Of a stretch of DNA of 64,000 nt, positions 1 through 64,000 are shown one piece after another. A program made the translations under genes and the position numbers. The notes beneath the pieces were generated by a model that worked only from the letters and a program-made list of their open reading frames with translations, was not told the DNA's origin and did not search any database. The stretch comes from a bacterium. Lineage in GTDB: Bacteria; Bacillota_I; Bacilli_A; Mycoplasmatales; Mycoplasmoidaceae. Location: positions 99,375 through 163,374 of the forward strand of contig JAFPYV010000009.1 of assembly GCA_017394375.1 (NCBI GenBank), given 5' to 3'. Position 1 is the stretch's first letter; every line of letters begins with the position of its first letter.

Positions 1-2
1 TG

Positions 3-56
3 AAATCCAAACTGGCTACTTTTATTAAAAGCATCCCAGTGAGGGATAAAAATTAA
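3..56 (+). CDS. possible 3' end of an upstream gene
   Basis: The third frame is open from the window edge to a TAA at 54-56, giving a short basic tail that ends in VRDKN, 11 bases before the oppA start. The first frame is also open, to 90, overlapping oppA. The second stops at 28. Which frame is real cannot be decided here, so this is only a candidate for the end of a gene lying outside the window. Confidence 0.25.
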   Translation, partial: KSKLATFIKSIPVRDKN

Positions 57-67
57 GCAAAACGAAA

Positions 68-3000
68 ATGAAATCGAACCAGAAATTTAGCAAAAAATGG
101 AAGTGGTTCCTCATTGGTGGCGCGTGTGCAATCGTTGCTGCTGGAGGAATGTCCCTTGCCATTGCGTTAGCTAGTGAAAACAAATCCTTAAAATCATCTA
201 GTTCGTACTTTGTTGGACAAAATGCAGTTGATTTGCTATACAAAAATCTAAATCAAAATGGGTATGACAGTTTACCTGCACCAAATGATTTATCAGAATG
301 AACTAAATTTGCTGATAATTCAAATTTCCACTTAGTGAACTATAATGATCCTTCCCAATTATCTTCACTAGAAAATCAAGCGACTTTTAGTACTTATCGA
401 ATTAATCGAGATTCGATTAGTAATCTTGATCCTGATAATAAAAATTTATTAGCTCAAACTGCCAAAAACGCTGAACAATTATTAGGTAATCAACCAATCA
501 AGCTTGATTACAATACTTTGGATAGTGCTGCATTTTTTAACAGTAAAGTCGATCTTTTTACTGATTCTGTAATTAACTCTGTTAAAGATGCAACCAACAA
601 TAAAATCAATATTGTCCTTGTTCCTCGTTCTCCTACTACTGCTGCCGCCGAATATAACAACATGAACTGTGAACTTGGTTCATTGTTCTGGGAACCGGAC
701 TACAACGACGTTAGTGCCTGAATTGGTTATTTATTTTCCCAAAACGATGGTTGGTTAACTGGTAATTTATGGCCATGTTTGTGAGATTTATTAGCTGGAG
801 CTAATCCTGCTAATGGTCAATTTACTTATAATGGTCAAGCATTGCCTAACAGTAATCTTACTTATACCAATGCAGTTAATTTTGATACGCAACTAGAATA
901 TACAAATATGCGAAGACAAGCAATGGGTCTTGGTAATTTACCTGCTTGAGCAGTTAGTTTATACCAAACTTTGTACAATAATTTTCCAAATTCTATTGCT
1001 TGAAATACAAACTATGGTTGGTGGCCATTGCAATATAACAATAACGGCGAATCAGGTTTAATTCAATACGTTATTCAAAACTGATGTGCGAGTGTTGAAA
1101 ACACAGATGTTGTTATTAGTAGCAATAATATTCCTTATAATTTAAAAAACCCACTTGCACCTAGTTTTTATGACAATTTGTCAATTAGCGATGTGGGTTC
1201 TCAATATACTTCAACTGCTTCCTTAATTCCATTTATTTCCTGAATTGATGACCTTACTCCTTCGCTTCCTTTCTACTTAAATGGTGATAATTTAAGTGAA
1301 GTTCCTGCTCTATCTCAAAAAGGAATTTATCCACTATTTAATCCTGCTAACTCTTACATTAATGGTACTTATTTCATTAATAGAGATGGATTGCAATATT
1401 CATATGACAGTCCCTTTGTGTACTTTATTGCTGGCAGTGTTGTAAACTCCTTAAATTTTAACTATTTTGCTTCTGCTTTAGGATCACAAACTTTCCATGA
1501 AGATGCCAGTGGATTATTCTCAGGTTTATTAGGTTATGTACCTTATAATTTCTATAGTAATGAAACGGGTAGTAATCAATATAGTGCTGGTTATGGAATT
1601 ACTAACAAGAAAGATGCAGTAATTTTAAAAGCATTTGATGCCAATAACTTTGCCCTATATGAAACTCAATCCAACTTTGTTGGTGCTCACTATGCTAATA
1701 ATTCCATTGATCATGGTGACACACTGCAAGATGGTAAAAATGCAAAAATGGTGTTTATTTCCAATCCGGAAGTTACTTTAAATCCAAATGCTCCCCAAAC
1801 ATTACTAACGCAAAGTCAATATGAAGCAACAACAGCATATAAGAATCATGAAACATGAAGTTCTTATACCAACTATGAAAACTTTGTTAAATATCATGAA
1901 CTTACATTAACTGATGGCAATTTAGCTAGTGCCATCACCAAAACCGATGCTTATACGTTCTATTTAAACAAAAAAGTTAATTGAGTAAATGAACAAGGTA
2001 AAGTAGTAGGTACAATTGAACCTTCTGATTTCAACCAAAGTTTAACTTGAACTGCTGCTTCAATGTCTGATTATTCTTATGATGGAAATGGTAATGTTTT
2101 AGGAGAAGTAAACTCCGACTCTTACATGTTACAAGAAATTGGAATTGCTGGTAATAACTACAACCTTGGGGTTGGATCTGGCTTTTTCCAAACTGAAGAA
2201 TATGCACCAAATAGTGATCCAAACGGTGATACTTTTACTTATTTCCTAAGTCCAAATTCAATTACAAAAAAAGATGTTGCTAATGGTTGAAGCAAAGGAA
2301 CCCCAGTTTCTTATTTCCTAAGTATGTTAGGAACTCAAACTGGTTTCTTTACACCAATGCCAACTAATGTAAAAGCATTCCACTCTTTACCTGCTGGAAA
2401 TCCATGAACAAATCTTACCATGGCACAACTTACCCAAGATTTCATGGGTAATAGTCCAACCACTGGGGTTTGAAATGTTTCCCAAGAAATGGCTAAAGCA
2501 TTAGCAAGCAACAACAATGCTGAATTTAAGAAGTTATATAACCAAATGGCACAAAATCCAGCATACGTTTCACTTGTTGCCAACATGAATATTGCAGGTG
2601 AATCGGGGGTTTTATATCTTTATGGTAGTGCTACTAACCCAGTTAGTGGTCTTCCACAAATGAGTGGTAACCTTGAATTTAATGGTGGATACTTTGCAAA
2701 TGCAAACACTTTCACTAACTCTACTTTAAGAACTCAAATTATTCCTTCTTATTTTGATAATGCAATGGTAACTCCAGCGGGGGGATACATTTTAGGTCCT
2801 TCCAGTCAAAAAATTAACTACATCAAATATAAATGAAGTGGTAATATCACTAGAGAAGAATTACTTGTTCTTTATACTTCTAACCAAATTAGCATGGACT
2901 TTGATATTGATGCAAGTCAATTAAAAACTTTAACTTTAACTGGTAATCAAGCTTTATATTTTAGAGGAGTGGTTAGTGATACTCAATTAAATACTGTTAT

Positions 3001-3649
3001 TTATAATGCCCAAATCTATAATTTAACTTCGGATGCTGCTACTGGATTCTTCAACGTTCCATTAAGCACCGATGGTCAACCACTCATTCAAATTGATACA
3101 AATGCAAATGCAGTGGCTAATTATAATACCATGGATGATAATGGTCAAAGTTACACTGGTAAATATGGTTATCCATATCTTGATAAAGATGGAAATGTTC
3201 TTTACACCAACTCTGACCATGATCCATCATTAAAAAGTTATGATTCTAAATCCTATGAAAGCATTGTTGGAACGGTACTAAACCCATTTATTTATGGAAC
3301 CACTGGAGCTGCCATTAGGCAAGATATTAATGCCTTAGTTAACTGAACTGCAGTAGCTGATAACGCTGCATATCCATTAACTGCAGGTATTATTGCCAAT
3401 AATATTATTCCATACGGTAACTTTACTGGTAACTTTGAATATAAGTGTCCAACAACAAATCAACCAGTAGTTGTTCATACATTCTATCAATATGTTGCTG
3501 CTACCACTGGAGTTGGGCTACTAGGTGCCTCACTATATTGGACTTATGGTAAAAATAATTATTACTATGTGGAAAATCAATCAAAAGGAATTGATGATTA
3601 CACTCAATATGAATGAGACATGATCAATGCAATTAATAACTGGAGTTAA
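68..3649 (+). CDS. oppA: OppA-like oligopeptide-binding protein, membrane-anchored
   Basis: The frame encodes 1193 residues with many TGA-Trp codons. It begins with a basic stretch and a hydrophobic segment (about residues 13-34), then a long Asn/Thr/Tyr-rich extracellular part. Identification as the substrate-binding protein of the peptide importer rests mainly on position, 7 bases upstream of the permease and followed by both ATPases. The great size fits mycoplasma OppA proteins, which are much larger than those of other bacteria. There is no proper lipobox: the only nearby Cys (residue 20) sits inside the hydrophobic core after GGA, so the protein is probably held by an uncleaved N-terminal helix. 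The ATG at 68 has no clear ribosome binding site. A variable surface protein is a less likely alternative. Confidence 0.72.
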
Positions 3650-3656
3650 TTAGAGA

Positions 3657-6125
3657 ATGCTGAAATATACGATTTATCGGATTATTGCAGCCGTTCTAGC
3701 GATCATTGCTGCAATCGTCATCACATTCTTTGCAATGCACTTAATTCCGGGTATGCCTCAACCACCATCCGGAGCCAAAACCTTGGTTGCACGGCAAGAA
3801 TGATGAAGCCAAAATGGATTCCTGTACGAAATGGGTGTGGGGTACACGAACTCAGCTCAACAATTCGGGTGGTTCGTGTCCCACTTAAATAAACAATTTG
3901 GTGTTTATTTTGGATCGCAAGTGCCAGTAGTTACGTACTTTGATAACTCAATGTTAGTAACTATTGCGTATGCCTTACCTGCCTTTATTTTCTCTACTAT
4001 TTTTGGGGTAGGAATGGGGTATTATGCTGCCAAATATCAGGGAAAACTGGCGGACTCAATCATCAACATCATTGCGGTTGTTGTTTCGTCAATACCAGTC
4101 TTTGTTTTAGGTATTTTACTATTTGAATTAGCTGGGGTTATTCATTTACCAGCTGAATATGTTGCGTTTGCTCCTTCAAACTCAGCATTAAAATCATATG
4201 AATCTTTAATCTTACCAACGGTTGTTGTTACTTTAATGGGTCTTCCTTCTGTTGTCTTTATGTCCCGGAATGAATTCACCGAAATCTTTAAATCTGAATA
4301 TATTAAGACTGCTAGAGGTAAGGGATTATCTAATTTCCAAATTTTCCGTAAACATATTATCCGAAACGCTTTCATGCCAATTCTTTATGCTACTAGTGGT
4401 AACTTACTATTAATTTTCGGTGGTTCGATTATTATTCAAATGATCTTTAATATTGCTGGTAATGCTACTGGACAAGGGCTTGGTCAAATGTTAGCAGACG
4501 GTGTAACTGCTCACCAATACTACTTTGAATGTTTCAGTATTTTATTCTTCGGAGGTGTCTTCTTCTTATATGCCATCTTCCTAGACTGGATGTATGTATT
4601 GGTCGACCCACGGGTTACCTTACGTAGTGGTAGTGAATTATTAGGCTTTAAAGTTTGAAAAACTCGCCACAACTACAAATCAACTAATTTCATTGTTAAG
4701 AAATTAAACTTAAAGAGTGCCATCCAAAAGCGGAATTTAAACCATCGGGAAAAGGTTTACATGAAGATTATGGGGGATGAATCGATTCAATGGAATTCAT
4801 TAAACTACTTTAAGAATAGTGATTACTTAGTAACCCATGATTTAAATAATGGATCACCAGCATTTAACGATGTAAAAGAAGTTCAAGTTCCAAACACTGA
4901 AGTTCTTGCTGCTAATCCCCAACAAGAAGTTAACGCGTTACGTTTCCATATTAAAGACCTTGAACATCTAAACATTGATCCTGATATTGGTGAACCAACT
5001 AATAAAAAATATAACTTTAATGAAACCAAACTATTTAAACCAGTTGATTCATTAAAGATTGGTGGAGATAGTATTGGCGGTAGCAATGTTCCTACTTGAA
5101 TTAGTTCTTTACGCATCTTTGCCCACAACAAAGTCGCACTATTCTTTGCAGTAGTAATGATTGCATTGATTTTATTCTGTGGAATTTTTGCTTTTGCTAG
5201 TCCATACAGTGCATCTTCTGCTATTACTAATAGTGTAAGTATTTCTGTTTTACAATTCTTACCACCTCGCTTTCCTGGAATGTCCGTTCACTCAATAATT
5301 GAATATCACATTTATTCGTCGACGTTAGCTTATCACGAAGCACTCGCCGCGGGAATCGTCGATACGAGCAAGCCAGTGCTACACTATGCTGGTTCTAACT
5401 TGTATTACGTGTGAATTTATCCATATGCTCAATCAGGACTACAAAATGTTTTCCCAGTCCTTGGTACCAATAAGTATGGTATTGACTATTTAACCGAATT
5501 AAGTTATGCATTTAGCCGAGTTGTGCTATTTACTGTAGTGGTAATTTTAGGTTCAACTATATTAGGTTTAATATATGGGGGTATTCAAGGTTCATTTGCT
5601 GGATCAAATGCTGATATCATCATGCAATGAATTACCCAAATTATCCTTTCAGTTCCAACCCTACTATGAGTTATTATTTTCGGGGTATCATTTACTGGTG
5701 GTACTTTAACCTTATGAAATTTATCCTGGATTTTAATTATTATTACTTGACCAGGAATTGCTTCCATTACACGGTTATACGTTATCAAATATAAAGATTA
5801 TGAATTCGTGCAAGCTGCACGAATTATTGGAATGGGTCGGTTCCGCATCGTTATGACCCACTTATTACCAAACACCTTTGGTAAAGTAACTGTCTTTGCT
5901 TTAAACTCATTTGGTGGAATTATGCAATGACCTTCTTTCTTACTATTCATTGGTTTAACTTCTAGTTTTGGTATTAGTTTAAGTAATATTATTTTCGATG
6001 CTTATAGTACTTCGTCAATGCACTGGAATTTAATGCTTTCCGTCATGATGCTGTATGTATTCCCATATCTGGCATTCCAAGTTATTGCTAATGCAATCAA
6101 CGACTCACTTGATTCAAGGAACTAA
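3657..6125 (+). CDS. oppBC: OppB-OppC fused permease of the oligopeptide importer
   Basis: One uninterrupted frame of 822 residues holds both permeases. Residues 1-333 look like OppB: an N-terminal helix, then six-helix permease features and the coupling loop YIKTARGKGL. After a polar linker (about 335-480) comes OppC, with its first helix near 487-510 and the coupling loop YEFVQAARIIGMGR near 713. No TAA or TAG interrupts the frame between them. Both halves normally have cytoplasmic ends, so a fusion is topologically possible. An ATG at 4761 preceded by AAAGG could start a separate OppC by internal initiation. OppB and OppC are usually separate genes, so a sequencing error hiding a stop should be kept in mind. 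Confidence 0.88.
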
Positions 6126-6126
6126 C

Positions 6127-7380
6127 ATGACTAAAAAAGACGATTTAATTCTTTCGGTTAAACACCTCGTGGTTAAGTTTAAAACTAAAACGGGTGTAGT
6201 TAATGCAGTTCGGGATGTTTCATTTAGCATTTACCGGGGAGAAATTGTAGGATTAATTGGTGAATCAGGTAGTGGAAAGTCAGTAACTGTTAAATCAATT
6301 GTTCGTTTTAATGATAACGATACCCTAAATGCCCAAGAAATTAAACTTTGTGGAATTGATTTACTAAAATTAACTCGCAGTTGATTTAGTTTTAGAAAAT
6401 CAAAATATAACAATACCCGGCGGATGAAAAAAGTTCGGGGGGTATATGTAGCATATATTCCTCAAGACCCAATGACTTCTTTGAATCCTAGCATGAAGGT
6501 TGGTAAACAAATTTACGAAGCAATTAAGATTTCGCAAGCCCGGAAATACAAAATTGCGTTAAATAAATTGCATGAAGACCAACGAAATGGAGTTGGTAAA
6601 GATGTTGATTATCCAGCTTTAATTGCCAAATTAAAAAAAGAATATAAAGAAAATACTGATCCAGTTCATATTAAGAAACGGATTTTCCAATTACTTGAAT
6701 TTATTGGGATTAACGATATTGCTAACAACGTTAATAAATACCCTAATAGTTTCTCAGGAGGAATGCGTCAACGGATTGTAATTGCGATTACGATTGCGTG
6801 TGAACCAGACTTAATTATTGCTGATGAACCCACTACTGCACTGGACGTTATTGTTCAAGCCAAAGTTATTAGTTTGATTAAACGGTTAAGAGATGAATTA
6901 AATATTTCGATTATGTTCATTAGCCACAATATTGCTCTAGTTGCCAACCTTTGTGATTACATTTACGTAATGTATGCAGGTAAAATTATTGAACAAGGAA
7001 CCTTGCATGATATTTTCATTGAACCACGGCATCCTTATACTTGAGCATTAATTGAATCAATTCCTGATCCCCAAATTAAAGGCGATCTTGCGTTTATTCC
7101 TGGTACTCCACCAAACATGACTTTACCAGTCCACGGAGATGCATTTGCACCCCGTAATAAATACGCCTTAAAAATTGATTTTGAAAAAGAACCACCATTA
7201 TTTAAATTATCAAATACTCATAAAGCTGCAACTTGATTAGTTTATGATGATGCTCCTAAAATTCCAATTCCAGAAGGGGTTAAACAAAAAGTTGAAATTG
7301 CAAGAAAAGCAGTTTGATTAAAGATTAATGGTGAGGAAGAACAAAACCAACCATCTACTACAGAAAGAGACGACAAATAA
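6127..7380 (+). CDS. oppD: oligopeptide importer ATPase OppD
   Basis: This is a 417-residue ABC ATPase that drives peptide import together with OppF at the cytoplasmic face. The Walker A motif GESGSGKS lies near residue 43, the signature FSGGMRQR near 209 and Walker B LIIADEP just after, followed by the D-loop TALDV and the switch histidine in ISHN. The C-terminal part holds the family's peptide-ABC extension (EPRHPYTW, then IPGTPPNM). The ATG at 6127 follows the permease stop by one base, and the stop codon overlaps the oppF start. A moderate insert separates Walker A from the signature. Confidence 0.95.
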
Positions 7381-10163
7381 TGAGTAATAATAATGACATT
7401 AAAGAAGTCGAAGAACGGATCTCCTTACTTAGTTGAGTAGTAGATAACTTGGAAGAACTTAATAAAAAATTAAGTTTAAACTACAATCCTCAACAAGACG
7501 AAGCACAACTAGAAGAAGACAAGAAAGAAAAAAAGCCAATTCTTGATGTTGAAAATGTTCAAAAATATTATTACACTTCTAAAAAAGTATTGGACCAAAT
7601 CACTTTCAAAGTTTATCCTGGTGAATTCTTTGGAATTGTTGGAGAATCAGGTAGTGGTAAAAGTACTTTAGGAAAAATTATTATTCGAATTATTAGTAAC
7701 TCCGGAGGAACCATTAAGTTTGCTGATCGTTATATTTCAGCTAACAAATTAATGAAGAAAACCAAAAAATGATTATCCCAAAATATTCAAATGGTTTTCC
7801 AAAGCCCAATTAGTTCGTTAAACCCAAAGAAAAAAGTTCTTGATCTAATTAAGGAACCATTATTAAAATCGTCCTTAATTAGTGATAAAGTTGATCTTTT
7901 AATCAAAATTCATAACGTTTTAAATAATATCTTTGATACTAGAATTAAAGGATTATGTGAAGCATATAAAGCTGATTTCTATAAGAAATATTATTCAGTT
8001 TTATACTTTGCTTACTTCATGTTCTTGGCAAAGTACTCCATTTATGAACTATACTTGCATCCTGATAATGCAACAATGCAAAAATTTTATTATCGTTTAT
8101 CTCCATTATTACATCGTTATAGTAGCGATAAATATATTAACGAAGGTTTTTTAACTGTTCAATACAATGTTAAAGACATTGGTGATTTAAATTATTACCG
8201 CCCAGTTCAATTAGATGGTAGTCAACAAAAAGAATTATGAGATAAGTTTATTAAAGATCGTGCATTACTTGACTTTTATGATTTAAACTTAACCCAAACT
8301 ATTAGTTCACCAAAAGATTTCTTTGATTCACTAAGTGACGCAGATGATTTCATAATTAACGCAGTAAATGAACTTGATGAAAACATTAAAAATGTTTTAA
8401 ACGTGAGTGCTAAGTATTTCAGCAACGTAACTAACATCACCCAATTAATACTTCGCAAGATTCAGCGGATGGATCTTTATGATGAAGAAGTTAATTTGTA
8501 TAATGCGTATGTTAATTACACAAAATGTCATAATTTATATATCTTTAATGCTTTACATGACAAAATCACTAAAATCATTGATAAAAAACAAGCTTTATTA
8601 GATGATTTTGTGGAAGAATATAAAAATCACACTGGATATAATGCTAAAAGTATTTTGCACAGTTATTTAAGTGACTCCAAACAAGAAATTGCCAGTGCCC
8701 GTAGAGGGATTATTAACCACGAAAAGGATCCGTTCATGTATTTGTATTACAACATTCGGAGTGCTACATTGCAAGAACGATTTAACGTTATTAAAATGTT
8801 AAACCGATCTGATAACTTGACTGAAAGCCAAATCAGTTTCTTAATTCAACAAGTTTGGAACGGAATTAGGGGTAAATATCAACCCCTTTATGATGAACTA
8901 AGACAATTGCAAGATCTTGATAGTGATAAAAATGTTCCCAAAGAAGAAATTGCCATTAAAATTCAAGATTTATCCAAAAAACTCCACGACAAATGGGAAG
9001 AATACGGTCGGGAACTACCTGCAACTAAAAAAGCATTGGAATTTGCAGCAAAATGAGGTAAAGAAAATAATGAAATTTACCAACAAAATGTCGCTAATGT
9101 CCAACGTCAAACTGCAAAATTAAATCAACTTGATGATCAATTGCAAAAAGTATTATCTCAACGTCCTAATCATGAACAATTAAAGCAAGATGAAATTAAG
9201 GCGAAGGAAGAATACGATAAGGTAAGTGCTGATTTTGCAAGTAAGATTGATTACTTTGATAAAAGCGAAACTGATAATGCTAATAAATATGAAGAAGAAG
9301 CTAAGAACATTAAATCAATGAGTGATCCATTCTTAATTTCTTTAATGAATAGTGCTCGTAATTGCATGTGAAAATTGCCTTATACTTTGAAGCACAATGC
9401 TGTTCAATATCATGCTAACCGGGCAAACGCAATTCAAGACTTAATTTCTACCAAGAACAGTATTGGAAGTAGTTTTATTGAAGTACAAGAAATTTTAAAT
9501 AACATTAAAACTTATACTGAACTTTATACTACTAAAAATTTAAAACGAATTCGCCATAAACTAATTAAACACTTAACAAAGTTATATGTTTTTGATACCT
9601 TGGAAAGTGTTGGTTTAAAACAAGAACATGCCTTTAGATACATATATGAATTCTCAGGTGGTCAACGGCAACGGATTGCAATTGCTAGGGCATTAGTAAC
9701 AAAACCTAAACTAATTATTGCTGATGAACCTATTTCTGCACTGGACGTTTCCATTCAAGCCCAAGTTGTTAACATCATGAAGAATCTATCAAGAGAAAGA
9801 AACATTACCTTCTTGTTCATTGCCCATGACTTGAGTATGATTCACTATGCATGTGACCGAATGATTATTATTAATAAAGGTCACATTCTTGAAAAAGGAA
9901 ATACGAAAGAAATCTTTGAACACCCTGGTCACCCATACACTCGGACTTTACTAAAAGCTGTTCCTGAATTAAGCAACATTAATTTGAACCTTGCCAAAGA
10001 AAGCGAAAAAGTTGATCAACCTTATGGTAACTATAACCCAATTGATAACCCTACTTTCTACTCAATTCTTGGGGCAAAAGAACACTATGTCTTTGGGACA
10101 AAAGCACAAGTCCAAGAATGAAACCCAAAATGCAAAATTGAAACAGCCGGTCGCAAAGGTTAG
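7380..10163 (+). CDS. oppF: oligopeptide importer ATPase OppF with a very large insertion
   Basis: This 927-residue protein is the second ATPase of the peptide importer. Walker A GESGSGKST is near residue 88, the Q-loop MVFQSPISSLNP near 138, and the signature FSGGQRQR only near 757, with Walker B LIIADEPISALDV after it and the switch region IAHD. About 600 residues therefore sit inside the nucleotide-binding domain; they are rich in Lys, Asp, Asn and Glu and partly coiled-coil-like. Long insertions at this place are known from mycoplasma OppF. The start is the ATG inside TAATG at the end of oppD. The 3' end overlaps the next gene by 46 bases. Confidence 0.95.
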
Positions 10164-10660
10164 GAAATCACCGCACCTTTCATACTAGTCGCTCTCGTAT
10201 TAATTGAGGTGCCCCAACCAACTTTAAAAACCAGAACAAAAAAACCACCAAAGGGTGGTTTTTTTATGGTTTCTTGTGAATTTTATGGATCTGCATTTTT
10301 TTAATTGCTTACTTTAGACATAATGACCTTTTGTCATATTCTCAAATGCTTAAGAATGCATTTGTTATTCCAAGTGGAATTAACTTTGGAATTGTCTTAA
10401 TGTGATGAGCAGCAAGAAGTTTGATTTTTTCTTATTTAGGATTTATGTTCTATAAAATTTCGGAAGCATTAAAATTAAGAAAATTAAAACGTTTTCTCAA
10501 AATGGAACCTGATGATCCCTTGTTTGATAACATGGAATCATACAATGATTATCATGAATATTTGGAAATTAAAAAGAAGAACACTAAAGTTGCTTTTTGA
10601 GTAGGACTTGCTACTTTTACTATAGTCTTCATTATTACTTTGATTGTTGCTTTAGTTTAA
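10118..10660 (+). CDS. small membrane protein downstream of opp operon
   Basis: This 180-residue frame starts with MKPKMQNW inside the end of oppF. A polar, Arg/Asn-rich N-terminus of about 48 residues comes first, then three hydrophobic segments: near 50-65, near 82-110 and at the very C-terminus. A charged stretch (LRKLKRFLKMEPDD) lies between the second and third. It may belong to the DUF3899 type of small membrane proteins, but that is only an impression. A perfect hairpin plus T run lies within the coding part at 10241-10267, so expression may be attenuated, or the true start may lie after the hairpin. No ATG in this frame was found between the hairpin and the first membrane segment, which supports the early start. 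Confidence 0.62.
10241..10267 (+). terminator. hairpin plus T run after oppF
   Basis: AAAACCACC (10241-10249) pairs perfectly with GGTGGTTTT (10254-10262) around a 4-base loop, and the T run continues to 10265. It looks like a normal intrinsic terminator for the opp operon, yet it lies inside the open frame of the small membrane protein. Confidence 0.6.
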
Positions 10661-11097
10661 TAACTAGTAATGCTGCAGTTTTATTATCTATATCATTACT
10701 TTTTGATAAATTTAAATATCAAATAAAAACAAATTTAAAAATAAAACTTAGAAATCATTATAAATGCTAAGTTTTAGACTATCATAATAAGCATCAATTT
10801 TCATAATTGGTGCTTATTATTCACTAATCATGAAAAAATAAGATAAATTAAAAACAATAAACCTAATAAAATTAAGATTATTATCTGTATAATTAAAAAT
10901 AAATTTTTTGTTTAATTATTTTTATCTTTTCTAATTAAAATTTTAAATTTGTTGCATCATTTTATTTAAATCAAGTTATCACATTAGCAATAATTAATAT
11001 TGTGAACTTACATTAATTTATTTTTATTATTTTTTTACTTATCATAGTAATTAAAAATAGTTTAAATAGTAAATAGTACCAGGAATAAAGGAATTAT
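10661..11097. other. 437-base AT-rich spacer before rpoD
   Basis: No open frame worth reporting was seen. The stretch holds two hairpins (10743-10775 and 10784-10820) that close the upstream operon, then about 270 bases of very AT-rich DNA. A good ribosome binding site (AAAGGA) precedes the rpoD ATG. A promoter for rpoD must lie here, but no clear -35/-10 pair could be fixed. Confidence 0.6.
10743..10820. terminator. tandem hairpins, probable terminators
   Basis: AAAACTTAG (10743-10751) pairs with CTAAGTTTT (10767-10775). Nine bases later a 16-bp stem (10784-10799 with 10805-10820, one G-T pair) closes a 5-base loop. The second stem is strong but lacks a long T run. Confidence 0.55.
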
Positions 11098-12606
11098 ATG
11101 AGTACAACAAAAAAAACCGCAAAATCATTAAAAGAAAAAAATATTGTAAATAAAGCATCTAAAACTAAGCCAGTAAAATCAGTTTCTTCAACTTCATCAG
11201 CAATTGAACAAAAAGCAAAAAAGACAACAATGAATAAAGTTGCTGATTCAAAATCTTTAAAATCTAAATCATTGCCAACCAGTAAAAAAATTGTTAACAA
11301 GAATGTTGACAAGGGTGAAACAATTGTAATGACCCAAACTCCTGTCATTCAAATGACTGATACTATTAACACAGTTAACAATGCAGCTCAAACTAAAATC
11401 GTTAAACGCGGTAAAGGTAAACAACAACGCCGTAAAGATATTGTTTTTCAAAAGAAACCACATGCTCAAAAGTTTGATGAAAACGATTATGATGATGAAG
11501 AAAATGAAAATATCAGTAATGACGAAAATCAACCAGTGGTAAGTGCACGTTCACGACTTCACATTTATGAATCAAACCGGATTAAAAGAAGTAAACGAAC
11601 TGAAGCTGATGAAGATAATTCAATTGATCCTGAAGACATTGATGCACAATTTGAAGATGATGACGAAATCCATGCTTATAGACGCACTAGTATTTCAACC
11701 CAAGATAAAACTACCGATAGCATTAAATCTTTTCTTTCTACTTTAGGTGCAAGTAGAATGTTAAATGCAAAAAAGGAACAAGAATTAGCACGCTTATTGA
11801 AATCAGAAAATAAAGATGATCGTGAATATGCATTTAACCAATTTGTCACTTCCAATTTACGACTTGTAACTTCAATTGCTCGGAAATATTTAAACCGTGG
11901 TCTTGATCTTGAGGACTTAATTGAAGAAGGGGCGTTAGGTTTAATGAAAGCAATTAAAAAGTTTGATTATACTTTGGGTCATAAATTTAGTACCTATGCA
12001 ACTTGATGAATTAGACAAGCAATTACTAGAGCAATTGCTGACCAAGGCCGAATTATTCGGGTTCCAGTTCATATGGTAGAAATTATCAATAAAGTTATGA
12101 AAATGGAACGTACTTTATTACAACGTAACGGTAGGGAACCCACCATTAAAGAAATTTATGATGAACTTAAAGACACCGAAAAAAATTTAACTTTAAAGAA
12201 AATTAGTGAAATTAAAAAATTAAATATTGAACCAATTTCCCTTGATAAACCAGTTGGGAAGGATGAAGAAAGTCAATTCATTGATTTTGTGCGGGACGTT
12301 GATTCAGTAACACCTGAAAACTATACCAATAAGATTATGCTTAAAGAACAAATTGATAAATCATTAAAAAATAATCTTAGTGAAATCGAAGAAAAAATCA
12401 TTCGGTTGCGTTATGGTTTGCCTCTAAAGGACGATGATGGTAAAGAACATGAAAATCGAAAACCAATGAGTCACGAAGAAGTTGCTGAATTTTTAAATAT
12501 TACTAAAGAACAAGTAAAGCAATATGAAGCTAAAGCAATAAGACGCTTAAAACAACCAAGCAAAAATAAACGCTTACGTGAATTGTTTAATCATATTAAT
12601 GAATAA
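11098..12606 (+). CDS. rpoD: primary RNA polymerase sigma factor
   Basis: This is a 502-residue sigma-70 factor that directs RNA polymerase to promoters. The N-terminal ~210 residues are a Lys/Ser- and Asp/Glu-rich extension of low complexity. Core region 2 follows: [20 protein letters not shown], then [19 protein letters not shown] (the -10 recognising helix, with TGA coding both Trp). Region 4 ends the protein with [19 protein letters not shown], which binds the -35 element. The ATG at 11098 has AAAGGA 5 bases upstream. trmK overlaps its end by 8 bases; rpoD-trmK neighbourhood is common in Firmicutes. Confidence 0.97.
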
Positions 12607-13060
12607 TAAATTAAAAGCAATTGCGAATTTAATTAATTCGCAATGAAAAGTGATAGCAGATGTTGGATGTGATATTGCCTATTTATCCTTTTACAATTAC
12701 ACCAATCATTTGCATCATTTTTTTTATAATATTGACAATAAAGAAGGCCCTTTGAAGTTGGCAAAACAACTACATCAAAAAGTGGCTAATGATGCTATTT
12801 TTATTTGCAGCGAAGGATTAACTTATTTGAAAACGAATAACATCAATGTTGACTGTTGTGTAATTGCTGGGGTTGGAGGATATACTTGCCTGAAAATTCT
12901 ACAAGATGATTATGATGGAATTAAACGTTATATTTTTCAAATTGAGAATAACCAAGAAATTATTGATAATTGAATCATTAACCATCATTATAAAATAATC
13001 GACATTCAAGACGTTAAAGATCGAACTTTTAATTATTTAATTTATTTAGTTGAAAAATAA
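12599..13060 (+). CDS. trmK: tRNA (adenine-N1)-methyltransferase TrmK, short form
   Basis: The 153-residue protein begins with helix residues, then the SAM-binding loop VIADVGCDIAYL, which matches the DIGSDHAYL-type loop of TrmK. A second conserved stretch, CCVIAGVGGYTCLKIL, corresponds to the GMGG motif of the family. TrmK methylates N1 of A22 in tRNAs. Bacillus-type enzymes have about 225-240 residues, so this form lacks most of the C-terminal part. It starts inside the end of rpoD and its stop overlaps the truB start (TAATG), indicating a co-translated operon. Confidence 0.82.
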
Positions 13061-13749
13061 TGGATAAAAAAGAAACAAAGGTTTGAAATGAACAATCAAC
13101 TATTTTGTTAGTTGATAAACCATCTACATGAACTAGTAATGATGTAGTTCGTTATTTAAAATTTCATTATCATTACAAAAAAATTGGGCATGCTGGTACT
13201 TTAGATCCCCTCGCAACTGGGTTGCTTATTATTGGAACTAATCATTGCACAAAAGATTTAAATAATTTATTACATGTTAATAAAAGTTATTTAGTAACTA
13301 TTAAATTTCATTTTGCTACTAGTACTTATGATTTAGATACCACCCAAGTTGATTGTTATTTTGATGAACCTTTTATCAATAAACAACAATTAATTAATGC
13401 CTTAGATTATTTTGTAAGTTTAAATCCTTATTGACAAATTCCTCCCAAGTTTTCTGCCATTAAAATTAATGGGCAAAAGGCATATGATTTAGCCCGCAAT
13501 AATATTGAATTTAAATTAGCACCTAAGCAAGTGTATTTGTATAAATATTATGATTTAATTTTTAATGATGCTAAGCAGGAATTAACTTTTAAGATTGATT
13601 GTAGTGGTGGATTTTATGTCCGGAGTTTAGTTAATGACCTAGCAACTAAACTTTGCACACATGCAGTTTTAATTGGTTTGCGTCGTACTAATGTTGGACC
13701 ATATTCAATCAATGATCCTCATGTAATAACTATAAAAAAAGAAGATTAG
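13060..13749 (+). CDS. truB: tRNA pseudouridine-55 synthase
   Basis: This 229-residue enzyme makes pseudouridine 55 in the T-loop of tRNAs. The catalytic motif GHAGTLDPLATGLL (Asp in TLDP) is near residue 45. Later signatures include PPKFSAIKINGQKAYDLAR and SGGFYVRSL. The start ATG overlaps the trmK stop. It is shorter than E. coli TruB because the C-terminal PUA-like domain is missing, as in other reduced genomes. Its 3' end is part of the terminator stem. Confidence 0.95.
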
Positions 13750-13778
13750 ATTTTTTTCATCTAGTCTTCTTTGTTTTT
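13738..13778. terminator. bidirectional terminator between truB and the minus-strand membrane gene
   Basis: A 14-bp stem (13738-13751 with 13759-13772, one G-T pair) is followed on the plus strand by T-rich sequence and preceded by an A run that gives U's on the minus strand. It can end both truB and the convergent gene that stops at 13792. The truB stop lies in the stem. Confidence 0.8.
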
Positions 13779-13791
13779 ATCTGCAATTTAA

Positions 13792-15660
13792 TTAAATTAA
13801 CTTATTAATTAAAATTGGAAGTTTATCTTCCATCAAATGTGATTTAAATCATTCTGGATCGTTAACAAGAACCATTCCGTCCCCACTGTTTGATAAGACA
13901 ATCATGCATTTGCTTGTAAAATCAGGGAATTGGCTTACAAAACTATAAATTTGTTTCATTTTATCTTGGTAAAAAACACTATGGCTTACTAGGAATGGAT
14001 CAGATACATTGAAATTAATGGAGCATAGTTCACTTAAAGCACTACTAAATAAACCAACATCTGGTTTTGGATTATTTAAAGTTAGCGTAATTCGTACATT
14101 TTCATTCTTTGGTCAATTTTTCAATTTGAAGATGTAAGCAGTTTTTTGTTCACTTACTTTAATGTAATGGACATAAGGAACTTCAATAATGTAAGGTTTG
14201 TTATCTGAACCATTAACACTGATATTGTCAAATTGGTCTTGGGAGTCATATGAGTGTAATGACAAAATAGCTTTATCAATTCCTTCACTTACTTCACTGC
14301 GGTCAATAATATCAACTCATTTCATTAATTTTGCATTGTGAGAAAAAAATGTGAAAAAGTTAGCATATTGGTTAATTTGGTATTTTCAACTATAAATTTT
14401 AGTTGGGATAGTTGCTTTTTGATCAGTGTAAGATGCATATTTATGATTAAATGTATATCATTCATTATTAATTCCATTAATTAATAATGGGAATTGAGCA
14501 GTTTTAAACCATCCATCAAAATAATTAATCAATAAATTAACAATCTTATCTTTTACTTCTTGTAAATTACTAATTTTACAATATTGCGTTGAATTGTAAT
14601 TTAAGGAAGTTAAAATATTTTCGAAGTAATTTTTAAATGGAATATGATTTTCTTTTTTTACTAAAAAAACATTTTTGCGTAATGCAAAAGGATTATTTAA
14701 AGACTGAGGATTAATTGTTTTTCAATTAACTAAATTAGCAATTGTAGAATCATCAAAACATAACTGGATGTTACTATTTGTACCACTGTAATATCATCCT
14801 AGACCTTCATTTAAATTTGGATTATTCAAATCTAATAAAACTTTATTTTCACTTTCAGGATGAACATTAAATAATGTTTCATAACTGACATTTCAACATG
14901 AAAATGCTGGTTGTAAATAATTAGTTAATAAACATAAATTATCTTCTTGAACAATGCTTGGTGTTAATTCATGATGGGTTGCACTTAATGTTTCATCATG
15001 ATCTTTATTTGTTTTAAAATCATGAATAGTTACTACCTTTGTTTTGGTGCTAGTAACATCGTTTAACTTTAAATAATTAAATGTAACATCATAAATCGGA
15101 GTGTTATGATATAACACGACACTCATATTTGTAATGCTTACTAAATTACTTAAAGTTAATTTATCAGTTAACAATGGAGCATTTACATAATTAAAAGTAG
15201 TAAGGTTGTATGCTTGTCAAACTCTATTAATTACATCACTGGTATATTTACCACTAAATGCTTTACCAATTCAATCATTCGTGATTCGTTCTTCTTGTTC
15301 AACTTTTACGTTGCTATTTAATCCATTTTGTTTCAAATCAGCAATCTTCTTTAAATTTTCTTTTCGTTTATTTCACCAAAAGAAGCCAACTAGTAAGAAG
15401 CACCCTCATAAAATGTGACTATTAATATTTTCCAACCGCATGATTTCTTGTTGAACCCGAATATTATCATTACTTTGTCTTAAATCAGCAATTTTTTGGT
15501 GACGTTCATTTAATAATTTATCAAAGTTATTATTGCTTAAATTTTGCAATCATTCATCAACGACTTTCTTAATTACATCTTGTTTGGTTGCTTGATAATG
15601 TTGGTAAAAATCATCAATAATATTGCCTTCATTCTTTTTTTTATTTAAATCATTCTTCAT
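13792..15660 (-). CDS. LemA-neighbour membrane protein, paralogue 1
   Basis: The gene encodes 622 residues. The N-terminus is helical and charged, with a Trp-bearing helix (VDEWLQNL), a probable coiled coil, a single membrane segment (ILWGCFLLVGFFWW, near residue 85), then a long soluble part. It shares motifs with the two genes at 16498 and 18646: NTPIYD near 190, LSATHHELTPS and LLTNYLQPAFS near 240, and at the C-terminus SNSGDGMVLVNDPEWF followed by ME.K. The function is unknown. Its place beside lemA recalls the DUF3137 proteins that often neighbour lemA; that link is inferred and unverified. It is divergent from lemA, about 80 bases apart. Confidence 0.8.
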
Positions 15661-15693
15661 CGTCTATTATTTTTTTATTTAATAACTATACAT

Positions 15694-15701
15694 ATTATAA
15701 T
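15694..15701. promoter_or_regulatory. shared divergent -10 box between paralogue 1 and lemA
   Basis: ATTATAAT is self-complementary and reads as TATAAT on both strands. It lies 39 bases before the lemA ATG and 33 bases before the ATG of the minus-strand gene. No clear -35 box accompanies it, which is common in mollicute promoters. Confidence 0.4.
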
Positions 15702-15740
15702 TAAGAAATATATTACTTAAAAGATGAAAGAAGAATAAAA

Positions 15741-16424
15741 ATGGGAATGTTAGCTGATACAAGTACTCCAAGTAATCCCCAAGGATTTTCCCCAAATGTT
15801 GACAACACAGTAAGACCTGTTACTGTTACTAGTGGTCAACATGCAATGTATATTTGTTGTTGAATTTTTACTTTAGGTTTGTTTGGAATTTGACACTATA
15901 AAAAACGGAATCAATTAAATGAACAACAAATTGCTGTGAATACTGCTGCATCTGATATTGACGTTGCGTTAACTAAACGAAGAGATACTTTAATTAAATT
16001 ACTAGAACAAGTTAAAAGCTATTACAACTATGAAGGTGATGTTCAAACCAAAATTACGGAATTGCGGTCAATGAACACTGGTAATTTTAACCAAGCTAAA
16101 GAATTAATGGATCACGTGCAAACTGGCTTAAATATGGCATTTGAAAATTATCCAAATTTAAAAGCGAATCAAGTTGTACAAGATTTGATGAGTAGTTCTG
16201 AAGTGCTTGAAAGTGAAATTGCTGCTTCACGAAGACTTTATAACATGAAAGTAGAAATGTTTAATGGTCAAATTTATAATTTCCCTACGAACTGTGTTGC
16301 CCATGAAATGGGATTACATAACTTTGCTTTATTTGCTGCTTCTAATCAAGAAAAACAAGATGTTGATATGTCTTCATTAAACGATTACGGGACAAATCAA
16401 CAAAGTAATCAAAACAAGGAATAA
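15741..16424 (+). CDS. lemA: LemA family protein
   Basis: This 227-residue protein has a short extracytoplasmic tail (Ser/Pro/Asn-rich), one membrane segment (near residues 36-52, IFTLGLFGIWHY) and the LemA helical domain. Landmarks are the helix DIDVALTKRRDTLIKLLEQV, then ELRSMNTGNFNQA, and ESEIAASRRLYNMKVEMFNG with FPTN, all typical of LemA. The biochemical role of LemA is not settled. It stands alone on the plus strand among three minus-strand paralogues (13792, 16498, 18646), which suggests that they act together at the membrane. A terminator follows directly. Confidence 0.9.
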
Positions 16425-16440
16425 TTTTCTTTATTAATAA

Positions 16441-16479
16441 AAAAAGTAGATTGTTTTATTTTTTAACAACCTACTTTTT
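16441..16479. terminator. bidirectional terminator between lemA and paralogue 2
   Basis: AAAAAGTAG and TTGTT (16441-16455, one mismatch base) pair with AACAA and CTACTTTTT (16465-16479). The flanking A and T runs serve both strands. It separates lemA from the convergent gene ending at 16498. Confidence 0.75.
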
Positions 16480-16497
16480 ATTTATCTTCTTAAATGA

Positions 16498-18525
16498 TTA
16501 AGCATTTAATTCATTAACAAGTGCTTGTATTTTATTTTCCATTTGATTGTCAGTAAATCAATCAGGATTATTAACTAAAATTAAACCATCATATTGGTTA
16601 GATAATACTAGTAAACAATATTGATTAAATTCTTGGTTATTATTAAAGAAATTTACTACTTTTTTAATAATGTTTTGGTGATATTGGGAGTTATTGATTA
16701 ATAAAGGATTAGAAATCATCATTGGTGCTTTTTGCACTAAATTTCTAATTTGCATTGGATAATTATTAGAAATATTATTGTTAACCAACGCACCCATTAC
16801 TAATTCAAGATCTTGGTTAGCAGGTCATTTATTAACTTTAAATCGATATGCTTTTTTAACTTCAACAATTGGGAAGAAATATTCATATTTAACTGGAACC
16901 CGATAATTATCAAAAACGCCTTCACTAACTTTAACTTGATCTATTCGTTCTTCACTTCCATACGAATTTAAAGTTAAATCATATGCAGTTAAATTATCAC
17001 TAATTGCGGTTGGATTAGTAATTTTTATTCAACTATCACGCTTTGGTTCTGCTTGACTAAAAGTAAACATTCTCCTTCATTTATTTAATAGAAATTGAGT
17101 TGAAGTATTAGTATCCATTGTTGGTGTATTACCAGCAAATCCAGCCATGTAATGACCGTTTGGTTGATATCATTCACGGTTAATACCAGTGACTAACAAT
17201 GGAACTTGGGTTGCTTTAAATCAATCATCTAAATAATTCGTTACCATGCTTACTAATTTACCTTTAAGTTCATCAATTTTCATAGTAGAAACTTTATCAG
17301 GATCAGTGTAATCACAAGTAGTTAACACTGATTCAAAGTAACTATTAAATGGTAATGTTAATTGCTTTTCATCATAAAAAGCATATGTGCCAAAACCATA
17401 TCCCTTATTTGTTAAATTATCAAAATGTTCATTTCAGTTTACGAAATCTTCTTGAACCTTGATGTTAAAGAATTGTGTTAAATCAGTTTCACTACCATGA
17501 TATTCATACCTAATTTCTTTATTAAAAATATCATTTTCAAGTTTAAATTCATTTCCCTTATCTTTCTTAATAGTAACTAAATCTTTAAACTTTTTAGCAG
17601 TGGCATTTTTAATCTTATTTCATAAACCTTTTTGTTTTGCTTGCTTTTCTTGTTGAACTATATCGTCAATGGTGCTAGTTCGTTGATCAATTTCATTTAA
17701 TTCACCATCACTAATTAAAGAAAATTCTGGTTGTAAGTAATTAGATAATAAACAAATTTCATTAATTGAATCAATAAACGGAGTTGGTTCAGTATGGGAT
17801 GCAGTTAAAATTTTAGTAGTTGTTTCTTCATTACTACTTGAATCATCTCCCCCATCTAGTAAATCACCAATTAAACTCCCACCTTCACTATTTTCACTTA
17901 CTTCAATTTGACCATAAGTAACAACGTTGCGAATATTTAATTCTCTTAAACTTAAATCGTAAATTGGAGTATTGCGTAAATAGACTACGTTTGCTTTATC
18001 AATTCCTAGCAAATTGGACTTATTTAATTTTGCTACTAAATTATCACTGTTAATTTGTGGAGAAGTAGTTAAACCAAATTCAGAAAAAATCTTTCCAAAT
18101 AAATCACTAGTTTTTAATGAAACCATGTTGCTATACACAACATGAAAAAGATCTTGTTTTTGTTCTTCAATTTTTTGATTCATTTCTGATTCGTATTGTT
18201 CATATTCTTGAATAATCTTTTTATTCTTAAAATAAAATCCTAAGAAAAATAAACCAATAATAATTACACAAAAAACTAAAATTACAACGTTGGTAATTTT
18301 CTTTGCATGAATACCATCTTGTTCATACTTGGTATTAATTTCATCTTGCAACTTCTTAATTTCATCTTGATGTTGTTTTAAGGTTCCATCAAGAATTTGT
18401 TTAGCGTCTTGCAATCAAGAATTAATGGTTGGTTCAATTACTTGCTGGCTAGAAACCTTGTATTTTTCATAATAATTAGCAATTGGGTCAGCCCCTAAAT
18501 TGCTATTGCTTAAATTAACTTTCAT
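16498..18525 (-). CDS. LemA-neighbour membrane protein, paralogue 2
   Basis: The product has 675 residues. Order: N-terminal helix ending in INSWLQDA (residues 34-41), coiled coil, membrane segment near 77-99 (VVILVFCVIIIGLFFLG), a second coiled coil, then the conserved core. Core motifs are RNTPIYDLSLREL, TASHTEPTPFI and CLLSNYLQPEFS, then LVTGINREWYQ, and at the end SNQYDGLILVNNPDWF with ME.K. Paralogue 3 has the same spacing: the Trp, membrane and core motifs fall at matching offsets. The ATG at 18525 has AAAGGAATAGGT in front, a good ribosome binding site. Function unknown. Confidence 0.82.
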
Positions 18526-18585
18526 ACCTATTCCTTTTCTTTTAAATATTATTAATTATAATTTTGATAATTTTAGTAATTTAAA

Positions 18586-18625
18586 AAATAGATAAAAATC
18601 AGTTGGGACTAATCTTTATCTATTT
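18586..18625. terminator. terminator between paralogues 3 and 2
   Basis: AAATAGATAAA (18586-18596) pairs with TTTATCTATTT (18615-18625). On the minus strand it follows the stop of paralogue 3 and is trailed by a U-rich stretch, so it ends that gene before paralogue 2 begins. Confidence 0.65.
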
Positions 18626-18645
18626 ATTTTTATAATGTTAGTTTG

Positions 18646-20622
18646 TTATTCAATATTTAATGAATGAGCTAAAGTACGAACTTTATCTTCCATTTCATTT
18701 TGGTCAAATCAAGCAGGATCATCAATCAAAATAATTCCATTATATTGATTGGAAATAATAATTAAACAATGTTTAACAAAATCAGGATTTTGGGCATGAA
18801 AAGTACTTAATGTTTTTAAAATTGTTTGGTGATAAGAAGATTGACTTAAAACAAGTGGATCGGAAATATGAAATGGAGCATTATTAAACATCGCTTTTAT
18901 TTCATCACTATAATTGCTCGTATTTTCATAGCCATGTCTTAAGCCAAGAATAATGCGTAGGTTTTTGCTTTTTGGTCAATTAGTAGTACTAAAGCAATAA
19001 GCTCGTTTTGGTTCTTGAATAGGGAAAAATTTTTCATATGGGACTGGAACTCTACGCATACTTAAACCATGATATGCAGGTTCATACGCAATCATTTGTT
19101 GACTGCGAAATGAACGTAAATTCAAATTAATTTTACTAAAACCAGTATTATCTATTGGTTCAAATTTAGCAATATCAATCCATGATTCGCGAGCAGGATT
19201 ATTCATATGAAAAACAAAGAAGTTATGTCATTTATTTAAAATATATCTTCAACTAGTTTGTTCATTAATATTAGGTACATCATCAGTTGAAGCAATTAAA
19301 TATTGCCCATTTTTTTGATATCATTCACGGTTAATTCCAGTAACTAACAATGGTAATTGAACTGCCTTGAATCAATCATCTAAGTAAGCAACGATTATTT
19401 TTTTAAGTTTAAGTTTTAATTCATCAATGTCATCAATATTTGCAATTGAATTTGCCGACCCATATCCACACGTTATTAAAATTGATTCGTAATAATTTAA
19501 AAAAGGAACTTCACTTGTCTTTTCATTATAAAAAGTGTAATTACCATAAGCAAATTTTTGATTAGCTAAATTACATTCTTGGTCATTTCATTTAACAAAA
19601 TCTTCTTGTACTTTAATGGTAAAAAATTGGACTAAATTACTTTGTTCTCCCCGTCAGTTAAAATGAACTTTAGCATTGAATTGATCATTTTCTAATTGAA
19701 CGTTATCACTTTTGTTATCAATATTTATATTGTGACTTTTTTTATGGGAATTCAAAATATCCCCTGCAAAATCCTTTATTTTGCTTAACATGGTTTGATT
19801 ACCATTGACGTTAATTGTTTCAGTATATCGTTGATTTAAACCATTCATTAACGTGCTACTAATGAAAGAAAAATTTGGTTGCAAATAATTAGAAAATAAG
19901 CAAATACAGTTATTTGGTTCGATAAATGGGGTTGGTTCATCATGATGAGCAGTAAATAGCATTGGGATTGTATATCCTCCTGGAACAGTTATTTCTCCCA
20001 TGATCCGACCTGTTGTTTGTACATTTTTGACTGTAATTTGGCGAATTTTTAAATCATAAATAGGAGTATTTTTGTAAAATACCAAATGTGCTTTATCAAT
20101 TCCAACAACATTTGGTCGTTGTAATTTGCTCATTACACTATAAGTATCAATTTGACTGCAACTTATTAAACCATATTGATTAAAAATTTGATTCACAATA
20201 TAACTGGTTCGCATTGATCCTAAGTGATCATAAATTAAATGAAAAATTTTATTTTTCACTTGGTTAATTTGTTTTTGAATGTTTTCACAATATTGTTCAT
20301 ATTCTTTAATTGCCTTTTTATTACCAAAATAAATTGGTAAAAAGAACAAACCAACTATGATAAAACAAGAACCAAAAATTAGTTTATTGTTAATTATTTT
20401 TTGATGGATCCCTTTTACAGTTGCTTCATCTTGCATTTGTTTTTCAAATTCTTTAATTTGTTGTTGATATTGTTTTAATTGGGCATCAATTTGATCTCTT
20501 GCTTGCTTCAATCAAGTATCAACTATACTATTAATGACATCTAATTTTGTTGCTTGATATTTTTGATAAAAACCATTGATTGGATCAACACTAATTCCAC
20601 TTTGATTTAATTCTGCTTTCAT
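18646..20622 (-). CDS. LemA-neighbour membrane protein, paralogue 3
   Basis: The product has 658 residues and the same plan as paralogue 2: helix with VDTWLKQA, coiled coil rich in Gln/Lys, membrane segment near 79-97 (IFGSCFIIVGLFFLPIYF), second coiled coil, then KNTPIYDLKIRQI, TAHHDEPTPFI and CLFSNYLQPNFS. Next comes LVTGINREWYQ and the terminal SNQYNGIILIDDPAWF with ME.K. The three genes evidently arose by tandem duplication and have diverged widely. No enzyme motif was recognised. Downstream of it on the minus strand lies paralogue 2; upstream is the basic membrane protein at 20698. Confidence 0.82.
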
Positions 20623-20675
20623 GATTTGTTAAATATATATTTCTTTAATAATATATTTTACGAGATAAAAAAGAA

Positions 20676-20705
20676 AGAAGTAATCACAAAAATGTAATTA
20701 CTTCT
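20676..20705 (-). terminator. terminator after the basic membrane protein gene
   Basis: AGAAGTAAT (20676-20684) pairs with ATTACTTCT (20697-20705). On the minus strand the stem is followed by TTCTTTTTTAT. The gene's TAA (20698-20700) lies inside the stem. Confidence 0.75.
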
Positions 20706-21348
20706 TCGCATTTTGTTTATTTTGAAAACGTTCTTCCCGTAACCTATTAATTTCTTTTTGTTTTTTGTTAGCTTTTTTAAGTTCACGCTTTGCTTGACGT
20801 TTTTCTTCTTTAACTAACTTAGTTTCATCACGTTTACGGATTGGGTCAATTCAGCTAGCTTCTTTGCTATAATCCATTTCCCCATTAATAACAACGTTTC
20901 TTACTTCTTTATCATGTGTTGTTTGAGTTCGAGCGTAAATAACTTCACATTCGATTGCTCGAGGTTTATCTTCAACTTTGGTTTTGCCGTCTCTAGTGGT
21001 AAATAAAACAACATATAATTCTCGTGGGTGCTTTTTTATTTCTTCTTTTTTAGCTTTTCTAGCATCTTTTGGCATTGAATCCCACAAAGCTTTATTTTCT
21101 TTCTTTCATTCACTAAAATCGACGGTTTTACGTTTTGCAACATAGGAATCAATAATTTCTTTTCCTTGTTCGTTGTGTTCCTTTAATCAGTACTTAATAC
21201 TACGTCAAACTTCATCTTTCTTTTGCTTGCTAGGGACAACGTTTTCATTAACTTTTTTCTTTCGAAGGACCAAAAAGATAATGACACCGATAGGAACAAG
21301 TAGGAAAAGAATGAAAAGAAATGATTGTGATGTTGAACCTGTATCCAT
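20698..21348 (-). CDS. basic single-pass membrane protein of unknown function
   Basis: The 216-residue product has an N-terminal membrane segment (FLFILFLLVPIGVIIFLVL, residues 10-28) followed at once by RKKK, which places the rest in the cytoplasm by the positive-inside rule. The remainder is very rich in Lys, Arg and Glu, with a small folded-looking middle (ELYVVLFTTRDGKTKV) and a charged helical tail (LREERFQNKQNAKK). I do not recognise a family. It follows tilS by 14 bases in the pth-tilS operon and precedes the LemA-neighbour paralogues, from which a terminator separates it. Confidence 0.75.
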
Positions 21349-21362
21349 ATTTATTCCTTATA

Positions 21363-22277
21363 TTATTTGTTTATTTTATTTGATTTAACTCTATCTTTAA
21401 TTAAAAAAAGATTTTTATTAATTTTAGATAAGTAAGTATTAGCAGCAACCCGAAATGATTTTTGGTTTAAAGTGCTATGTAAAAAACCTAAAATCCCTTG
21501 CAATTTGTTTTGGGATAAATTATTAATATGATGGGAATACAAATACATTTTTAATAAATTAAATTGGTAATTTAAATTTAATTTTAATAAATAATCTACA
21601 CTGTTTGTTTTATTTCATTCATGAAAATAAAGCAAACTTTTGCGATATTGGGATGCTAAAGCATTATTTAATTGTTTAATTAAGATGAGTAATTGTTGTT
21701 TAGCATTTTCATTTTTAGTCAACAAGGAACGCACATGATTGCGAAAATATTTGCAATCATAATTTGTTTCATCAATTCCGTATGAAATATGATGAATATG
21801 ACAGTAATTTATTAAATTTCTTTTGCTAAATTTATTCAGCAATGGTCGATCTATAATTAAATGTTTAATTTGATTATGTTTTGGAATTCCGTAATGAAAT
21901 AAAAATCGATGTTTAGTAAGTTGCATCAAAGCTGTTTCTAAATAATCATCTAAATGGTGTGCCATTAACAAATGATGATGATTAGTTAAATTACCAATTA
22001 AATTAAAAAAATTGTACCTAACTTTTCTTGCCCATGCTTCAAAATTTTTAATTTTACTTGTTTGGTAAATTAATGGATTAATGTTTTTGATAAATAATTT
22101 CAAATGATGAACATGACAATAATGTTGTACTAAGTGCATATCATTATTAGCAGATTTTCGCCAATGATAGTTAACATGAACTACTGCATAAACTTGATTT
22201 GCTTTTGTTAACAAATCAAGTAAAGCCATAGAATCAGGACCACCTGAAACTGCTAATAGATATTTTGTTTTTACCAT
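21363..22277 (-). CDS. tilS: tRNA(Ile)-lysidine synthase
   Basis: The 304-residue enzyme attaches lysine to C34 of tRNA-Ile(CAU) so that it reads AUA. The ATP-binding PP-loop SGGPDSMALLDLL is at residues 10-22. MAHHLDDYLETALMQL and the later GIDETNYDCKYFRNHVR are TilS signatures. One TGA-Trp lies near residue 222. The protein is shorter than the E. coli enzyme (about 430), with a reduced C-terminal tRNA-binding part. It starts 3 bases after pth. In many Firmicutes tilS neighbours ftsH; here the next gene is an unknown basic membrane protein. Confidence 0.93.
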
Positions 22278-22280
22278 TAA

Positions 22281-22847
22281 TTATTTGTTATATATATTCA
22301 TTAATAAATCAAAGCGACCATCACTAAATCATTTTGGTAAAATGTTGTTATTAATTTCGTTAATGGTTTGTTTGATAGTTGCTAATTCTTGGGGTTTAAA
22401 TTTAGCAATCACATAATCCTTTTCGTTATATTTCGGGCGATCAATTCCTAATCTAATTCGTTTAATGTTTTCAGTTCCCAACATTAAAACGACATTCTTC
22501 ATACCATTATGTCCTCCACCACTACCTTTTGCTCTAATCTTAAAACTACCAACAGAAAAATCCATGTCGTCATGCAAAATAATGATGCTGTCATATGGAA
22601 CATCAAAGTAATCAGCAAACTTTTTAATTAGTTCTCCCGAATTATTCATGTAGTAAGCAGTGCTAATTAGTAAATAAATTTCGTTATCATGGTCTGCAAA
22701 TTTAACATACTTTCCACAATTTTGAAAATTCTTTCATTCTAAATGGTGATCTTCTACGTAATCTTCAATACACATCTTACCATAATTGTGTCTGGTATTG
22801 TTAAATTCATCCCCTGGATTTCCTAATCCAAAAATTATTGTTTTCAT
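22281..22847 (-). CDS. pth: peptidyl-tRNA hydrolase
   Basis: The 188-residue enzyme releases tRNA from peptidyl-tRNA that has dropped off the ribosome. The N-terminus IIFGLGNPGDEFNNTRHNYG carries the substrate Asn and the catalytic His. Later motifs are STAYYMNNSGE, the Asp loop ILHDDMDFSVG, and GGGHNGMKNV. Length is normal. It is divergent from galU, with 82 bases between them. Confidence 0.96.
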
Positions 22848-22929
22848 AATTATTAATATTATTAATTATATAAAATAAATTTTAATAAATATTTTCGCAT
22901 TTTTAGTCTAATTAGCCTATGAAATTATT

Positions 22930-23820
22930 ATGAAAGAAAAAGTAACAAAAGCCATTATTTGTGCAGCTGGTTTTGGGACCAGATTCCTACCAATTACTAA
23001 ATCAATTCCCAAAGAAATGCTAAACATTATTGATACACCTGCAATTGAATTTATTATTCAAGAAATATTACAAGCAGGCATTAAAGATATTTTGATTGTG
23101 GTAAGTTCTAATAAGAATGCTATTATTGATTATTTTGATAGTAACTACCAATTAGAACAACACTTAACAAAAAAGCAAAAAGAACTTGAATTAAAGTCAA
23201 TTACCCAATACAATAAAGACTGTAATATCTTTTTTATTCGTCAACATTACCCCCAAGGATTAGGGGATGCAATTTCTTATGCAAAATCCTTTGTTGGTGA
23301 TGAACCATTTGCTGTACTACTTGGTGATGATGTGATTATCAATCATGATCAAACATTACCAAGTGGATTACAACAATGTTTAAATGTTTTTAATAAATAT
23401 CACCAAATGGTTTTAGGTGTTCAACCTGTTCCTGATAAAGAAGTAAATAAATACGGAATTATTAGTTTACCTAAAGATTATAAAAATCAATTAACAATGC
23501 CAGTTACTGGAATTATTGAAAAACCCGAATTAAAAGATGCCCCAAGTAATTATGCGGTAATTGGTCGGTATATCTTAACCCCAGATATTTTTAGTGAAAT
23601 TAGTAAATTAAAACCAAGTTCACGTGGAGAAATCGAACTAACTCCAGCCCTTGAAGAAATCATCAAGGCACATGGAGCATACGCTTGCAATATTTTAGCA
23701 AAACGTTACGATATCGGTAGTAAACTTGGTTTAGTTAAAGCAGTGATTGATGAAGCACTAACAAGAAATGATTTAAAAGAAGAGGTAAGTCAATATTTAC
23801 ATCAATTCTGCAAAATTTAA
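22930..23820 (+). CDS. galU: UTP-glucose-1-phosphate uridylyltransferase
   Basis: The 296-residue enzyme makes UDP-glucose from UTP and glucose-1-phosphate for glycolipid and capsule synthesis. The nucleotide-binding start AAGFGTRFLPITKSIPKEML is at residues 12-31. LLGDDVII (metal-binding Asp) and the sugar-phosphate site GIIEKPE follow. The ATG at 22930 gives the usual distance to the AAGFGTR motif. The gene ends two bases from a convergent gene, and its terminator reaches into that gene. Confidence 0.96.
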   Translation: MKEKVTKAIICAAGFGTRFLPITKSIPKEMLNIIDTPAIEFIIQEILQAGIKDILIVVSSNKNAIIDYFDSNYQLEQHLTKKQKELELKSITQYNKDCNIFFIRQHYPQGLGDAISYAKSFVGDEPFAVLLGDDVIINHDQTLPSGLQQCLNVFNKYHQMVLGVQPVPDKEVNKYGIISLPKDYKNQLTMPVTGIIEKPELKDAPSNYAVIGRYILTPDIFSEISKLKPSSRGEIELTPALEEIIKAHGAYACNILAKRYDIGSKLGLVKAVIDEALTRNDLKEEVSQYLHQFCKI

Positions 23821-23822
23821 AA

Positions 23823-24404
23823 TTAATTTTTTGGTTTGGAAATAACTCGTTCACTTTCTACACGTACCTTTCAAGGATGTGTAGAATTTTTTGCACAATA
23901 GTAGTACAAAAAGGTGGCACACATAATACCAGCCCCACTAAAAATGAAATCAAATCACAACGAACAAGCTGTATATACGTATTCGGGATGGGTTAAAGCA
24001 ATTGTAATATGCATTTTCACGTCATTGATTCTAGTTGCACTAAAATCTGCTCAGAAATATAAATTAGTTGGAATAATAAAGCACAAGAATAATAATTGCG
24101 ATACCAATAACGCAATGTTAGAATAAAAAGCTTTATTAGCATAAATATATGTTGGATACATTATTAAACCACTAATAATAATACTAAAACTAAACATTAA
24201 ATACTGCATAATGCAAAGTTGACCAGTAATAGTATGATGGAAAATAATAATAAACATAAAAATGAATTCTCAAATAGTACAACAAATAATGGTTACAGCA
24301 AACCATCGCATTCATTTTTTAAAGAATAACAAGTATTGATCTCCAATGGTATTAGTCTTATCAATACTTGGTAAATGACTTGTTTTACTAATTAATTTGC
24401 CCAT
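23823..24404 (-). CDS. four-helix membrane protein next to ktrB
   Basis: The 193-residue product has about four hydrophobic segments (near residues 34-58, 67-88, 100-118 and 146-165) and a polar, basic C-terminus ending VISKPKN. No family was recognised. Its ATG overlaps the ktrB stop by one base (TAATG), so the two are translated together. A role as accessory part of the potassium transporter is an inference from this coupling only. The end of the gene also carries the galU terminator on the other strand. Confidence 0.8.
23856..23892 (+). terminator. galU terminator inside the convergent gene
   Basis: TTCTACAC (23856-23863) pairs with GTGTAGAA (23879-23886), with an inner CCTT/AAGG stem, and six T's follow (23887-23892). 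It lies within the 3' coding part of the minus-strand membrane gene. Confidence 0.75.
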
Positions 24405-26029
24405 TATCCAACCTTTACATTTTCTACTGGTAAACTGTAATTGCTATCTTTACCATGCTTTCTTGAGACAGCAAGAATCGCACTTCCAACTCCCAATTGA
24501 CCAATGAACATGGTAATAATTAAGAATAAGATTCCTCCTCAGTGTAAGTAATTTAATAAATTGCCTAAACTTAATCCACACGTACCAAACGCACTACTTA
24601 CTACAAAAAAGTCATTAATGTAATTATTAAGTTCTTTGTTATTACCGTAATAAGTAAAGTGTACCATGAAACTGGTAATAATAATTAAGATGATTGCAAA
24701 GATCATTACTAAGAAACTGTCACTAATAGTACTTTGACTAATTTGTTTCTTAAACATCACAATTTTATCTTTACCAGCAAACTTAATAAACAAAGAACAT
24801 AGCACAATAATGAAAGTAGTTATCCGAATTCCCCCACCAGTGGAAGAAGGAGAAGATCCAATATACATTAAAATCGTATATAAGATTTTAGACGATTCAC
24901 TATTAGTATTTAAATTATATGAATTAAATCCCGCACTTCTAGTTGAAGCACAATTTCAAAAGATTGCTCAGTTTTTATTTGCTCATGGGTGTACACCCCA
25001 AGGACTATAAATGGTATTTAGATGACCGTAGGGGTCATAATTCTTGACATTAATTAAAGAATATGCATTACTTAAACTATCACCGCTATATGCAAAAATA
25101 TAAGCAAGGCAAGTGGAAATAGCAAGTAAACTAATAAATCCAATTAAACAAATTTTTGAAAAAACAGAAAATTTAAATGTAACATGTTTTACTTTGTTTT
25201 TGAAATATAAATATACTTCATAAATAACTGGATAACCAATTCCACCAATAAATCATTCACTCATTAAGATGAATTGAACAATTACTCCTAATCCATTGCG
25301 GTATGCACTCAATGAAGATTCACCAAACAAACTAAATCCAGCATTATCAAGTGCAGAAATAGAATCAAACATACCATTTCAAAATGATCAAGTTCAGTTA
25401 TGGTAAACTCGTTCATAATGATAAGCACTAAATCCTAGGTAGTATGGATCATTATATCCATGCGTATTGGAAATACTAATTGGGGTATGAGCAGGAATGT
25501 AATAAAAACAAAACATTAATAGTAATGAGCAAATAATGTTGATGCTAATAATAAAAATAACACCTGATACAATTAATTTAACAACATTATTTAATGTTTC
25601 TCCACCCCGTTCTGATTGTAAAACTACAATCGTATTAAACCGTAATTTTTGCTTTGGAAAAAATGATAAGTACAACAAGATGAACATAACGAACAAACCT
25701 ATTCCACCAAATAAAATCAATAAATAAATCACCACCTGTCCGAATGGTTTAAATGTAGTATCAGTTGGAGTGACAACTAATCCGGTGTCACTAAAAGCAC
25801 TTGTTGCAGTAAATAATGCACTTCAAAAATCATAGTGATTTTTAGTGGTTACGGTTCCTCAATTAACTGCGGCACTGCACATTAGTAAACCAGCACCTAC
25901 CAAGCAAAATACTGCATATCAAATTAAAATGAATTGAAAAGTGTTTGGTTTAATGAAAGAATTGAATCACTGTTTAAATTTTTTCTTAAAATTTCGATTC
26001 GGATTATTTCAGTTATTATTTAAATGCAT
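24404..26029 (-). CDS. ktrB: potassium transporter subunit, TrkH/KtrB family
   Basis: The 541-residue membrane protein forms the K+ path of the Ktr system. Four degenerate pore loops can be picked out: ATSAFSDTGLVV (near residue 93), ISALDNAGFSLFGE, ASTRSAGFNSYN and SSAFGTCGLSLG near the end. Another conserved stretch, GSSPSSTGGGIRITTF, is typical of TrkH/KtrB. It is longer than B. subtilis KtrB because of extra loops. The regulatory partner ktrA is divergent, with 97 bases between the starts. Confidence 0.93.
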
Positions 26030-26126
26030 AAATATATCTTAATATAATTAATAAAATATAAAAGTATTTAACAATTTAATCGCTTTACATATTTTATAAA
26101 ATTATAGAAAATTAATAGTAATTTAT

Positions 26127-26795
26127 ATGAGTAGAAATAATTTAATTTGTGTCATTGGAATGAATACATTTGGACTTGCATTAGCACATAACCTTAAAAA
26201 TTTAGGGAAGTTAGTAATGGTAATTGACGAAGATGACAACATTATTAACAAATTAAATAATCAATTTGAAACTGCAGTTTGTGCGGATGCAACTGACATT
26301 AATGCATTAAGATCATTAGGGGTGCAAGATCTTGACATCGTGATTGTAGCAGTTAGATCTTTTGAAACTTCAGTTTATGTTTGCAATAACTTGCATGAAT
26401 TAAAAGTAGCTAATATTTATGCATATGCCAGAAGTAGTGTACAAAGTCGGATTTTGGTAAGTATTGGCGTAACAAATGTTATTACACCAGAAATTGATAG
26501 TGCCCAAATTCTTGGTACGCAATTAGCAAGCCATACTGATATTAATGATACATTTATTGGTAGTAATTACAGTTTAATCAAAGTGTTTGTTAATAAAATA
26601 AATTCAATGTCGATTGAAGAAGTAAGAGATAAATTACCATTTGTACAAATCATTGGTTTAAAAAGAGGGAACCGGATTATTTTGGCAAAAATTTTGCAAA
26701 AAGTACAAATGGGGGATATCGTGTATGCAGTATGTGAAAGTGCTTTAATTCCCCAATTAATGAGTTTCTTCTATAAACAACCAATTTCAGAATAA
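26127..26795 (+). CDS. ktrA: potassium uptake regulatory protein KtrA
   Basis: The 222-residue cytoplasmic RCK protein gates KtrB according to bound nucleotide. The Rossmann fold opens with CVIGMNTFGLALAHNL, where the usual GxGxFG loop reads GMNTFG, followed by VIDEDDNIINKL and ADATDINALRSLG. The C-terminal RCK_C-like part (about 140-222) includes GLKRGNRIILAK and GDIVYAVCES. Length is normal for KtrA. Divergent from ktrB and followed by a hairpin terminator. Confidence 0.94.
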   Translation: MSRNNLICVIGMNTFGLALAHNLKNLGKLVMVIDEDDNIINKLNNQFETAVCADATDINALRSLGVQDLDIVIVAVRSFETSVYVCNNLHELKVANIYAYARSSVQSRILVSIGVTNVITPEIDSAQILGTQLASHTDINDTFIGSNYSLIKVFVNKINSMSIEEVRDKLPFVQIIGLKRGNRIILAKILQKVQMGDIVYAVCESALIPQLMSFFYKQPISE

Positions 26796-26815
26796 TATCT
26801 CAATAATAATAAAAA

Positions 26816-26848
26816 AATAGTGGAGATCTAAATTTCCACTATTCTTAT
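26816..26848 (+). terminator. ktrA terminator
   Basis: AATAGTGGA (26816-26824) pairs perfectly with TCCACTATT (26835-26843), followed by a T-rich stretch. It lies only about 10 bases from the 3' end of the convergent tRNA gene and could also act for it. Confidence 0.7.
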
Positions 26849-26852
26849 TTTC

Positions 26853-26928
26853 TGGCAGGGGTAACAGGACTTGAACCCATAACACGCGGATTTGAAGTCC
26901 GCCGTTCTACCAATTGAACTATACCCCT
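26853..26928 (-). tRNA. trnW: tRNA-Trp (anticodon UCA)
   Basis: The minus strand folds into a full cloverleaf of 76 bases including an encoded CCA. The acceptor stem is AGGGGTA with TACCCCT and discriminator G. The anticodon stem GCGGA/TCCGC closes the loop CTTCAAA, with anticodon TCA (plus-strand bases 26893-26895). The T-arm has GGTTCAAGTCC. This tRNA reads UGA, matching the TGA-Trp codons throughout the window. Selenocysteine tRNA also has UCA but is much longer, so it is excluded. Confidence 0.96.
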
Positions 26929-26953
26929 AAAATTAAAGAAGGACAATCCTTCT
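26929..26953 (-). terminator. hairpin between acpP and tRNA-Trp
   Basis: AGAAGGA (26937-26943) pairs with TCCTTCT (26947-26953) around a 3-base loop. On the minus strand the stem is followed by TTTAATTTT. It probably ends the proS-acpP transcript or sets the processing point before the tRNA. Confidence 0.5.
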
Positions 26954-26990
26954 ATAATTTTAAAGCAAAATTAAAAAAATTAAACTTTTT

Positions 26991-27284
26991 TTATTGTTTA
27001 TGATGGATAGTATCATAAATAAGATCAAGTAAACTACGAAGATCCGTAATGTTTGCTAGTTTATCATCATCAAGGTGAATATTGAATTCTTTTTCAATAT
27101 CAAGAATTAAAGGCAATACTGATAAAGAGTCAATTCCAAAATCAACTAATTTTTTATCTAGATACTTGGAATTAGTAACATCAATATTGATTTTTTGTTT
27201 TTGAAAAATATCATTTATTTTTTTAATTTGATCAGGTGTGAACAAACTAGTAACCGAATAATTGTTATTTGTTGTATTATCCAT
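26991..27284 (-). CDS. acpP: acyl carrier protein
   Basis: The 97-residue acidic protein has the phosphopantetheine attachment motif GIDSLSVLPLILDIEKEF, with the Ser in DSL near residue 53. It is slightly longer than usual, with a 20-residue Asn/Thr-rich N-terminus. It lies 37 bases after proS. Mycoplasmas lack fatty acid synthesis, so a role in phospholipid assembly or Fe-S biogenesis support is possible but not shown here. Confidence 0.88.
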   Translation of the reverse strand: MDNTTNNNYSVTSLFTPDQIKKINDIFQKQKINIDVTNSKYLDKKLVDFGIDSLSVLPLILDIEKEFNIHLDDDKLANITDLRSLLDLIYDTIHHKQ

Positions 27285-27321
27285 AGTAATAGTTCTCTAT
27301 TTTTAATAATTATACTAGTTA

Positions 27322-28779
27322 TTAATATGCTTTTGCAAAATATACTCAACAAACAGCAGGTTTATTAGTATAAATGCACTTTAAATTAGGATCAGTAACT
27401 TTTTCCTTAATGCAACGGGAACTAAAAGTTGTTTCTTTTTTAAATTGTTTTTCTTCATCAACTGTTCCTGCTCATGGTGCTAAAGCAATATGTTTATTGG
27501 CAATTGCTTTTTTAACTTCATCTAAGGTATGACACACTTCAATTCCGTTGGCAAGAATTTGATTAGCTTTGGTTCTTAGTAATTGACTATATTGTTGAAT
27601 TAAACTTGGTAATTTATTAATAAATTCGTCAATTGGATAAGTAACCTTTACATCATCTAATCGATTGATTACCGTAATGCTATTAGTTTCCATTTCCTTT
27701 TTACCAACGATTAAAATAAAAGGACATCCTCAGGCCTCATATTTTTTAATCTTGTATCCTAATCCCTTGTTTTCAACATCAATCACTACATCATCATCAG
27801 CAAGCATGGTTTTTAGTTTATTAGCATATGCAACCATTTTTTCGTCACTATTTAATAAACAAATGGCAAATTTAACAAAAGCAACGCACCATGGTAAGAC
27901 TAAACCTTTATTGTCACTGTGAGTCATAATAATTGCACCAATAATCCGTGTAGAAATCCCTGCTGAAGTTTGATAGGGGTAAACAACTTCATTGTTTTCG
28001 TTACGATACATTACCTTGTATGGTTTAACAAAGTTTTGACCTAAGAAGTGAGAAGTAGCACATTGTAATGCTTGACCATCAGGCATTAGTGCTTCACAAG
28101 TATAAGTTTCTTCTGCACCTGCAAACCGTTCATATTCAGTTTTAGTACCATTTAAAACTGGAATGTTTAAATCATTTTCAATAAAGTTAGTATATACTTC
28201 ATTTAACTTTTTAGCAAAATCGATTGCTTCTTGTTCATTTGCGTGAATTGAATGCATTTCTTGTCAATAAAATTCACTCGTCCGCAAGAATGGTCGCGTA
28301 TTTTTTTCAACTCTAAACACATTTGCTCATTGATTAAATTTAAACGGTAATTGTGAGTAAGATACTAGTATATCTTTAAAATAACGACAGAATAAAATTT
28401 CACTAGTAGGACGTAAAACCAATTTTTGTGAATCTAACACATTACTTTCTTGGCCGACGGTATTTTTAGTGACAATAAACATTTCTGGGGCAAATCCAGA
28501 TAGATGTTGTTTTTCCAATAAGAAATCTTCGTAAGGAATTAAGGTTGGCATCATTAAGTTTTTAATTCCTAATGGTTTGAAATACTTGTCAATTTTTTCT
28601 TTAATTTTTTCCCAAATTATTGTTGCATTTGGATTAAAAATAACAGTTCCTTTAACTTCTGCATAGTGGATTAAATCAGCATTTTTTAATACATCATCAT
28701 ACCATTTAGCAAAATTAACTTCTTGGGGTGTAATTGCACTATTTTGATTATTAGTTTTTGACTGATTATTATTTTCCAT
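27322..28779 (-). CDS. proS: prolyl-tRNA synthetase, short (ProS type 3) form
   Basis: The 485-residue class II synthetase charges tRNA-Pro. Class II motif 2 is seen as [20 protein letters not shown], and the Pro-pocket region has LRPTSEILFCRYF. Motif 3 is GISTRIIGAIIMTHSDNKGL. The C-terminal anticodon-binding and zinc-like region ends WVYFAKAY, the typical end of eukaryote-like ProRS. It follows sufB by 11 bases, so it is probably cotranscribed with the SUF genes. Confidence 0.95.
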
Positions 28780-28790
28780 AGTTTATATAT

Positions 28791-30137
28791 TTAATCATCA
28801 TCCTTATCAATATTTAGTTCCAATAACCGGTTTAATTCAATACTGTATTCAAGTGGTAATTTGCTCGAAAAAGGGGCAATAAACCCAACTAACATTAAAT
28901 TTTTAGCAGTATCATGATCAATACCTAATGAAGTTAAATAGAACATATTTTCTTGGTTCAACTTACTAATATACGCTTCATGTTCAACGCTTGAAGTACT
29001 GTTTTGAAGTGATTCATATGGGTAAGTTAAACCTTTACTATTTTCATTTAAAAACAATGAATCACATTTAACGTGGGCATAACTATTTGCAGCATTTTGT
29101 TTTATTTCCACTCATCCGCGATAATTAGCAATTCCATTTCCACTTGCAATTGTTTTAGAAATAATAGTACTACGAGTGTGTGGAGCAGTATGAATCATTT
29201 TTGCTCCAGTGTCTTGCACAATGTTATTATGACTAACAGCAATCGAAACACATTCAGCACTCGCATATTCTCCACTTAAAATTGTGCAAGGATATTTCAT
29301 ATTAATGCGTGATCCTAAATTACCATCAATTCAAGACATGTAGCCATATGAATCCACTTTAGCTCGTTTGGTTACTAAATTTAAAACATTATCACTTCAA
29401 TTTTGGACAGTTGTATATTGCATTTTTGCATTTTTACCAACGTATACTTCAACGCATGCAGCATGCAAATTATCTTCGCTGTAAATAGGAGCTGTGCAAC
29501 CTTCAATGTATTGTAGTGAACTATTATCATCAACAATAATCAAGGTTCGTTCAAATTGACCCACATTCTTATTGTTAATTCGGAAGTAAGTATGCAATGG
29601 TAAATTGACGGTGGTATTTTTTGGAACATAAATAAAAGTTCCACCTGATCATACTGCAGCATTTAAAGCAGCAAACTTATGCTCCTTACTATAAATTAGT
29701 TTTCCTAGATATTTTTGAACTAATTCGGGATATTTTTTTACTGCACTATCAAGATCAGTATAAATTACGTTTTTAAGAGAAGTTTCTTTAAAAATTTGTG
29801 AATAAACCATTTCACTATCTAGTTGGGTTTCTAGTCCGTTTAAGAATTTTGCTTCTTCTTGATTAACGTGCAACTTTTCAAATGTATCACGAATATTAGC
29901 TGGTAAATCTTCCCATTTCTTTTGTTTAGTTGTATCATACTTGGAATAATAAATGAATTTGCTAAAGTCCAAGAATGATAAATTAGGACCCCAAGTTGGG
30001 ATTTTTAGTTTTTCAAAGTCGTGGTATCCGTTTAAACGGAATTTTAACATTCACTCAGGTTCGTTTTTTAATTTTGAAATTTGGCGAATGGTATTTTCAT
30101 TAATACCAAAACCAGTGTTAATTATTTTCATGCTCAT
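28791..30137 (-). CDS. sufB: Fe-S cluster assembly scaffold SufB
   Basis: The 448-residue protein is the main scaffold of the SufBCD complex. The beta-helix core has [20 protein letters not shown], followed by [20 protein letters not shown] and [16 protein letters not shown], all typical of SufB. The C-terminus has the SufB/D block [20 protein letters not shown] with a long hydrophobic helix after it. Two ATGs (30137 and 30131) are possible starts; the first overlaps sufU by 20 bases. Length is close to that of other SufB proteins. Confidence 0.94.
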
Positions 30138-30588
30138 GATTCTTTATATCTTCAATAATTTTGTGTGCACTTAAAGCACAGCTTTTAGCACACATAATGC
30201 GATTTTCTTGTTTGTAAATATTTTTAAACACTACTAAGTCACCTAGCAGATTATCATTAGTTACTTGGCCATTTTCTATCATTTGAAAATAAGCAGTTAA
30301 GATTTGTTGTGCTGTTGTTAAATTCTTATTCAATAGTTGATTGCATAACAAATCAATCGAAGAGGTGCTAATTGCACATCCGATGCCATAAAAAGATGCA
30401 CCAATGATTGTTGATGCATTAGTACTTAAAACTAATGTCAAGTCATCAGTGCATGTATCAGTAATAGTTTTGTAGCAAAAAGTATTGTCATTAGTTGGAA
30501 CTTGATCTTTGTTAATTAGATTAACTGGCCTAGTAGCATGATCAATAATTAATGACCGCACAAAGTTTTTATCATTATACAAGTCCAT
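30118..30588 (-). CDS. sufU: sulfur-accepting Fe-S assembly protein SufU
   Basis: The 156-residue protein takes sulfur from SufS. It keeps the three Cys and one Asp expected in SufU: Cys and Asp in DTCTDD, Cys in GIGCAIS, and Cys in RIMCAKSC. The usual N-terminal YRPVI-type stretch is replaced by HATRPVNL. It overlaps the sufS end by 14 bases and the sufB start by 20. In Bacillus SufU accepts sulfur from SufS and binds zinc. Confidence 0.92.
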   Translation of the reverse strand: MDLYNDKNFVRSLIIDHATRPVNLINKDQVPTNDNTFCYKTITDTCTDDLTLVLSTNASTIIGASFYGIGCAISTSSIDLLCNQLLNKNLTTAQQILTAYFQMIENGQVTNDNLLGDLVVFKNIYKQENRIMCAKSCALSAHKIIEDIKNHEHENN

Positions 30589-31762
30589 TTAGTTCATCTC
30601 CTGGTTTAAAGTCATTAATAGCTTTAACTAATTTGTTAATATCACTGCGAGTGTTATAAAACATCACGCTTGCTCTTACTACTGAATGGGCATGCAAAGG
30701 ATAACAAGCTAATTTAGCACAAGATAGCGAACTGCGACAAAAGATTCCTTTTTTACCAAGATAATATTCAATGTCTTGACCATCAATAATTTGGTGCTTA
30801 TCGTTATACATATTAAATGTAATTAACGGTGAATGAACATCAGGAGTATACAAAATAATCTTGGATAAATTTACGTGTTTTAAGAAGTATTCTTTTAATT
30901 TTTGCTCATGCTTAGCGATGTTATGATAGCCAATTTTCATTCACAATTGCAATGAAGTATCAAATCCAACAATTGCAGGCATATCATAATCAGCATAATG
31001 AGCAATTTCGTATGCATTTAAATCAAAATTTAAGCGTTTTTGGGCGTTGCTGCTGATATAAGCAAAACCTAATCCAGTTGGTCCAATGATTTTATGAGCA
31101 CTACCAACTAGAAAATCGCAATTTGTTTTATGACAATATGCAGGAAAATGTTCGAGTTGTTGAGTAGCATCAACCACACACCAAATATCAGGGTTTATTG
31201 CTTTAATACTAGCAACTACTTGTTTAACGTCAATTCAGTTAGCAAGTAAATTGCTTGCACCGGCAAATGCTACGATTTTGGTTTTATTTGTAATTGCGTT
31301 TGCATACATTTGGGGTGTTGGAATTACTTCTTCTTTACCAACAAAAACAATCTTGATTTGTTTTTGGTCTCGTAACTTATATCACGGAAGCAAGTTTGAT
31401 CCATGTTCCATGTAATGAATAATTATTTCATCCCCTGGGTTTAATTGATCAGCAAGCAAATTAGCAATAAAATTTAATGATTCTGTACTACCTGTACTGT
31501 ACAGTACTTCGCTTTCATTTGCTTGTAAGAATTTAGCAATCGTACGCTTGCTATATTTAAAACAAACATTAGCAATTTCATCATTTTTGGTTAATGGATT
31601 ATTAGTCATTAACGCATTAACATGCGATGAATACCAATTAATTTTTTTAATCATTGCGATTGGTTTTAAACTGGTAGCTGCATTATCAAGATAAACTAAA
31701 TCCTTGTGAAATTTAAATCAAGGAAAATATTGTCTTCAATTAGTTATTTTTACTTGTTTCAT
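30575..31762 (-). CDS. sufS: cysteine desulfurase paralogue 1 (has catalytic Cys, altered cofactor segment)
   Basis: The 395-residue PLP enzyme takes sulfur from cysteine. It has VYLDNAAT at the N-terminus, STGSTESLNFIANLL, HYMEHGSN, the PLP-ring Asp in VVDATQQ, the Schiff-base Lys224 in GSAHKIIGPTG, and the catalytic Cys348 in CRSSLSCAKL. The stretch between Lys224 and the next shared motif is 16 residues shorter than in paralogue 2; the usual GGxM and FExGTPN motifs are missing (it reads YDMPAIVGFDTSLQLW). In class V enzymes that segment normally helps build the partner subunit's cofactor site. A frame error is unlikely because the reading frame is intact throughout. Confidence 0.88.
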
Positions 31763-31803
31763 CCTTTTGCCATAATTCTTTTACTATTGAGGAATTATTA
31801 GTG

Positions 31804-33012
31804 TTAGTGTTTAGGGTATTTGTTTAATACTTGGATTAAACGATCAATATCTTCGTAGTCGTTGTAAAATAGCATACTTGCTCTAATTACCCCATCTACA
31901 TGTAAGGGGTATTTTGCTAAACTAGCAGATGCCAATCCACCTCTTACTACAATATTGTTTTTTGCAAAATAACGTTCCACACTGTGGAAGTCTACTGGTT
32001 TTCCTTCTTTATCAATGAAGTTAAAGGTAATTAATGGAGTAGCAGGACTCTTACTGTAAAGTACAAAGTCACTTCTAGTTGGCATGTGTTTTAAGAAGTA
32101 TTCTTTTAAATCTCTTTCCCGTTTTATTATCTTATCTGCACCAATTGCTAGCAAGTATTTTAAGGATTCTTTTCAAGCATATAAACCAGCAGCATTTGGG
32201 GTTCCTCCTTCGAATTTGTGAGGTCCTGCAGCATATTTGAAACTAGTTTCACTAATTTCTGAATTCATGTCCCCTCCATATTTTAATGGAGTCATGATGT
32301 CATATCATTCTTTCCTAATGTAAAGAAAACCGGTTCCAGTTGGGGCAATCATCTTGTGACCGCTACCAACTGCAAAGTCAAAGTGGTTGTAGTGACATCT
32401 TGCTGGGAAGTGTTCAATGTATTGAGTAGTATCGCAAAGCACAAAAATCTTTGGGTTGAATGATTTAATCGTATCAACTACTTTTCTGATGTCAACTTCA
32501 TCAGCAAGTAAATTGGAAGCTCCAGTAAAGCAAACTAATCTTGTTTTTGGAGTTAACGCATTCTTAATTTCTTGTGCAGTTACAAACGTAGAATCTTTTC
32601 CAACAAAAACTAATTTAACGTTTTTGCGTTGTTGTAATCTTAATCATGGAACGGCATCAGAATCGTGTTCCAAATATGTTAAAACAATTTCGTCACCATC
32701 GTTCAAAATATCTAACATTGCATTAGCAACTAAACTAACACTTTCAGTTGAACCACTAGTGAAAAATACTTCACTGATGTCAGCTTCAAGATATTTTGCT
32801 AATAATTTTCTTGTTTCATCCATTCCCTTTTTGACTTTAATCGCAAGATCATTGTCACTGTGAGGGTTAGCAGATAACTTTTCGTAATATTCGTTAACAG
32901 CTTTAATCATGGACATTGGTTTTAAAGTAGTAGCAGCATTGTCCAAGTAAACTAAATTCTTGTTGTTATCGAATCAAGGAAAATCCTTTTTATAGTTTTT
33001 TAGTACTGGCAT
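31804..33012 (-). CDS. cysteine desulfurase paralogue 2 (catalytic Cys replaced by Ser)
   Basis: The 402-residue paralogue keeps VYLDNAATTLKP, TSGSTESVSLVAN, YLEHDSD, the Asp in LCDTTQ, Lys220 in GSGHKMIAPTG, GGDM and FEGGTPNAAG (Thr271). At the place of the catalytic Cys it has Ser362 (VRGGLASASLAK), so cysteine desulfurase activity on its own is unlikely. It is 41 bases upstream of paralogue 1 and overlaps sufD by 23 bases. It may be the structural partner of paralogue 1, or a lyase with another substrate, since some class V enzymes act on selenocysteine or sulfinates without that Cys. Confidence 0.88.
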
Positions 33013-33628
33013 TTTCTATTTCTCTCCATATATCTACATTTAAATTATCATCCTTTTTTTCCATAATAAAGGATTTATATAATGTTTTTAATAAAATATT
33101 TAAACTATTTTCAATTCCTAATGCATCCAAATAGAATAGTTCTTCTTTATCAACTGTTCCCACTAATAATTTATGAGCACTGGTAAAACTATTATTCGCT
33201 ACATCAATTTGGGGTATCCCACTAAATACTGATTCATCCATAATGACATTTTTTATTTCTTGTTCACTATAAATATTTGCTAGTGGTTTAATGTTGTTTT
33301 TTGAACACAATCCTAAATTAGTATATGCGTGGTGAAAACTAATTCCATGGAAATAAAGATAGGAATAAGTATGTTCAACATTGTGAATAGCAGTTAATTT
33401 AATGGTCTTTTTGTAATGATTTTGGTTCAAACAAAAATAATTAACGGTTAATTTATTATTGTTTTCTTCCAAATGAAAAGTTCAATCTAATGCATAATCC
33501 ATTTGGCTTAAATCAATAAAAGTAAACTTTAATTGCTGTTCAGGATGACTAATTCGAAAAGACCTAAATTGGTGGTCAATATTCAACAAGTCATCTTGGT
33601 TATTAATTACGTAAATTTGATTATCCAT
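32990..33628 (-). CDS. sufD: SufD, short form
   Basis: The 212-residue protein matches the C-terminal half of SufB/SufD: IPQIDVANNSFTSAHKLLVG, then VDKEELFYLDALGIENSLNI and a terminal helix. The Asp/His region (NNSFTSAH) is where SufD carries the residue that helps hold the nascent cluster. Normal SufD has about 400 residues, so the N-terminal half is absent or very short. It starts 2 bases after sufC, as expected for the SufBCD complex, and overlaps the sufS paralogue. Confidence 0.8.
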
Positions 33629-33630
33629 AA

Positions 33631-34428
33631 CTATTGTTTTAATTCATCTTGATAATTTTGGTTGTTAAATTCATCATCACTTACATCTTCATTACCAACT
33701 TCTTTACGATATTTAGCATATCCGTGATCGGCAATATCTTTTACTAATTCATAATTGCCTTCTCTTACTACATGCTTGTTTAAAATTAAATAAGCATGGG
33801 TTGGAGTTAAATAGTGATAAATAAAGTTAGAGTGTGAAATGACAATGATGCTGGTATCAGGATGATTGTCATAATATTCCTTAATTAATTCACATACTTT
33901 TTTTAAAGCATCCACATCTAATCCAGTATCAATTTCATCTACCAAAATTAATTTAGGAGCACATAATTCCATTAATAAAACTTGGAATTTCTTTTTTTCT
34001 CCCCCTGATCAGTTAAAGTTAACTTCCCGTTCTAAAATATCATTGGTTAGTCCAAGATCACTTAATCGCTTTAAAACTTTCACATAAAAATCACTCATTT
34101 GTTTAGTTTTATCTTGGTTTTTTAACAATGCTTGCAACAAATCCATTGTCTTTAAACCGACAATTGTTTCCGGATTTTGTTGCATCATGTGAATACCACA
34201 TTTGGCAATTTCTTGTGGTAAACTATTAGTAATATCTTTGCTATTAAAAATTACTTGACCAGTTTTTTTAATGGTAAAATGATTAAAAATTGCTTTTAGA
34301 ATTGTAGTTTTTCCACATCCATTAGGACCAACTAAACTAACAATTTCGTGATTACCGATTTTTAAATTAATCTGCTTTAGAATTATTTTTTTATCAATAC
34401 TAACATTTAAATCTTTTACTTCTAACAT
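33631..34428 (-). CDS. sufC: Fe-S assembly ATPase SufC
   Basis: The 265-residue ABC-type ATPase powers the SufBCD scaffold. Walker A is GPNGCGKTT (near residue 34), the signature is [10 protein letters not shown] with TGA as Trp, Walker [17 protein letters not shown], and the switch His lies in VISHSN. The EIDTGLD stretch is diagnostic for SufC. The C-terminus has an acidic extension of about 25 residues. It is the first gene of the minus-strand operon, preceded by a good promoter. Confidence 0.96.
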
Positions 34429-34477
34429 TTTTAGTTCCTATAATTATTCCTTCCTAAATTTTATTTTTTAGTTAATG

Positions 34478-34486
34478 ATTATAACA
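34478..34486 (-). promoter_or_regulatory. extended -10 promoter of the suf operon
   Basis: On the minus strand the sequence TGTTATAAT is a perfect extended -10 box (TGnTATAAT), about 50 bases before the sufC ATG. A purine-rich AGGAAGGA lies between. No good -35 box is seen. Confidence 0.5.
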
Positions 34487-34523
34487 ACCTTTTATAATTA
34501 TCTTTAATAAAATAAATAATATT

Positions 34524-37500
34524 ATGGCAAAAAAGCATCACACTAAAACTTCATGAAAGAAAATTAGCTTATATTCTAGTTTAAGTTTATTAGCAATTTT
34601 ACCAATTGCTGCAGTTGTGTCTTGTACCCAATCTTCAAGCAATACTACCACCTCTAACTCAACTCCTATCACCCAACTTAATACCTATGATGGCAAGAAA
34701 GGTTTTACTTCCAATTTAAGTATTAATGATATTGCTAGTGATGCACTATTAAACTCAACCACTAATAGTGCATGAATGGCATACAAAACTGATGAATTAA
34801 TTTACAGCTACTTTAAAAATAGTACTAACAAAACCATTCAATCTTTATTTACCGCAGCCCAAAATACTGCTACTAATGCTTATAACAAAGATGTTACTAA
34901 CTACAAGAGTGAATACGGAGATAAATGACAATATTACGTTCAAACTAACTTGTTTGATGCTGAAGGTGGTACTAAACAAAGTTATTTATTATCCCAAATG
35001 GCTTCGACTTTATTGTCCGACTTTAAGAATTTAATTTTTGGGGGTAATTTATCAGGATTTAAGAGTTTACTGGGATTTTGAACCATTACCAAAACTAATC
35101 ATGGGAATGTTTCATTATTACCAATGGATCAATGAACTGATGATAATTCTAGTAATGTATCATCAAGTTCGTTTATCAACAATCCCATTAACTGAGCTGG
35201 TAATAAAAATGACACAACTAGTGACGCTAACACTTCATTAGGTTTTTTCCCTAATGTATTTACTGATTTAAATAGTGATCAACAAACTTTATATTTACAT
35301 TTAGCAAATTTTGACCAATTTGTATTTGATCAATGAATAATTCATGATGAACCATTTATTGCGTCAAGTATTTTGTATCAATACTATACAAAAAATAGTT
35401 CTAACAACTTAGATGCAAGTAATAGTATTTACAATACAAAATATTTTACTAGTTTACCAACTTCTAATAATTTGGAATTTCCCCAATTTGGGTCAATTGC
35501 TAACAATCAATTTGATTCTCACTTATATGATTACTTACAACCTATTAGTTCTTCAAATCCAGATGGATTTATTGACAGTAATGGAACTTATGTAAGTCCT
35601 AGCATTGACAATTGAGTTGGTAATACAGAAGTTTATAACAACCAACAAATTACAGGGGGTTTTAATTTCTATAATTTAGGAAATGTTGGAAACACTCAAA
35701 CTGGTTATTTCATGACCAATGGTGCATCAATTGCTTCGTCTAGTTCTTCTTCTTATGAAGCATACAGTTCTTATTTGCCATCTTATTCAGCAGCTGCATT
35801 AAGTAGATACAACATGTTAATGTTTGATAACAATTCTAATAATGCCTTGCCAACTGGAATTGGGGGTAGCATTATCAATGGAATTAGTTATCAATCATTA
35901 AATAAAGATTTATTATCAAATTTCTTATATAGTTATGGAACCAATAATGATGGCAATGAAGGACAATTCTATCCTTCTTATTTAACTGCTCCAACAAATA
36001 GTTTTGATGTTATAAATCCGCACTATACTAACTTGCTATACAATGGCATTCCATTAAATAGCAATAATATGGCTGATTTCTGAAATACCAATATTCTTAA
36101 TCCATATAAACACGATACAATGAGTATCTTGTCCTTTAATGTTTTATTTAGCAATAATCAATTATCTCCATATATTTTTACCCGGGATGGAGATGGTGTA
36201 CACGTGATTGCAATTGACGGATATCACCGAATTATTGCTGCTGAACAAGATCCAAGTTCAATTGCTAGTCCGATTGATGTATATCCAAATCCTACCAATG
36301 CATATGAAGCAGGAATTGATGCATTAGCTCAAGATATCTTATGAAGACAAGAGCAAATTTCTTCTAATACAGTTACAACTAACATCAAAATTAATTTGTA
36401 CAATGCTTTAGAAGCATACTATAACGCAAACGTTAATAGTTTGCTGTTAAGTTATGCTGCACAACTTGATAGTAATAAAAATGATGCTAATTATAATCAG
36501 TTATTTTCAAGTGGTTATAACTTATTTAATAACAACGATATTAGTGATGTCTTTAATACCAACAGTAAGCAACAACAAGCAACCTTAGATTTATTACAAA
36601 TAATTATTACTCAACATGATTATCTAACTGAACAAACTAACGAAAATACCTTCAAGAAGCAAGTTTTACAAACTTACACCCAAAATACCACCAGTAATGA
36701 ATCAGCTAATACTTCGTACGGTGTAGGAACTTATTTCCATGAAAATGGAATTCGACCTGCTTTTCCGTATGCTATTGATTTAAGTACGAGTGTTATCTAT
36801 CCATATTTAAGTTATTATGTTTACCATTTAAGTTTTGCTAATACTTTAAATGTTATTGCTAGTGCTAACAATGCAGGTAATTTATATTTAGATAGTACTA
36901 AAAACTCCAGTGCTAATTTCTATAATTTACCAAGTTTAGATCAACAACTAACTTCCATTCATAAAGAATTAAAAACTGCTATTACTAATTACTTTAACGC
37001 CATGAATTTAGGTCCTTGATCATATAGCACTGATTATGCTAATTATTCACAATATGTGTTTACTAATAATGATGCAGTAAATAGTGCAATCCAAGGATTA
37101 TCCAATGATAGTATTTTTGCTACTGCAGTTAAAAATAATTTATTAAGTAAAAGTTTAAATGTTAATGAAACTGCGCCAAATGCAAATAATAGTGTTGATA
37201 GTAATTTAAATGACATTTATGGATTAAGTAATAGCACCTTAAAAGGTACTGGTTTACTTGACAACGATCACAATTATGGATCAAACTTAAGTTATTTAGC
37301 TACTGCAATTTTGTATCAATCAGATTTAAGTTCATTTACTAGTTCACTACCATCAATCATTAATTATGGTTATAACTTAAAAATTGATGGGACTGGATTT
37401 GTTCCAGTTAGTGCAAATGATTATGCTAATTCAATTGTTAATTTAACCAACAGTATTGGTAATTATTATTTAAATACAAACTATTATTATGCCTCAACTG

Positions 37501-38987
37501 GTTTAAATAGTGAAAGTACTAATAACAATGATTATTTAACTTTATTGCAAACTATCAACTATTTATATGATGATGGCAGTTGAGCTAACTTATATACGTA
37601 TTTAAATAACTTATTAATGAATGGAACGGCCTATGTTGTATGAGCAAATGGGGATTCTGCTAACGTATTGAACAATGCTAATTCTTATAGTAGTTTAACC
37701 AACACTGGTAGTAGTTGACAATATGCAGATCAATTAAATTCAGTTGTTAATCCAAATTACAATACTACTTCTTCTAACTATGGAACTGCTGGTTATACTA
37801 GTTATGGTAATATCAGTCAATTTGGATACAGCCCTTTTAATTACATTCCCAATGCTAATTTAAACGGGGACATGTTAAGTGAATTTATGGATCAACAAAT
37901 TGCTGCTACCACCACTAACTTTGGAACTGCTAACTATGCATTTAATAACATTAGTTCTTATTTAACTAATCCAGCTACTTATTTTGATTTAGCTAATGTT
38001 AATGTTAATGGTAGTTTAGATCCATTTACTGGTTTTATTGGGTTACAAACCAGTAATTCTCATACCACGTTAACTAATTTGCAATTAAATACTTATTTAT
38101 TTGGAAGTACAAATTATTCCATTAATTCTTATGGATTATTAGCTAATTACTACAATGGTTTAGGTACTACAACTAATCCTGAAGAAGGCACGTTAATGTA
38201 TGCAATTATGCATGCTGGGTCATTAGCACAATTAATTAGTTTATCTTCTACTTTGCAATCAGTTAATAGTACAATTCCGCAATTTAGTAAGCAATATTAC
38301 AGTGGAAATGTCAATACGCAAAGTGAAGTTGATGCTAATTATGCTAAAGCTGTTTACAAAGCGATGGTAGCAATTCCAGGGGAACAAGATTTCTTTAAAA
38401 ACTTTTCTGGTTATGTAACTGGATTAACTAATACTCCATCTGCCACCAACTTCAATAATGTAAGTGACATGTATAATGTCCTTACTGGGGGTACTAATCT
38501 AGCATATAACAATTTGCAAACTAGTTGAAGCCAATACCAAAGCAGTTTAAAGAAAACTAATCAATCTACCACTCCTAACACCGACATTATTGGTAATTTA
38601 GCACAAGACCGATTAATTCCAAATGGAAGTGGGGATTATATTACGATTAGTTCAGCTTCTAGTAGTTCTTCCTCTTCTTCATCATCAAGCACTTCAAGTG
38701 CTGATCAATATAAATTCATGATGTATGCTGACCAAATTAGTTTAAGTTCAATGGGACCAAATGTCTGAACTGTTAATACTTGAAAAAATACTACTCCATG
38801 AGCAAAACTTGGTTTGACTGAAGATGCGTTTGCAAAGTTATTAGTCCAAATTGCAACTAATTCTACTTTACAAACTACTGCATTAAGTGCTTTTACTAAT
38901 AATCAAAGTAATAAAGTTGAAGTTTATGATTTACGCTTACGCAATGCCTTAGGTATTTTATGAGTATTAAATTGAGTTATTGGATAA
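34524..38987 (+). CDS. giant Asn/Ser-rich lipoprotein upstream of hinT (P60/P80-like)
   Basis: The 1487-residue protein has a lipoprotein signal: basic start MAKKHHTKTSWKK, hydrophobic stretch and lipobox AVVSC (Cys34). The mature part is rich in Asn, Ser, Thr and Tyr, with Ser runs near residues 405 and 1380. The first part (EYGDKWQYYVQTNLFDAEGG and neighbours) resembles the SurA/PrsA-like start of some mycoplasma lipoproteins, by eye only. It is followed 33 bases later by a HIT-family gene. In Mycoplasma hominis the membrane proteins P60 and P80 are encoded beside, and bind, the HinT protein; this protein could do the work of both. A TATAAT at 34493-34498 may be its promoter. Confidence 0.82.
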
Positions 38988-39020
38988 TAAAATAATAATC
39001 AAATAAGTGAGGTAATACAA

Positions 39021-39521
39021 ATGGGAATTGTTGATAAGATGAGCAATCTTAGCAGTGATGGATCAACACATGATGATTGCATCTTTTGTAAGATTGTCAA
39101 GAAAGAAATTCCAGCACGAATTATTGATGAAAATGAATACGCCATGGCATTTTTGGATGTTAATCCCATTAGCAATGGTCATGTTGTTGTCATTCCAAAG
39201 AAGCACTATAGTAATTTAATGGTTTGTGATAATGATGAAATTCTTTATGAAACCATGAAAATGGTAAGACACGTTGCTAAAATTTTAGACGCATCCAAAT
39301 TACAACCATGAGGATTTAATTATTTGTCTAACCAAGGGGAAATGGCGGGACAAGCAGTTAGACACTGACATGTTCATGTCATTCCTAAGTACATGAAGGG
39401 TGAAGGCTTTCAATTTAGTTCTATTCCTTCAAAAGACATGGAAGATCTTGACGATGTTTATGAAATTCTAAAAACTGGTAAAGCTAAACAAGCCAAGATG
39501 GAAGAAAAAGCCAAGAAATAA
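39021..39521 (+). CDS. hinT: HIT family nucleotide hydrolase (HinT)
   Basis: The 166-residue protein has CIFCKIVKKEIPARII (a zinc-type pair of Cys), FLDVNPISNGHVVVIPKKH, and the catalytic histidine triad in VRHWHVHVIPKY. HinT proteins cleave adenosine phosphoramidates and acyl-AMP. A Lys-rich tail of about 20 residues follows the core. The ATG at 39021 is preceded by GTGAGGT. It lies directly after the giant lipoprotein gene, as in the M. hominis hit locus. Confidence 0.93.
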
Positions 39522-39542
39522 AATAAGATTAGTTAAATGTTT

Positions 39543-39578
39543 AAAATTAGTCATGTAAATGGCTAATTTTTTTTATTT
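39543..39578 (+). terminator. terminator after hinT
   Basis: AAAATTAG (39543-39550) pairs with CTAATTTT (39563-39570), followed by a long T run. It separates the hinT transcript from the ribosomal protein operon. Confidence 0.8.
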
Positions 39579-39728
39579 TTTCTTACTTAATTATTAATTT
39601 ATTTCTTATAAATAGCATAGTCTAGAAAAAATCTTACTTTTAAAATGTTTTATATTAAAATATCTTATATATACTGACTTTTATTAGAGTAAATCTAAAT
39701 TGGTCATTAGTTTTTTAGAGGTGTTACT

Positions 39729-39986
39729 TTGCTTAAGATTAGATTAACCAGATTTGGTAAACATAAAGTTCCTTGCTACCGGATTATTACCATTGATTCA
39801 AGAAAACGTCGTGATGGTGAATATATTGAATGAGTTGGTACTTATGATCCACTAAAAAGTGCTGTTGAACTAAAAGAAGATCGGATTCTTTTCTATCTAA
39901 AAAATGGAGCTCAACCTTCAGAAACTGTTCGCAGTTTACTAAAGAAACAAGGAATTTGAAAGACTTTTACTGAATCTAAGAAGTAG
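39729..39986 (+). CDS. rpsP: 30S ribosomal protein S16 (TTG start)
   Basis: The 85-residue protein begins [20 protein letters not shown], the usual start of S16, and has GEYIEWVGTYDPL and [10 protein letters not shown]. The start is a TTG with AGAGGTG about 7 bases upstream; no ATG or GTG in this frame fits. It opens the operon rpsP-trmD-rplS, whose order is conserved in bacteria. The next gene starts 4 bases later. Confidence 0.95.
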
Positions 39987-39990
39987 AATT

Positions 39991-40674
39991 GTGCGATTCA
40001 CAATCTTGACTTTATTCCCTGAATTTATTGAACCCCTACTTAATTTCTCAATTATCAAACGGGCAATCAATAAGCATCTCATCGAAATTAACATTGTTAA
40101 CTTTCGGGATTTTTCCACTAACAAAACCAAGCGTGTTGATGGTTATCAAATTGGTGGAGGGGAAGGAATGGTTTTGCAATTACAACCAATTGTTGATTGT
40201 TTGCGTTCATTACCTGCTGGTTTTAAAGTTGTTATGTCTCCACAAGGACATGTAGTAGATGAAGCATACTTTAAGCAACTAGCTAGATATGACCATGTTA
40301 TTTTAATTTGCGGGCATTATGAAGGATTTGATGAACGATTGAAATATTTCGTAGACGATGAAGCATCAATTGGTGATTATATACTTACCAATGGTGAATT
40401 ACCAGCAATGGTGATTCTTGATGGAGTATGTCGATTAGTGCAAGATGTCATTAAACAAAATAGTCATGAGAATGAATCTTTTGAACATAACTTACTAGAT
40501 TACCCTGTGTACGCAAAACCAGATAATTTTGAAGGGTATTGTGTACCACCTATCTTATTATCAGGTAATCATGAATTAATTGCTAAATTTAAAAAAGAAC
40601 AACAAATTGAAAATACAAAAACTAAACGGCCAGATTTATACTTGAAATATTTAAGAGGCAAAAAAGATGAATAA
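39991..40674 (+). CDS. trmD: tRNA (guanine37-N1)-methyltransferase
   Basis: The 227-residue enzyme methylates N1 of G37 next to the anticodon, preventing frameshifts. It starts at a GTG and reads RFTILTLFPEFIEPLL. The SAM-binding trefoil knot is visible as VVMSPQGHV, LICGHYEGFDER and SIGDYILTNGELPAMVILD. Length is normal for TrmD. The start of rplS lies within its last codons (8-base overlap). Confidence 0.97.
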   Translation: MRFTILTLFPEFIEPLLNFSIIKRAINKHLIEINIVNFRDFSTNKTKRVDGYQIGGGEGMVLQLQPIVDCLRSLPAGFKVVMSPQGHVVDEAYFKQLARYDHVILICGHYEGFDERLKYFVDDEASIGDYILTNGELPAMVILDGVCRLVQDVIKQNSHENESFEHNLLDYPVYAKPDNFEGYCVPPILLSGNHELIAKFKKEQQIENTKTKRPDLYLKYLRGKKDE

Positions 40675-41074
40675 AATGGGATTTAATCGCAAAGAAGCGA
40701 TTAAAAAGATTGAATCAAAACAATTAAAGAAAGATCTTCCCGATTTTGCTCCAAGTGACGAAATTATTGTGCACTTATTAATTAATGAAGGAGCTAAAAC
40801 TCGGATCCAAAAAATTGCGGGAGTAGTAATCCGCAAGCGTGGAAGTGGTTTAAATGAAACATTTATGCTACGCAAGATCTCAGGTGGAGTAGGAATTGAA
40901 ATTAACTTTCAAACTCACTCCCCACTAATTAACAAAATTGAAGTGGTAAGTAAAGGTAAAGTTCGCCGTGCTTACTTAACCTATCTTCGCAATCGTTCGG
41001 GTCGCGATGCTCGGATTAAACCGTTAAATACTGCTACGAGCAAAGACGACGATTTGTTAGACACACAAAAATAG
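40667..41074 (+). CDS. rplS: 50S ribosomal protein L19
   Basis: The 135-residue protein has the L19 blocks RIQKIAGVVIRKRGSGLNET, FMLRKISGGVGIEINFQTHS and VRRAYLTYLRNRSGRDARIK. A C-terminal acidic tail of about 18 residues (SKDDDLLDTQK) extends beyond the usual length. It begins inside trmD and is followed within 6 bases by the YitT-type gene. Confidence 0.97.
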   Translation: MNKMGFNRKEAIKKIESKQLKKDLPDFAPSDEIIVHLLINEGAKTRIQKIAGVVIRKRGSGLNETFMLRKISGGVGIEINFQTHSPLINKIEVVSKGKVRRAYLTYLRNRSGRDARIKPLNTATSKDDDLLDTQK

Positions 41075-41080
41075 TTGTTT

Positions 41081-42523
41081 ATGGAAAATAAAAACGAAGC
41101 TGAAAAAGTTCCACCTAGTAATGGAAGTAGTTCACCTTCGCCTTCGAATGGTAAGAAGTTAAACGCTTCAAACCGTAAGAAAATAAACTTTGGTAAAATC
41201 TTCACTTTTGGTTTAAATGATACGAGTGAAGAATATAAAGACCGCATATATGTTGAAAGCAAACTGGATCGCATTCGATTACACGCTGCATCGGTATTCT
41301 TTGCCGGAATGTACGATGAAAAGCGTATTACGATGCGATATTTGGTTGCTTTTTTTTCTTCAATTTTCTATTCAGTAGTTACGTTTTTCTTTGTTGATTT
41401 GACTGGGTTATATTCGACGGGAACATCCGGTTTATTTCAAGGACTAGCCAGATTGATTGGCACTTCCTTGTCAGTGCATGGTTTAAGTGAATCAATTAGT
41501 AATGACGTATACCAAGGACTGTTCTGAGGAATTTGATTTGTCACAAACATTCCGTTAATTTTATTTGCGTGATTTAAAATTGGTAAACGTTTTACTACGA
41601 TTACTTTAACGTTTGTATTATGTGCTACCACGTTTGGACTATTATTATCAATTCCAATTTTCTTAAATCCTGCTAACCGCTTTAACTATTTCTTTCTTGG
41701 TAATCCTTTAAGTATGGATACCGATCTAGAAAAATACAACGTTTATGTTTTGTCATGAAACTTTTATCCAATTGGTTCACGCATTCATGATTTAGCATAT
41801 TCTAATCCATTAAACGGTGGGGTTACAAATGCAGCAGCGTTTACTGCATTGACTTACGAAAAATGAGTGCAAATTATCCAATTACGCACTACTAGTGGCT
41901 ACATGGATTTACCACGGGTATTATCATTATTTGGTTACACTGCTTTACTTGCATTACTTTATCCATTAACCATTGTTAGTTTGTATATTATTGGAGGATG
42001 TGCAGGGGGAGTTGATATCCCAAGTATTTACTGAAGTGATAAATCAGGTAAGCAACTTGGAACTGCACTAATGGCTCTTAATACAACTACTATGGTAGTA
42101 GGAATTATTCTTGGGTCCTATGTTACTGCAGGAATAAGTGCCCCTGATCGGTGAGGTGCTGAATATTTCTTTAGTCCAAACATGATTATGAGTTTAGTAT
42201 ATGCTGTAGTTGGATATACATTTATTAATTTCTATTATCCTAAGTATAAACAAAGTGTTTTAAAAATTTATTCTGCAAACCCGGAAGCAATCACCAACCG
42301 TTTAATTGAATTGCATTATCCTCATCAATTAAATGTTTATCGTTCAATTCAATTAATTAACGGTAAAGAATTTAACACTTATGTGATTGAAACTGTTGCT
42401 AGATATGTTGAAATCCCAAAGATTGTTTACGAAGTACGAAGAGTTGATGCTGATGCATTATTAACTGTTAATATGTTACATGGTATTGATGGTTATCTAT
42501 ACATGAATAAAGGACATGATTAA
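41081..42523 (+). CDS. YitT-type membrane protein (DUF161 plus DUF2179)
   Basis: The 480-residue product has a polar Ser/Pro/Asn-rich start of about 85 residues, then six or so membrane segments (including IIGGCAGGVDIPSIYWS, a YitT hallmark), and a C-terminal cytoplasmic domain (about 380-480) with ITNRLIELHYPHQLNVYRS and VETVARYVEIPKIVYEV, as in DUF2179. Function is unknown in general. An in-frame TTG at 41075 could extend it by two residues. It is in the operon with rplS and rbgA. Confidence 0.85.
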
Positions 42524-42525
42524 TC

Positions 42526-43362
42526 GTGATTAATTGATTTCCTGGTCATATGAAAAAAACATATGACGAATTTAAAGAAAAAAATCAACAAATTGATTTT
42601 TTAATTCAAGTTGTTGATGCCAGAGCAATTACTTATTCAGCAAATAAGGAACTGTGTGATTTCTTTGCTAACAAACCAATTTTAACTGTGGCATATAAAT
42701 CCGATCTTGCTCAAGTTCCTTCTTCTTTTATTCACAATCCTAAGTTAATTGTTTCAAATCAGGAAGATAAGCAAATTAGGTCACAAATCATTAATCGATT
42801 AAAAAAATTATTAAAGATGGATGAACAAGAATTTCATCCCATCTTATTAGGATTAGTAGTGGGTTTACCAAATAGTGGTAAATCCACTTTAATTAATAAG
42901 ATTCTTAACAAGAAACAATTAGTAGTCCAAAATAAACCTGGTACTACCAAAAACCTTAGTTTGCAAAAAATAAGCAATGAATTATATTTATATGATTCGC
43001 CTGGAATTATGTACAAAAAAATTGATGATTTAGTTACTGGATATGTTTTATGTTTAATTGGCACAATTAATAAAAATATCGTCCCATTGTACGAAGTATT
43101 AAATTTTGGCATTAAATTTTTAAAAAAATATTATCCTGCTCATTATAATAAACTAGTTAATACCACTAAATCTTTCACGTTTGATGAATTATTAATTCAC
43201 TTAGCATCGCTTTGAAATTTTGCCCAAAATGATGCCACAACTGCCCGTACTTTAGTACTTGATCGATTGTACCAATGATTTATAAATGGCAAAATTGGTA
43301 AAATTTCTTATGATGATAAAGATTTAACCAGTTTAATTAGTCAAGAAAATAAAGGAGAATAA
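42526..43362 (+). CDS. rbgA: ribosome biogenesis GTPase RbgA (YlqF)
   Basis: The 278-residue GTPase is needed for late 50S assembly. It starts at a GTG: INWFPGHMKKTYDEF matches the FPGHM start of RbgA. The G motifs come in the circularly permuted order of the family: G4 first (VAYKSDLAQ, near residue 58), then G1 GLPNSGKST (near 112), G2 PGTTKN and G3 DSPGI. G4 reads YKSD where NKxD is usual, so base recognition may be altered. It lies 3 bases after the YitT-type gene and 4 before topA. Confidence 0.94.
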
Positions 43363-43365
43363 GAC

Positions 43366-45438
43366 ATGGAAAATTTAATGATTATTGAATCGCCGAACAA
43401 AGTAAAAACTATTTCTCGCTTTTTACCTGATAACTTTGAAATTATTTCCACTGTTGGTCACATTCGGGATTTATCAATGCATGGTTTTGGGTTTGATAAA
43501 CAAACCCTTGATCCGATTTGAGCAATTATTAAGGATAAGAAAACAACTGATAAAAAAGTAAAAGGTTTGCAAACCAAAGAAAAAATTGTCGAAGAAATCT
43601 TAAAAAAAGCTAAAGGGGCTAAAAATATTTATTTAGCAACCGACCCCGACCGGGAAGGAGAAGCAATTGCTTGGCATGTTTATGATATTCTTGACAATAA
43701 AAACCAAGAAAAATGCCACCGCATTACTTTTAATGAAATTACTAAAAATGCAGTTTTAAACGCGATTGCTAATCCCAGAAAAATTGATTTAAATTACGTG
43801 AATGCCCAATTTGCCAGAAGAATTCTTGACCGGATGATTGGCTATAAATTAAGTTCTTTAGTGCACAATACTTTGCATGGTGATAGTGCAGGACGCGTAC
43901 AATCTTTAGCCTTAGACTTTTTACTAAAAAGAGAAGATGAAATTAAAAACTTTGTTCCTGTTTCATGGTGAATTATTGATGCATTATTGCAAAACCAATG
44001 ACAATTAAATTTAAATAAAGTAAATAATGAATTAGTCCCAGCAACTAATTATTATTTGGATAGCAATATAGTTCATTTTAAGGACGAACAAAGTGCAATC
44101 AAGATTAAAGATAGTTTAAATAAAGATTTTATTTTTGATCATCTTGATCCTGCTAAACCTTATAGTGCCAATGCTCCTGAACCATTTCGTACAAGTACTA
44201 TGCAACAAGAAGCTATTAATCAATTAGGCTGAACTGCTAAAAAAATTACGCACGTAGCCCAAGTATTATATGAAGGAATTGATATTAAAGGGGAACATAT
44301 GGCTTTAATTTCTTATCCCCGAACTGACAGTATGCGTTATAGCAAGGAATTTGTTGAAGTTGCTAAGAAATACATTACTGATAAATATGGTACAACTTTT
44401 GTCTCTAGTAAAGATTATTCTGAATCATCGAATAAAAATAAAATCAATGTTCAAGATGGGCACGAAGCTATTAGAGTAATTGATGTAAATATTCAACCTG
44501 ATGATTTAAAAGATGCTATTCCAGCTGATGAATATAAGTTATATAAGTTAATTTGATTACGGTCAGTTGCTTCTTTAATGGCAAATGCCAAATTCGAACG
44601 AACTACCATTTGGTTTAATAACAACAAGAATTTATTTTTCTTAAATCATCATGTTTGCAAGTTTGCAGGTTGAAGAATAGTTTATGGTGAGAAAGATGAT
44701 GCTGATAACATTGATTTAAGTCAATTAAGTTCCAACAAAGTTTTTACTTCCCAATCAATTGGGGTTAGTGAACATAAATCTGAGCCCCCTGCTCGATATA
44801 CGCAAGCTACATTAATTGCTGATCTAGAAAAATCAGGGGTGGGAAGACCAAGTACTTATAGTACGATGGCTAATATTCCAATTGATCGTGGTTATGCTAC
44901 TTTAGAAAAACGTCATTATTACATTACTGATTTAGGAGAGAAAGTTTCTCAAAAACTAAATCATTACTTTCCTGAAATTATCAATATTGCCTTTACTAGA
45001 GATATGGAAGAACGACTTGATAAGATTACCAACGGGAAAGAAGAATGAAAAACCTGGTTATTAGATTTTTGACCCCAATTAATCGAAAAAGCTAAAATTG
45101 TAAATGGACAACTTAAAGAGGAAAAAGCTAATGAAGTTGTTGAATATGTTGGAGAAATGTGTCCTCAAGACAATGGAAAACTAATTTATCGTTATAGTCA
45201 CAAAGGTCATAGCAAATTTATTGGTTGTGAAAATTTTCCTAAATGTAAATACATCAAGTCTTTAAAAGAACCTCCAACTTTAATTGGGGAAAAATGTCCC
45301 AAGTGTAATGGTGATTTAGTAGAACGTGAAAATAAGAAGCACCAAAAATTTGTTGGTTGCTTAAATTTTCCAAAATGCAAGTTCATCCGAACCATTCCAA
45401 AAGAAAAATCAGACTCTTTGGATGATACAAAAAAATAA
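43366..45438 (+). CDS. topA: DNA topoisomerase I
   Basis: The 690-residue type IA topoisomerase relaxes negative supercoils. Order: Toprim domain with MIIESPNKVKTI and YLATDPDREGEAIAWHV, the cleavage-domain MQQEAINQL block, the active Tyr in LISYPRTDSMRYS, the gate region ending in GVGRPSTYSTM, and two C-terminal zinc-ribbon-like repeats, each with GCxNFPKCKxI. The first repeat has CPQD where the second has CPKC, so it probably binds no zinc. The last 12 residues are charged. Confidence 0.97.
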
Positions 45439-45448
45439 ATTTTTAATT

Positions 45449-45454
45449 TATAAT
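45449..45454 (+). promoter_or_regulatory. possible -10 box upstream of trxA
   Basis: TATAAT occurs 61 bases before the trxA ATG, in the spacer after topA. A strong ribosome binding site (AAAAGGAG) stands before the ATG. No -35 box was recognised. Confidence 0.3.
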
Positions 45455-45515
45455 AAATTTCATACCAATTATGTTTAATTGTTATGGAAATAATTATTAA
45501 AAAAGGAGAAATATT

Positions 45516-45833
45516 ATGGTTATTTTAGATAAAGATAATTTTGATGCTGAAGTTAATAACAGCAAATATACAGTAATTGATTTCTTTGCTGAATGATGTG
45601 GTCCTTGCAAAATGCAAGGTCCTGTACTTGAACAATTAAGTACAAAGTACCCAAACATTAAATGATGCAAAATTGATATTGACAACAATTCATCATTAGC
45701 TGCTAAATTTGATGTGCGTTCCATTCCAACTGTTGTATTCTTAAAAGATGGTAAAGAAGCATTTCGATATGTTGGTTACCGTCCTATTGCTGACGTGGAA
45801 GGATACGTTAACAAATTATTAGCAAATAATTAA
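45516..45833 (+). CDS. trxA: thioredoxin
   Basis: The 105-residue protein reduces protein disulfides in the cytoplasm. The active site is EWCGPCKMQGP (Trp encoded by TGA, then CGPC). The cis-Pro loop RSIPTVVFLKDGK follows near residue 73. Length is typical. An AAAAGGAG site lies 8 bases upstream of the ATG. It lies just upstream of the HAD array. Confidence 0.97.
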
Positions 45834-45843
45834 CCATTAATTT

Positions 45844-46806
45844 ATGCACCATCTAGTTTTTTGTGATCTTGATGGTACTTTAATCAAACGTCATACTTAC
45901 ATTGTTAATCAGTACGACATAAATAAAATTAGTGATTTTGTTAAAAAAGATAATATCTTTGTCATTAGTACTGGTAGATTTATTGAACGAATCCAACCAG
46001 TTCTTGACCAAATTAATAAAAATTATCCCAACGTTAAATATGTCATTGGTTTAGTGGGAGCTCATATTTATGATGTTGTCAATCATAAAGATATTTTGTG
46101 CCAACCAATCGACCCCGTAATTTTTAAGCAATTATTTGATTTTGCTAATTCCCATAAGATTTCTTTTTTAGTTAATTGCCAAGAAACCTTTGATATTCGT
46201 AAACCATATGGATTAAACGTGCACCCAAAGTGAATTTTTAATCACATGAGTAAAGGTTTAGCGTTTAAAGTTGGAGATAAAAATACCAAGATTACCAATC
46301 CATTAAAATTAATTTTCCCCTTTGTTCGCATTCGTTATGGGAGAAAATTATATAAAGAATTAGTAAGAAGGTTTGGTGAACAATTACACATTGTGAAACA
46401 AAATCACTACATTGAAGTTGTAAGTAAACGAGCTGATAAAGGAACTGCCATTAAATTTCTTGTCAAATACTTACATTATGACAATCCTAATCTTTATAAC
46501 ACTATTAGCATTGGTGATTCAGAAAATGATGTTGAAATGTTTAATGAAACCAATCGGAAATACGTCGTTGCCCAAAAGATTAGTAAATCTCCTTTACTAA
46601 CTTATGATTATCCCATTATTGGGAATGCTGATTACAATGCGGTGGGAAAAATTTTGCAATCACTGATGGATGAAGATGCTCATGATGAACAACTAAGTAC
46701 TTCAACCAAAGTAATTGCACCAATTAGTGCAGCAAAAAAGGAAACTGAACCAAAAGAAATTAGTCCAGTTTCTAAACACCAAGTATTAGTTAAAAAGGAA
46801 TCATAA
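45844..46806 (+). CDS. Cof-type HAD phosphatase, array member 1
   Basis: The 320-residue HAD (subfamily IIB) protein has the nucleophile motif FCDLDGTLI, motif II ISTGRF, and motif IV IGDSENDVEMF, all intact, so it is probably an active sugar- or nucleotide-phosphatase. It is the most divergent member: its cap domain and a Lys/Glu-rich C-terminal tail of about 50 residues differ from the others. It starts 10 bases after trxA. The substrate cannot be read from sequence. Confidence 0.88.
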
Positions 46807-46811
46807 GCACA

Positions 46812-47657
46812 ATGGATAATACCCAAAATCAATCATTAACTCCAAAAATGATTTTTTGTGATATTGATGGGACTTTAATTGATGACAAAAATGTTATTAG
46901 TCCGATTGCTATCAACGGTTTACAAGATTTAATTAATTATCACTGTGATTTTCATTTTGCTTTAGTTAGTGGTAGAGCAATTGCACATGAAAAATACTTT
47001 TATTCCCAATTAGGATTAAAGCCAACTGGTTTTCTTATTGGTAATAATGGTTCGCAAATTTATTCTTTAAAAGAACAAAAAGTAATTGCCCAATGACATT
47101 TACCAAGTAATGTGGCACAAGCAATTTATAATGAAGTAAAATTACTTGATAAAAAATCTGGCAAAATTTCGATGTTAGTTAGTTATAGTGATGAACCTTT
47201 AGCATATATTTACAGACCTGATAACACATGACCAATCTATAACATAAATGACATTTTGCAAGTGCGCCAAGAATTTAGTGCTAACAACGTGCTATTAATT
47301 ACAATCTTCCATTTAGAAGACCAATTAGAAGAAATGCTTGCTTTTTTACATCATTTTAATTTAACGTATGTTCCTGGTCCAAATTTAACTGCGATTACCA
47401 ACGGGGGAATTACCAAACGGCACGCGATTGAATACATTTTAAAAAAATTAGATGTACCACCAAATAATGTTGCAGTTTTTGGCGATTCAAAGAATGATAT
47501 TTCAATGTTTGAAATGCCAGGAGTTTATAGTATCACCTATCAATCTGCTAAAGATTATTTAAAAAAAATTGCGTGTGATGTAGTTGATGAACCTGTGTCA
47601 GCATTTATTGCCACTGGTTTAAAAGATTTTGTAAGGTATTTAAAACAACACCATTAA
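46812..47657 (+). CDS. Cof-type HAD phosphatase, array member 2
   Basis: The 281-residue protein has IFCDIDGTLIDD, motif II LVSGRA, the stretch GFLIGNNGSQIYSL, motif III Lys in ITKRHAIEYIL, and motif IV VFGDSKNDISMF. The C-terminus YLKKIACDVVDEPVSAFI recurs in all later members. All catalytic residues are present. A terminator follows, so members 1 and 2 form one transcript, perhaps with trxA. Confidence 0.9.
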
Positions 47658-47662
47658 TATCA

Positions 47663-47692
47663 AAAGATTTCAGCAATGAAATCTTTTTTTAT
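47663..47692 (+). terminator. terminator after array member 2
   Basis: AAAGATTTCA (47663-47672) pairs perfectly with TGAAATCTTT (47677-47686) around a 4-base loop, followed by more T's. Confidence 0.85.
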
Positions 47693-47767
47693 TATCATTA
47701 AAATATATCAAAAGATGATTTATTGTCTGCGATATATTTTATTTTTATTAATAAAAGGAATTTGGTC

Positions 47768-48643
47768 ATGGATAGACAAGAACAAGAAGCAATTGAATTC
47801 GAATGAAATAATCGCAAAATTATTTTTTGTGACGTTGATGGAACTTTAATTAATAGTGAATACCAAATTAGTGCAAATACTGCTAAAACCTTAAAAGATT
47901 TAATAAATAATGACCGGAGTTTTCATTTTGCATTAATCAGTGGTAGATGCTGTGCACATGAACTAATTTTTTACAAGGAATTAGGACTTAAACCTACTGG
48001 TTTATTAATTGGCAGTAATGGGGCACAAATTTACAATTTAAGTTCGCATAAAATGATTAAAGAATGATTAATTGATGAGGATGTTAGCCAAGCAATTTAT
48101 AACAAATTAATGGAATTAGAAAATAAATGTCATCATCTTCAATTTCTAGTTGATTATAATTTTCCTCCTTTAGGATATGCATATCATGTTGATGAAAATT
48201 TTTGGAACAAATATAACGTGGGGAATAGTGTTAAATTACGCAGTGAATTTAGTAACAAAAATGTCTTATTATTTACGGTTCTTAATTTGCAAGAATGTTT
48301 AGAAGAATTTACTAATTTCTTATCGCAATTTCATTTATGCGTTATTCCTGGTAATAACTTAACTGGGATAAGTGCTTATGGGGTTACTAAACGTAATGCA
48401 ATTGAATATTGCCTTGCAGTTTATCACACCCAACCAAAACACGTTTGTGTAATTGGGGATTCTAAAAATGACGTTAACATGTTTGAAATTCCCGAAGTGT
48501 TTAGTATTACATATCAGGATGCCAAGCCATATTTAAAAAAAATTGCTAAAGACGTGGTTAACCAACCAGTTTCTGAATTTATTGCACAAGGAGTGAAAGA
48601 CTTTGTTCATCACTTAGAAGTGATTGATCATAAAACAAATTAG
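47768..48643 (+). CDS. Cof-type HAD phosphatase, array member 3
   Basis: The 291-residue protein has IFCDVDGTLINS, motif II LISGRC, LLIGSNGAQIYNL, motif III in VTKRNAIEYCL and motif IV VIGDSKNDVNMF. The catalytic set is complete. A good ribosome binding site (AAAAGGAAT) precedes the ATG. It begins the second transcript of the array and is followed 11 bases later by member 4. Confidence 0.9.
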
Positions 48644-48654
48644 GTAAATAAGTT

Positions 48655-49509
48655 ATGAATGAAAATCAATGAAATAATCCCAAGTTAATCTTAAGTGATA
48701 TTGATGGGACTTTTATTTATGATGATGCTACTATCAGTAAGAAAACAATCAATAAATTGCAAGATTTAATTAATTGTGATTCATCTTATCACTTTGGATT
48801 AATTACAGGGCGTGCATGTCTACATGCATTATATTTATATGAACAAATTGGATTGCACAACGTTGGATTTCTAATTGGTAATAACGGGACGCAAATCTTG
48901 AATGCTTTAACCAAAGAAGTAATTGAAGAGCATATTTTAGATCCTGTAATTACATCCAAAATATATTCAAAATTAATGGAAATAACTAATCATAATCATA
49001 AAATGCAAATTTTTGTTAACTATAACCAACAACCACTAGTTTATATCTATAACATTCCTCAAACTTTTTGAAAAGTTTATAATTTTGGGAATGTTTTGCA
49101 GCAACATGATAAATTTAATCCTAACGGAATCTTATTATTCACTATGTTTAATGCTGATGAAGATGTAAAAACAATTGAAGACTTTATTAAACCATTTCAT
49201 GTTAGTACTTTAAGTGAAGATGGAGCAATTGCAATTTGAGCTTATGGCATTTCCAAACAAACTGCAATCTTGTCATTGCTTAATAAGTATCACATAAGGA
49301 ATCAAAATGTATGTGTTTTTGGTGATGCCATAAATGATAAAAGTATGTTTGAAATTCCCCATGTGTATAGTGTTACATACACCCATGCTAAAGAATACTT
49401 GCAAAAGATTGCTAGCAAAGTAATTGCTGAACCAAAATCAGATTTTGTGGCACAAGGAATTGATTGCTTTGTCAAGCATTTAGCAAAGAAAGAAGATAAT
49501 CATGAATAA
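48655..49509 (+). CDS. Cof-type HAD phosphatase, array member 4
   Basis: The 284-residue protein has ILSDIDGTFIYD, motif II LITGRA, GFLIGNNGTQIL, motif III Lys in ISKQTAILSLL and motif IV VFGDAINDKSMF. The Ser of GDS is Ala here, while both Asp are kept, so activity is likely but may be changed. Its end overlaps member 5 by 8 bases. Confidence 0.9.
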
Positions 49510-50347
49510 AAATTTAATTTTTTGTGATATTGACCAAACTTTAGTTGATAGTAATGAACACATAAGTCCATTAACTGTCAAGAAACTGCAATGATTAATT
49601 AATGAACCCCATTTAAATAATGAATTCATGTTTTGCTTAATTAGTGGTCGAAATAATGTGAATGAAAAATTCATTTATGACCAATTAGGCATTAAAGAAA
49701 ATAGTTATTTAGTTGGAAGCAATGGATCGCAAATTTATTCATTAAAAGATCACCAATTAATTAAACAATATGGATTACAAGCAGATGTTGCAAAAAAGAT
49801 ATTTGCTAAATTAATGGAACTACGAGCTAACAACCCTAAAATTATTGTGTGAGTTAGCTATGGTCATCAACCTTATTATTATTTTGTTCCCTATGATGAA
49901 CAAGCATGACAAAAGCATAATGCTTCGCATCAATTGCAATTAAGAGACAGTTTTATTCCTGATGATATTCTAACAATTTCTCCACGTCAATTAAGTCAAC
50001 AAGATTATGAAGAATTTATTAATTTCTTAAAACAATTTCCTCACATTAACGTTGTGGGAGCTAAAGAAATCATGGCAGTAAGTTATGAGGGTGTTAATAA
50101 ACGCAGTGCAATTGAATATATTTTAAATTTAGAACATATTTCACCAAGCCATGTTTGTGTTATTGGTGATTCAGAAAATGACGTCTCAATGTTTGAAATT
50201 CCTGGTGTTTATAGTGTTACATATAAGGATGCAAAACCATGTTTAATGCCACTTGCTCATGATATTGTTAATGAACCAGTTTCGCAATTTATTGCTCAAG
50301 GAATTGATGATTTTATTAAATACCTAAAAGAAATTGAACATAATTAG
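49502..50347 (+). CDS. Cof-type HAD phosphatase, array member 5
   Basis: The 281-residue protein has IFCDIDQTLVDS (the Gly of DxDGT is Gln), motif II LISGRN, YLVGSNGSQIYSL, motif III in VNKRSAIEYIL and motif IV VIGDSENDVSMF. The Asp nucleophile and acid are present. It starts within the end of member 4 and is followed after 10 bases by member 6. Confidence 0.9.
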
Positions 50348-50357
50348 GTCACAATTA

Positions 50358-51182
50358 ATGAATCCGCAAAAAAAAGTAATTTTTTGTGATATTGATGGAA
50401 CATTATTAACAAATGATGGAATTTTATTAGATGGGACTATTCAAAAAATTCAACAAACTTGTGCTAATGATGATAACTTCATTTTCAATCTAATCAGTGG
50501 ACGTTCATGACGCAATGAATATCTAATTTTTCAAAAATTAAAAATTGCACCTAAAGGTTATTTAATTAGTAGCAACGGGGCATTAATTTATTCTTTAAGT
50601 AAAAATAAAATTATCAAAGATTGAGAAATTAATGAAATAATTAGTCAACTAATTTACGATAAAGTAATGGAATTAGCTCAAGAAAATCCGAATTTAGGAT
50701 TTAATGTTAATTACAGTGATGATCCTGGTCAATATGCATACAAAATTAAACACCTTAAAACTTATACTGCTAACGGACAAATTGATTGTAAACCAAGATT
50801 TAGTAATCAACATGTTTTAGTTTTTATGGTGTTTGGGTTAGATAATCAATTACCAACTTTTGTTAATTGACTAAAACAATTTAATTTAAATGTATTACCA
50901 GGACCTAATCTTACTTTTATTAATGCCATTGGTGCTAGTAAAAAAGAAGCAGTAGAATACATTTTAAAACATAATCAATTAAATCCCAATCAATGTGCGG
51001 TGTTTGGTAATTCCAAAAATGATTTAAGTATGTTCCAAATTCCTAATATTTACAGTGTAACTTATAAAACTGCAAAACCTTATTTAATTAAAATTGCAAA
51101 AGATGTAGTAGATGATGAACCTAGTGCATTTGTTTGCCAAGGAATTGATGATTTTTTAAATTATTTAACTAACCAAGAATAA
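50358..51182 (+). CDS. Cof-type HAD protein, array member 6 (motif IV Asp to Asn)
   Basis: The 274-residue protein has IFCDIDGTLLTN, motif II LISGRS and YLISSNGALIYSL. Motif III Lys is in ASKKEAVEYIL. Motif IV reads VFGNSKNDLSMF: the first Asp, which normally helps bind Mg2+, is Asn, while the second is kept. Reduced activity is likely. It ends the second transcript of the array; no clear terminator follows. Confidence 0.88.
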
Positions 51183-51305
51183 TTTTGTTCGTTTAGTATC
51201 TTTATTTTTTTAATAATCATAAAAATTAATTAATATATCCTAAAATAATAAGTGGATATTAAATCACATTAATTTAAAAATATTTTTAAAGAAAGGATGA
51301 ATATC

Positions 51306-52169
51306 ATGACAAAACAAGAAGAATTGATTCATGAATGAAAAAACAAGGCATTAATGATGTGCGATGTTGATAATTGCGTTATTGATGCTGATGGTAAAAT
51401 TTCAAAGGAAACTGATGAAGCATTAAAAGCATTAATTAACGTTAAAGGACATGCATACTACTTTGGAATGATGAGTTATCGGCCAGTTATGCAAGTACTA
51501 AAGATTTATAACAGTATGGAACTTCGTCCAAGTTCCTACTTGCTTGGTAGCAAAGGAGCAGAAGTTTTATCAATTAGTAGTGATCAAATGTTAATTGATC
51601 AACACATTGACCCTGATACTGCCCAAAAAATTTATGATGAATTGATTAATATTTCAAAGCACAATGCTAAGCTTGCTTTCCATGTTTCATATGATGGAGT
51701 ATGAAATTACTTGCATAATGTAAGTAAAGAAGCATGAGGTAAGTACAATATTGGTGATGCTTTAGTATTACACGATGCATTCCAAGTACAAAATGTAGTT
51801 ACTTTTGTCATTCATCACCTTGATGAAGATTTTGACAAATTCGAAGCATTTGCTAAAACGTTAAACATTCGCATTGCAATAAGTGGTAGAGACATGACTT
51901 TATTAAATAAAGATGTCAATATCGCCAAATCCTTACAATTCATTATTGACCACCTTGTGGTAGCACCAAGTCACGTTGCAGTAGTAAGTAAAACCATTAA
52001 TGACAAGTCTTTATTCGAAATTCCTGGAGTTTATGGAATTACTTCAAAGGATGCTGATGAAGAACTAAAGAAAGTAGCAAAATTAATAATTGATAAAGAA
52101 CCAAAAGATTTTGTTGCTGAAGCAATTAAATGCTTTAAAGAATATTTAAAAACCGTTGAAATTAAGTAA
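51306..52169 (+). CDS. degenerate Cof-type HAD protein, array member 7
   Basis: The 287-residue protein keeps the overall Cof-type length and the terminal YLKTVEIK shared with member 8. Motif I is MCDVDNCVID (DxDGT became DVDNC), motif II is GMMSYRP where SGR is usual, and motif IV is VVSKTINDKSLF, in which Gly-Asp became Ser-Lys. The nucleophile Asp remains, but the metal site is damaged, so phosphatase activity is doubtful. A good ribosome binding site (GAAAGGATG) stands upstream. Confidence 0.88.
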
Positions 52170-52232
52170 TTTATTCATTAACAACTAAATAAATTAATTT
52201 TGGTAGGTTTTTAAAATTCATTATTTTCATTG

Positions 52233-52264
52233 TTAAATGACAACCTCCAACGGTTGTCATTTAA
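52233..52264. terminator. strong hairpin between array members 7 and 8
   Basis: A perfect 13-bp stem (52233-52245 with 52252-52264) closes a 6-base loop. No long T run follows, so it may be a terminator, an RNA stability element or a protein-binding site. Confidence 0.55.
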
Positions 52265-52345
52265 TAATCTCTAAACAGTTTATTAAATGAATTTATTAAT
52301 GTGATTTAAAAATCTTAATATTTACTAAAAAGGATAATAAAAATT

Positions 52346-53209
52346 ATGACAAGAGAAGAAATAATCCATGAATGAAAGAATAAAGCATTAATTATGTGTA
52401 ATGCTGATAATTGCATTCTTGATGTGGATGGACACATTGCCAAACAAACCGAAGAAGCTTTACAAGCTTTAATTAATGTAAAAGGACATGCATTTTATTT
52501 TGGAATGATGAGTTATAGACCTGCTACTCAATTACTGGAAATTTATAACAGCATGAACCTTAAACCAAGTTCATATTTAATTGGGAATCGCGGGGCTGAA
52601 GTGTTATCAATTAGTAGTGACCAATACATGGTTAATTTAAACATTGGTGCTTTAAGTGCAAAAAGAATTTATGAAGAATTGTTAAGAATTGCTGAACACA
52701 ACAAGAAATTATCATTCTATGTCACGTATGATGGGGTGTGAAGTTACTTATTTAACATTGGTAAGGAACAATGAGATGAATACAATGTTGGGGGTCACCT
52801 TGTTTTACATGAAGAATTTGAAGCAGTATGCATTATTGCTTTTTCCATTAATAATCTTGGCGATGATTTAAAAGATTTTGAAAATTTTGTTGAATCTGTT
52901 AATGATGTTAAGGCCATCATTACTGGAGATAGTATGGTAATTGTTAACAAAGATACCAGTTTACTAGATGCCTTTAAATATGTCATTAAACTTTTATCAG
53001 TTGCTAATAACCATGTTGCAGTAATAAGCAGATCAATAGATAATATAGCATTGTTTGAAGTTCCTGAAGTTTATGGCATTACCACTAAAGATGCTGATGA
53101 AAAACTAAAAGCGGTGGCTAAATTAGTACTTGATGTACCAGAAAATAATTTAATTTCCCAAGCAATTAGTCAATTCAAAGAATACTTAAAAACAGTGGAA
53201 ATTAAGTAA
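52346..53209 (+). CDS. HAD pseudo-phosphatase, array member 8 (nucleophile lost)
   Basis: The 287-residue protein is the close sister of member 7, with the same length and shared stretches (INVKGHA, FGMMSYRP, EVLSISSDQ, YLKTVEIK). Motif I reads MCNADNCILD: the nucleophile Asp is Asn. Motif IV reads VISRSIDNIALF, with ND turned to DN. It cannot work as a HAD phosphatase by the known mechanism, yet the frame is intact, so a binding or regulatory role is likely. An AAAAGGAT site lies before the ATG. Confidence 0.88.
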
Positions 53210-53287
53210 TTAATTTAGTTAAAAAATCATAAAAAAATACTATAGATTTTTTGCTTGTAAATATTTTGCAAAAACATCATTAAAAAT

Positions 53288-53334
53288 TACTTAAAAAAAT
53301 ATCGGATTTTCTGATTTTTTTAAGTATTTTTTTT
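53288..53334 (+). terminator. terminator after the HAD array
   Basis: TACTTAAAAAAAT (53288-53300) pairs with ATTTTTTTAAGTA (53314-53326), followed by eight T's. It isolates the array from the pot operon. Confidence 0.8.
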
Positions 53335-53421
53335 ATATAATTTTTTTTACTTATCAGAAATTTATTTTTCAATTTTCTTTGGACGGATTGTTATTTTAAT
53401 AGGAGCATTATTTATTTAAAA

Positions 53422-54999
53422 ATGAATAATAGTTTTATTGAAATTATGAACGTGGAAAAAACCTATGATGATGGTTTTACTGCGGTTTCCAATTTTAACC
53501 TTGACATCAAAAAAGGGGAATTTGTGACGCTTCTTGGACCTAGTGGGTGTGGTAAAACTACCATGCTAAAAATGTTAGCTGGATTTGAACGTCCGACACA
53601 TGGACGCATTATTATTGATAGCATGGATGTAAAAAACATCCCAATTAATAAACGTCCGACTGCTACAGTTTTTCAGGATTATGCTTTATTTCCTAATATG
53701 ACAATCTTTCAAAACATTAGTTACGGGCTAAAAGTTTTACGGATTAACGATAAAAAGAAATACATCGGGGAAGATGCTGACCCCAAATGAATTGCTAAAT
53801 ATAACGCGAAAGAACAAAACATCAATAAAGAAGAAGCTAAAAACGAAAAAGAAGCTGAAGGTAAAATTAAAATTTACGAAGCTAGCCGTAAAAAAATTGA
53901 AGATAAAATTGCTAAAATTAAGCAAAAGTATCAAAACAATGATATGTTAGTGCGCATTGGTGAAATGCCTGCACAACAAGTTGTTAATGAAATTAATATT
54001 CTGTACGAACAATATGATAATAATGTCACTCGAAAATCAATTTTTCATAAACCAATTGAAAACGAGGAAGCAAAAGCAATTAAAGTTAAGATAAATCAAC
54101 TTGAAAAAGCTTTAAAGCAAAAGAAACCAATTGATGCCGAATTAGAAAAATTGTATGCCCAAATTGATAAGATTGACTATGAACTAACATACTGACAAAA
54201 TTATGCACAAAACAAACGAGAACAAGCTGAAAAAAGATTTACTAGTCGCAAGTTAACTAAAAAAGAAATTTTGGATCGAGTTAATAATGTTATTAATTTG
54301 GTGGGACTAGCAGGTAATGAAAACAAATATCCCCAAGATTTATCGGGGGGAATGCGACAAAGAGTTGCATTAGCTAGAGCAATTGTAATTGAACCAGACG
54401 TATTATTACTTGACGAACCATTATCAGCTCTTGATGCAAAAATTCGAAAACAAATGCAACTTGAATTAAAAAGAATTCACAACCAACTAGGAATTACTTT
54501 TATTTTAGTGACGCATGACCAAGAAGAAGCATTGACTTTAAGTAACAAAATTGTGGTTATGAATTTTGGTAAGATTATGCAAATTGGGAATCCACAAGAA
54601 ATTTATGACTCACCTAATTGTGCGTGAGTAGCTAATTTCATTGGGGTAGCAAATGTCTTTACCGGCATTATTAAAGCAAATGGGAAAGTCCAATGTTTAG
54701 GTATTACCACTTCCTTTCGGTTTGAAGATGTTAACGTTGCAAGTGAAGGCAAATATGTTGATGTACTAATTAGACCTGAAGACTTTGATGTGGTTGAACC
54801 AGGACACGGATTAATCGATGTGACAGTAAAAGCAATTATTTACAAAGGATTAATGTGACAATTAACTTGTGAAACCAAAAATCACGAACCATTAATTGTT
54901 GAATCAGTTAACCACGTTGACATCAATAAAACGATTGGTTTAAAATGAGACACTGATGACCTTCATATTATGAAAAAAGAAGGTCTAACCAATGAATAA
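53422..54999 (+). CDS. potA: spermidine/putrescine importer ATPase PotA
   Basis: The 525-residue ABC ATPase energises polyamine import. Walker A is GPSGCGKTT (near 42), the Q-loop is [11 protein letters not shown], then a Lys/Glu-rich coiled-coil insertion of about 160 residues, and the signature [14 protein letters not shown] (near 308) with Walker [13 protein letters not shown] and VTHDQEEA. The C-terminal TOBE-like domain has [10 protein letters not shown] and IRPEDFDV. Long inserts in PotA are known in mycoplasmas. The ATG of potB overlaps the end by 8 bases. Confidence 0.95.
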
Positions 55000-56137
55000 T
55001 ATACGTTTTGGAGTTAAGAAATTAACCAAAGTTTTTAATGGTAAATTTCTTTTAATGTTACCGTTCCTCTTGATTTCATTAATCTTAGTGATTATTCCAA
55101 CCATCATTATTGTTATTTATGCATTTGTACCGCATGATAATTTAGGAGAAGCAGCCAACTGAGAAGTAATGGATTTAACTACGTGGCAAATTATTGGTTG
55201 AACTCTACTTACCTCAATAATTACAACTGCAATTTGCATTATTATTGGTTTTCCTTTTGCTTATTGGTTATCATTATCAAAAAGTAAAATTTTTCGTGTT
55301 TTTGCTTTGCTAGTTGTTACCAGTCCAATTTGAACAAGCACCTTATTTAAATTAATTGGACTTAAAACAATGTTCGATATTTTAAATGGAGCTATTAATT
55401 CTACTTATGGTGATCAATATACGATTCTGGGCTATGTTTATATTTTCTTACCTTTAATGATTTTACCAATCTACCAAGTTTTAGAAGTAATGCCTGCTAA
55501 CTATAGTCTTGCTAGTCAAGATTTGGGGGCGAGCAAAACTCGAACTTTCTTCATGGTAATCTTACCATATGCAAAAAAAGCTATTTTAGCTGGTATTACT
55601 TTAGTCTTTGTTCCATCAATGATGATTATTTCTGTTACTGCTTATATGAACAATGCTTCCAATGCCCAATTACTAGGGGGAGAAATTTATAGTCAAGCAA
55701 GTTTGGGGCTTGATAATAAATTGTCGCTTTCGCGTGCAAGTGTAATTAGCATTGTATCGGCCATGATTTTATTGGCATTGTGATTTGCATGTGTTAAAGT
55801 ACCAAAATGAATTGTTTGAGGAATTCGCAAATGACAATCAAAAAATCCTGAAAATGGTAAGTATTATGCTTTTTCTTCTAATGTTTTAAATAACAAAAAG
55901 AAAAAGCACGAAGTTAACTTAAAATTAGGACGCAAGCGGATAATCTTTCCACAGGATGAAGCCAAAATTCATGAGATAGTCAAAGGAATTAGGCATATTT
56001 ATATTGTTAATGATCTCAACTTTGACACAAGAACCATTGAGGATTTATACCAACCACATTTATCAATTAGTACCTATATTCACTTGAATAATGTTGCTGA
56101 TGTTTTAGCAAAAGATGATATTGCGTTAAAGGAATAA
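54992..56137 (+). CDS. potB: spermidine/putrescine importer permease PotB
   Basis: The 381-residue permease has six or so membrane segments, beginning FLLMLPFLLISLILVIIP. The coupling loop is YSLASQDLGASKTRTFFMVI (near 170). The core ends near residue 275; a Lys-rich and then acidic C-terminal extension of about 100 residues (from KNPENGKYYAF) is unusual for PotB and lies in the cytoplasm. It starts inside potA and is followed 6 bases later by potC. Confidence 0.93.
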
Positions 56138-56143
56138 TAAGCA

Positions 56144-57070
56144 ATGCATAAAAAGAAAATTTTTAGTTGAAAGCAATTTTTGGCAAAATGATATATTTTA
56201 ATTATTTTGGCATTGATTTATATTCCTTTAATCTTTATTATCTTTTTATCATTTAACCAAGGAAGTCCAATTAAAGGAAATGTTAACGTCAAGTTTGGCC
56301 ACTGAACAGTGGCTAATTACCTTACGCTTTTTTTAAATCCTTCGTTCACTCACTCTTTAACTGCTAGTTTAATTGTGGCAGTTATTGTCGTGCCAATTTG
56401 TGTAATTTTAGCAGTGATGGTTTGCTTTGGAATGTGGTCAAATTGAAAAGGATACACCAAGATTGTGTTAGGAATTTCCAATCTTTCGATTGCCATTCCC
56501 AGTGTTATTAATGGAATTGCTCTTGTCATCTTATTTTCTTTTACATGAATTGCTTTAGGATTTAATTATGGGTACATTACGATTGTGTTAGCACAAGTGT
56601 CATTTGCTACTCCGTACGCCATTGTGTTTATTTACCCAAAATTACAAAAGTTTGATGTTAATTTACTATACGCTAGTGAAGACCTTGGTTACACTAAATT
56701 TATGACCTTCTGAAAGATTGTCATTCCTTATTTAATTCCAAGTATCTTATTAGCAAGTGTAATTGTATTTACCCAAAGTTTTGATGACTACGTCATTACC
56801 TCATTAGTTGAAGGTAGAGTATCAGTAATTGCTGTTAACTTATATACCATGAACAAAGGTATTCAAGTATGAGCAGTTACATTTGGAGCAATTGTGATGT
56901 TTATTACGTTTGCCATTATTATCATTCGAACTTTAATTACCACTAGTCAAGAATACACCAAGAAACACCATGATAAAAAAGTACGCATGCAACAAATGCA
57001 TAAATTAAGCATGGGTAAGTTAAAAATGTTTCACATGAAACACCAAAAAGAAGTAGTTAAAAATGCGTAA
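56144..57070 (+). CDS. potC: spermidine/putrescine importer permease PotC
   Basis: The 308-residue permease pairs with PotB. It has about six membrane segments, first YILIILALIYIPLIFIIFLS. The sequence SFNQG and the coupling loop LLYASEDLGYTKFMTFWKI are typical. TQSFDDYVITSLVEG matches the PotC stretch before the last helix. A basic tail of about 40 residues (KKHHDKKVRMQQMHKLS) ends the protein. Its 3' end overlaps potD by 8 bases. Confidence 0.94.
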
Positions 57071-58970
57071 AGGTTGAGCAATTGCGGGTGGACTAGTCGC
57101 ATTATTAGCAGTTACTGCTGGAATTTTAGGATTAGTATTTGGATTAGCCTCAGTTAAAAGTGATAAAACATTAATCTTTGGTAATTTTGCTGAATATGAA
57201 TCACCTTCCTTACAAGAAAAAATTACGAGTGAAATTGAAGATGAAAATCCTGGAGTTAATGTTCAATACACTTACTATAACTTAAATAATCAATTACCAG
57301 CTTTATATGAAAATAAACAAATTACTATTGGTGTACCTACTGATTATGAAGCAGCACAATTAATTTCCTTAGGATTGATCAAACCATTAAATTATTCATT
57401 ATTTAACACGAATGGAATGCACTTAGGTTATTACTTAAATGGAAAGTATGTTCCTATTGAAAACGGAATCTTGCCATTACAAGTAAACTTACAACAACAA
57501 GATCTTCAGTATAATGTCCCTTATACTTTAGATGGTAATGGGCAAACATATAGTCAAAGCGAAGCATACCAAACTGAATATAAATACAGCATTTGTAATT
57601 TATTATCTCCTGGCATAATTTGTGACATTTCGCAAATCTATTTACATTGTGATTTTAATGGAATGACTCACATCAATATTTTTAATTACGATTTGCCTTA
57701 TTTCTTTCAAAACTATACGTTTGCATATACTACCAACGGTGTAACTTCTAATAGTGAATTAGCAATGCTAAATTCACTTAACACCCCGCAAACCTGAAAC
57801 CAAATCTTACCAGTCCTTAAAAATGTCAAATGATTTAACTCAGTGAAGGCACGACCAAAAATTGGAATTGTTGGTAGTCCTCAATCAGTTTATTCATTAG
57901 CAGCTTGTTTACAAGATAATAGTAATGGTGTTCCCATTACTAATCCTGATCCTAACAATTCAACCATTAAAGAAATGGAAAATACTTATGGGGCATTTAC
58001 TAGTTATTTGTCCAAGAAAAATTTAGGTAGTAATCCAGTTTATAATTCCGCATCAAGTGCAGGGATTATTAATGAACTTGATAATGGTCAATTGCACGGT
58101 GGATTTTGTTATAATGGGGATGCACTATATACTGCCATGGGTGGGAATTATGCTACGACATTAACTAGCAGTCAATGGCAAGCATTAACTCCTAGTACCT
58201 TTCATGTCGTCCATCCAAAATACACCATGATTGCACTAGATACTGTAGGAATTAGTAAATATTTAAGCAATAATTTAATCATACCTACTTATGAATTTAT
58301 GTATGATTTATGTTTAGATGGATCAGATGCTAGCCCTACATTTAATGGATATAATAAACCAATGAGTGAAAATAGTAATGGTAATCAAATCAATTATGCT
58401 AATACCTATACTTACTTATTATCCAATTACCAAGATAATCATCAATTAATTAACTTGATTACTGGTAGTAATGAAGTTCATTCTTGTCCTTTTTATTATT
58501 GATCACAAGCAACTAATACAAACAATAATAACAATCCCTGAATGCCTAATAGTGATAATGCATCTAATTTCATTGGCAGTATGGATAGTAATGGACAATA
58601 TCAGTATGGCACCATGCAAAATTTTGCTTATAACTTGTATGTATCTCCTTGATTAAGCATTAATAATTTTGTAGGAGAAATCATGACTAGTAAAGGTGCT
58701 CAAGTAATGAATGCATCTCCTGGCATGAATTGGTTTACTACGCAAACTGCTTATCCATTTAGCAGCAATCAAACCAACTTTAATGCTTTTAACAGTTGGT
58801 TTGAAAACATTTATACCATTAATCCATCTAATTATGTTTATGCTATTCCTAAGAATATCAATTTTATAATTACACGAAATACCTGTGTAGAATTGCCATT
58901 AAATAAATATCAAATTTCCAACCAAGCAATTGCATTTAATGACAGTATGTACCAAGATTTTGGAAACTAA
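57063..58970 (+). CDS. potD: PotD-like polyamine-binding protein, membrane-anchored
   Basis: The 635-residue protein begins MRKGW, then a hydrophobic segment (residues 6-29) without a Cys lipobox, so it is probably tethered by an uncleaved helix. After it, TLIFGNFAEYESPSLQEKI and the periplasmic-binding-protein-type strand ITIGVPTDYEAAQLISLGLI match the start of PotD. The protein is about twice the usual size (E. coli PotD about 350). Identification rests on these motifs and on the operon potABC. A terminator follows directly. Confidence 0.9.
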
Positions 58971-58992
58971 TTAATAAATATCCATATAAAGC

Positions 58993-59033
58993 AAAAAGAG
59001 TAGATGATTTTATCAACCTACTCTTTTTAAATC
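58993..59033. terminator. bidirectional terminator between potD and the restriction gene
   Basis: AAAAAGAGTAG (58993-59003) pairs with CTACTCTTTTT (59018-59028). The TAA of the convergent restriction gene (59010-59012) lies in the loop. T's on the plus strand and A's turned U's on the minus strand serve both directions. Confidence 0.75.
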
Positions 59034-62000
59034 ATATGCTTTTATATTATTTTCAATAAAATCTATTTCATTTTTATTTAAATCAAATTTCTTATATAGA
59101 TATTCATCTAATTGATGATAGTGTTCAATATCATCTGGTCAAGGAATAGTTGGGTCATTAAAATCCAACTTGGGAACGTATTCAAATGAATTTCGACTAA
59201 TGCTTGTGGAAGATCTTTTTAAACTCAATAAACATCTAAAGAACTTGCTATATATATATATATATAGATGTTTGGCAGTAATTTCTTGGTCATAACCACC
59301 TATTTCTAAAAATGAATCAGTACATGCTGTATTTGGACCTGCTAAAATTGGTGGGGCTAAAACTGTATTATCCGTAGGGTAACAATTAATTATTCCATAA
59401 TTTCTTCCTACAAATACTTTTCACATATTTAAATGTGCGTTTGGTTTTAACTGATTAATGTTGCAATAAAGTAGATAACGCTGTGGATCATGTTGGTCAT
59501 TCGTGCCTCATATAGCACAACTATTAGGAAATTTTTTCTCAAAATATATTTCTTGATTATTTATGAATTTGCTTTTAAAATATTGATTTTCAATTCCATA
59601 CGGATTTCTTGAATTTGTAATTGAATTAATAAATTCTATAGAGGATTTATATACTTTTTCTCAAATGGATTTAAGAATTACATTTGGAAAAATAATTTTT
59701 CTTTCTTCTTCATCATCATTATCTTGAAAAGAAGTAGTCTTAGCAATTTCAAATTTAATTTCGTTATCATTTGAGATGTAATTGGATATTTTTGGTTTAT
59801 TTGTTTGTTTAGTTAAATCAGCAAGAAAAATACAAATAGAACCACCAATTTTTACATTTTGAAATATTTCTTTTGAATTAGGAAAACGATAAATTTCACT
59901 TACGAATTTGCCATTTAACATTTTAGGAGCAAATTCTTTTAATCCCTTTCCTTCTCCAGTTTCTCATTTCCCTGGAATAATAAAAGTAAAATATTTTGGT
60001 TTTAATTTTAATGCCAACTCTACAAATCTTGGATAAACTGGTGTTTGGGAACGTGGATTATTTGGTGAATCATGAACTGTATATGGTGGATTACCTACAA
60101 TTGCGTTAAAGGTAAAATCCGCATTCTTATTGTTTTGTTTTTTCATTTCTATAATTACTTTATCTCATTGATTATTTTGAATTAAATTAATTAAATTTTC
60201 AACCAAAAATATATTTGGTTTTATTTGTGCGTCATAACCAATTAAAGTTCTAGTGGTAATTTTAGTTGCCATTTTAGTTTGACACAGTGCAAATATATTA
60301 TTTTCTATAATTTGTTGTCATAATAGATTATCATCTATTTTTATTTGTGAAGAATTCATTTTTTCTTTATATAGTTTAAAGAAAGTAAACGCATTATATA
60401 GACTATATAATCCAGTCTTGGAATAAATATCTAGTACTTTCGCATTAGGATTGTAAATTTCATTTGTGATTGGTAAATCAATGAAATGTAGTTCAACATT
60501 ATTGGTATAACTTTTATCGAAGAAATTTCATCCACCGATACATAAACCTAGTTGTAAGTTAATTACTCTTCAAGGAGTCAATACTACTTCTTTTTCAGGG
60601 TTGTGAAATGTAGCAAACAATCTACTTATTTTTTCAATTCGTTTAGGAATTGGTAACTTGGTTGATTCGTTTAATTCCTTAATGATTTGACGTGAACATG
60701 CATCAAATAATTCTTCATCAAAGCATTGAGTTAATTCATTAAATTTTTCTTTACTTACTGACTTAGGCATGAATTCATCTCATGATTCATCATCGACATC
60801 ATCAGTTAAATACTTTAATGATATTCTTTGATTAATATCATAAGTACCAAAAATCAATAATGGTAAACGTATTTGAATAGCAAGCAATGCAGATATTAAA
60901 TCCTTTTTTTGTTTTTCTTTTTTATTTTTTTCTTTTGATTCTTGCTGTTTATTTATTGTTTTAGTTTGACTCGATGATTCTTGAATTCCATTGTCGTTTA
61001 AATATTGTTTATAAGTTTTTAAACTACTTATTCCACTTTTTTTGTTTATGTCAATTAAGAGATCAATTTGGTGTTGAGTCAAATTACTTAATACAGATTT
61101 TTTTAATAATTTAGGAGATGTGAATCCACTATTGCAAATAATTTCAATAGTATTTTTTCTTATTTCATCAACAAGTCGTCTTGCATCATAAGCAACAAAT
61201 TGATTATTTTCATTTGCAATTACTGGCATGAATTGCAAATTTTTTTGAGTAATCTTTTCTTTTGATAAATATGGTTTTAATTCTTTTTCAAATAAAGCAA
61301 TTTTATCTTGAATGACTAACGCACGTTGGGGAGCAAAGTCAAATACATAACCAATTTCTTTTTTCTTTCCTGTTATCTTATCTGTATAAGCAGATTGGAC
61401 ACGAAAAATGGTTTGCATATATTGGGAGGCTGATGTATTGCTTCCACCACATAAATACAAAATTGCAGTTCATTGTCCTACCGTTACACCCCTAGTTAGT
61501 CTGCCACATGATAAAGTAATTGTGTATTTATATTTATCAATTGCTTCTAGAACATCATTTCATGCTCTTAAAGAATTAGAATTTTTACCTGCTACATTCA
61601 ATATTTTAAAATTCTTGAAAATTATGTGTTCATTTAATAGTTTTTCTAATGCATTACATGATGCTACATTTGGTAAATATCAAAATGTATGTTTAAAGTA
61701 TTCTCTATATTCTTCATTGCTAAATGGATATTCTTGCTTTTTTTGATTCACTAGTAAATCTAAAAATGATTTAATTGTTGATTCATGTTCAAATTCATCG
61801 GAATCCTTTTTACATCTAAAAAACTCTTCAAAACTAAAATAATCATCATCTTCACCAACATAGTTTTGATTAATTAAGTCTAAATCTTTTAGTAGATTAA
61901 TCAAATAAATTCGTAATTCTGGTTGATTAGCATATGGGTTATTCAATTGATTTTCAAATTTTTCTTTTGCTTCTTGCTCATCAGTATAATTTCAGGTAAA

Positions 62001-63101
62001 TACTTCACTTGGTTTGAATTGACTAAGGATACTATATGGAGTTCCCGATAAATATAATCATTTTGCATTTTGAGAATTAACTTTTAATGCATTAATTAGT
62101 TCTTGTCCTAAGATGCTTGTACTTCCTTCATCTGCTTCATCAATGATAATTAAATCTCATTTTGTGTCAATGACTAAATGATTTTTGTCTTTCTTATTGC
62201 TATCAATAAAAGAGCTACCTTTTAAATCCTGCATGCTATAAAAACAAATTACTTTTTCTTGTGGTGAAAATGTCGTAACTTTATCAATTGGTTCTCCAAT
62301 ATTTTTTGCATAAAATTTAAAACCTAAAGTATATATCATTGATGATTTAAATTCATCATATCATCCTTTTTGTACACCAGGTCTATTAGTAAAAATGATT
62401 ACACGATTAAAATTTAAATTATTAGCAAAAGATTGAATAATTAATTGCATAGCAGTATAAGTTTTTCCAAAACGCATTTTACATGCTCATAGAAATTGAT
62501 TGCTATTCATGAATCCATTAATTGCATCATTAATAGCTTTTTGCTGACTGGGTCATATTAAAACATCTTTAATTGATGATCGATTTTCAATAGTAATTTT
62601 TTGTTCTTTAGTTGCTTTAATATAATCAATCGCTTGAATTGGTGTAAGTTCAAATCATTCAACTCCACCATCAATGTCAATTTCTTTAAAATCTTTATGA
62701 TTAATTAAATTTCTTTTTAAAGTTCCATGAACATCCTTATCAGAAAATGGTTCACCATTAATATTCATTCCAATTGTGCAATAACATAGTTTTTTTCTAA
62801 CTGCTGCAGTTTTAGTTTGTTGCTTAATACGTTTACAGGCAAAATATTGGATACTTTCATCATTATCAGGAATTTGGTCATATTTAATATTAAAATCACC
62901 TGAAGTCATACCAATCTTGACTAATCCTTCATGATCTTCATCCTGAATTATGTAAACATAAATAACTGGGTAGGTGTAAACAAATGGGTTTGAAATTTGA
63001 TATTTAGGTTTAATTGTATCAATACATGATTCCATCTTTGTCACTCTTTCTTTGAAACTATTAAAATTATGGCTATTGATGCATTTTACCATGCTAATCA
63101 T
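59010..63101 (-). CDS. single-chain restriction-modification enzyme (GIY-YIG-like nuclease, helicase, N6-adenine methylase)
   Basis: The frame runs 1363 residues with TGA as Trp. Order: T5orf172/GIY-YIG-like nuclease (about 30-155: YVYIIQ, LVKIGMTS, a terminal EWFEL carrying the likely catalytic Glu); superfamily 2 helicase with Walker A MRFGKT (near 207), DEAD-like IIIDEADEG (near 320), LSGTPYS (near 352) and a motif VI-like QYMQTIFRVQS (near 555); a Lys-rich linker near 720; N6-adenine methylase with motif I-like VLDIYSKTG (near 889) and NPPY (near 1002); then a probable target-recognition region. Type ISP enzymes have a similar plan with an Mrr-type nuclease. The ATG at 63101 has a TAA five codons upstream in frame. 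A (TA)9 tract lies near residue 1280. Confidence 0.88.
59249..59266 (-). repeat. (TA)9 tract inside the restriction gene
   Basis: Nine TA units in a row encode alternating Tyr and Ile (about residues 1279-1284), 80 residues before the C-terminus. Gain or loss of one unit shifts the frame, so this could be a phase-variation switch. Confidence 0.9.
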
Positions 63102-63502
63102 TTGTTTTCATGCTTATAATTTTTAAAGATTTTGATAATTATTTATCGAAATTCATTGTAAAGATTTTATTAAGGATGTTTTATTTCAATATTTTGTGTT
63201 AATCAATTTAATTACAAAATAAAAGAAGTAGGTGATTTTTTATTTATTTTTGTTTAGGTTAGAAGTGATTAATGTTTTGTTCAATCAAATAAATTTGTTT
63301 TTGATTAATCAAAGACTTGCTTAAATATTGATTAATTTATTTTTATAAATTATTTTTCTCTTGAATTAATTATAACGGAATAAGTTTGAATAAAATTCTT
63401 ATTGACTAATTGTTAATATAGTTATTTACATTGTTTAAATGCAATCAATTCAGAATATCAGAATTAAATATAATTAAGTTTATTGCTAAAGAGGTTAAAC
63501 CA
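63102..63502. other. 401-base AT-rich divergent spacer
   Basis: No coding frame of note was seen. It must hold promoters for the minus-strand restriction gene and for metK. A 14-base palindrome TTTGATTAATCAAA lies near its middle. No SAM riboswitch-like structure was recognised upstream of metK. An AGAGGTTAAACC ribosome site precedes the metK ATG. Confidence 0.5.
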
Positions 63503-64000
63503 ATGAACAAAGAAGAAAATCACTTAATTAAAGAACAAAATTACAAGATTCTTGTTAGCGAAAGTGTTGGGAAGGGTCACCCTGATAAAATTTGTGACCA
63601 AATTGCTGATGCAATTCTTGATGCTTGCCTTGCTCAAGATTCCAACAGTAGAGTTGCTTGTGAAGTAATGGCTGCTAACACCGTTATTATGGTGGGGGGA
63701 GAAATTACGACCAAAGCAACTGTTAACGTTGAACAAGAAATTTGGAAAGTTATTAAGCCATTAGGATATAACGAAAATAGCTTTACGATTATTTGTAATA
63801 TTAATAAGCAATCGCCTGACATTAGTAAAAAAGTTAATAAAGATGATGGCAGGTACGCTGCTGGTGACCAAGGAATCACGTATGGATATGCTACAAATGA
63901 AACAAAAAATTATTTGCCAATTCAATATGACATTGCTAATAAATTATTAATGGCAATTGAAGATGCTAGAATTAACCAAAAAATCATGCATATTAAGGCA
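63503..64000 (+). CDS. metK: S-adenosylmethionine synthase, 5' part
   Basis: The first 166 residues are in the window; the gene runs off the end. The protein makes SAM from methionine and ATP. SESVGKGHPDKICDQIADAI carries the ATP-binding His and the metal Asp. The methionine-site stretch GEITTKATVNVE and the GDQGITYGYATNE signature follow. The ATG at 63503 is preceded by AGAGG. It supplies the methyl donor for TrmD, TrmK and the neighbouring methylase. Confidence 0.97.
   Translation, partial: MNKEENHLIKEQNYKILVSESVGKGHPDKICDQIADAILDACLAQDSNSRVACEVMAANTVIMVGGEITTKATVNVEQEIWKVIKPLGYNENSFTIICNINKQSPDISKKVNKDDGRYAAGDQGITYGYATNETKNYLPIQYDIANKLLMAIEDARINQKIMHIKA

What the first reader, a model, noticed from the sequence alone, without database searches (positions are those of the whole stretch)
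30575..33012. Two adjacent SufS paralogues with complementary damage, perhaps an obligate heterodimer
Seen: paralogue 1 (30575-31762) keeps the catalytic Cys348 and PLP Lys224 but has lost the GGxM and FExGTPN segment; the region is 16 residues shorter. Paralogue 2 (31804-33012) keeps Lys220, GGDM and FEGGTP (Thr271) but has Ser362 in place of the catalytic Cys. Known: class V cysteine desulfurases such as SufS are dimers whose active sites include residues from both subunits, among them the Thr of the GTP motif. Inferred: one composite site made of the Cys and Lys of paralogue 1 plus the Thr segment of paralogue 2 would work, the other would be dead. I know of no described SufS of this kind. 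A Thr in GFDT of paralogue 1 could partly fill the gap.
Basis: partly seen in the sequence, partly recalled or inferred. Interest (0 to 1): 0.78.

Follow-up and report, generated by a model that had tools for sequence, protein, structure and literature searches.

The report
Paired SufS proteins sharing one site
Two neighbouring bacterial genes for the sulfur-releasing enzyme SufS have each lost what the other keeps, so they probably work only as a mixed pair with a single active site; a pair of this kind would be unusual.

Summary
Strand is minus and TGA reads as Trp: a mollicute-type suf operon sufC-sufD-sufS(B)-sufS(A)-sufU-sufB. SufS-A keeps catalytic Cys348 and PLP Lys224 but lacks the Gly-rich loop, beta-hairpin and GTP Thr; SufS-B keeps these but has Ser362 for the Cys. 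Both belong to conserved families: A (14 full-length rows) and B (7 rows) are sister clades (joined at 100/99). A lost the parts that SufS lends to its partner's site (His55 14/14, Gly-rich loop 14/14, Thr278 13/14). B kept these 7/7 but lost the Gln-Asp of the SufU-docking helix and the C-terminal tail (7/7), and the Cys in the window's species. Site 'cis-A + trans-B' has every part tested; the other lacks both sets. Best reading: an obligate A/B heterodimer with one working site serving one SufU (0.72). No complex was modelled or measured, B keeps its PLP pocket, and the pair is seen on one contig only in the window (a second case is inferred). New variant of a known kind, resembling trypanosomatid 'prozymes' in logic.

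The parts
30575..31762 (-). SufS-A (395 aa), catalytic-Cys subunit
   Evidence: Code-4 ORF; Pfam Aminotran_5 1.4e-70; AF2 model pLDDT 95.0, best PDB fold hit Mycoplasma pneumoniae SufS 8ztp
30719..30721 (-). Codon of catalytic Cys348 (E. coli Cys364)
   Evidence: Cys in 14 of 14 A rows
31091..31093 (-). Codon of PLP Lys224 (E. coli Lys226)
   Evidence: Lys in 14 of 14 A, 7 of 7 B, 43 of 43 other rows
30977..31045 (-). Stretch of SufS-A (about residues 240-262) where Gly-rich loop, beta-hairpin and GTP segment are missing; modelled with short helices
30773..30778 (-). Gln329-Asp330 of alpha-16, the docking helix for SufU/SufE, kept in SufS-A
   Evidence: 14 of 14 A, 0 of 7 B, 43 of 43 others; role of the helix from PMC11408855 passages
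30578..30601 (-). C-terminal tail GDELNGLV, kept in SufS-A
   Evidence: G[DE]E[LFI] in the last 14 residues: 14 of 14 A, 0 of 7 B, 36 of 43 others
31804..33012 (-). SufS-B (402 aa), Cys-less partner subunit
   Evidence: Code-4 ORF; Pfam Aminotran_5 7.9e-89; AF2 model pLDDT 95.5 with hairpin strands 250-253 and 258-260
31927..31929 (-). Codon of Ser362 in place of the catalytic Cys
   Evidence: Ser in 2 of 7 B rows, the window's and its 99% relative P0020
32860..32868 (-). Asn49-Pro50-His51 (E. coli His55 loop)
   Evidence: His: 7 of 7 B, 43 of 43 others, 0 of 14 A
32266..32277 (-). GGDM 246-249, Gly-rich loop of the beta-latch
   Evidence: GG and M: 7 of 7 B, 43 of 43 others, 0 of 14 A
32197..32214 (-). 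FEGGTP 267-272 with Thr271 (E. coli Thr278)
   Evidence: Thr 7 of 7 B; Thr in 40 and Ser in 3 of 43 others; Thr in 1 of 14 A
31981..31986 (-). His343-Ser344, where the alpha-16 Gln-Asp is lost in SufS-B
30118..30588 (-). SufU (156 aa), sulfur acceptor; Cys46, Asp48, Cys71, Cys133
   Evidence: TIGR01994 1.6e-18, below its curated cut-off; residues read, equivalence to B. subtilis SufU by eye
28791..30137 (-). SufB
   Evidence: TIGR01980 2.8e-181
33631..34428 (-). SufC
   Evidence: TIGR01978 9.3e-60, slightly below its cut-off
32990..33628 (-). Short SufD-like protein (212 aa)
   Evidence: TIGR01981 6.8e-08, PF01458 5.8e-11
26853..26928 (-). tRNA with anticodon UCA, named tRNA-SeC by ARAGORN, probably tRNA-Trp for TGA

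Best explanation
SufS-A and SufS-B are products of one old duplication that have become the two unlike halves of a cysteine desulfurase. They form an A/B heterodimer. A supplies PLP-Lys224, the nucleophile Cys348, the substrate arginines and the surface (alpha-16, C-terminal tail) on which SufU docks; B reaches across with its His51 loop, Gly-rich loop/beta-hairpin and Thr271 to complete and cover A's active site. B's own pocket would need the same parts from A, which A no longer has, so it does no desulfuration; in the window's species it has also lost its Cys. One dimer therefore has one working site, takes sulfur from cysteine onto A-Cys348 and hands it to one SufU, which passes it to SufB/SufC/SufD. 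Shown: the sequences, the reciprocal losses, the phylogeny, the operon. Inferred: the dimer, the activity, the 1:1:1 stoichiometry.
For: Reciprocal loss in an open survey: of 64 columns at least 95% one residue in 43 other SufS relatives, 34 are kept by every A and B row; the 9 lost by more than half of A but kept by all B are E. coli positions 53, 55, 90, 248, 252, 253, 255, 275, 277; the 5 lost by more than half of B but kept by all A are 98, 125, 345, 346, 366. [quoted passage not shown] alpha-16 is the main docking helix for SufE and SufU, and SufE on one SufS chain meets Arg56 of the other (PMC11408855); in B. subtilis SufU protects SufS residues 50-63 at the dimer interface and the C-terminal helix (PMC4934914). 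So A lost parts given to the partner and B lost parts of its own SufU dock. The ten cis PLP/substrate residues tabulated stay in both. Tree: A 100/100, B 100/99, joined to each other at 100/99. Decay is graded: the first-branching A row P0014 still has YELKTLN with the Thr. The window's B has further changes in its own pocket (N99S, N126D, L127A, C364S, only in the two rows of its species; S363A shared with one more B row). The genes sit in a tight suf operon.
Against: No complex was modelled or seen; single chains only were folded. B keeps the ten PLP/substrate residues tabulated, 7 of 7, which a merely structural partner need not do. 5 of 7 B rows keep the Cys, so in other species a B homodimer might work. 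A also lost a conserved residue of its own Cys loop, Gly361 (0 of 14 A, 4 of 7 B). 16 of the 64 columns fall outside the reciprocal pattern. Direct co-occurrence is shown only in the window; P0007 and P0017 have the same longest-contig length (18,991) and sources but different contig counts, which only suggests a second case. For A rows P0004-P0006 no separate B cluster was listed, and member counts differ in that clade (46 A against 20 B). A disturbed latch does not abolish the chemistry of E. coli SufS (PMC10011822). That Thr278 acts across the dimer is recalled; the paper seen lists the Thr among the phosphate ligands without naming the chain.
Confidence: 0.72

Rival explanations
1. SufS-A works alone as a homodimer without a latch, and B is a separate or vestigial protein. 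The open site might tolerate a missing phosphate-binding Thr.
For: A keeps the ten cis residues, Cys, alpha-16 Gln-Asp and tail in 14 of 14 rows and folds confidently. E. coli latch variants keep their chemistry (PMC10011822 passages).
Against: Does not explain why B keeps the lent parts in 7 of 7 rows while losing the SufU dock, nor why A lost the His55 loop and, in 13 of 14 rows, the Thr, which 40 of 43 other relatives keep (Ser in 3).
Confidence: 0.13
2. B is a homodimeric PLP enzyme with another job (for example selenocysteine lyase, cysteine sulfinate desulfinase or another beta-elimination) in which the Cys is dispensable; A is the desulfurase or its partner.
For: B keeps the PLP pocket and, as a homodimer, would have the in-trans set, 7 of 7 rows. 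That SufS-type enzymes can act on selenocysteine without the Cys is recalled, no call.
Against: Does not explain the loss of the in-trans set in A. In the window's B further pocket residues have changed (N126D, L127A, S363A, K366S). B sits inside a suf operon next to A.
Confidence: 0.1
3. One or both genes are decaying duplicates in a shrinking genome.
For: TGA-recoding, mollicute-like genes; long stems in the window's clade for both A (0.51) and B (0.41).
Against: Both are intact, confidently modelled (pLDDT 95.0 and 95.5) and conserved across about five lineages each, with many residues invariant within each class.
Confidence: 0.05

Closest known systems
SufS, type II cysteine desulfurase (B. 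subtilis, E. coli, Mycoplasma pneumoniae 8ztp)
   Same: Fold, PLP Lys, Cys (A), operon with SufU, SufB, SufC
   Different: Known SufS is a homodimer with two like composite sites; here two paralogues each lack half of the parts
Trypanosomatid prozymes: deoxyhypusine synthase DHSc/DHSp and AdoMetDC/prozyme (PMC3663545, passages seen)
   Same: Impaired catalytic subunit plus catalytically dead paralogue; the heteromer is the working enzyme
   Different: Unrelated enzymes, eukaryotes; activation measured there and only inferred here
Serine palmitoyltransferase LCB1/LCB2 (recalled, no call)
   Same: PLP-enzyme heterodimer with one working site
   Different: Another PLP family; the partner there lacks the PLP Lys, whereas SufS-B keeps it
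'Heterodimeric cysteine desulfurase' SufS-SufE in print (PMC12192291, PMC6956336; passages)
   Same: The name
   Different: There the second partner is the sulfur acceptor SufE, not a second SufS

Membership tests
SufS / type II cysteine desulfurase (SufS-A) | Class V aminotransferase fold with PLP Lys | tested here: met
   PF00266 1.4e-70, Lys224, fold hit 8ztp TM 0.87
SufS / type II cysteine desulfurase (SufS-A) | Catalytic Cys | tested here: met
   Cys348, 14 of 14 A rows
SufS / type II cysteine desulfurase (SufS-A) | Beta-latch (Gly-rich loop, beta-hairpin), said to appear ubiquitous in type II enzymes (PMC10011822 passage) | tested here: not met
   Gly-rich loop absent in 14 of 14 A rows; no strands there in the model
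SufS / type II cysteine desulfurase (SufS-A) | NCBIfam TIGR01979 curated cut-off 475.1 bits | tested here: not met
   217.7 bits
SufS / type II cysteine desulfurase (SufS-B) | NCBIfam TIGR01979 curated cut-off 475.1 bits | tested here: not met
   291.1 bits
SufS / type II cysteine desulfurase (SufS-B) | Catalytic Cys | tested here: not met
   Ser362 in the window; 5 of 7 B rows have Cys
SufS / type II cysteine desulfurase (SufS-B) | Beta-latch and GTP Thr | tested here: met
   7 of 7 B rows; hairpin strands in the model
SufS / type II cysteine desulfurase (SufS-B) | Asp346 equivalent on alpha-16, the SufU/SufE docking helix | tested here: not met
   Asp 0 of 7 B rows
Heteromeric enzyme with dead paralogue (prozyme-like) | Two paralogues from one duplication, one with lost catalytic residue | tested here: met
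   Tree; residues
Heteromeric enzyme with dead paralogue (prozyme-like) | Physical heteromer with raised activity | not testable with these tools
   Needs co-expression and assay
Heteromeric enzyme with dead paralogue (prozyme-like) | Both genes together in each genome | tested here: inconclusive
   Seen in the window; P0007/P0017 share contig length 18,991; the one genome-contig scan gave no A-class locus

The most novel reading that the evidence does not exclude
In one mollicute-type lineage the SUF sulfur supply runs through an obligate SufS-A/SufS-B heterodimer with a single composite site and a single SufU dock (1:1:1), reached by step-wise reciprocal loss after duplication, with a Cys-less SufS-B as the end state: to my knowledge the first desulfurase 'prozyme' and a natural single-site SufS.
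Probability: 0.65. Interest if true: 0.78.

Novelty: new variant of a known kind. Interest (0 to 1): 0.68.

Why it matters
SufS is described as a symmetric dimer whose interface regulates it; whether both sites, or cross-talk between them, are needed is hard to test with homodimers. A natural dimer with one complete site, one acceptor dock and one lent latch would separate these roles and make half-of-sites models directly testable. It would also be a clear case of how duplicated homodimer genes lock into an obligate heterodimer even in small genomes.

Tried and rejected
Context in relatives: the window's genome is not held. The one genome-contig scan, with two peptide patterns drawn from class A, gave 6 loci at 25-30% identity, none with a mollicute title; one viral-contig scan gave none. 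The two genome handles searched belong to unrelated bacteria and were not used further. So operon conservation and strict co-occurrence stay open.

Protein searches: one search scored only the 7999 candidates sharing most words and, like, listed the best 120; A and B rows stand at the top of both lists, but truncated or wrongly translated relatives can be missed. A C-terminal profile search for such pieces gave 6 proteins: 4 A-type pieces (P0223, P0224, P0226, P0228), 1 B-type with Ser (P0225, which by its '-' source is the window's own) and 1 of neither class (P0227); it added no new B lineage. In all, the listed A clusters hold 80 member sequences and the B clusters 56 (sums).

Rejected: Thr269 as substitute Thr (not conserved); a zinc-ligand His in B as a further complementary feature: B has His343 at the position of B. 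subtilis His342 but only in 2 of 7 B rows, while the other relatives have Gln in 43 of 43; assembly error.

A Fisher test of the window's A for loss in my in-trans ranges (53-67, 248-280) against the rest gave 10 of 11 against 7 of 53, p = 1.2e-6, and for B 2 of 11 against 14 of 53, p = 0.72. It is descriptive only: one deletion spans several columns, rows are related, loop alignment in A is uncertain, and I set the ranges from the papers. Rows dropped before counts: P0016 (373 aa, cut at its end) and P0054 (217 aa).

Literature: ten searches. Those aimed at a SufS-SufS heterodimer showed none in the listings of titles and abstract starts; a third paper with the phrase 'heterodimeric cysteine desulfurase' (PMC11021402, on NFS1-ISD11-ACP1) was not opened. 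Papers opened were seen as passages only.

Full report
What is there. Both genes lie on the minus strand and need TGA=Trp. A tRNA with anticodon UCA at 26853-26928 (named tRNA-SeC by the program) fits that code. In reading order the operon is sufC (33631-34428), a short sufD-like gene (32990-33628), sufS-B (31804-33012), sufS-A (30575-31762), sufU (30118-30588), sufB (28791-30137), then proS (27322-28779). Neighbours overlap or lie at most 41 bases apart (coordinates). No whole genome is held for the window.

The observation. SufS-A (P0001) keeps Cys348 and Lys224 and lacks the GGxM and FExGTP segments; SufS-B (P0002) keeps Lys220, GGDM and FEGGTP but has Ser362 for the Cys. They are 42% identical. 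Both match SufS best but stay under the curated TIGR01979 cut-off (217.7 and 291.1 bits against 475.1). AlphaFold2 folds each alone with high confidence (pLDDT 95.0 and 95.5). In A the latch region is modelled with short helices, in B with a hairpin. The nearest solved fold to A is Mycoplasma pneumoniae SufS 8ztp (TM 0.87). B's model was not searched against the PDB.

Two old families. Searches of the protein collection listed 14 A-type hits (P0003-P0016) and 6 B-type hits (P0017-P0022). In a tree of 69 rows, A (14 rows with the window, without P0016) is one clade at 100/100 and B (7 rows with the window) at 100/99; they join each other at 100/99, apart from 43 other SufS relatives that include Ureaplasma. 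So one duplication preceded the split of these lineages. The rows are not independent: by eye on the tree there are about five deep lineages in each class.

Reciprocal loss. I numbered columns by E. coli SufS (sequence) and counted in 14 A, 7 B and 43 other rows. Kept by all rows: Thr95, His123, Asn175, Asp200, Gln203, Ser223, His225, Lys226, Arg359, Arg379. His55: A 0/14, B 7/7, others 43/43. Gly252-Gly253 and Met255: A 0/14, B 7/7, others 43/43. Thr278: A 1/14, B 7/7, others 40/43 with Ser in 3. Gln345-Asp346: A 14/14, B 0/7, others 43/43. Cys364: A 14/14, B 5/7, others 43/43. C-terminal G[DE]E[LFI]: A 14/14, B 0/7, others 36/43. To avoid picking, I listed all 64 columns at least 95% one residue in the 43 others. 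Of these, 34 are kept by every A and B row; 9 are lost by more than half of A and kept by all B (53, 55, 90, 248, 252, 253, 255, 275, 277), 5 the other way round (98, 125, 345, 346, 366), and 16 fall in neither group. Among the 16 is Gly361 of the Cys loop, lost in 14 of 14 A and kept in 4 of 7 B, which speaks against a clean split; positions 90 in A and 98 in B are not explained by my reading either.

What these parts do. [quoted passage not shown] Passages in PMC11408855 name alpha-16 as the main point of contact for SufE, CsdE and SufU, and report that SufE on one chain meets Arg56 of the other. [quoted passage not shown] Thr268 of the Thermococcus enzyme, by my reading the Thr278 equivalent, binds the PLP phosphate (PMC5426080 passages); that it comes from the other chain is recalled. 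That the mollicute Gln-Asp and tail serve SufU is inferred from these. Thus A lost what a subunit lends, B what it needs to serve SufU at its own site. A dimer A/B has one site with all the parts tabulated (cis A, trans B) and one lacking both sets.

Order of events (inferred). The first-branching A row P0014 has lost the Gly-rich loop but still shows YELKTLN with the Thr, while the other 13 have lost it; five of seven B rows still have the Cys. Latch loss in A and dock loss in B came first, loss of the Thr in A and of the Cys in the window's B later. The window's B has further changes in its own pocket: N99S, N126D and L127A only in the two rows of its species, K366S likewise (Arg in two other B rows), S363A shared with one other B row.

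Limits. No dimer could be modelled. B keeps its PLP pocket, so some PLP role of B is not excluded. Co-occurrence beyond the window is inferred. A separate B cluster for A rows P0004-P0006 was not listed. Literature searches listed no SufS-SufS heterodimer; in the two papers opened for the phrase, 'heterodimeric cysteine desulfurase' means SufS-SufE. Closest in logic are trypanosomatid prozymes (PMC3663545 passages).

Noticed in passing
26853-26928 (-): tRNA with anticodon UCA called tRNA-SeC by ARAGORN; with TGA=Trp it is probably tRNA-Trp(UCA).
   Followed up: partly
32990-33628 (-): SufD-like protein of only 212 aa, matching just the later part of the SufBD core; another shortened paralogue in the same operon.
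   Followed up: no
45844-53209 (+): Tandem run of eight ORFs of 281-320 aa; the seven scanned all match HAD-type Hydrolase_3, the one at 50334-51182 was not scanned.
   Followed up: partly
59010-63101 (-): 1363-aa protein with ResIII and Eco57I methylase domains, like a single-chain restriction-modification enzyme.
   Followed up: no
34524-38987 (+): 1487-aa Ser/Asn-rich protein with a lipoprotein-like start (by eye) and no NCBIfam match, beside sufC on the other strand.
   Followed up: no
P0002 residue 343 and relatives: The position of the zinc-swap His of B. subtilis SufS (His342) is Gln in 43 of 43 other relatives and 14 of 14 A rows, although this SufU seems to keep its metal-site residues; SufU activation may differ here.
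   Followed up: partly
11098-12606 (+): Sigma-70 factor gene with regions 2, 3 and 4.
   Followed up: no
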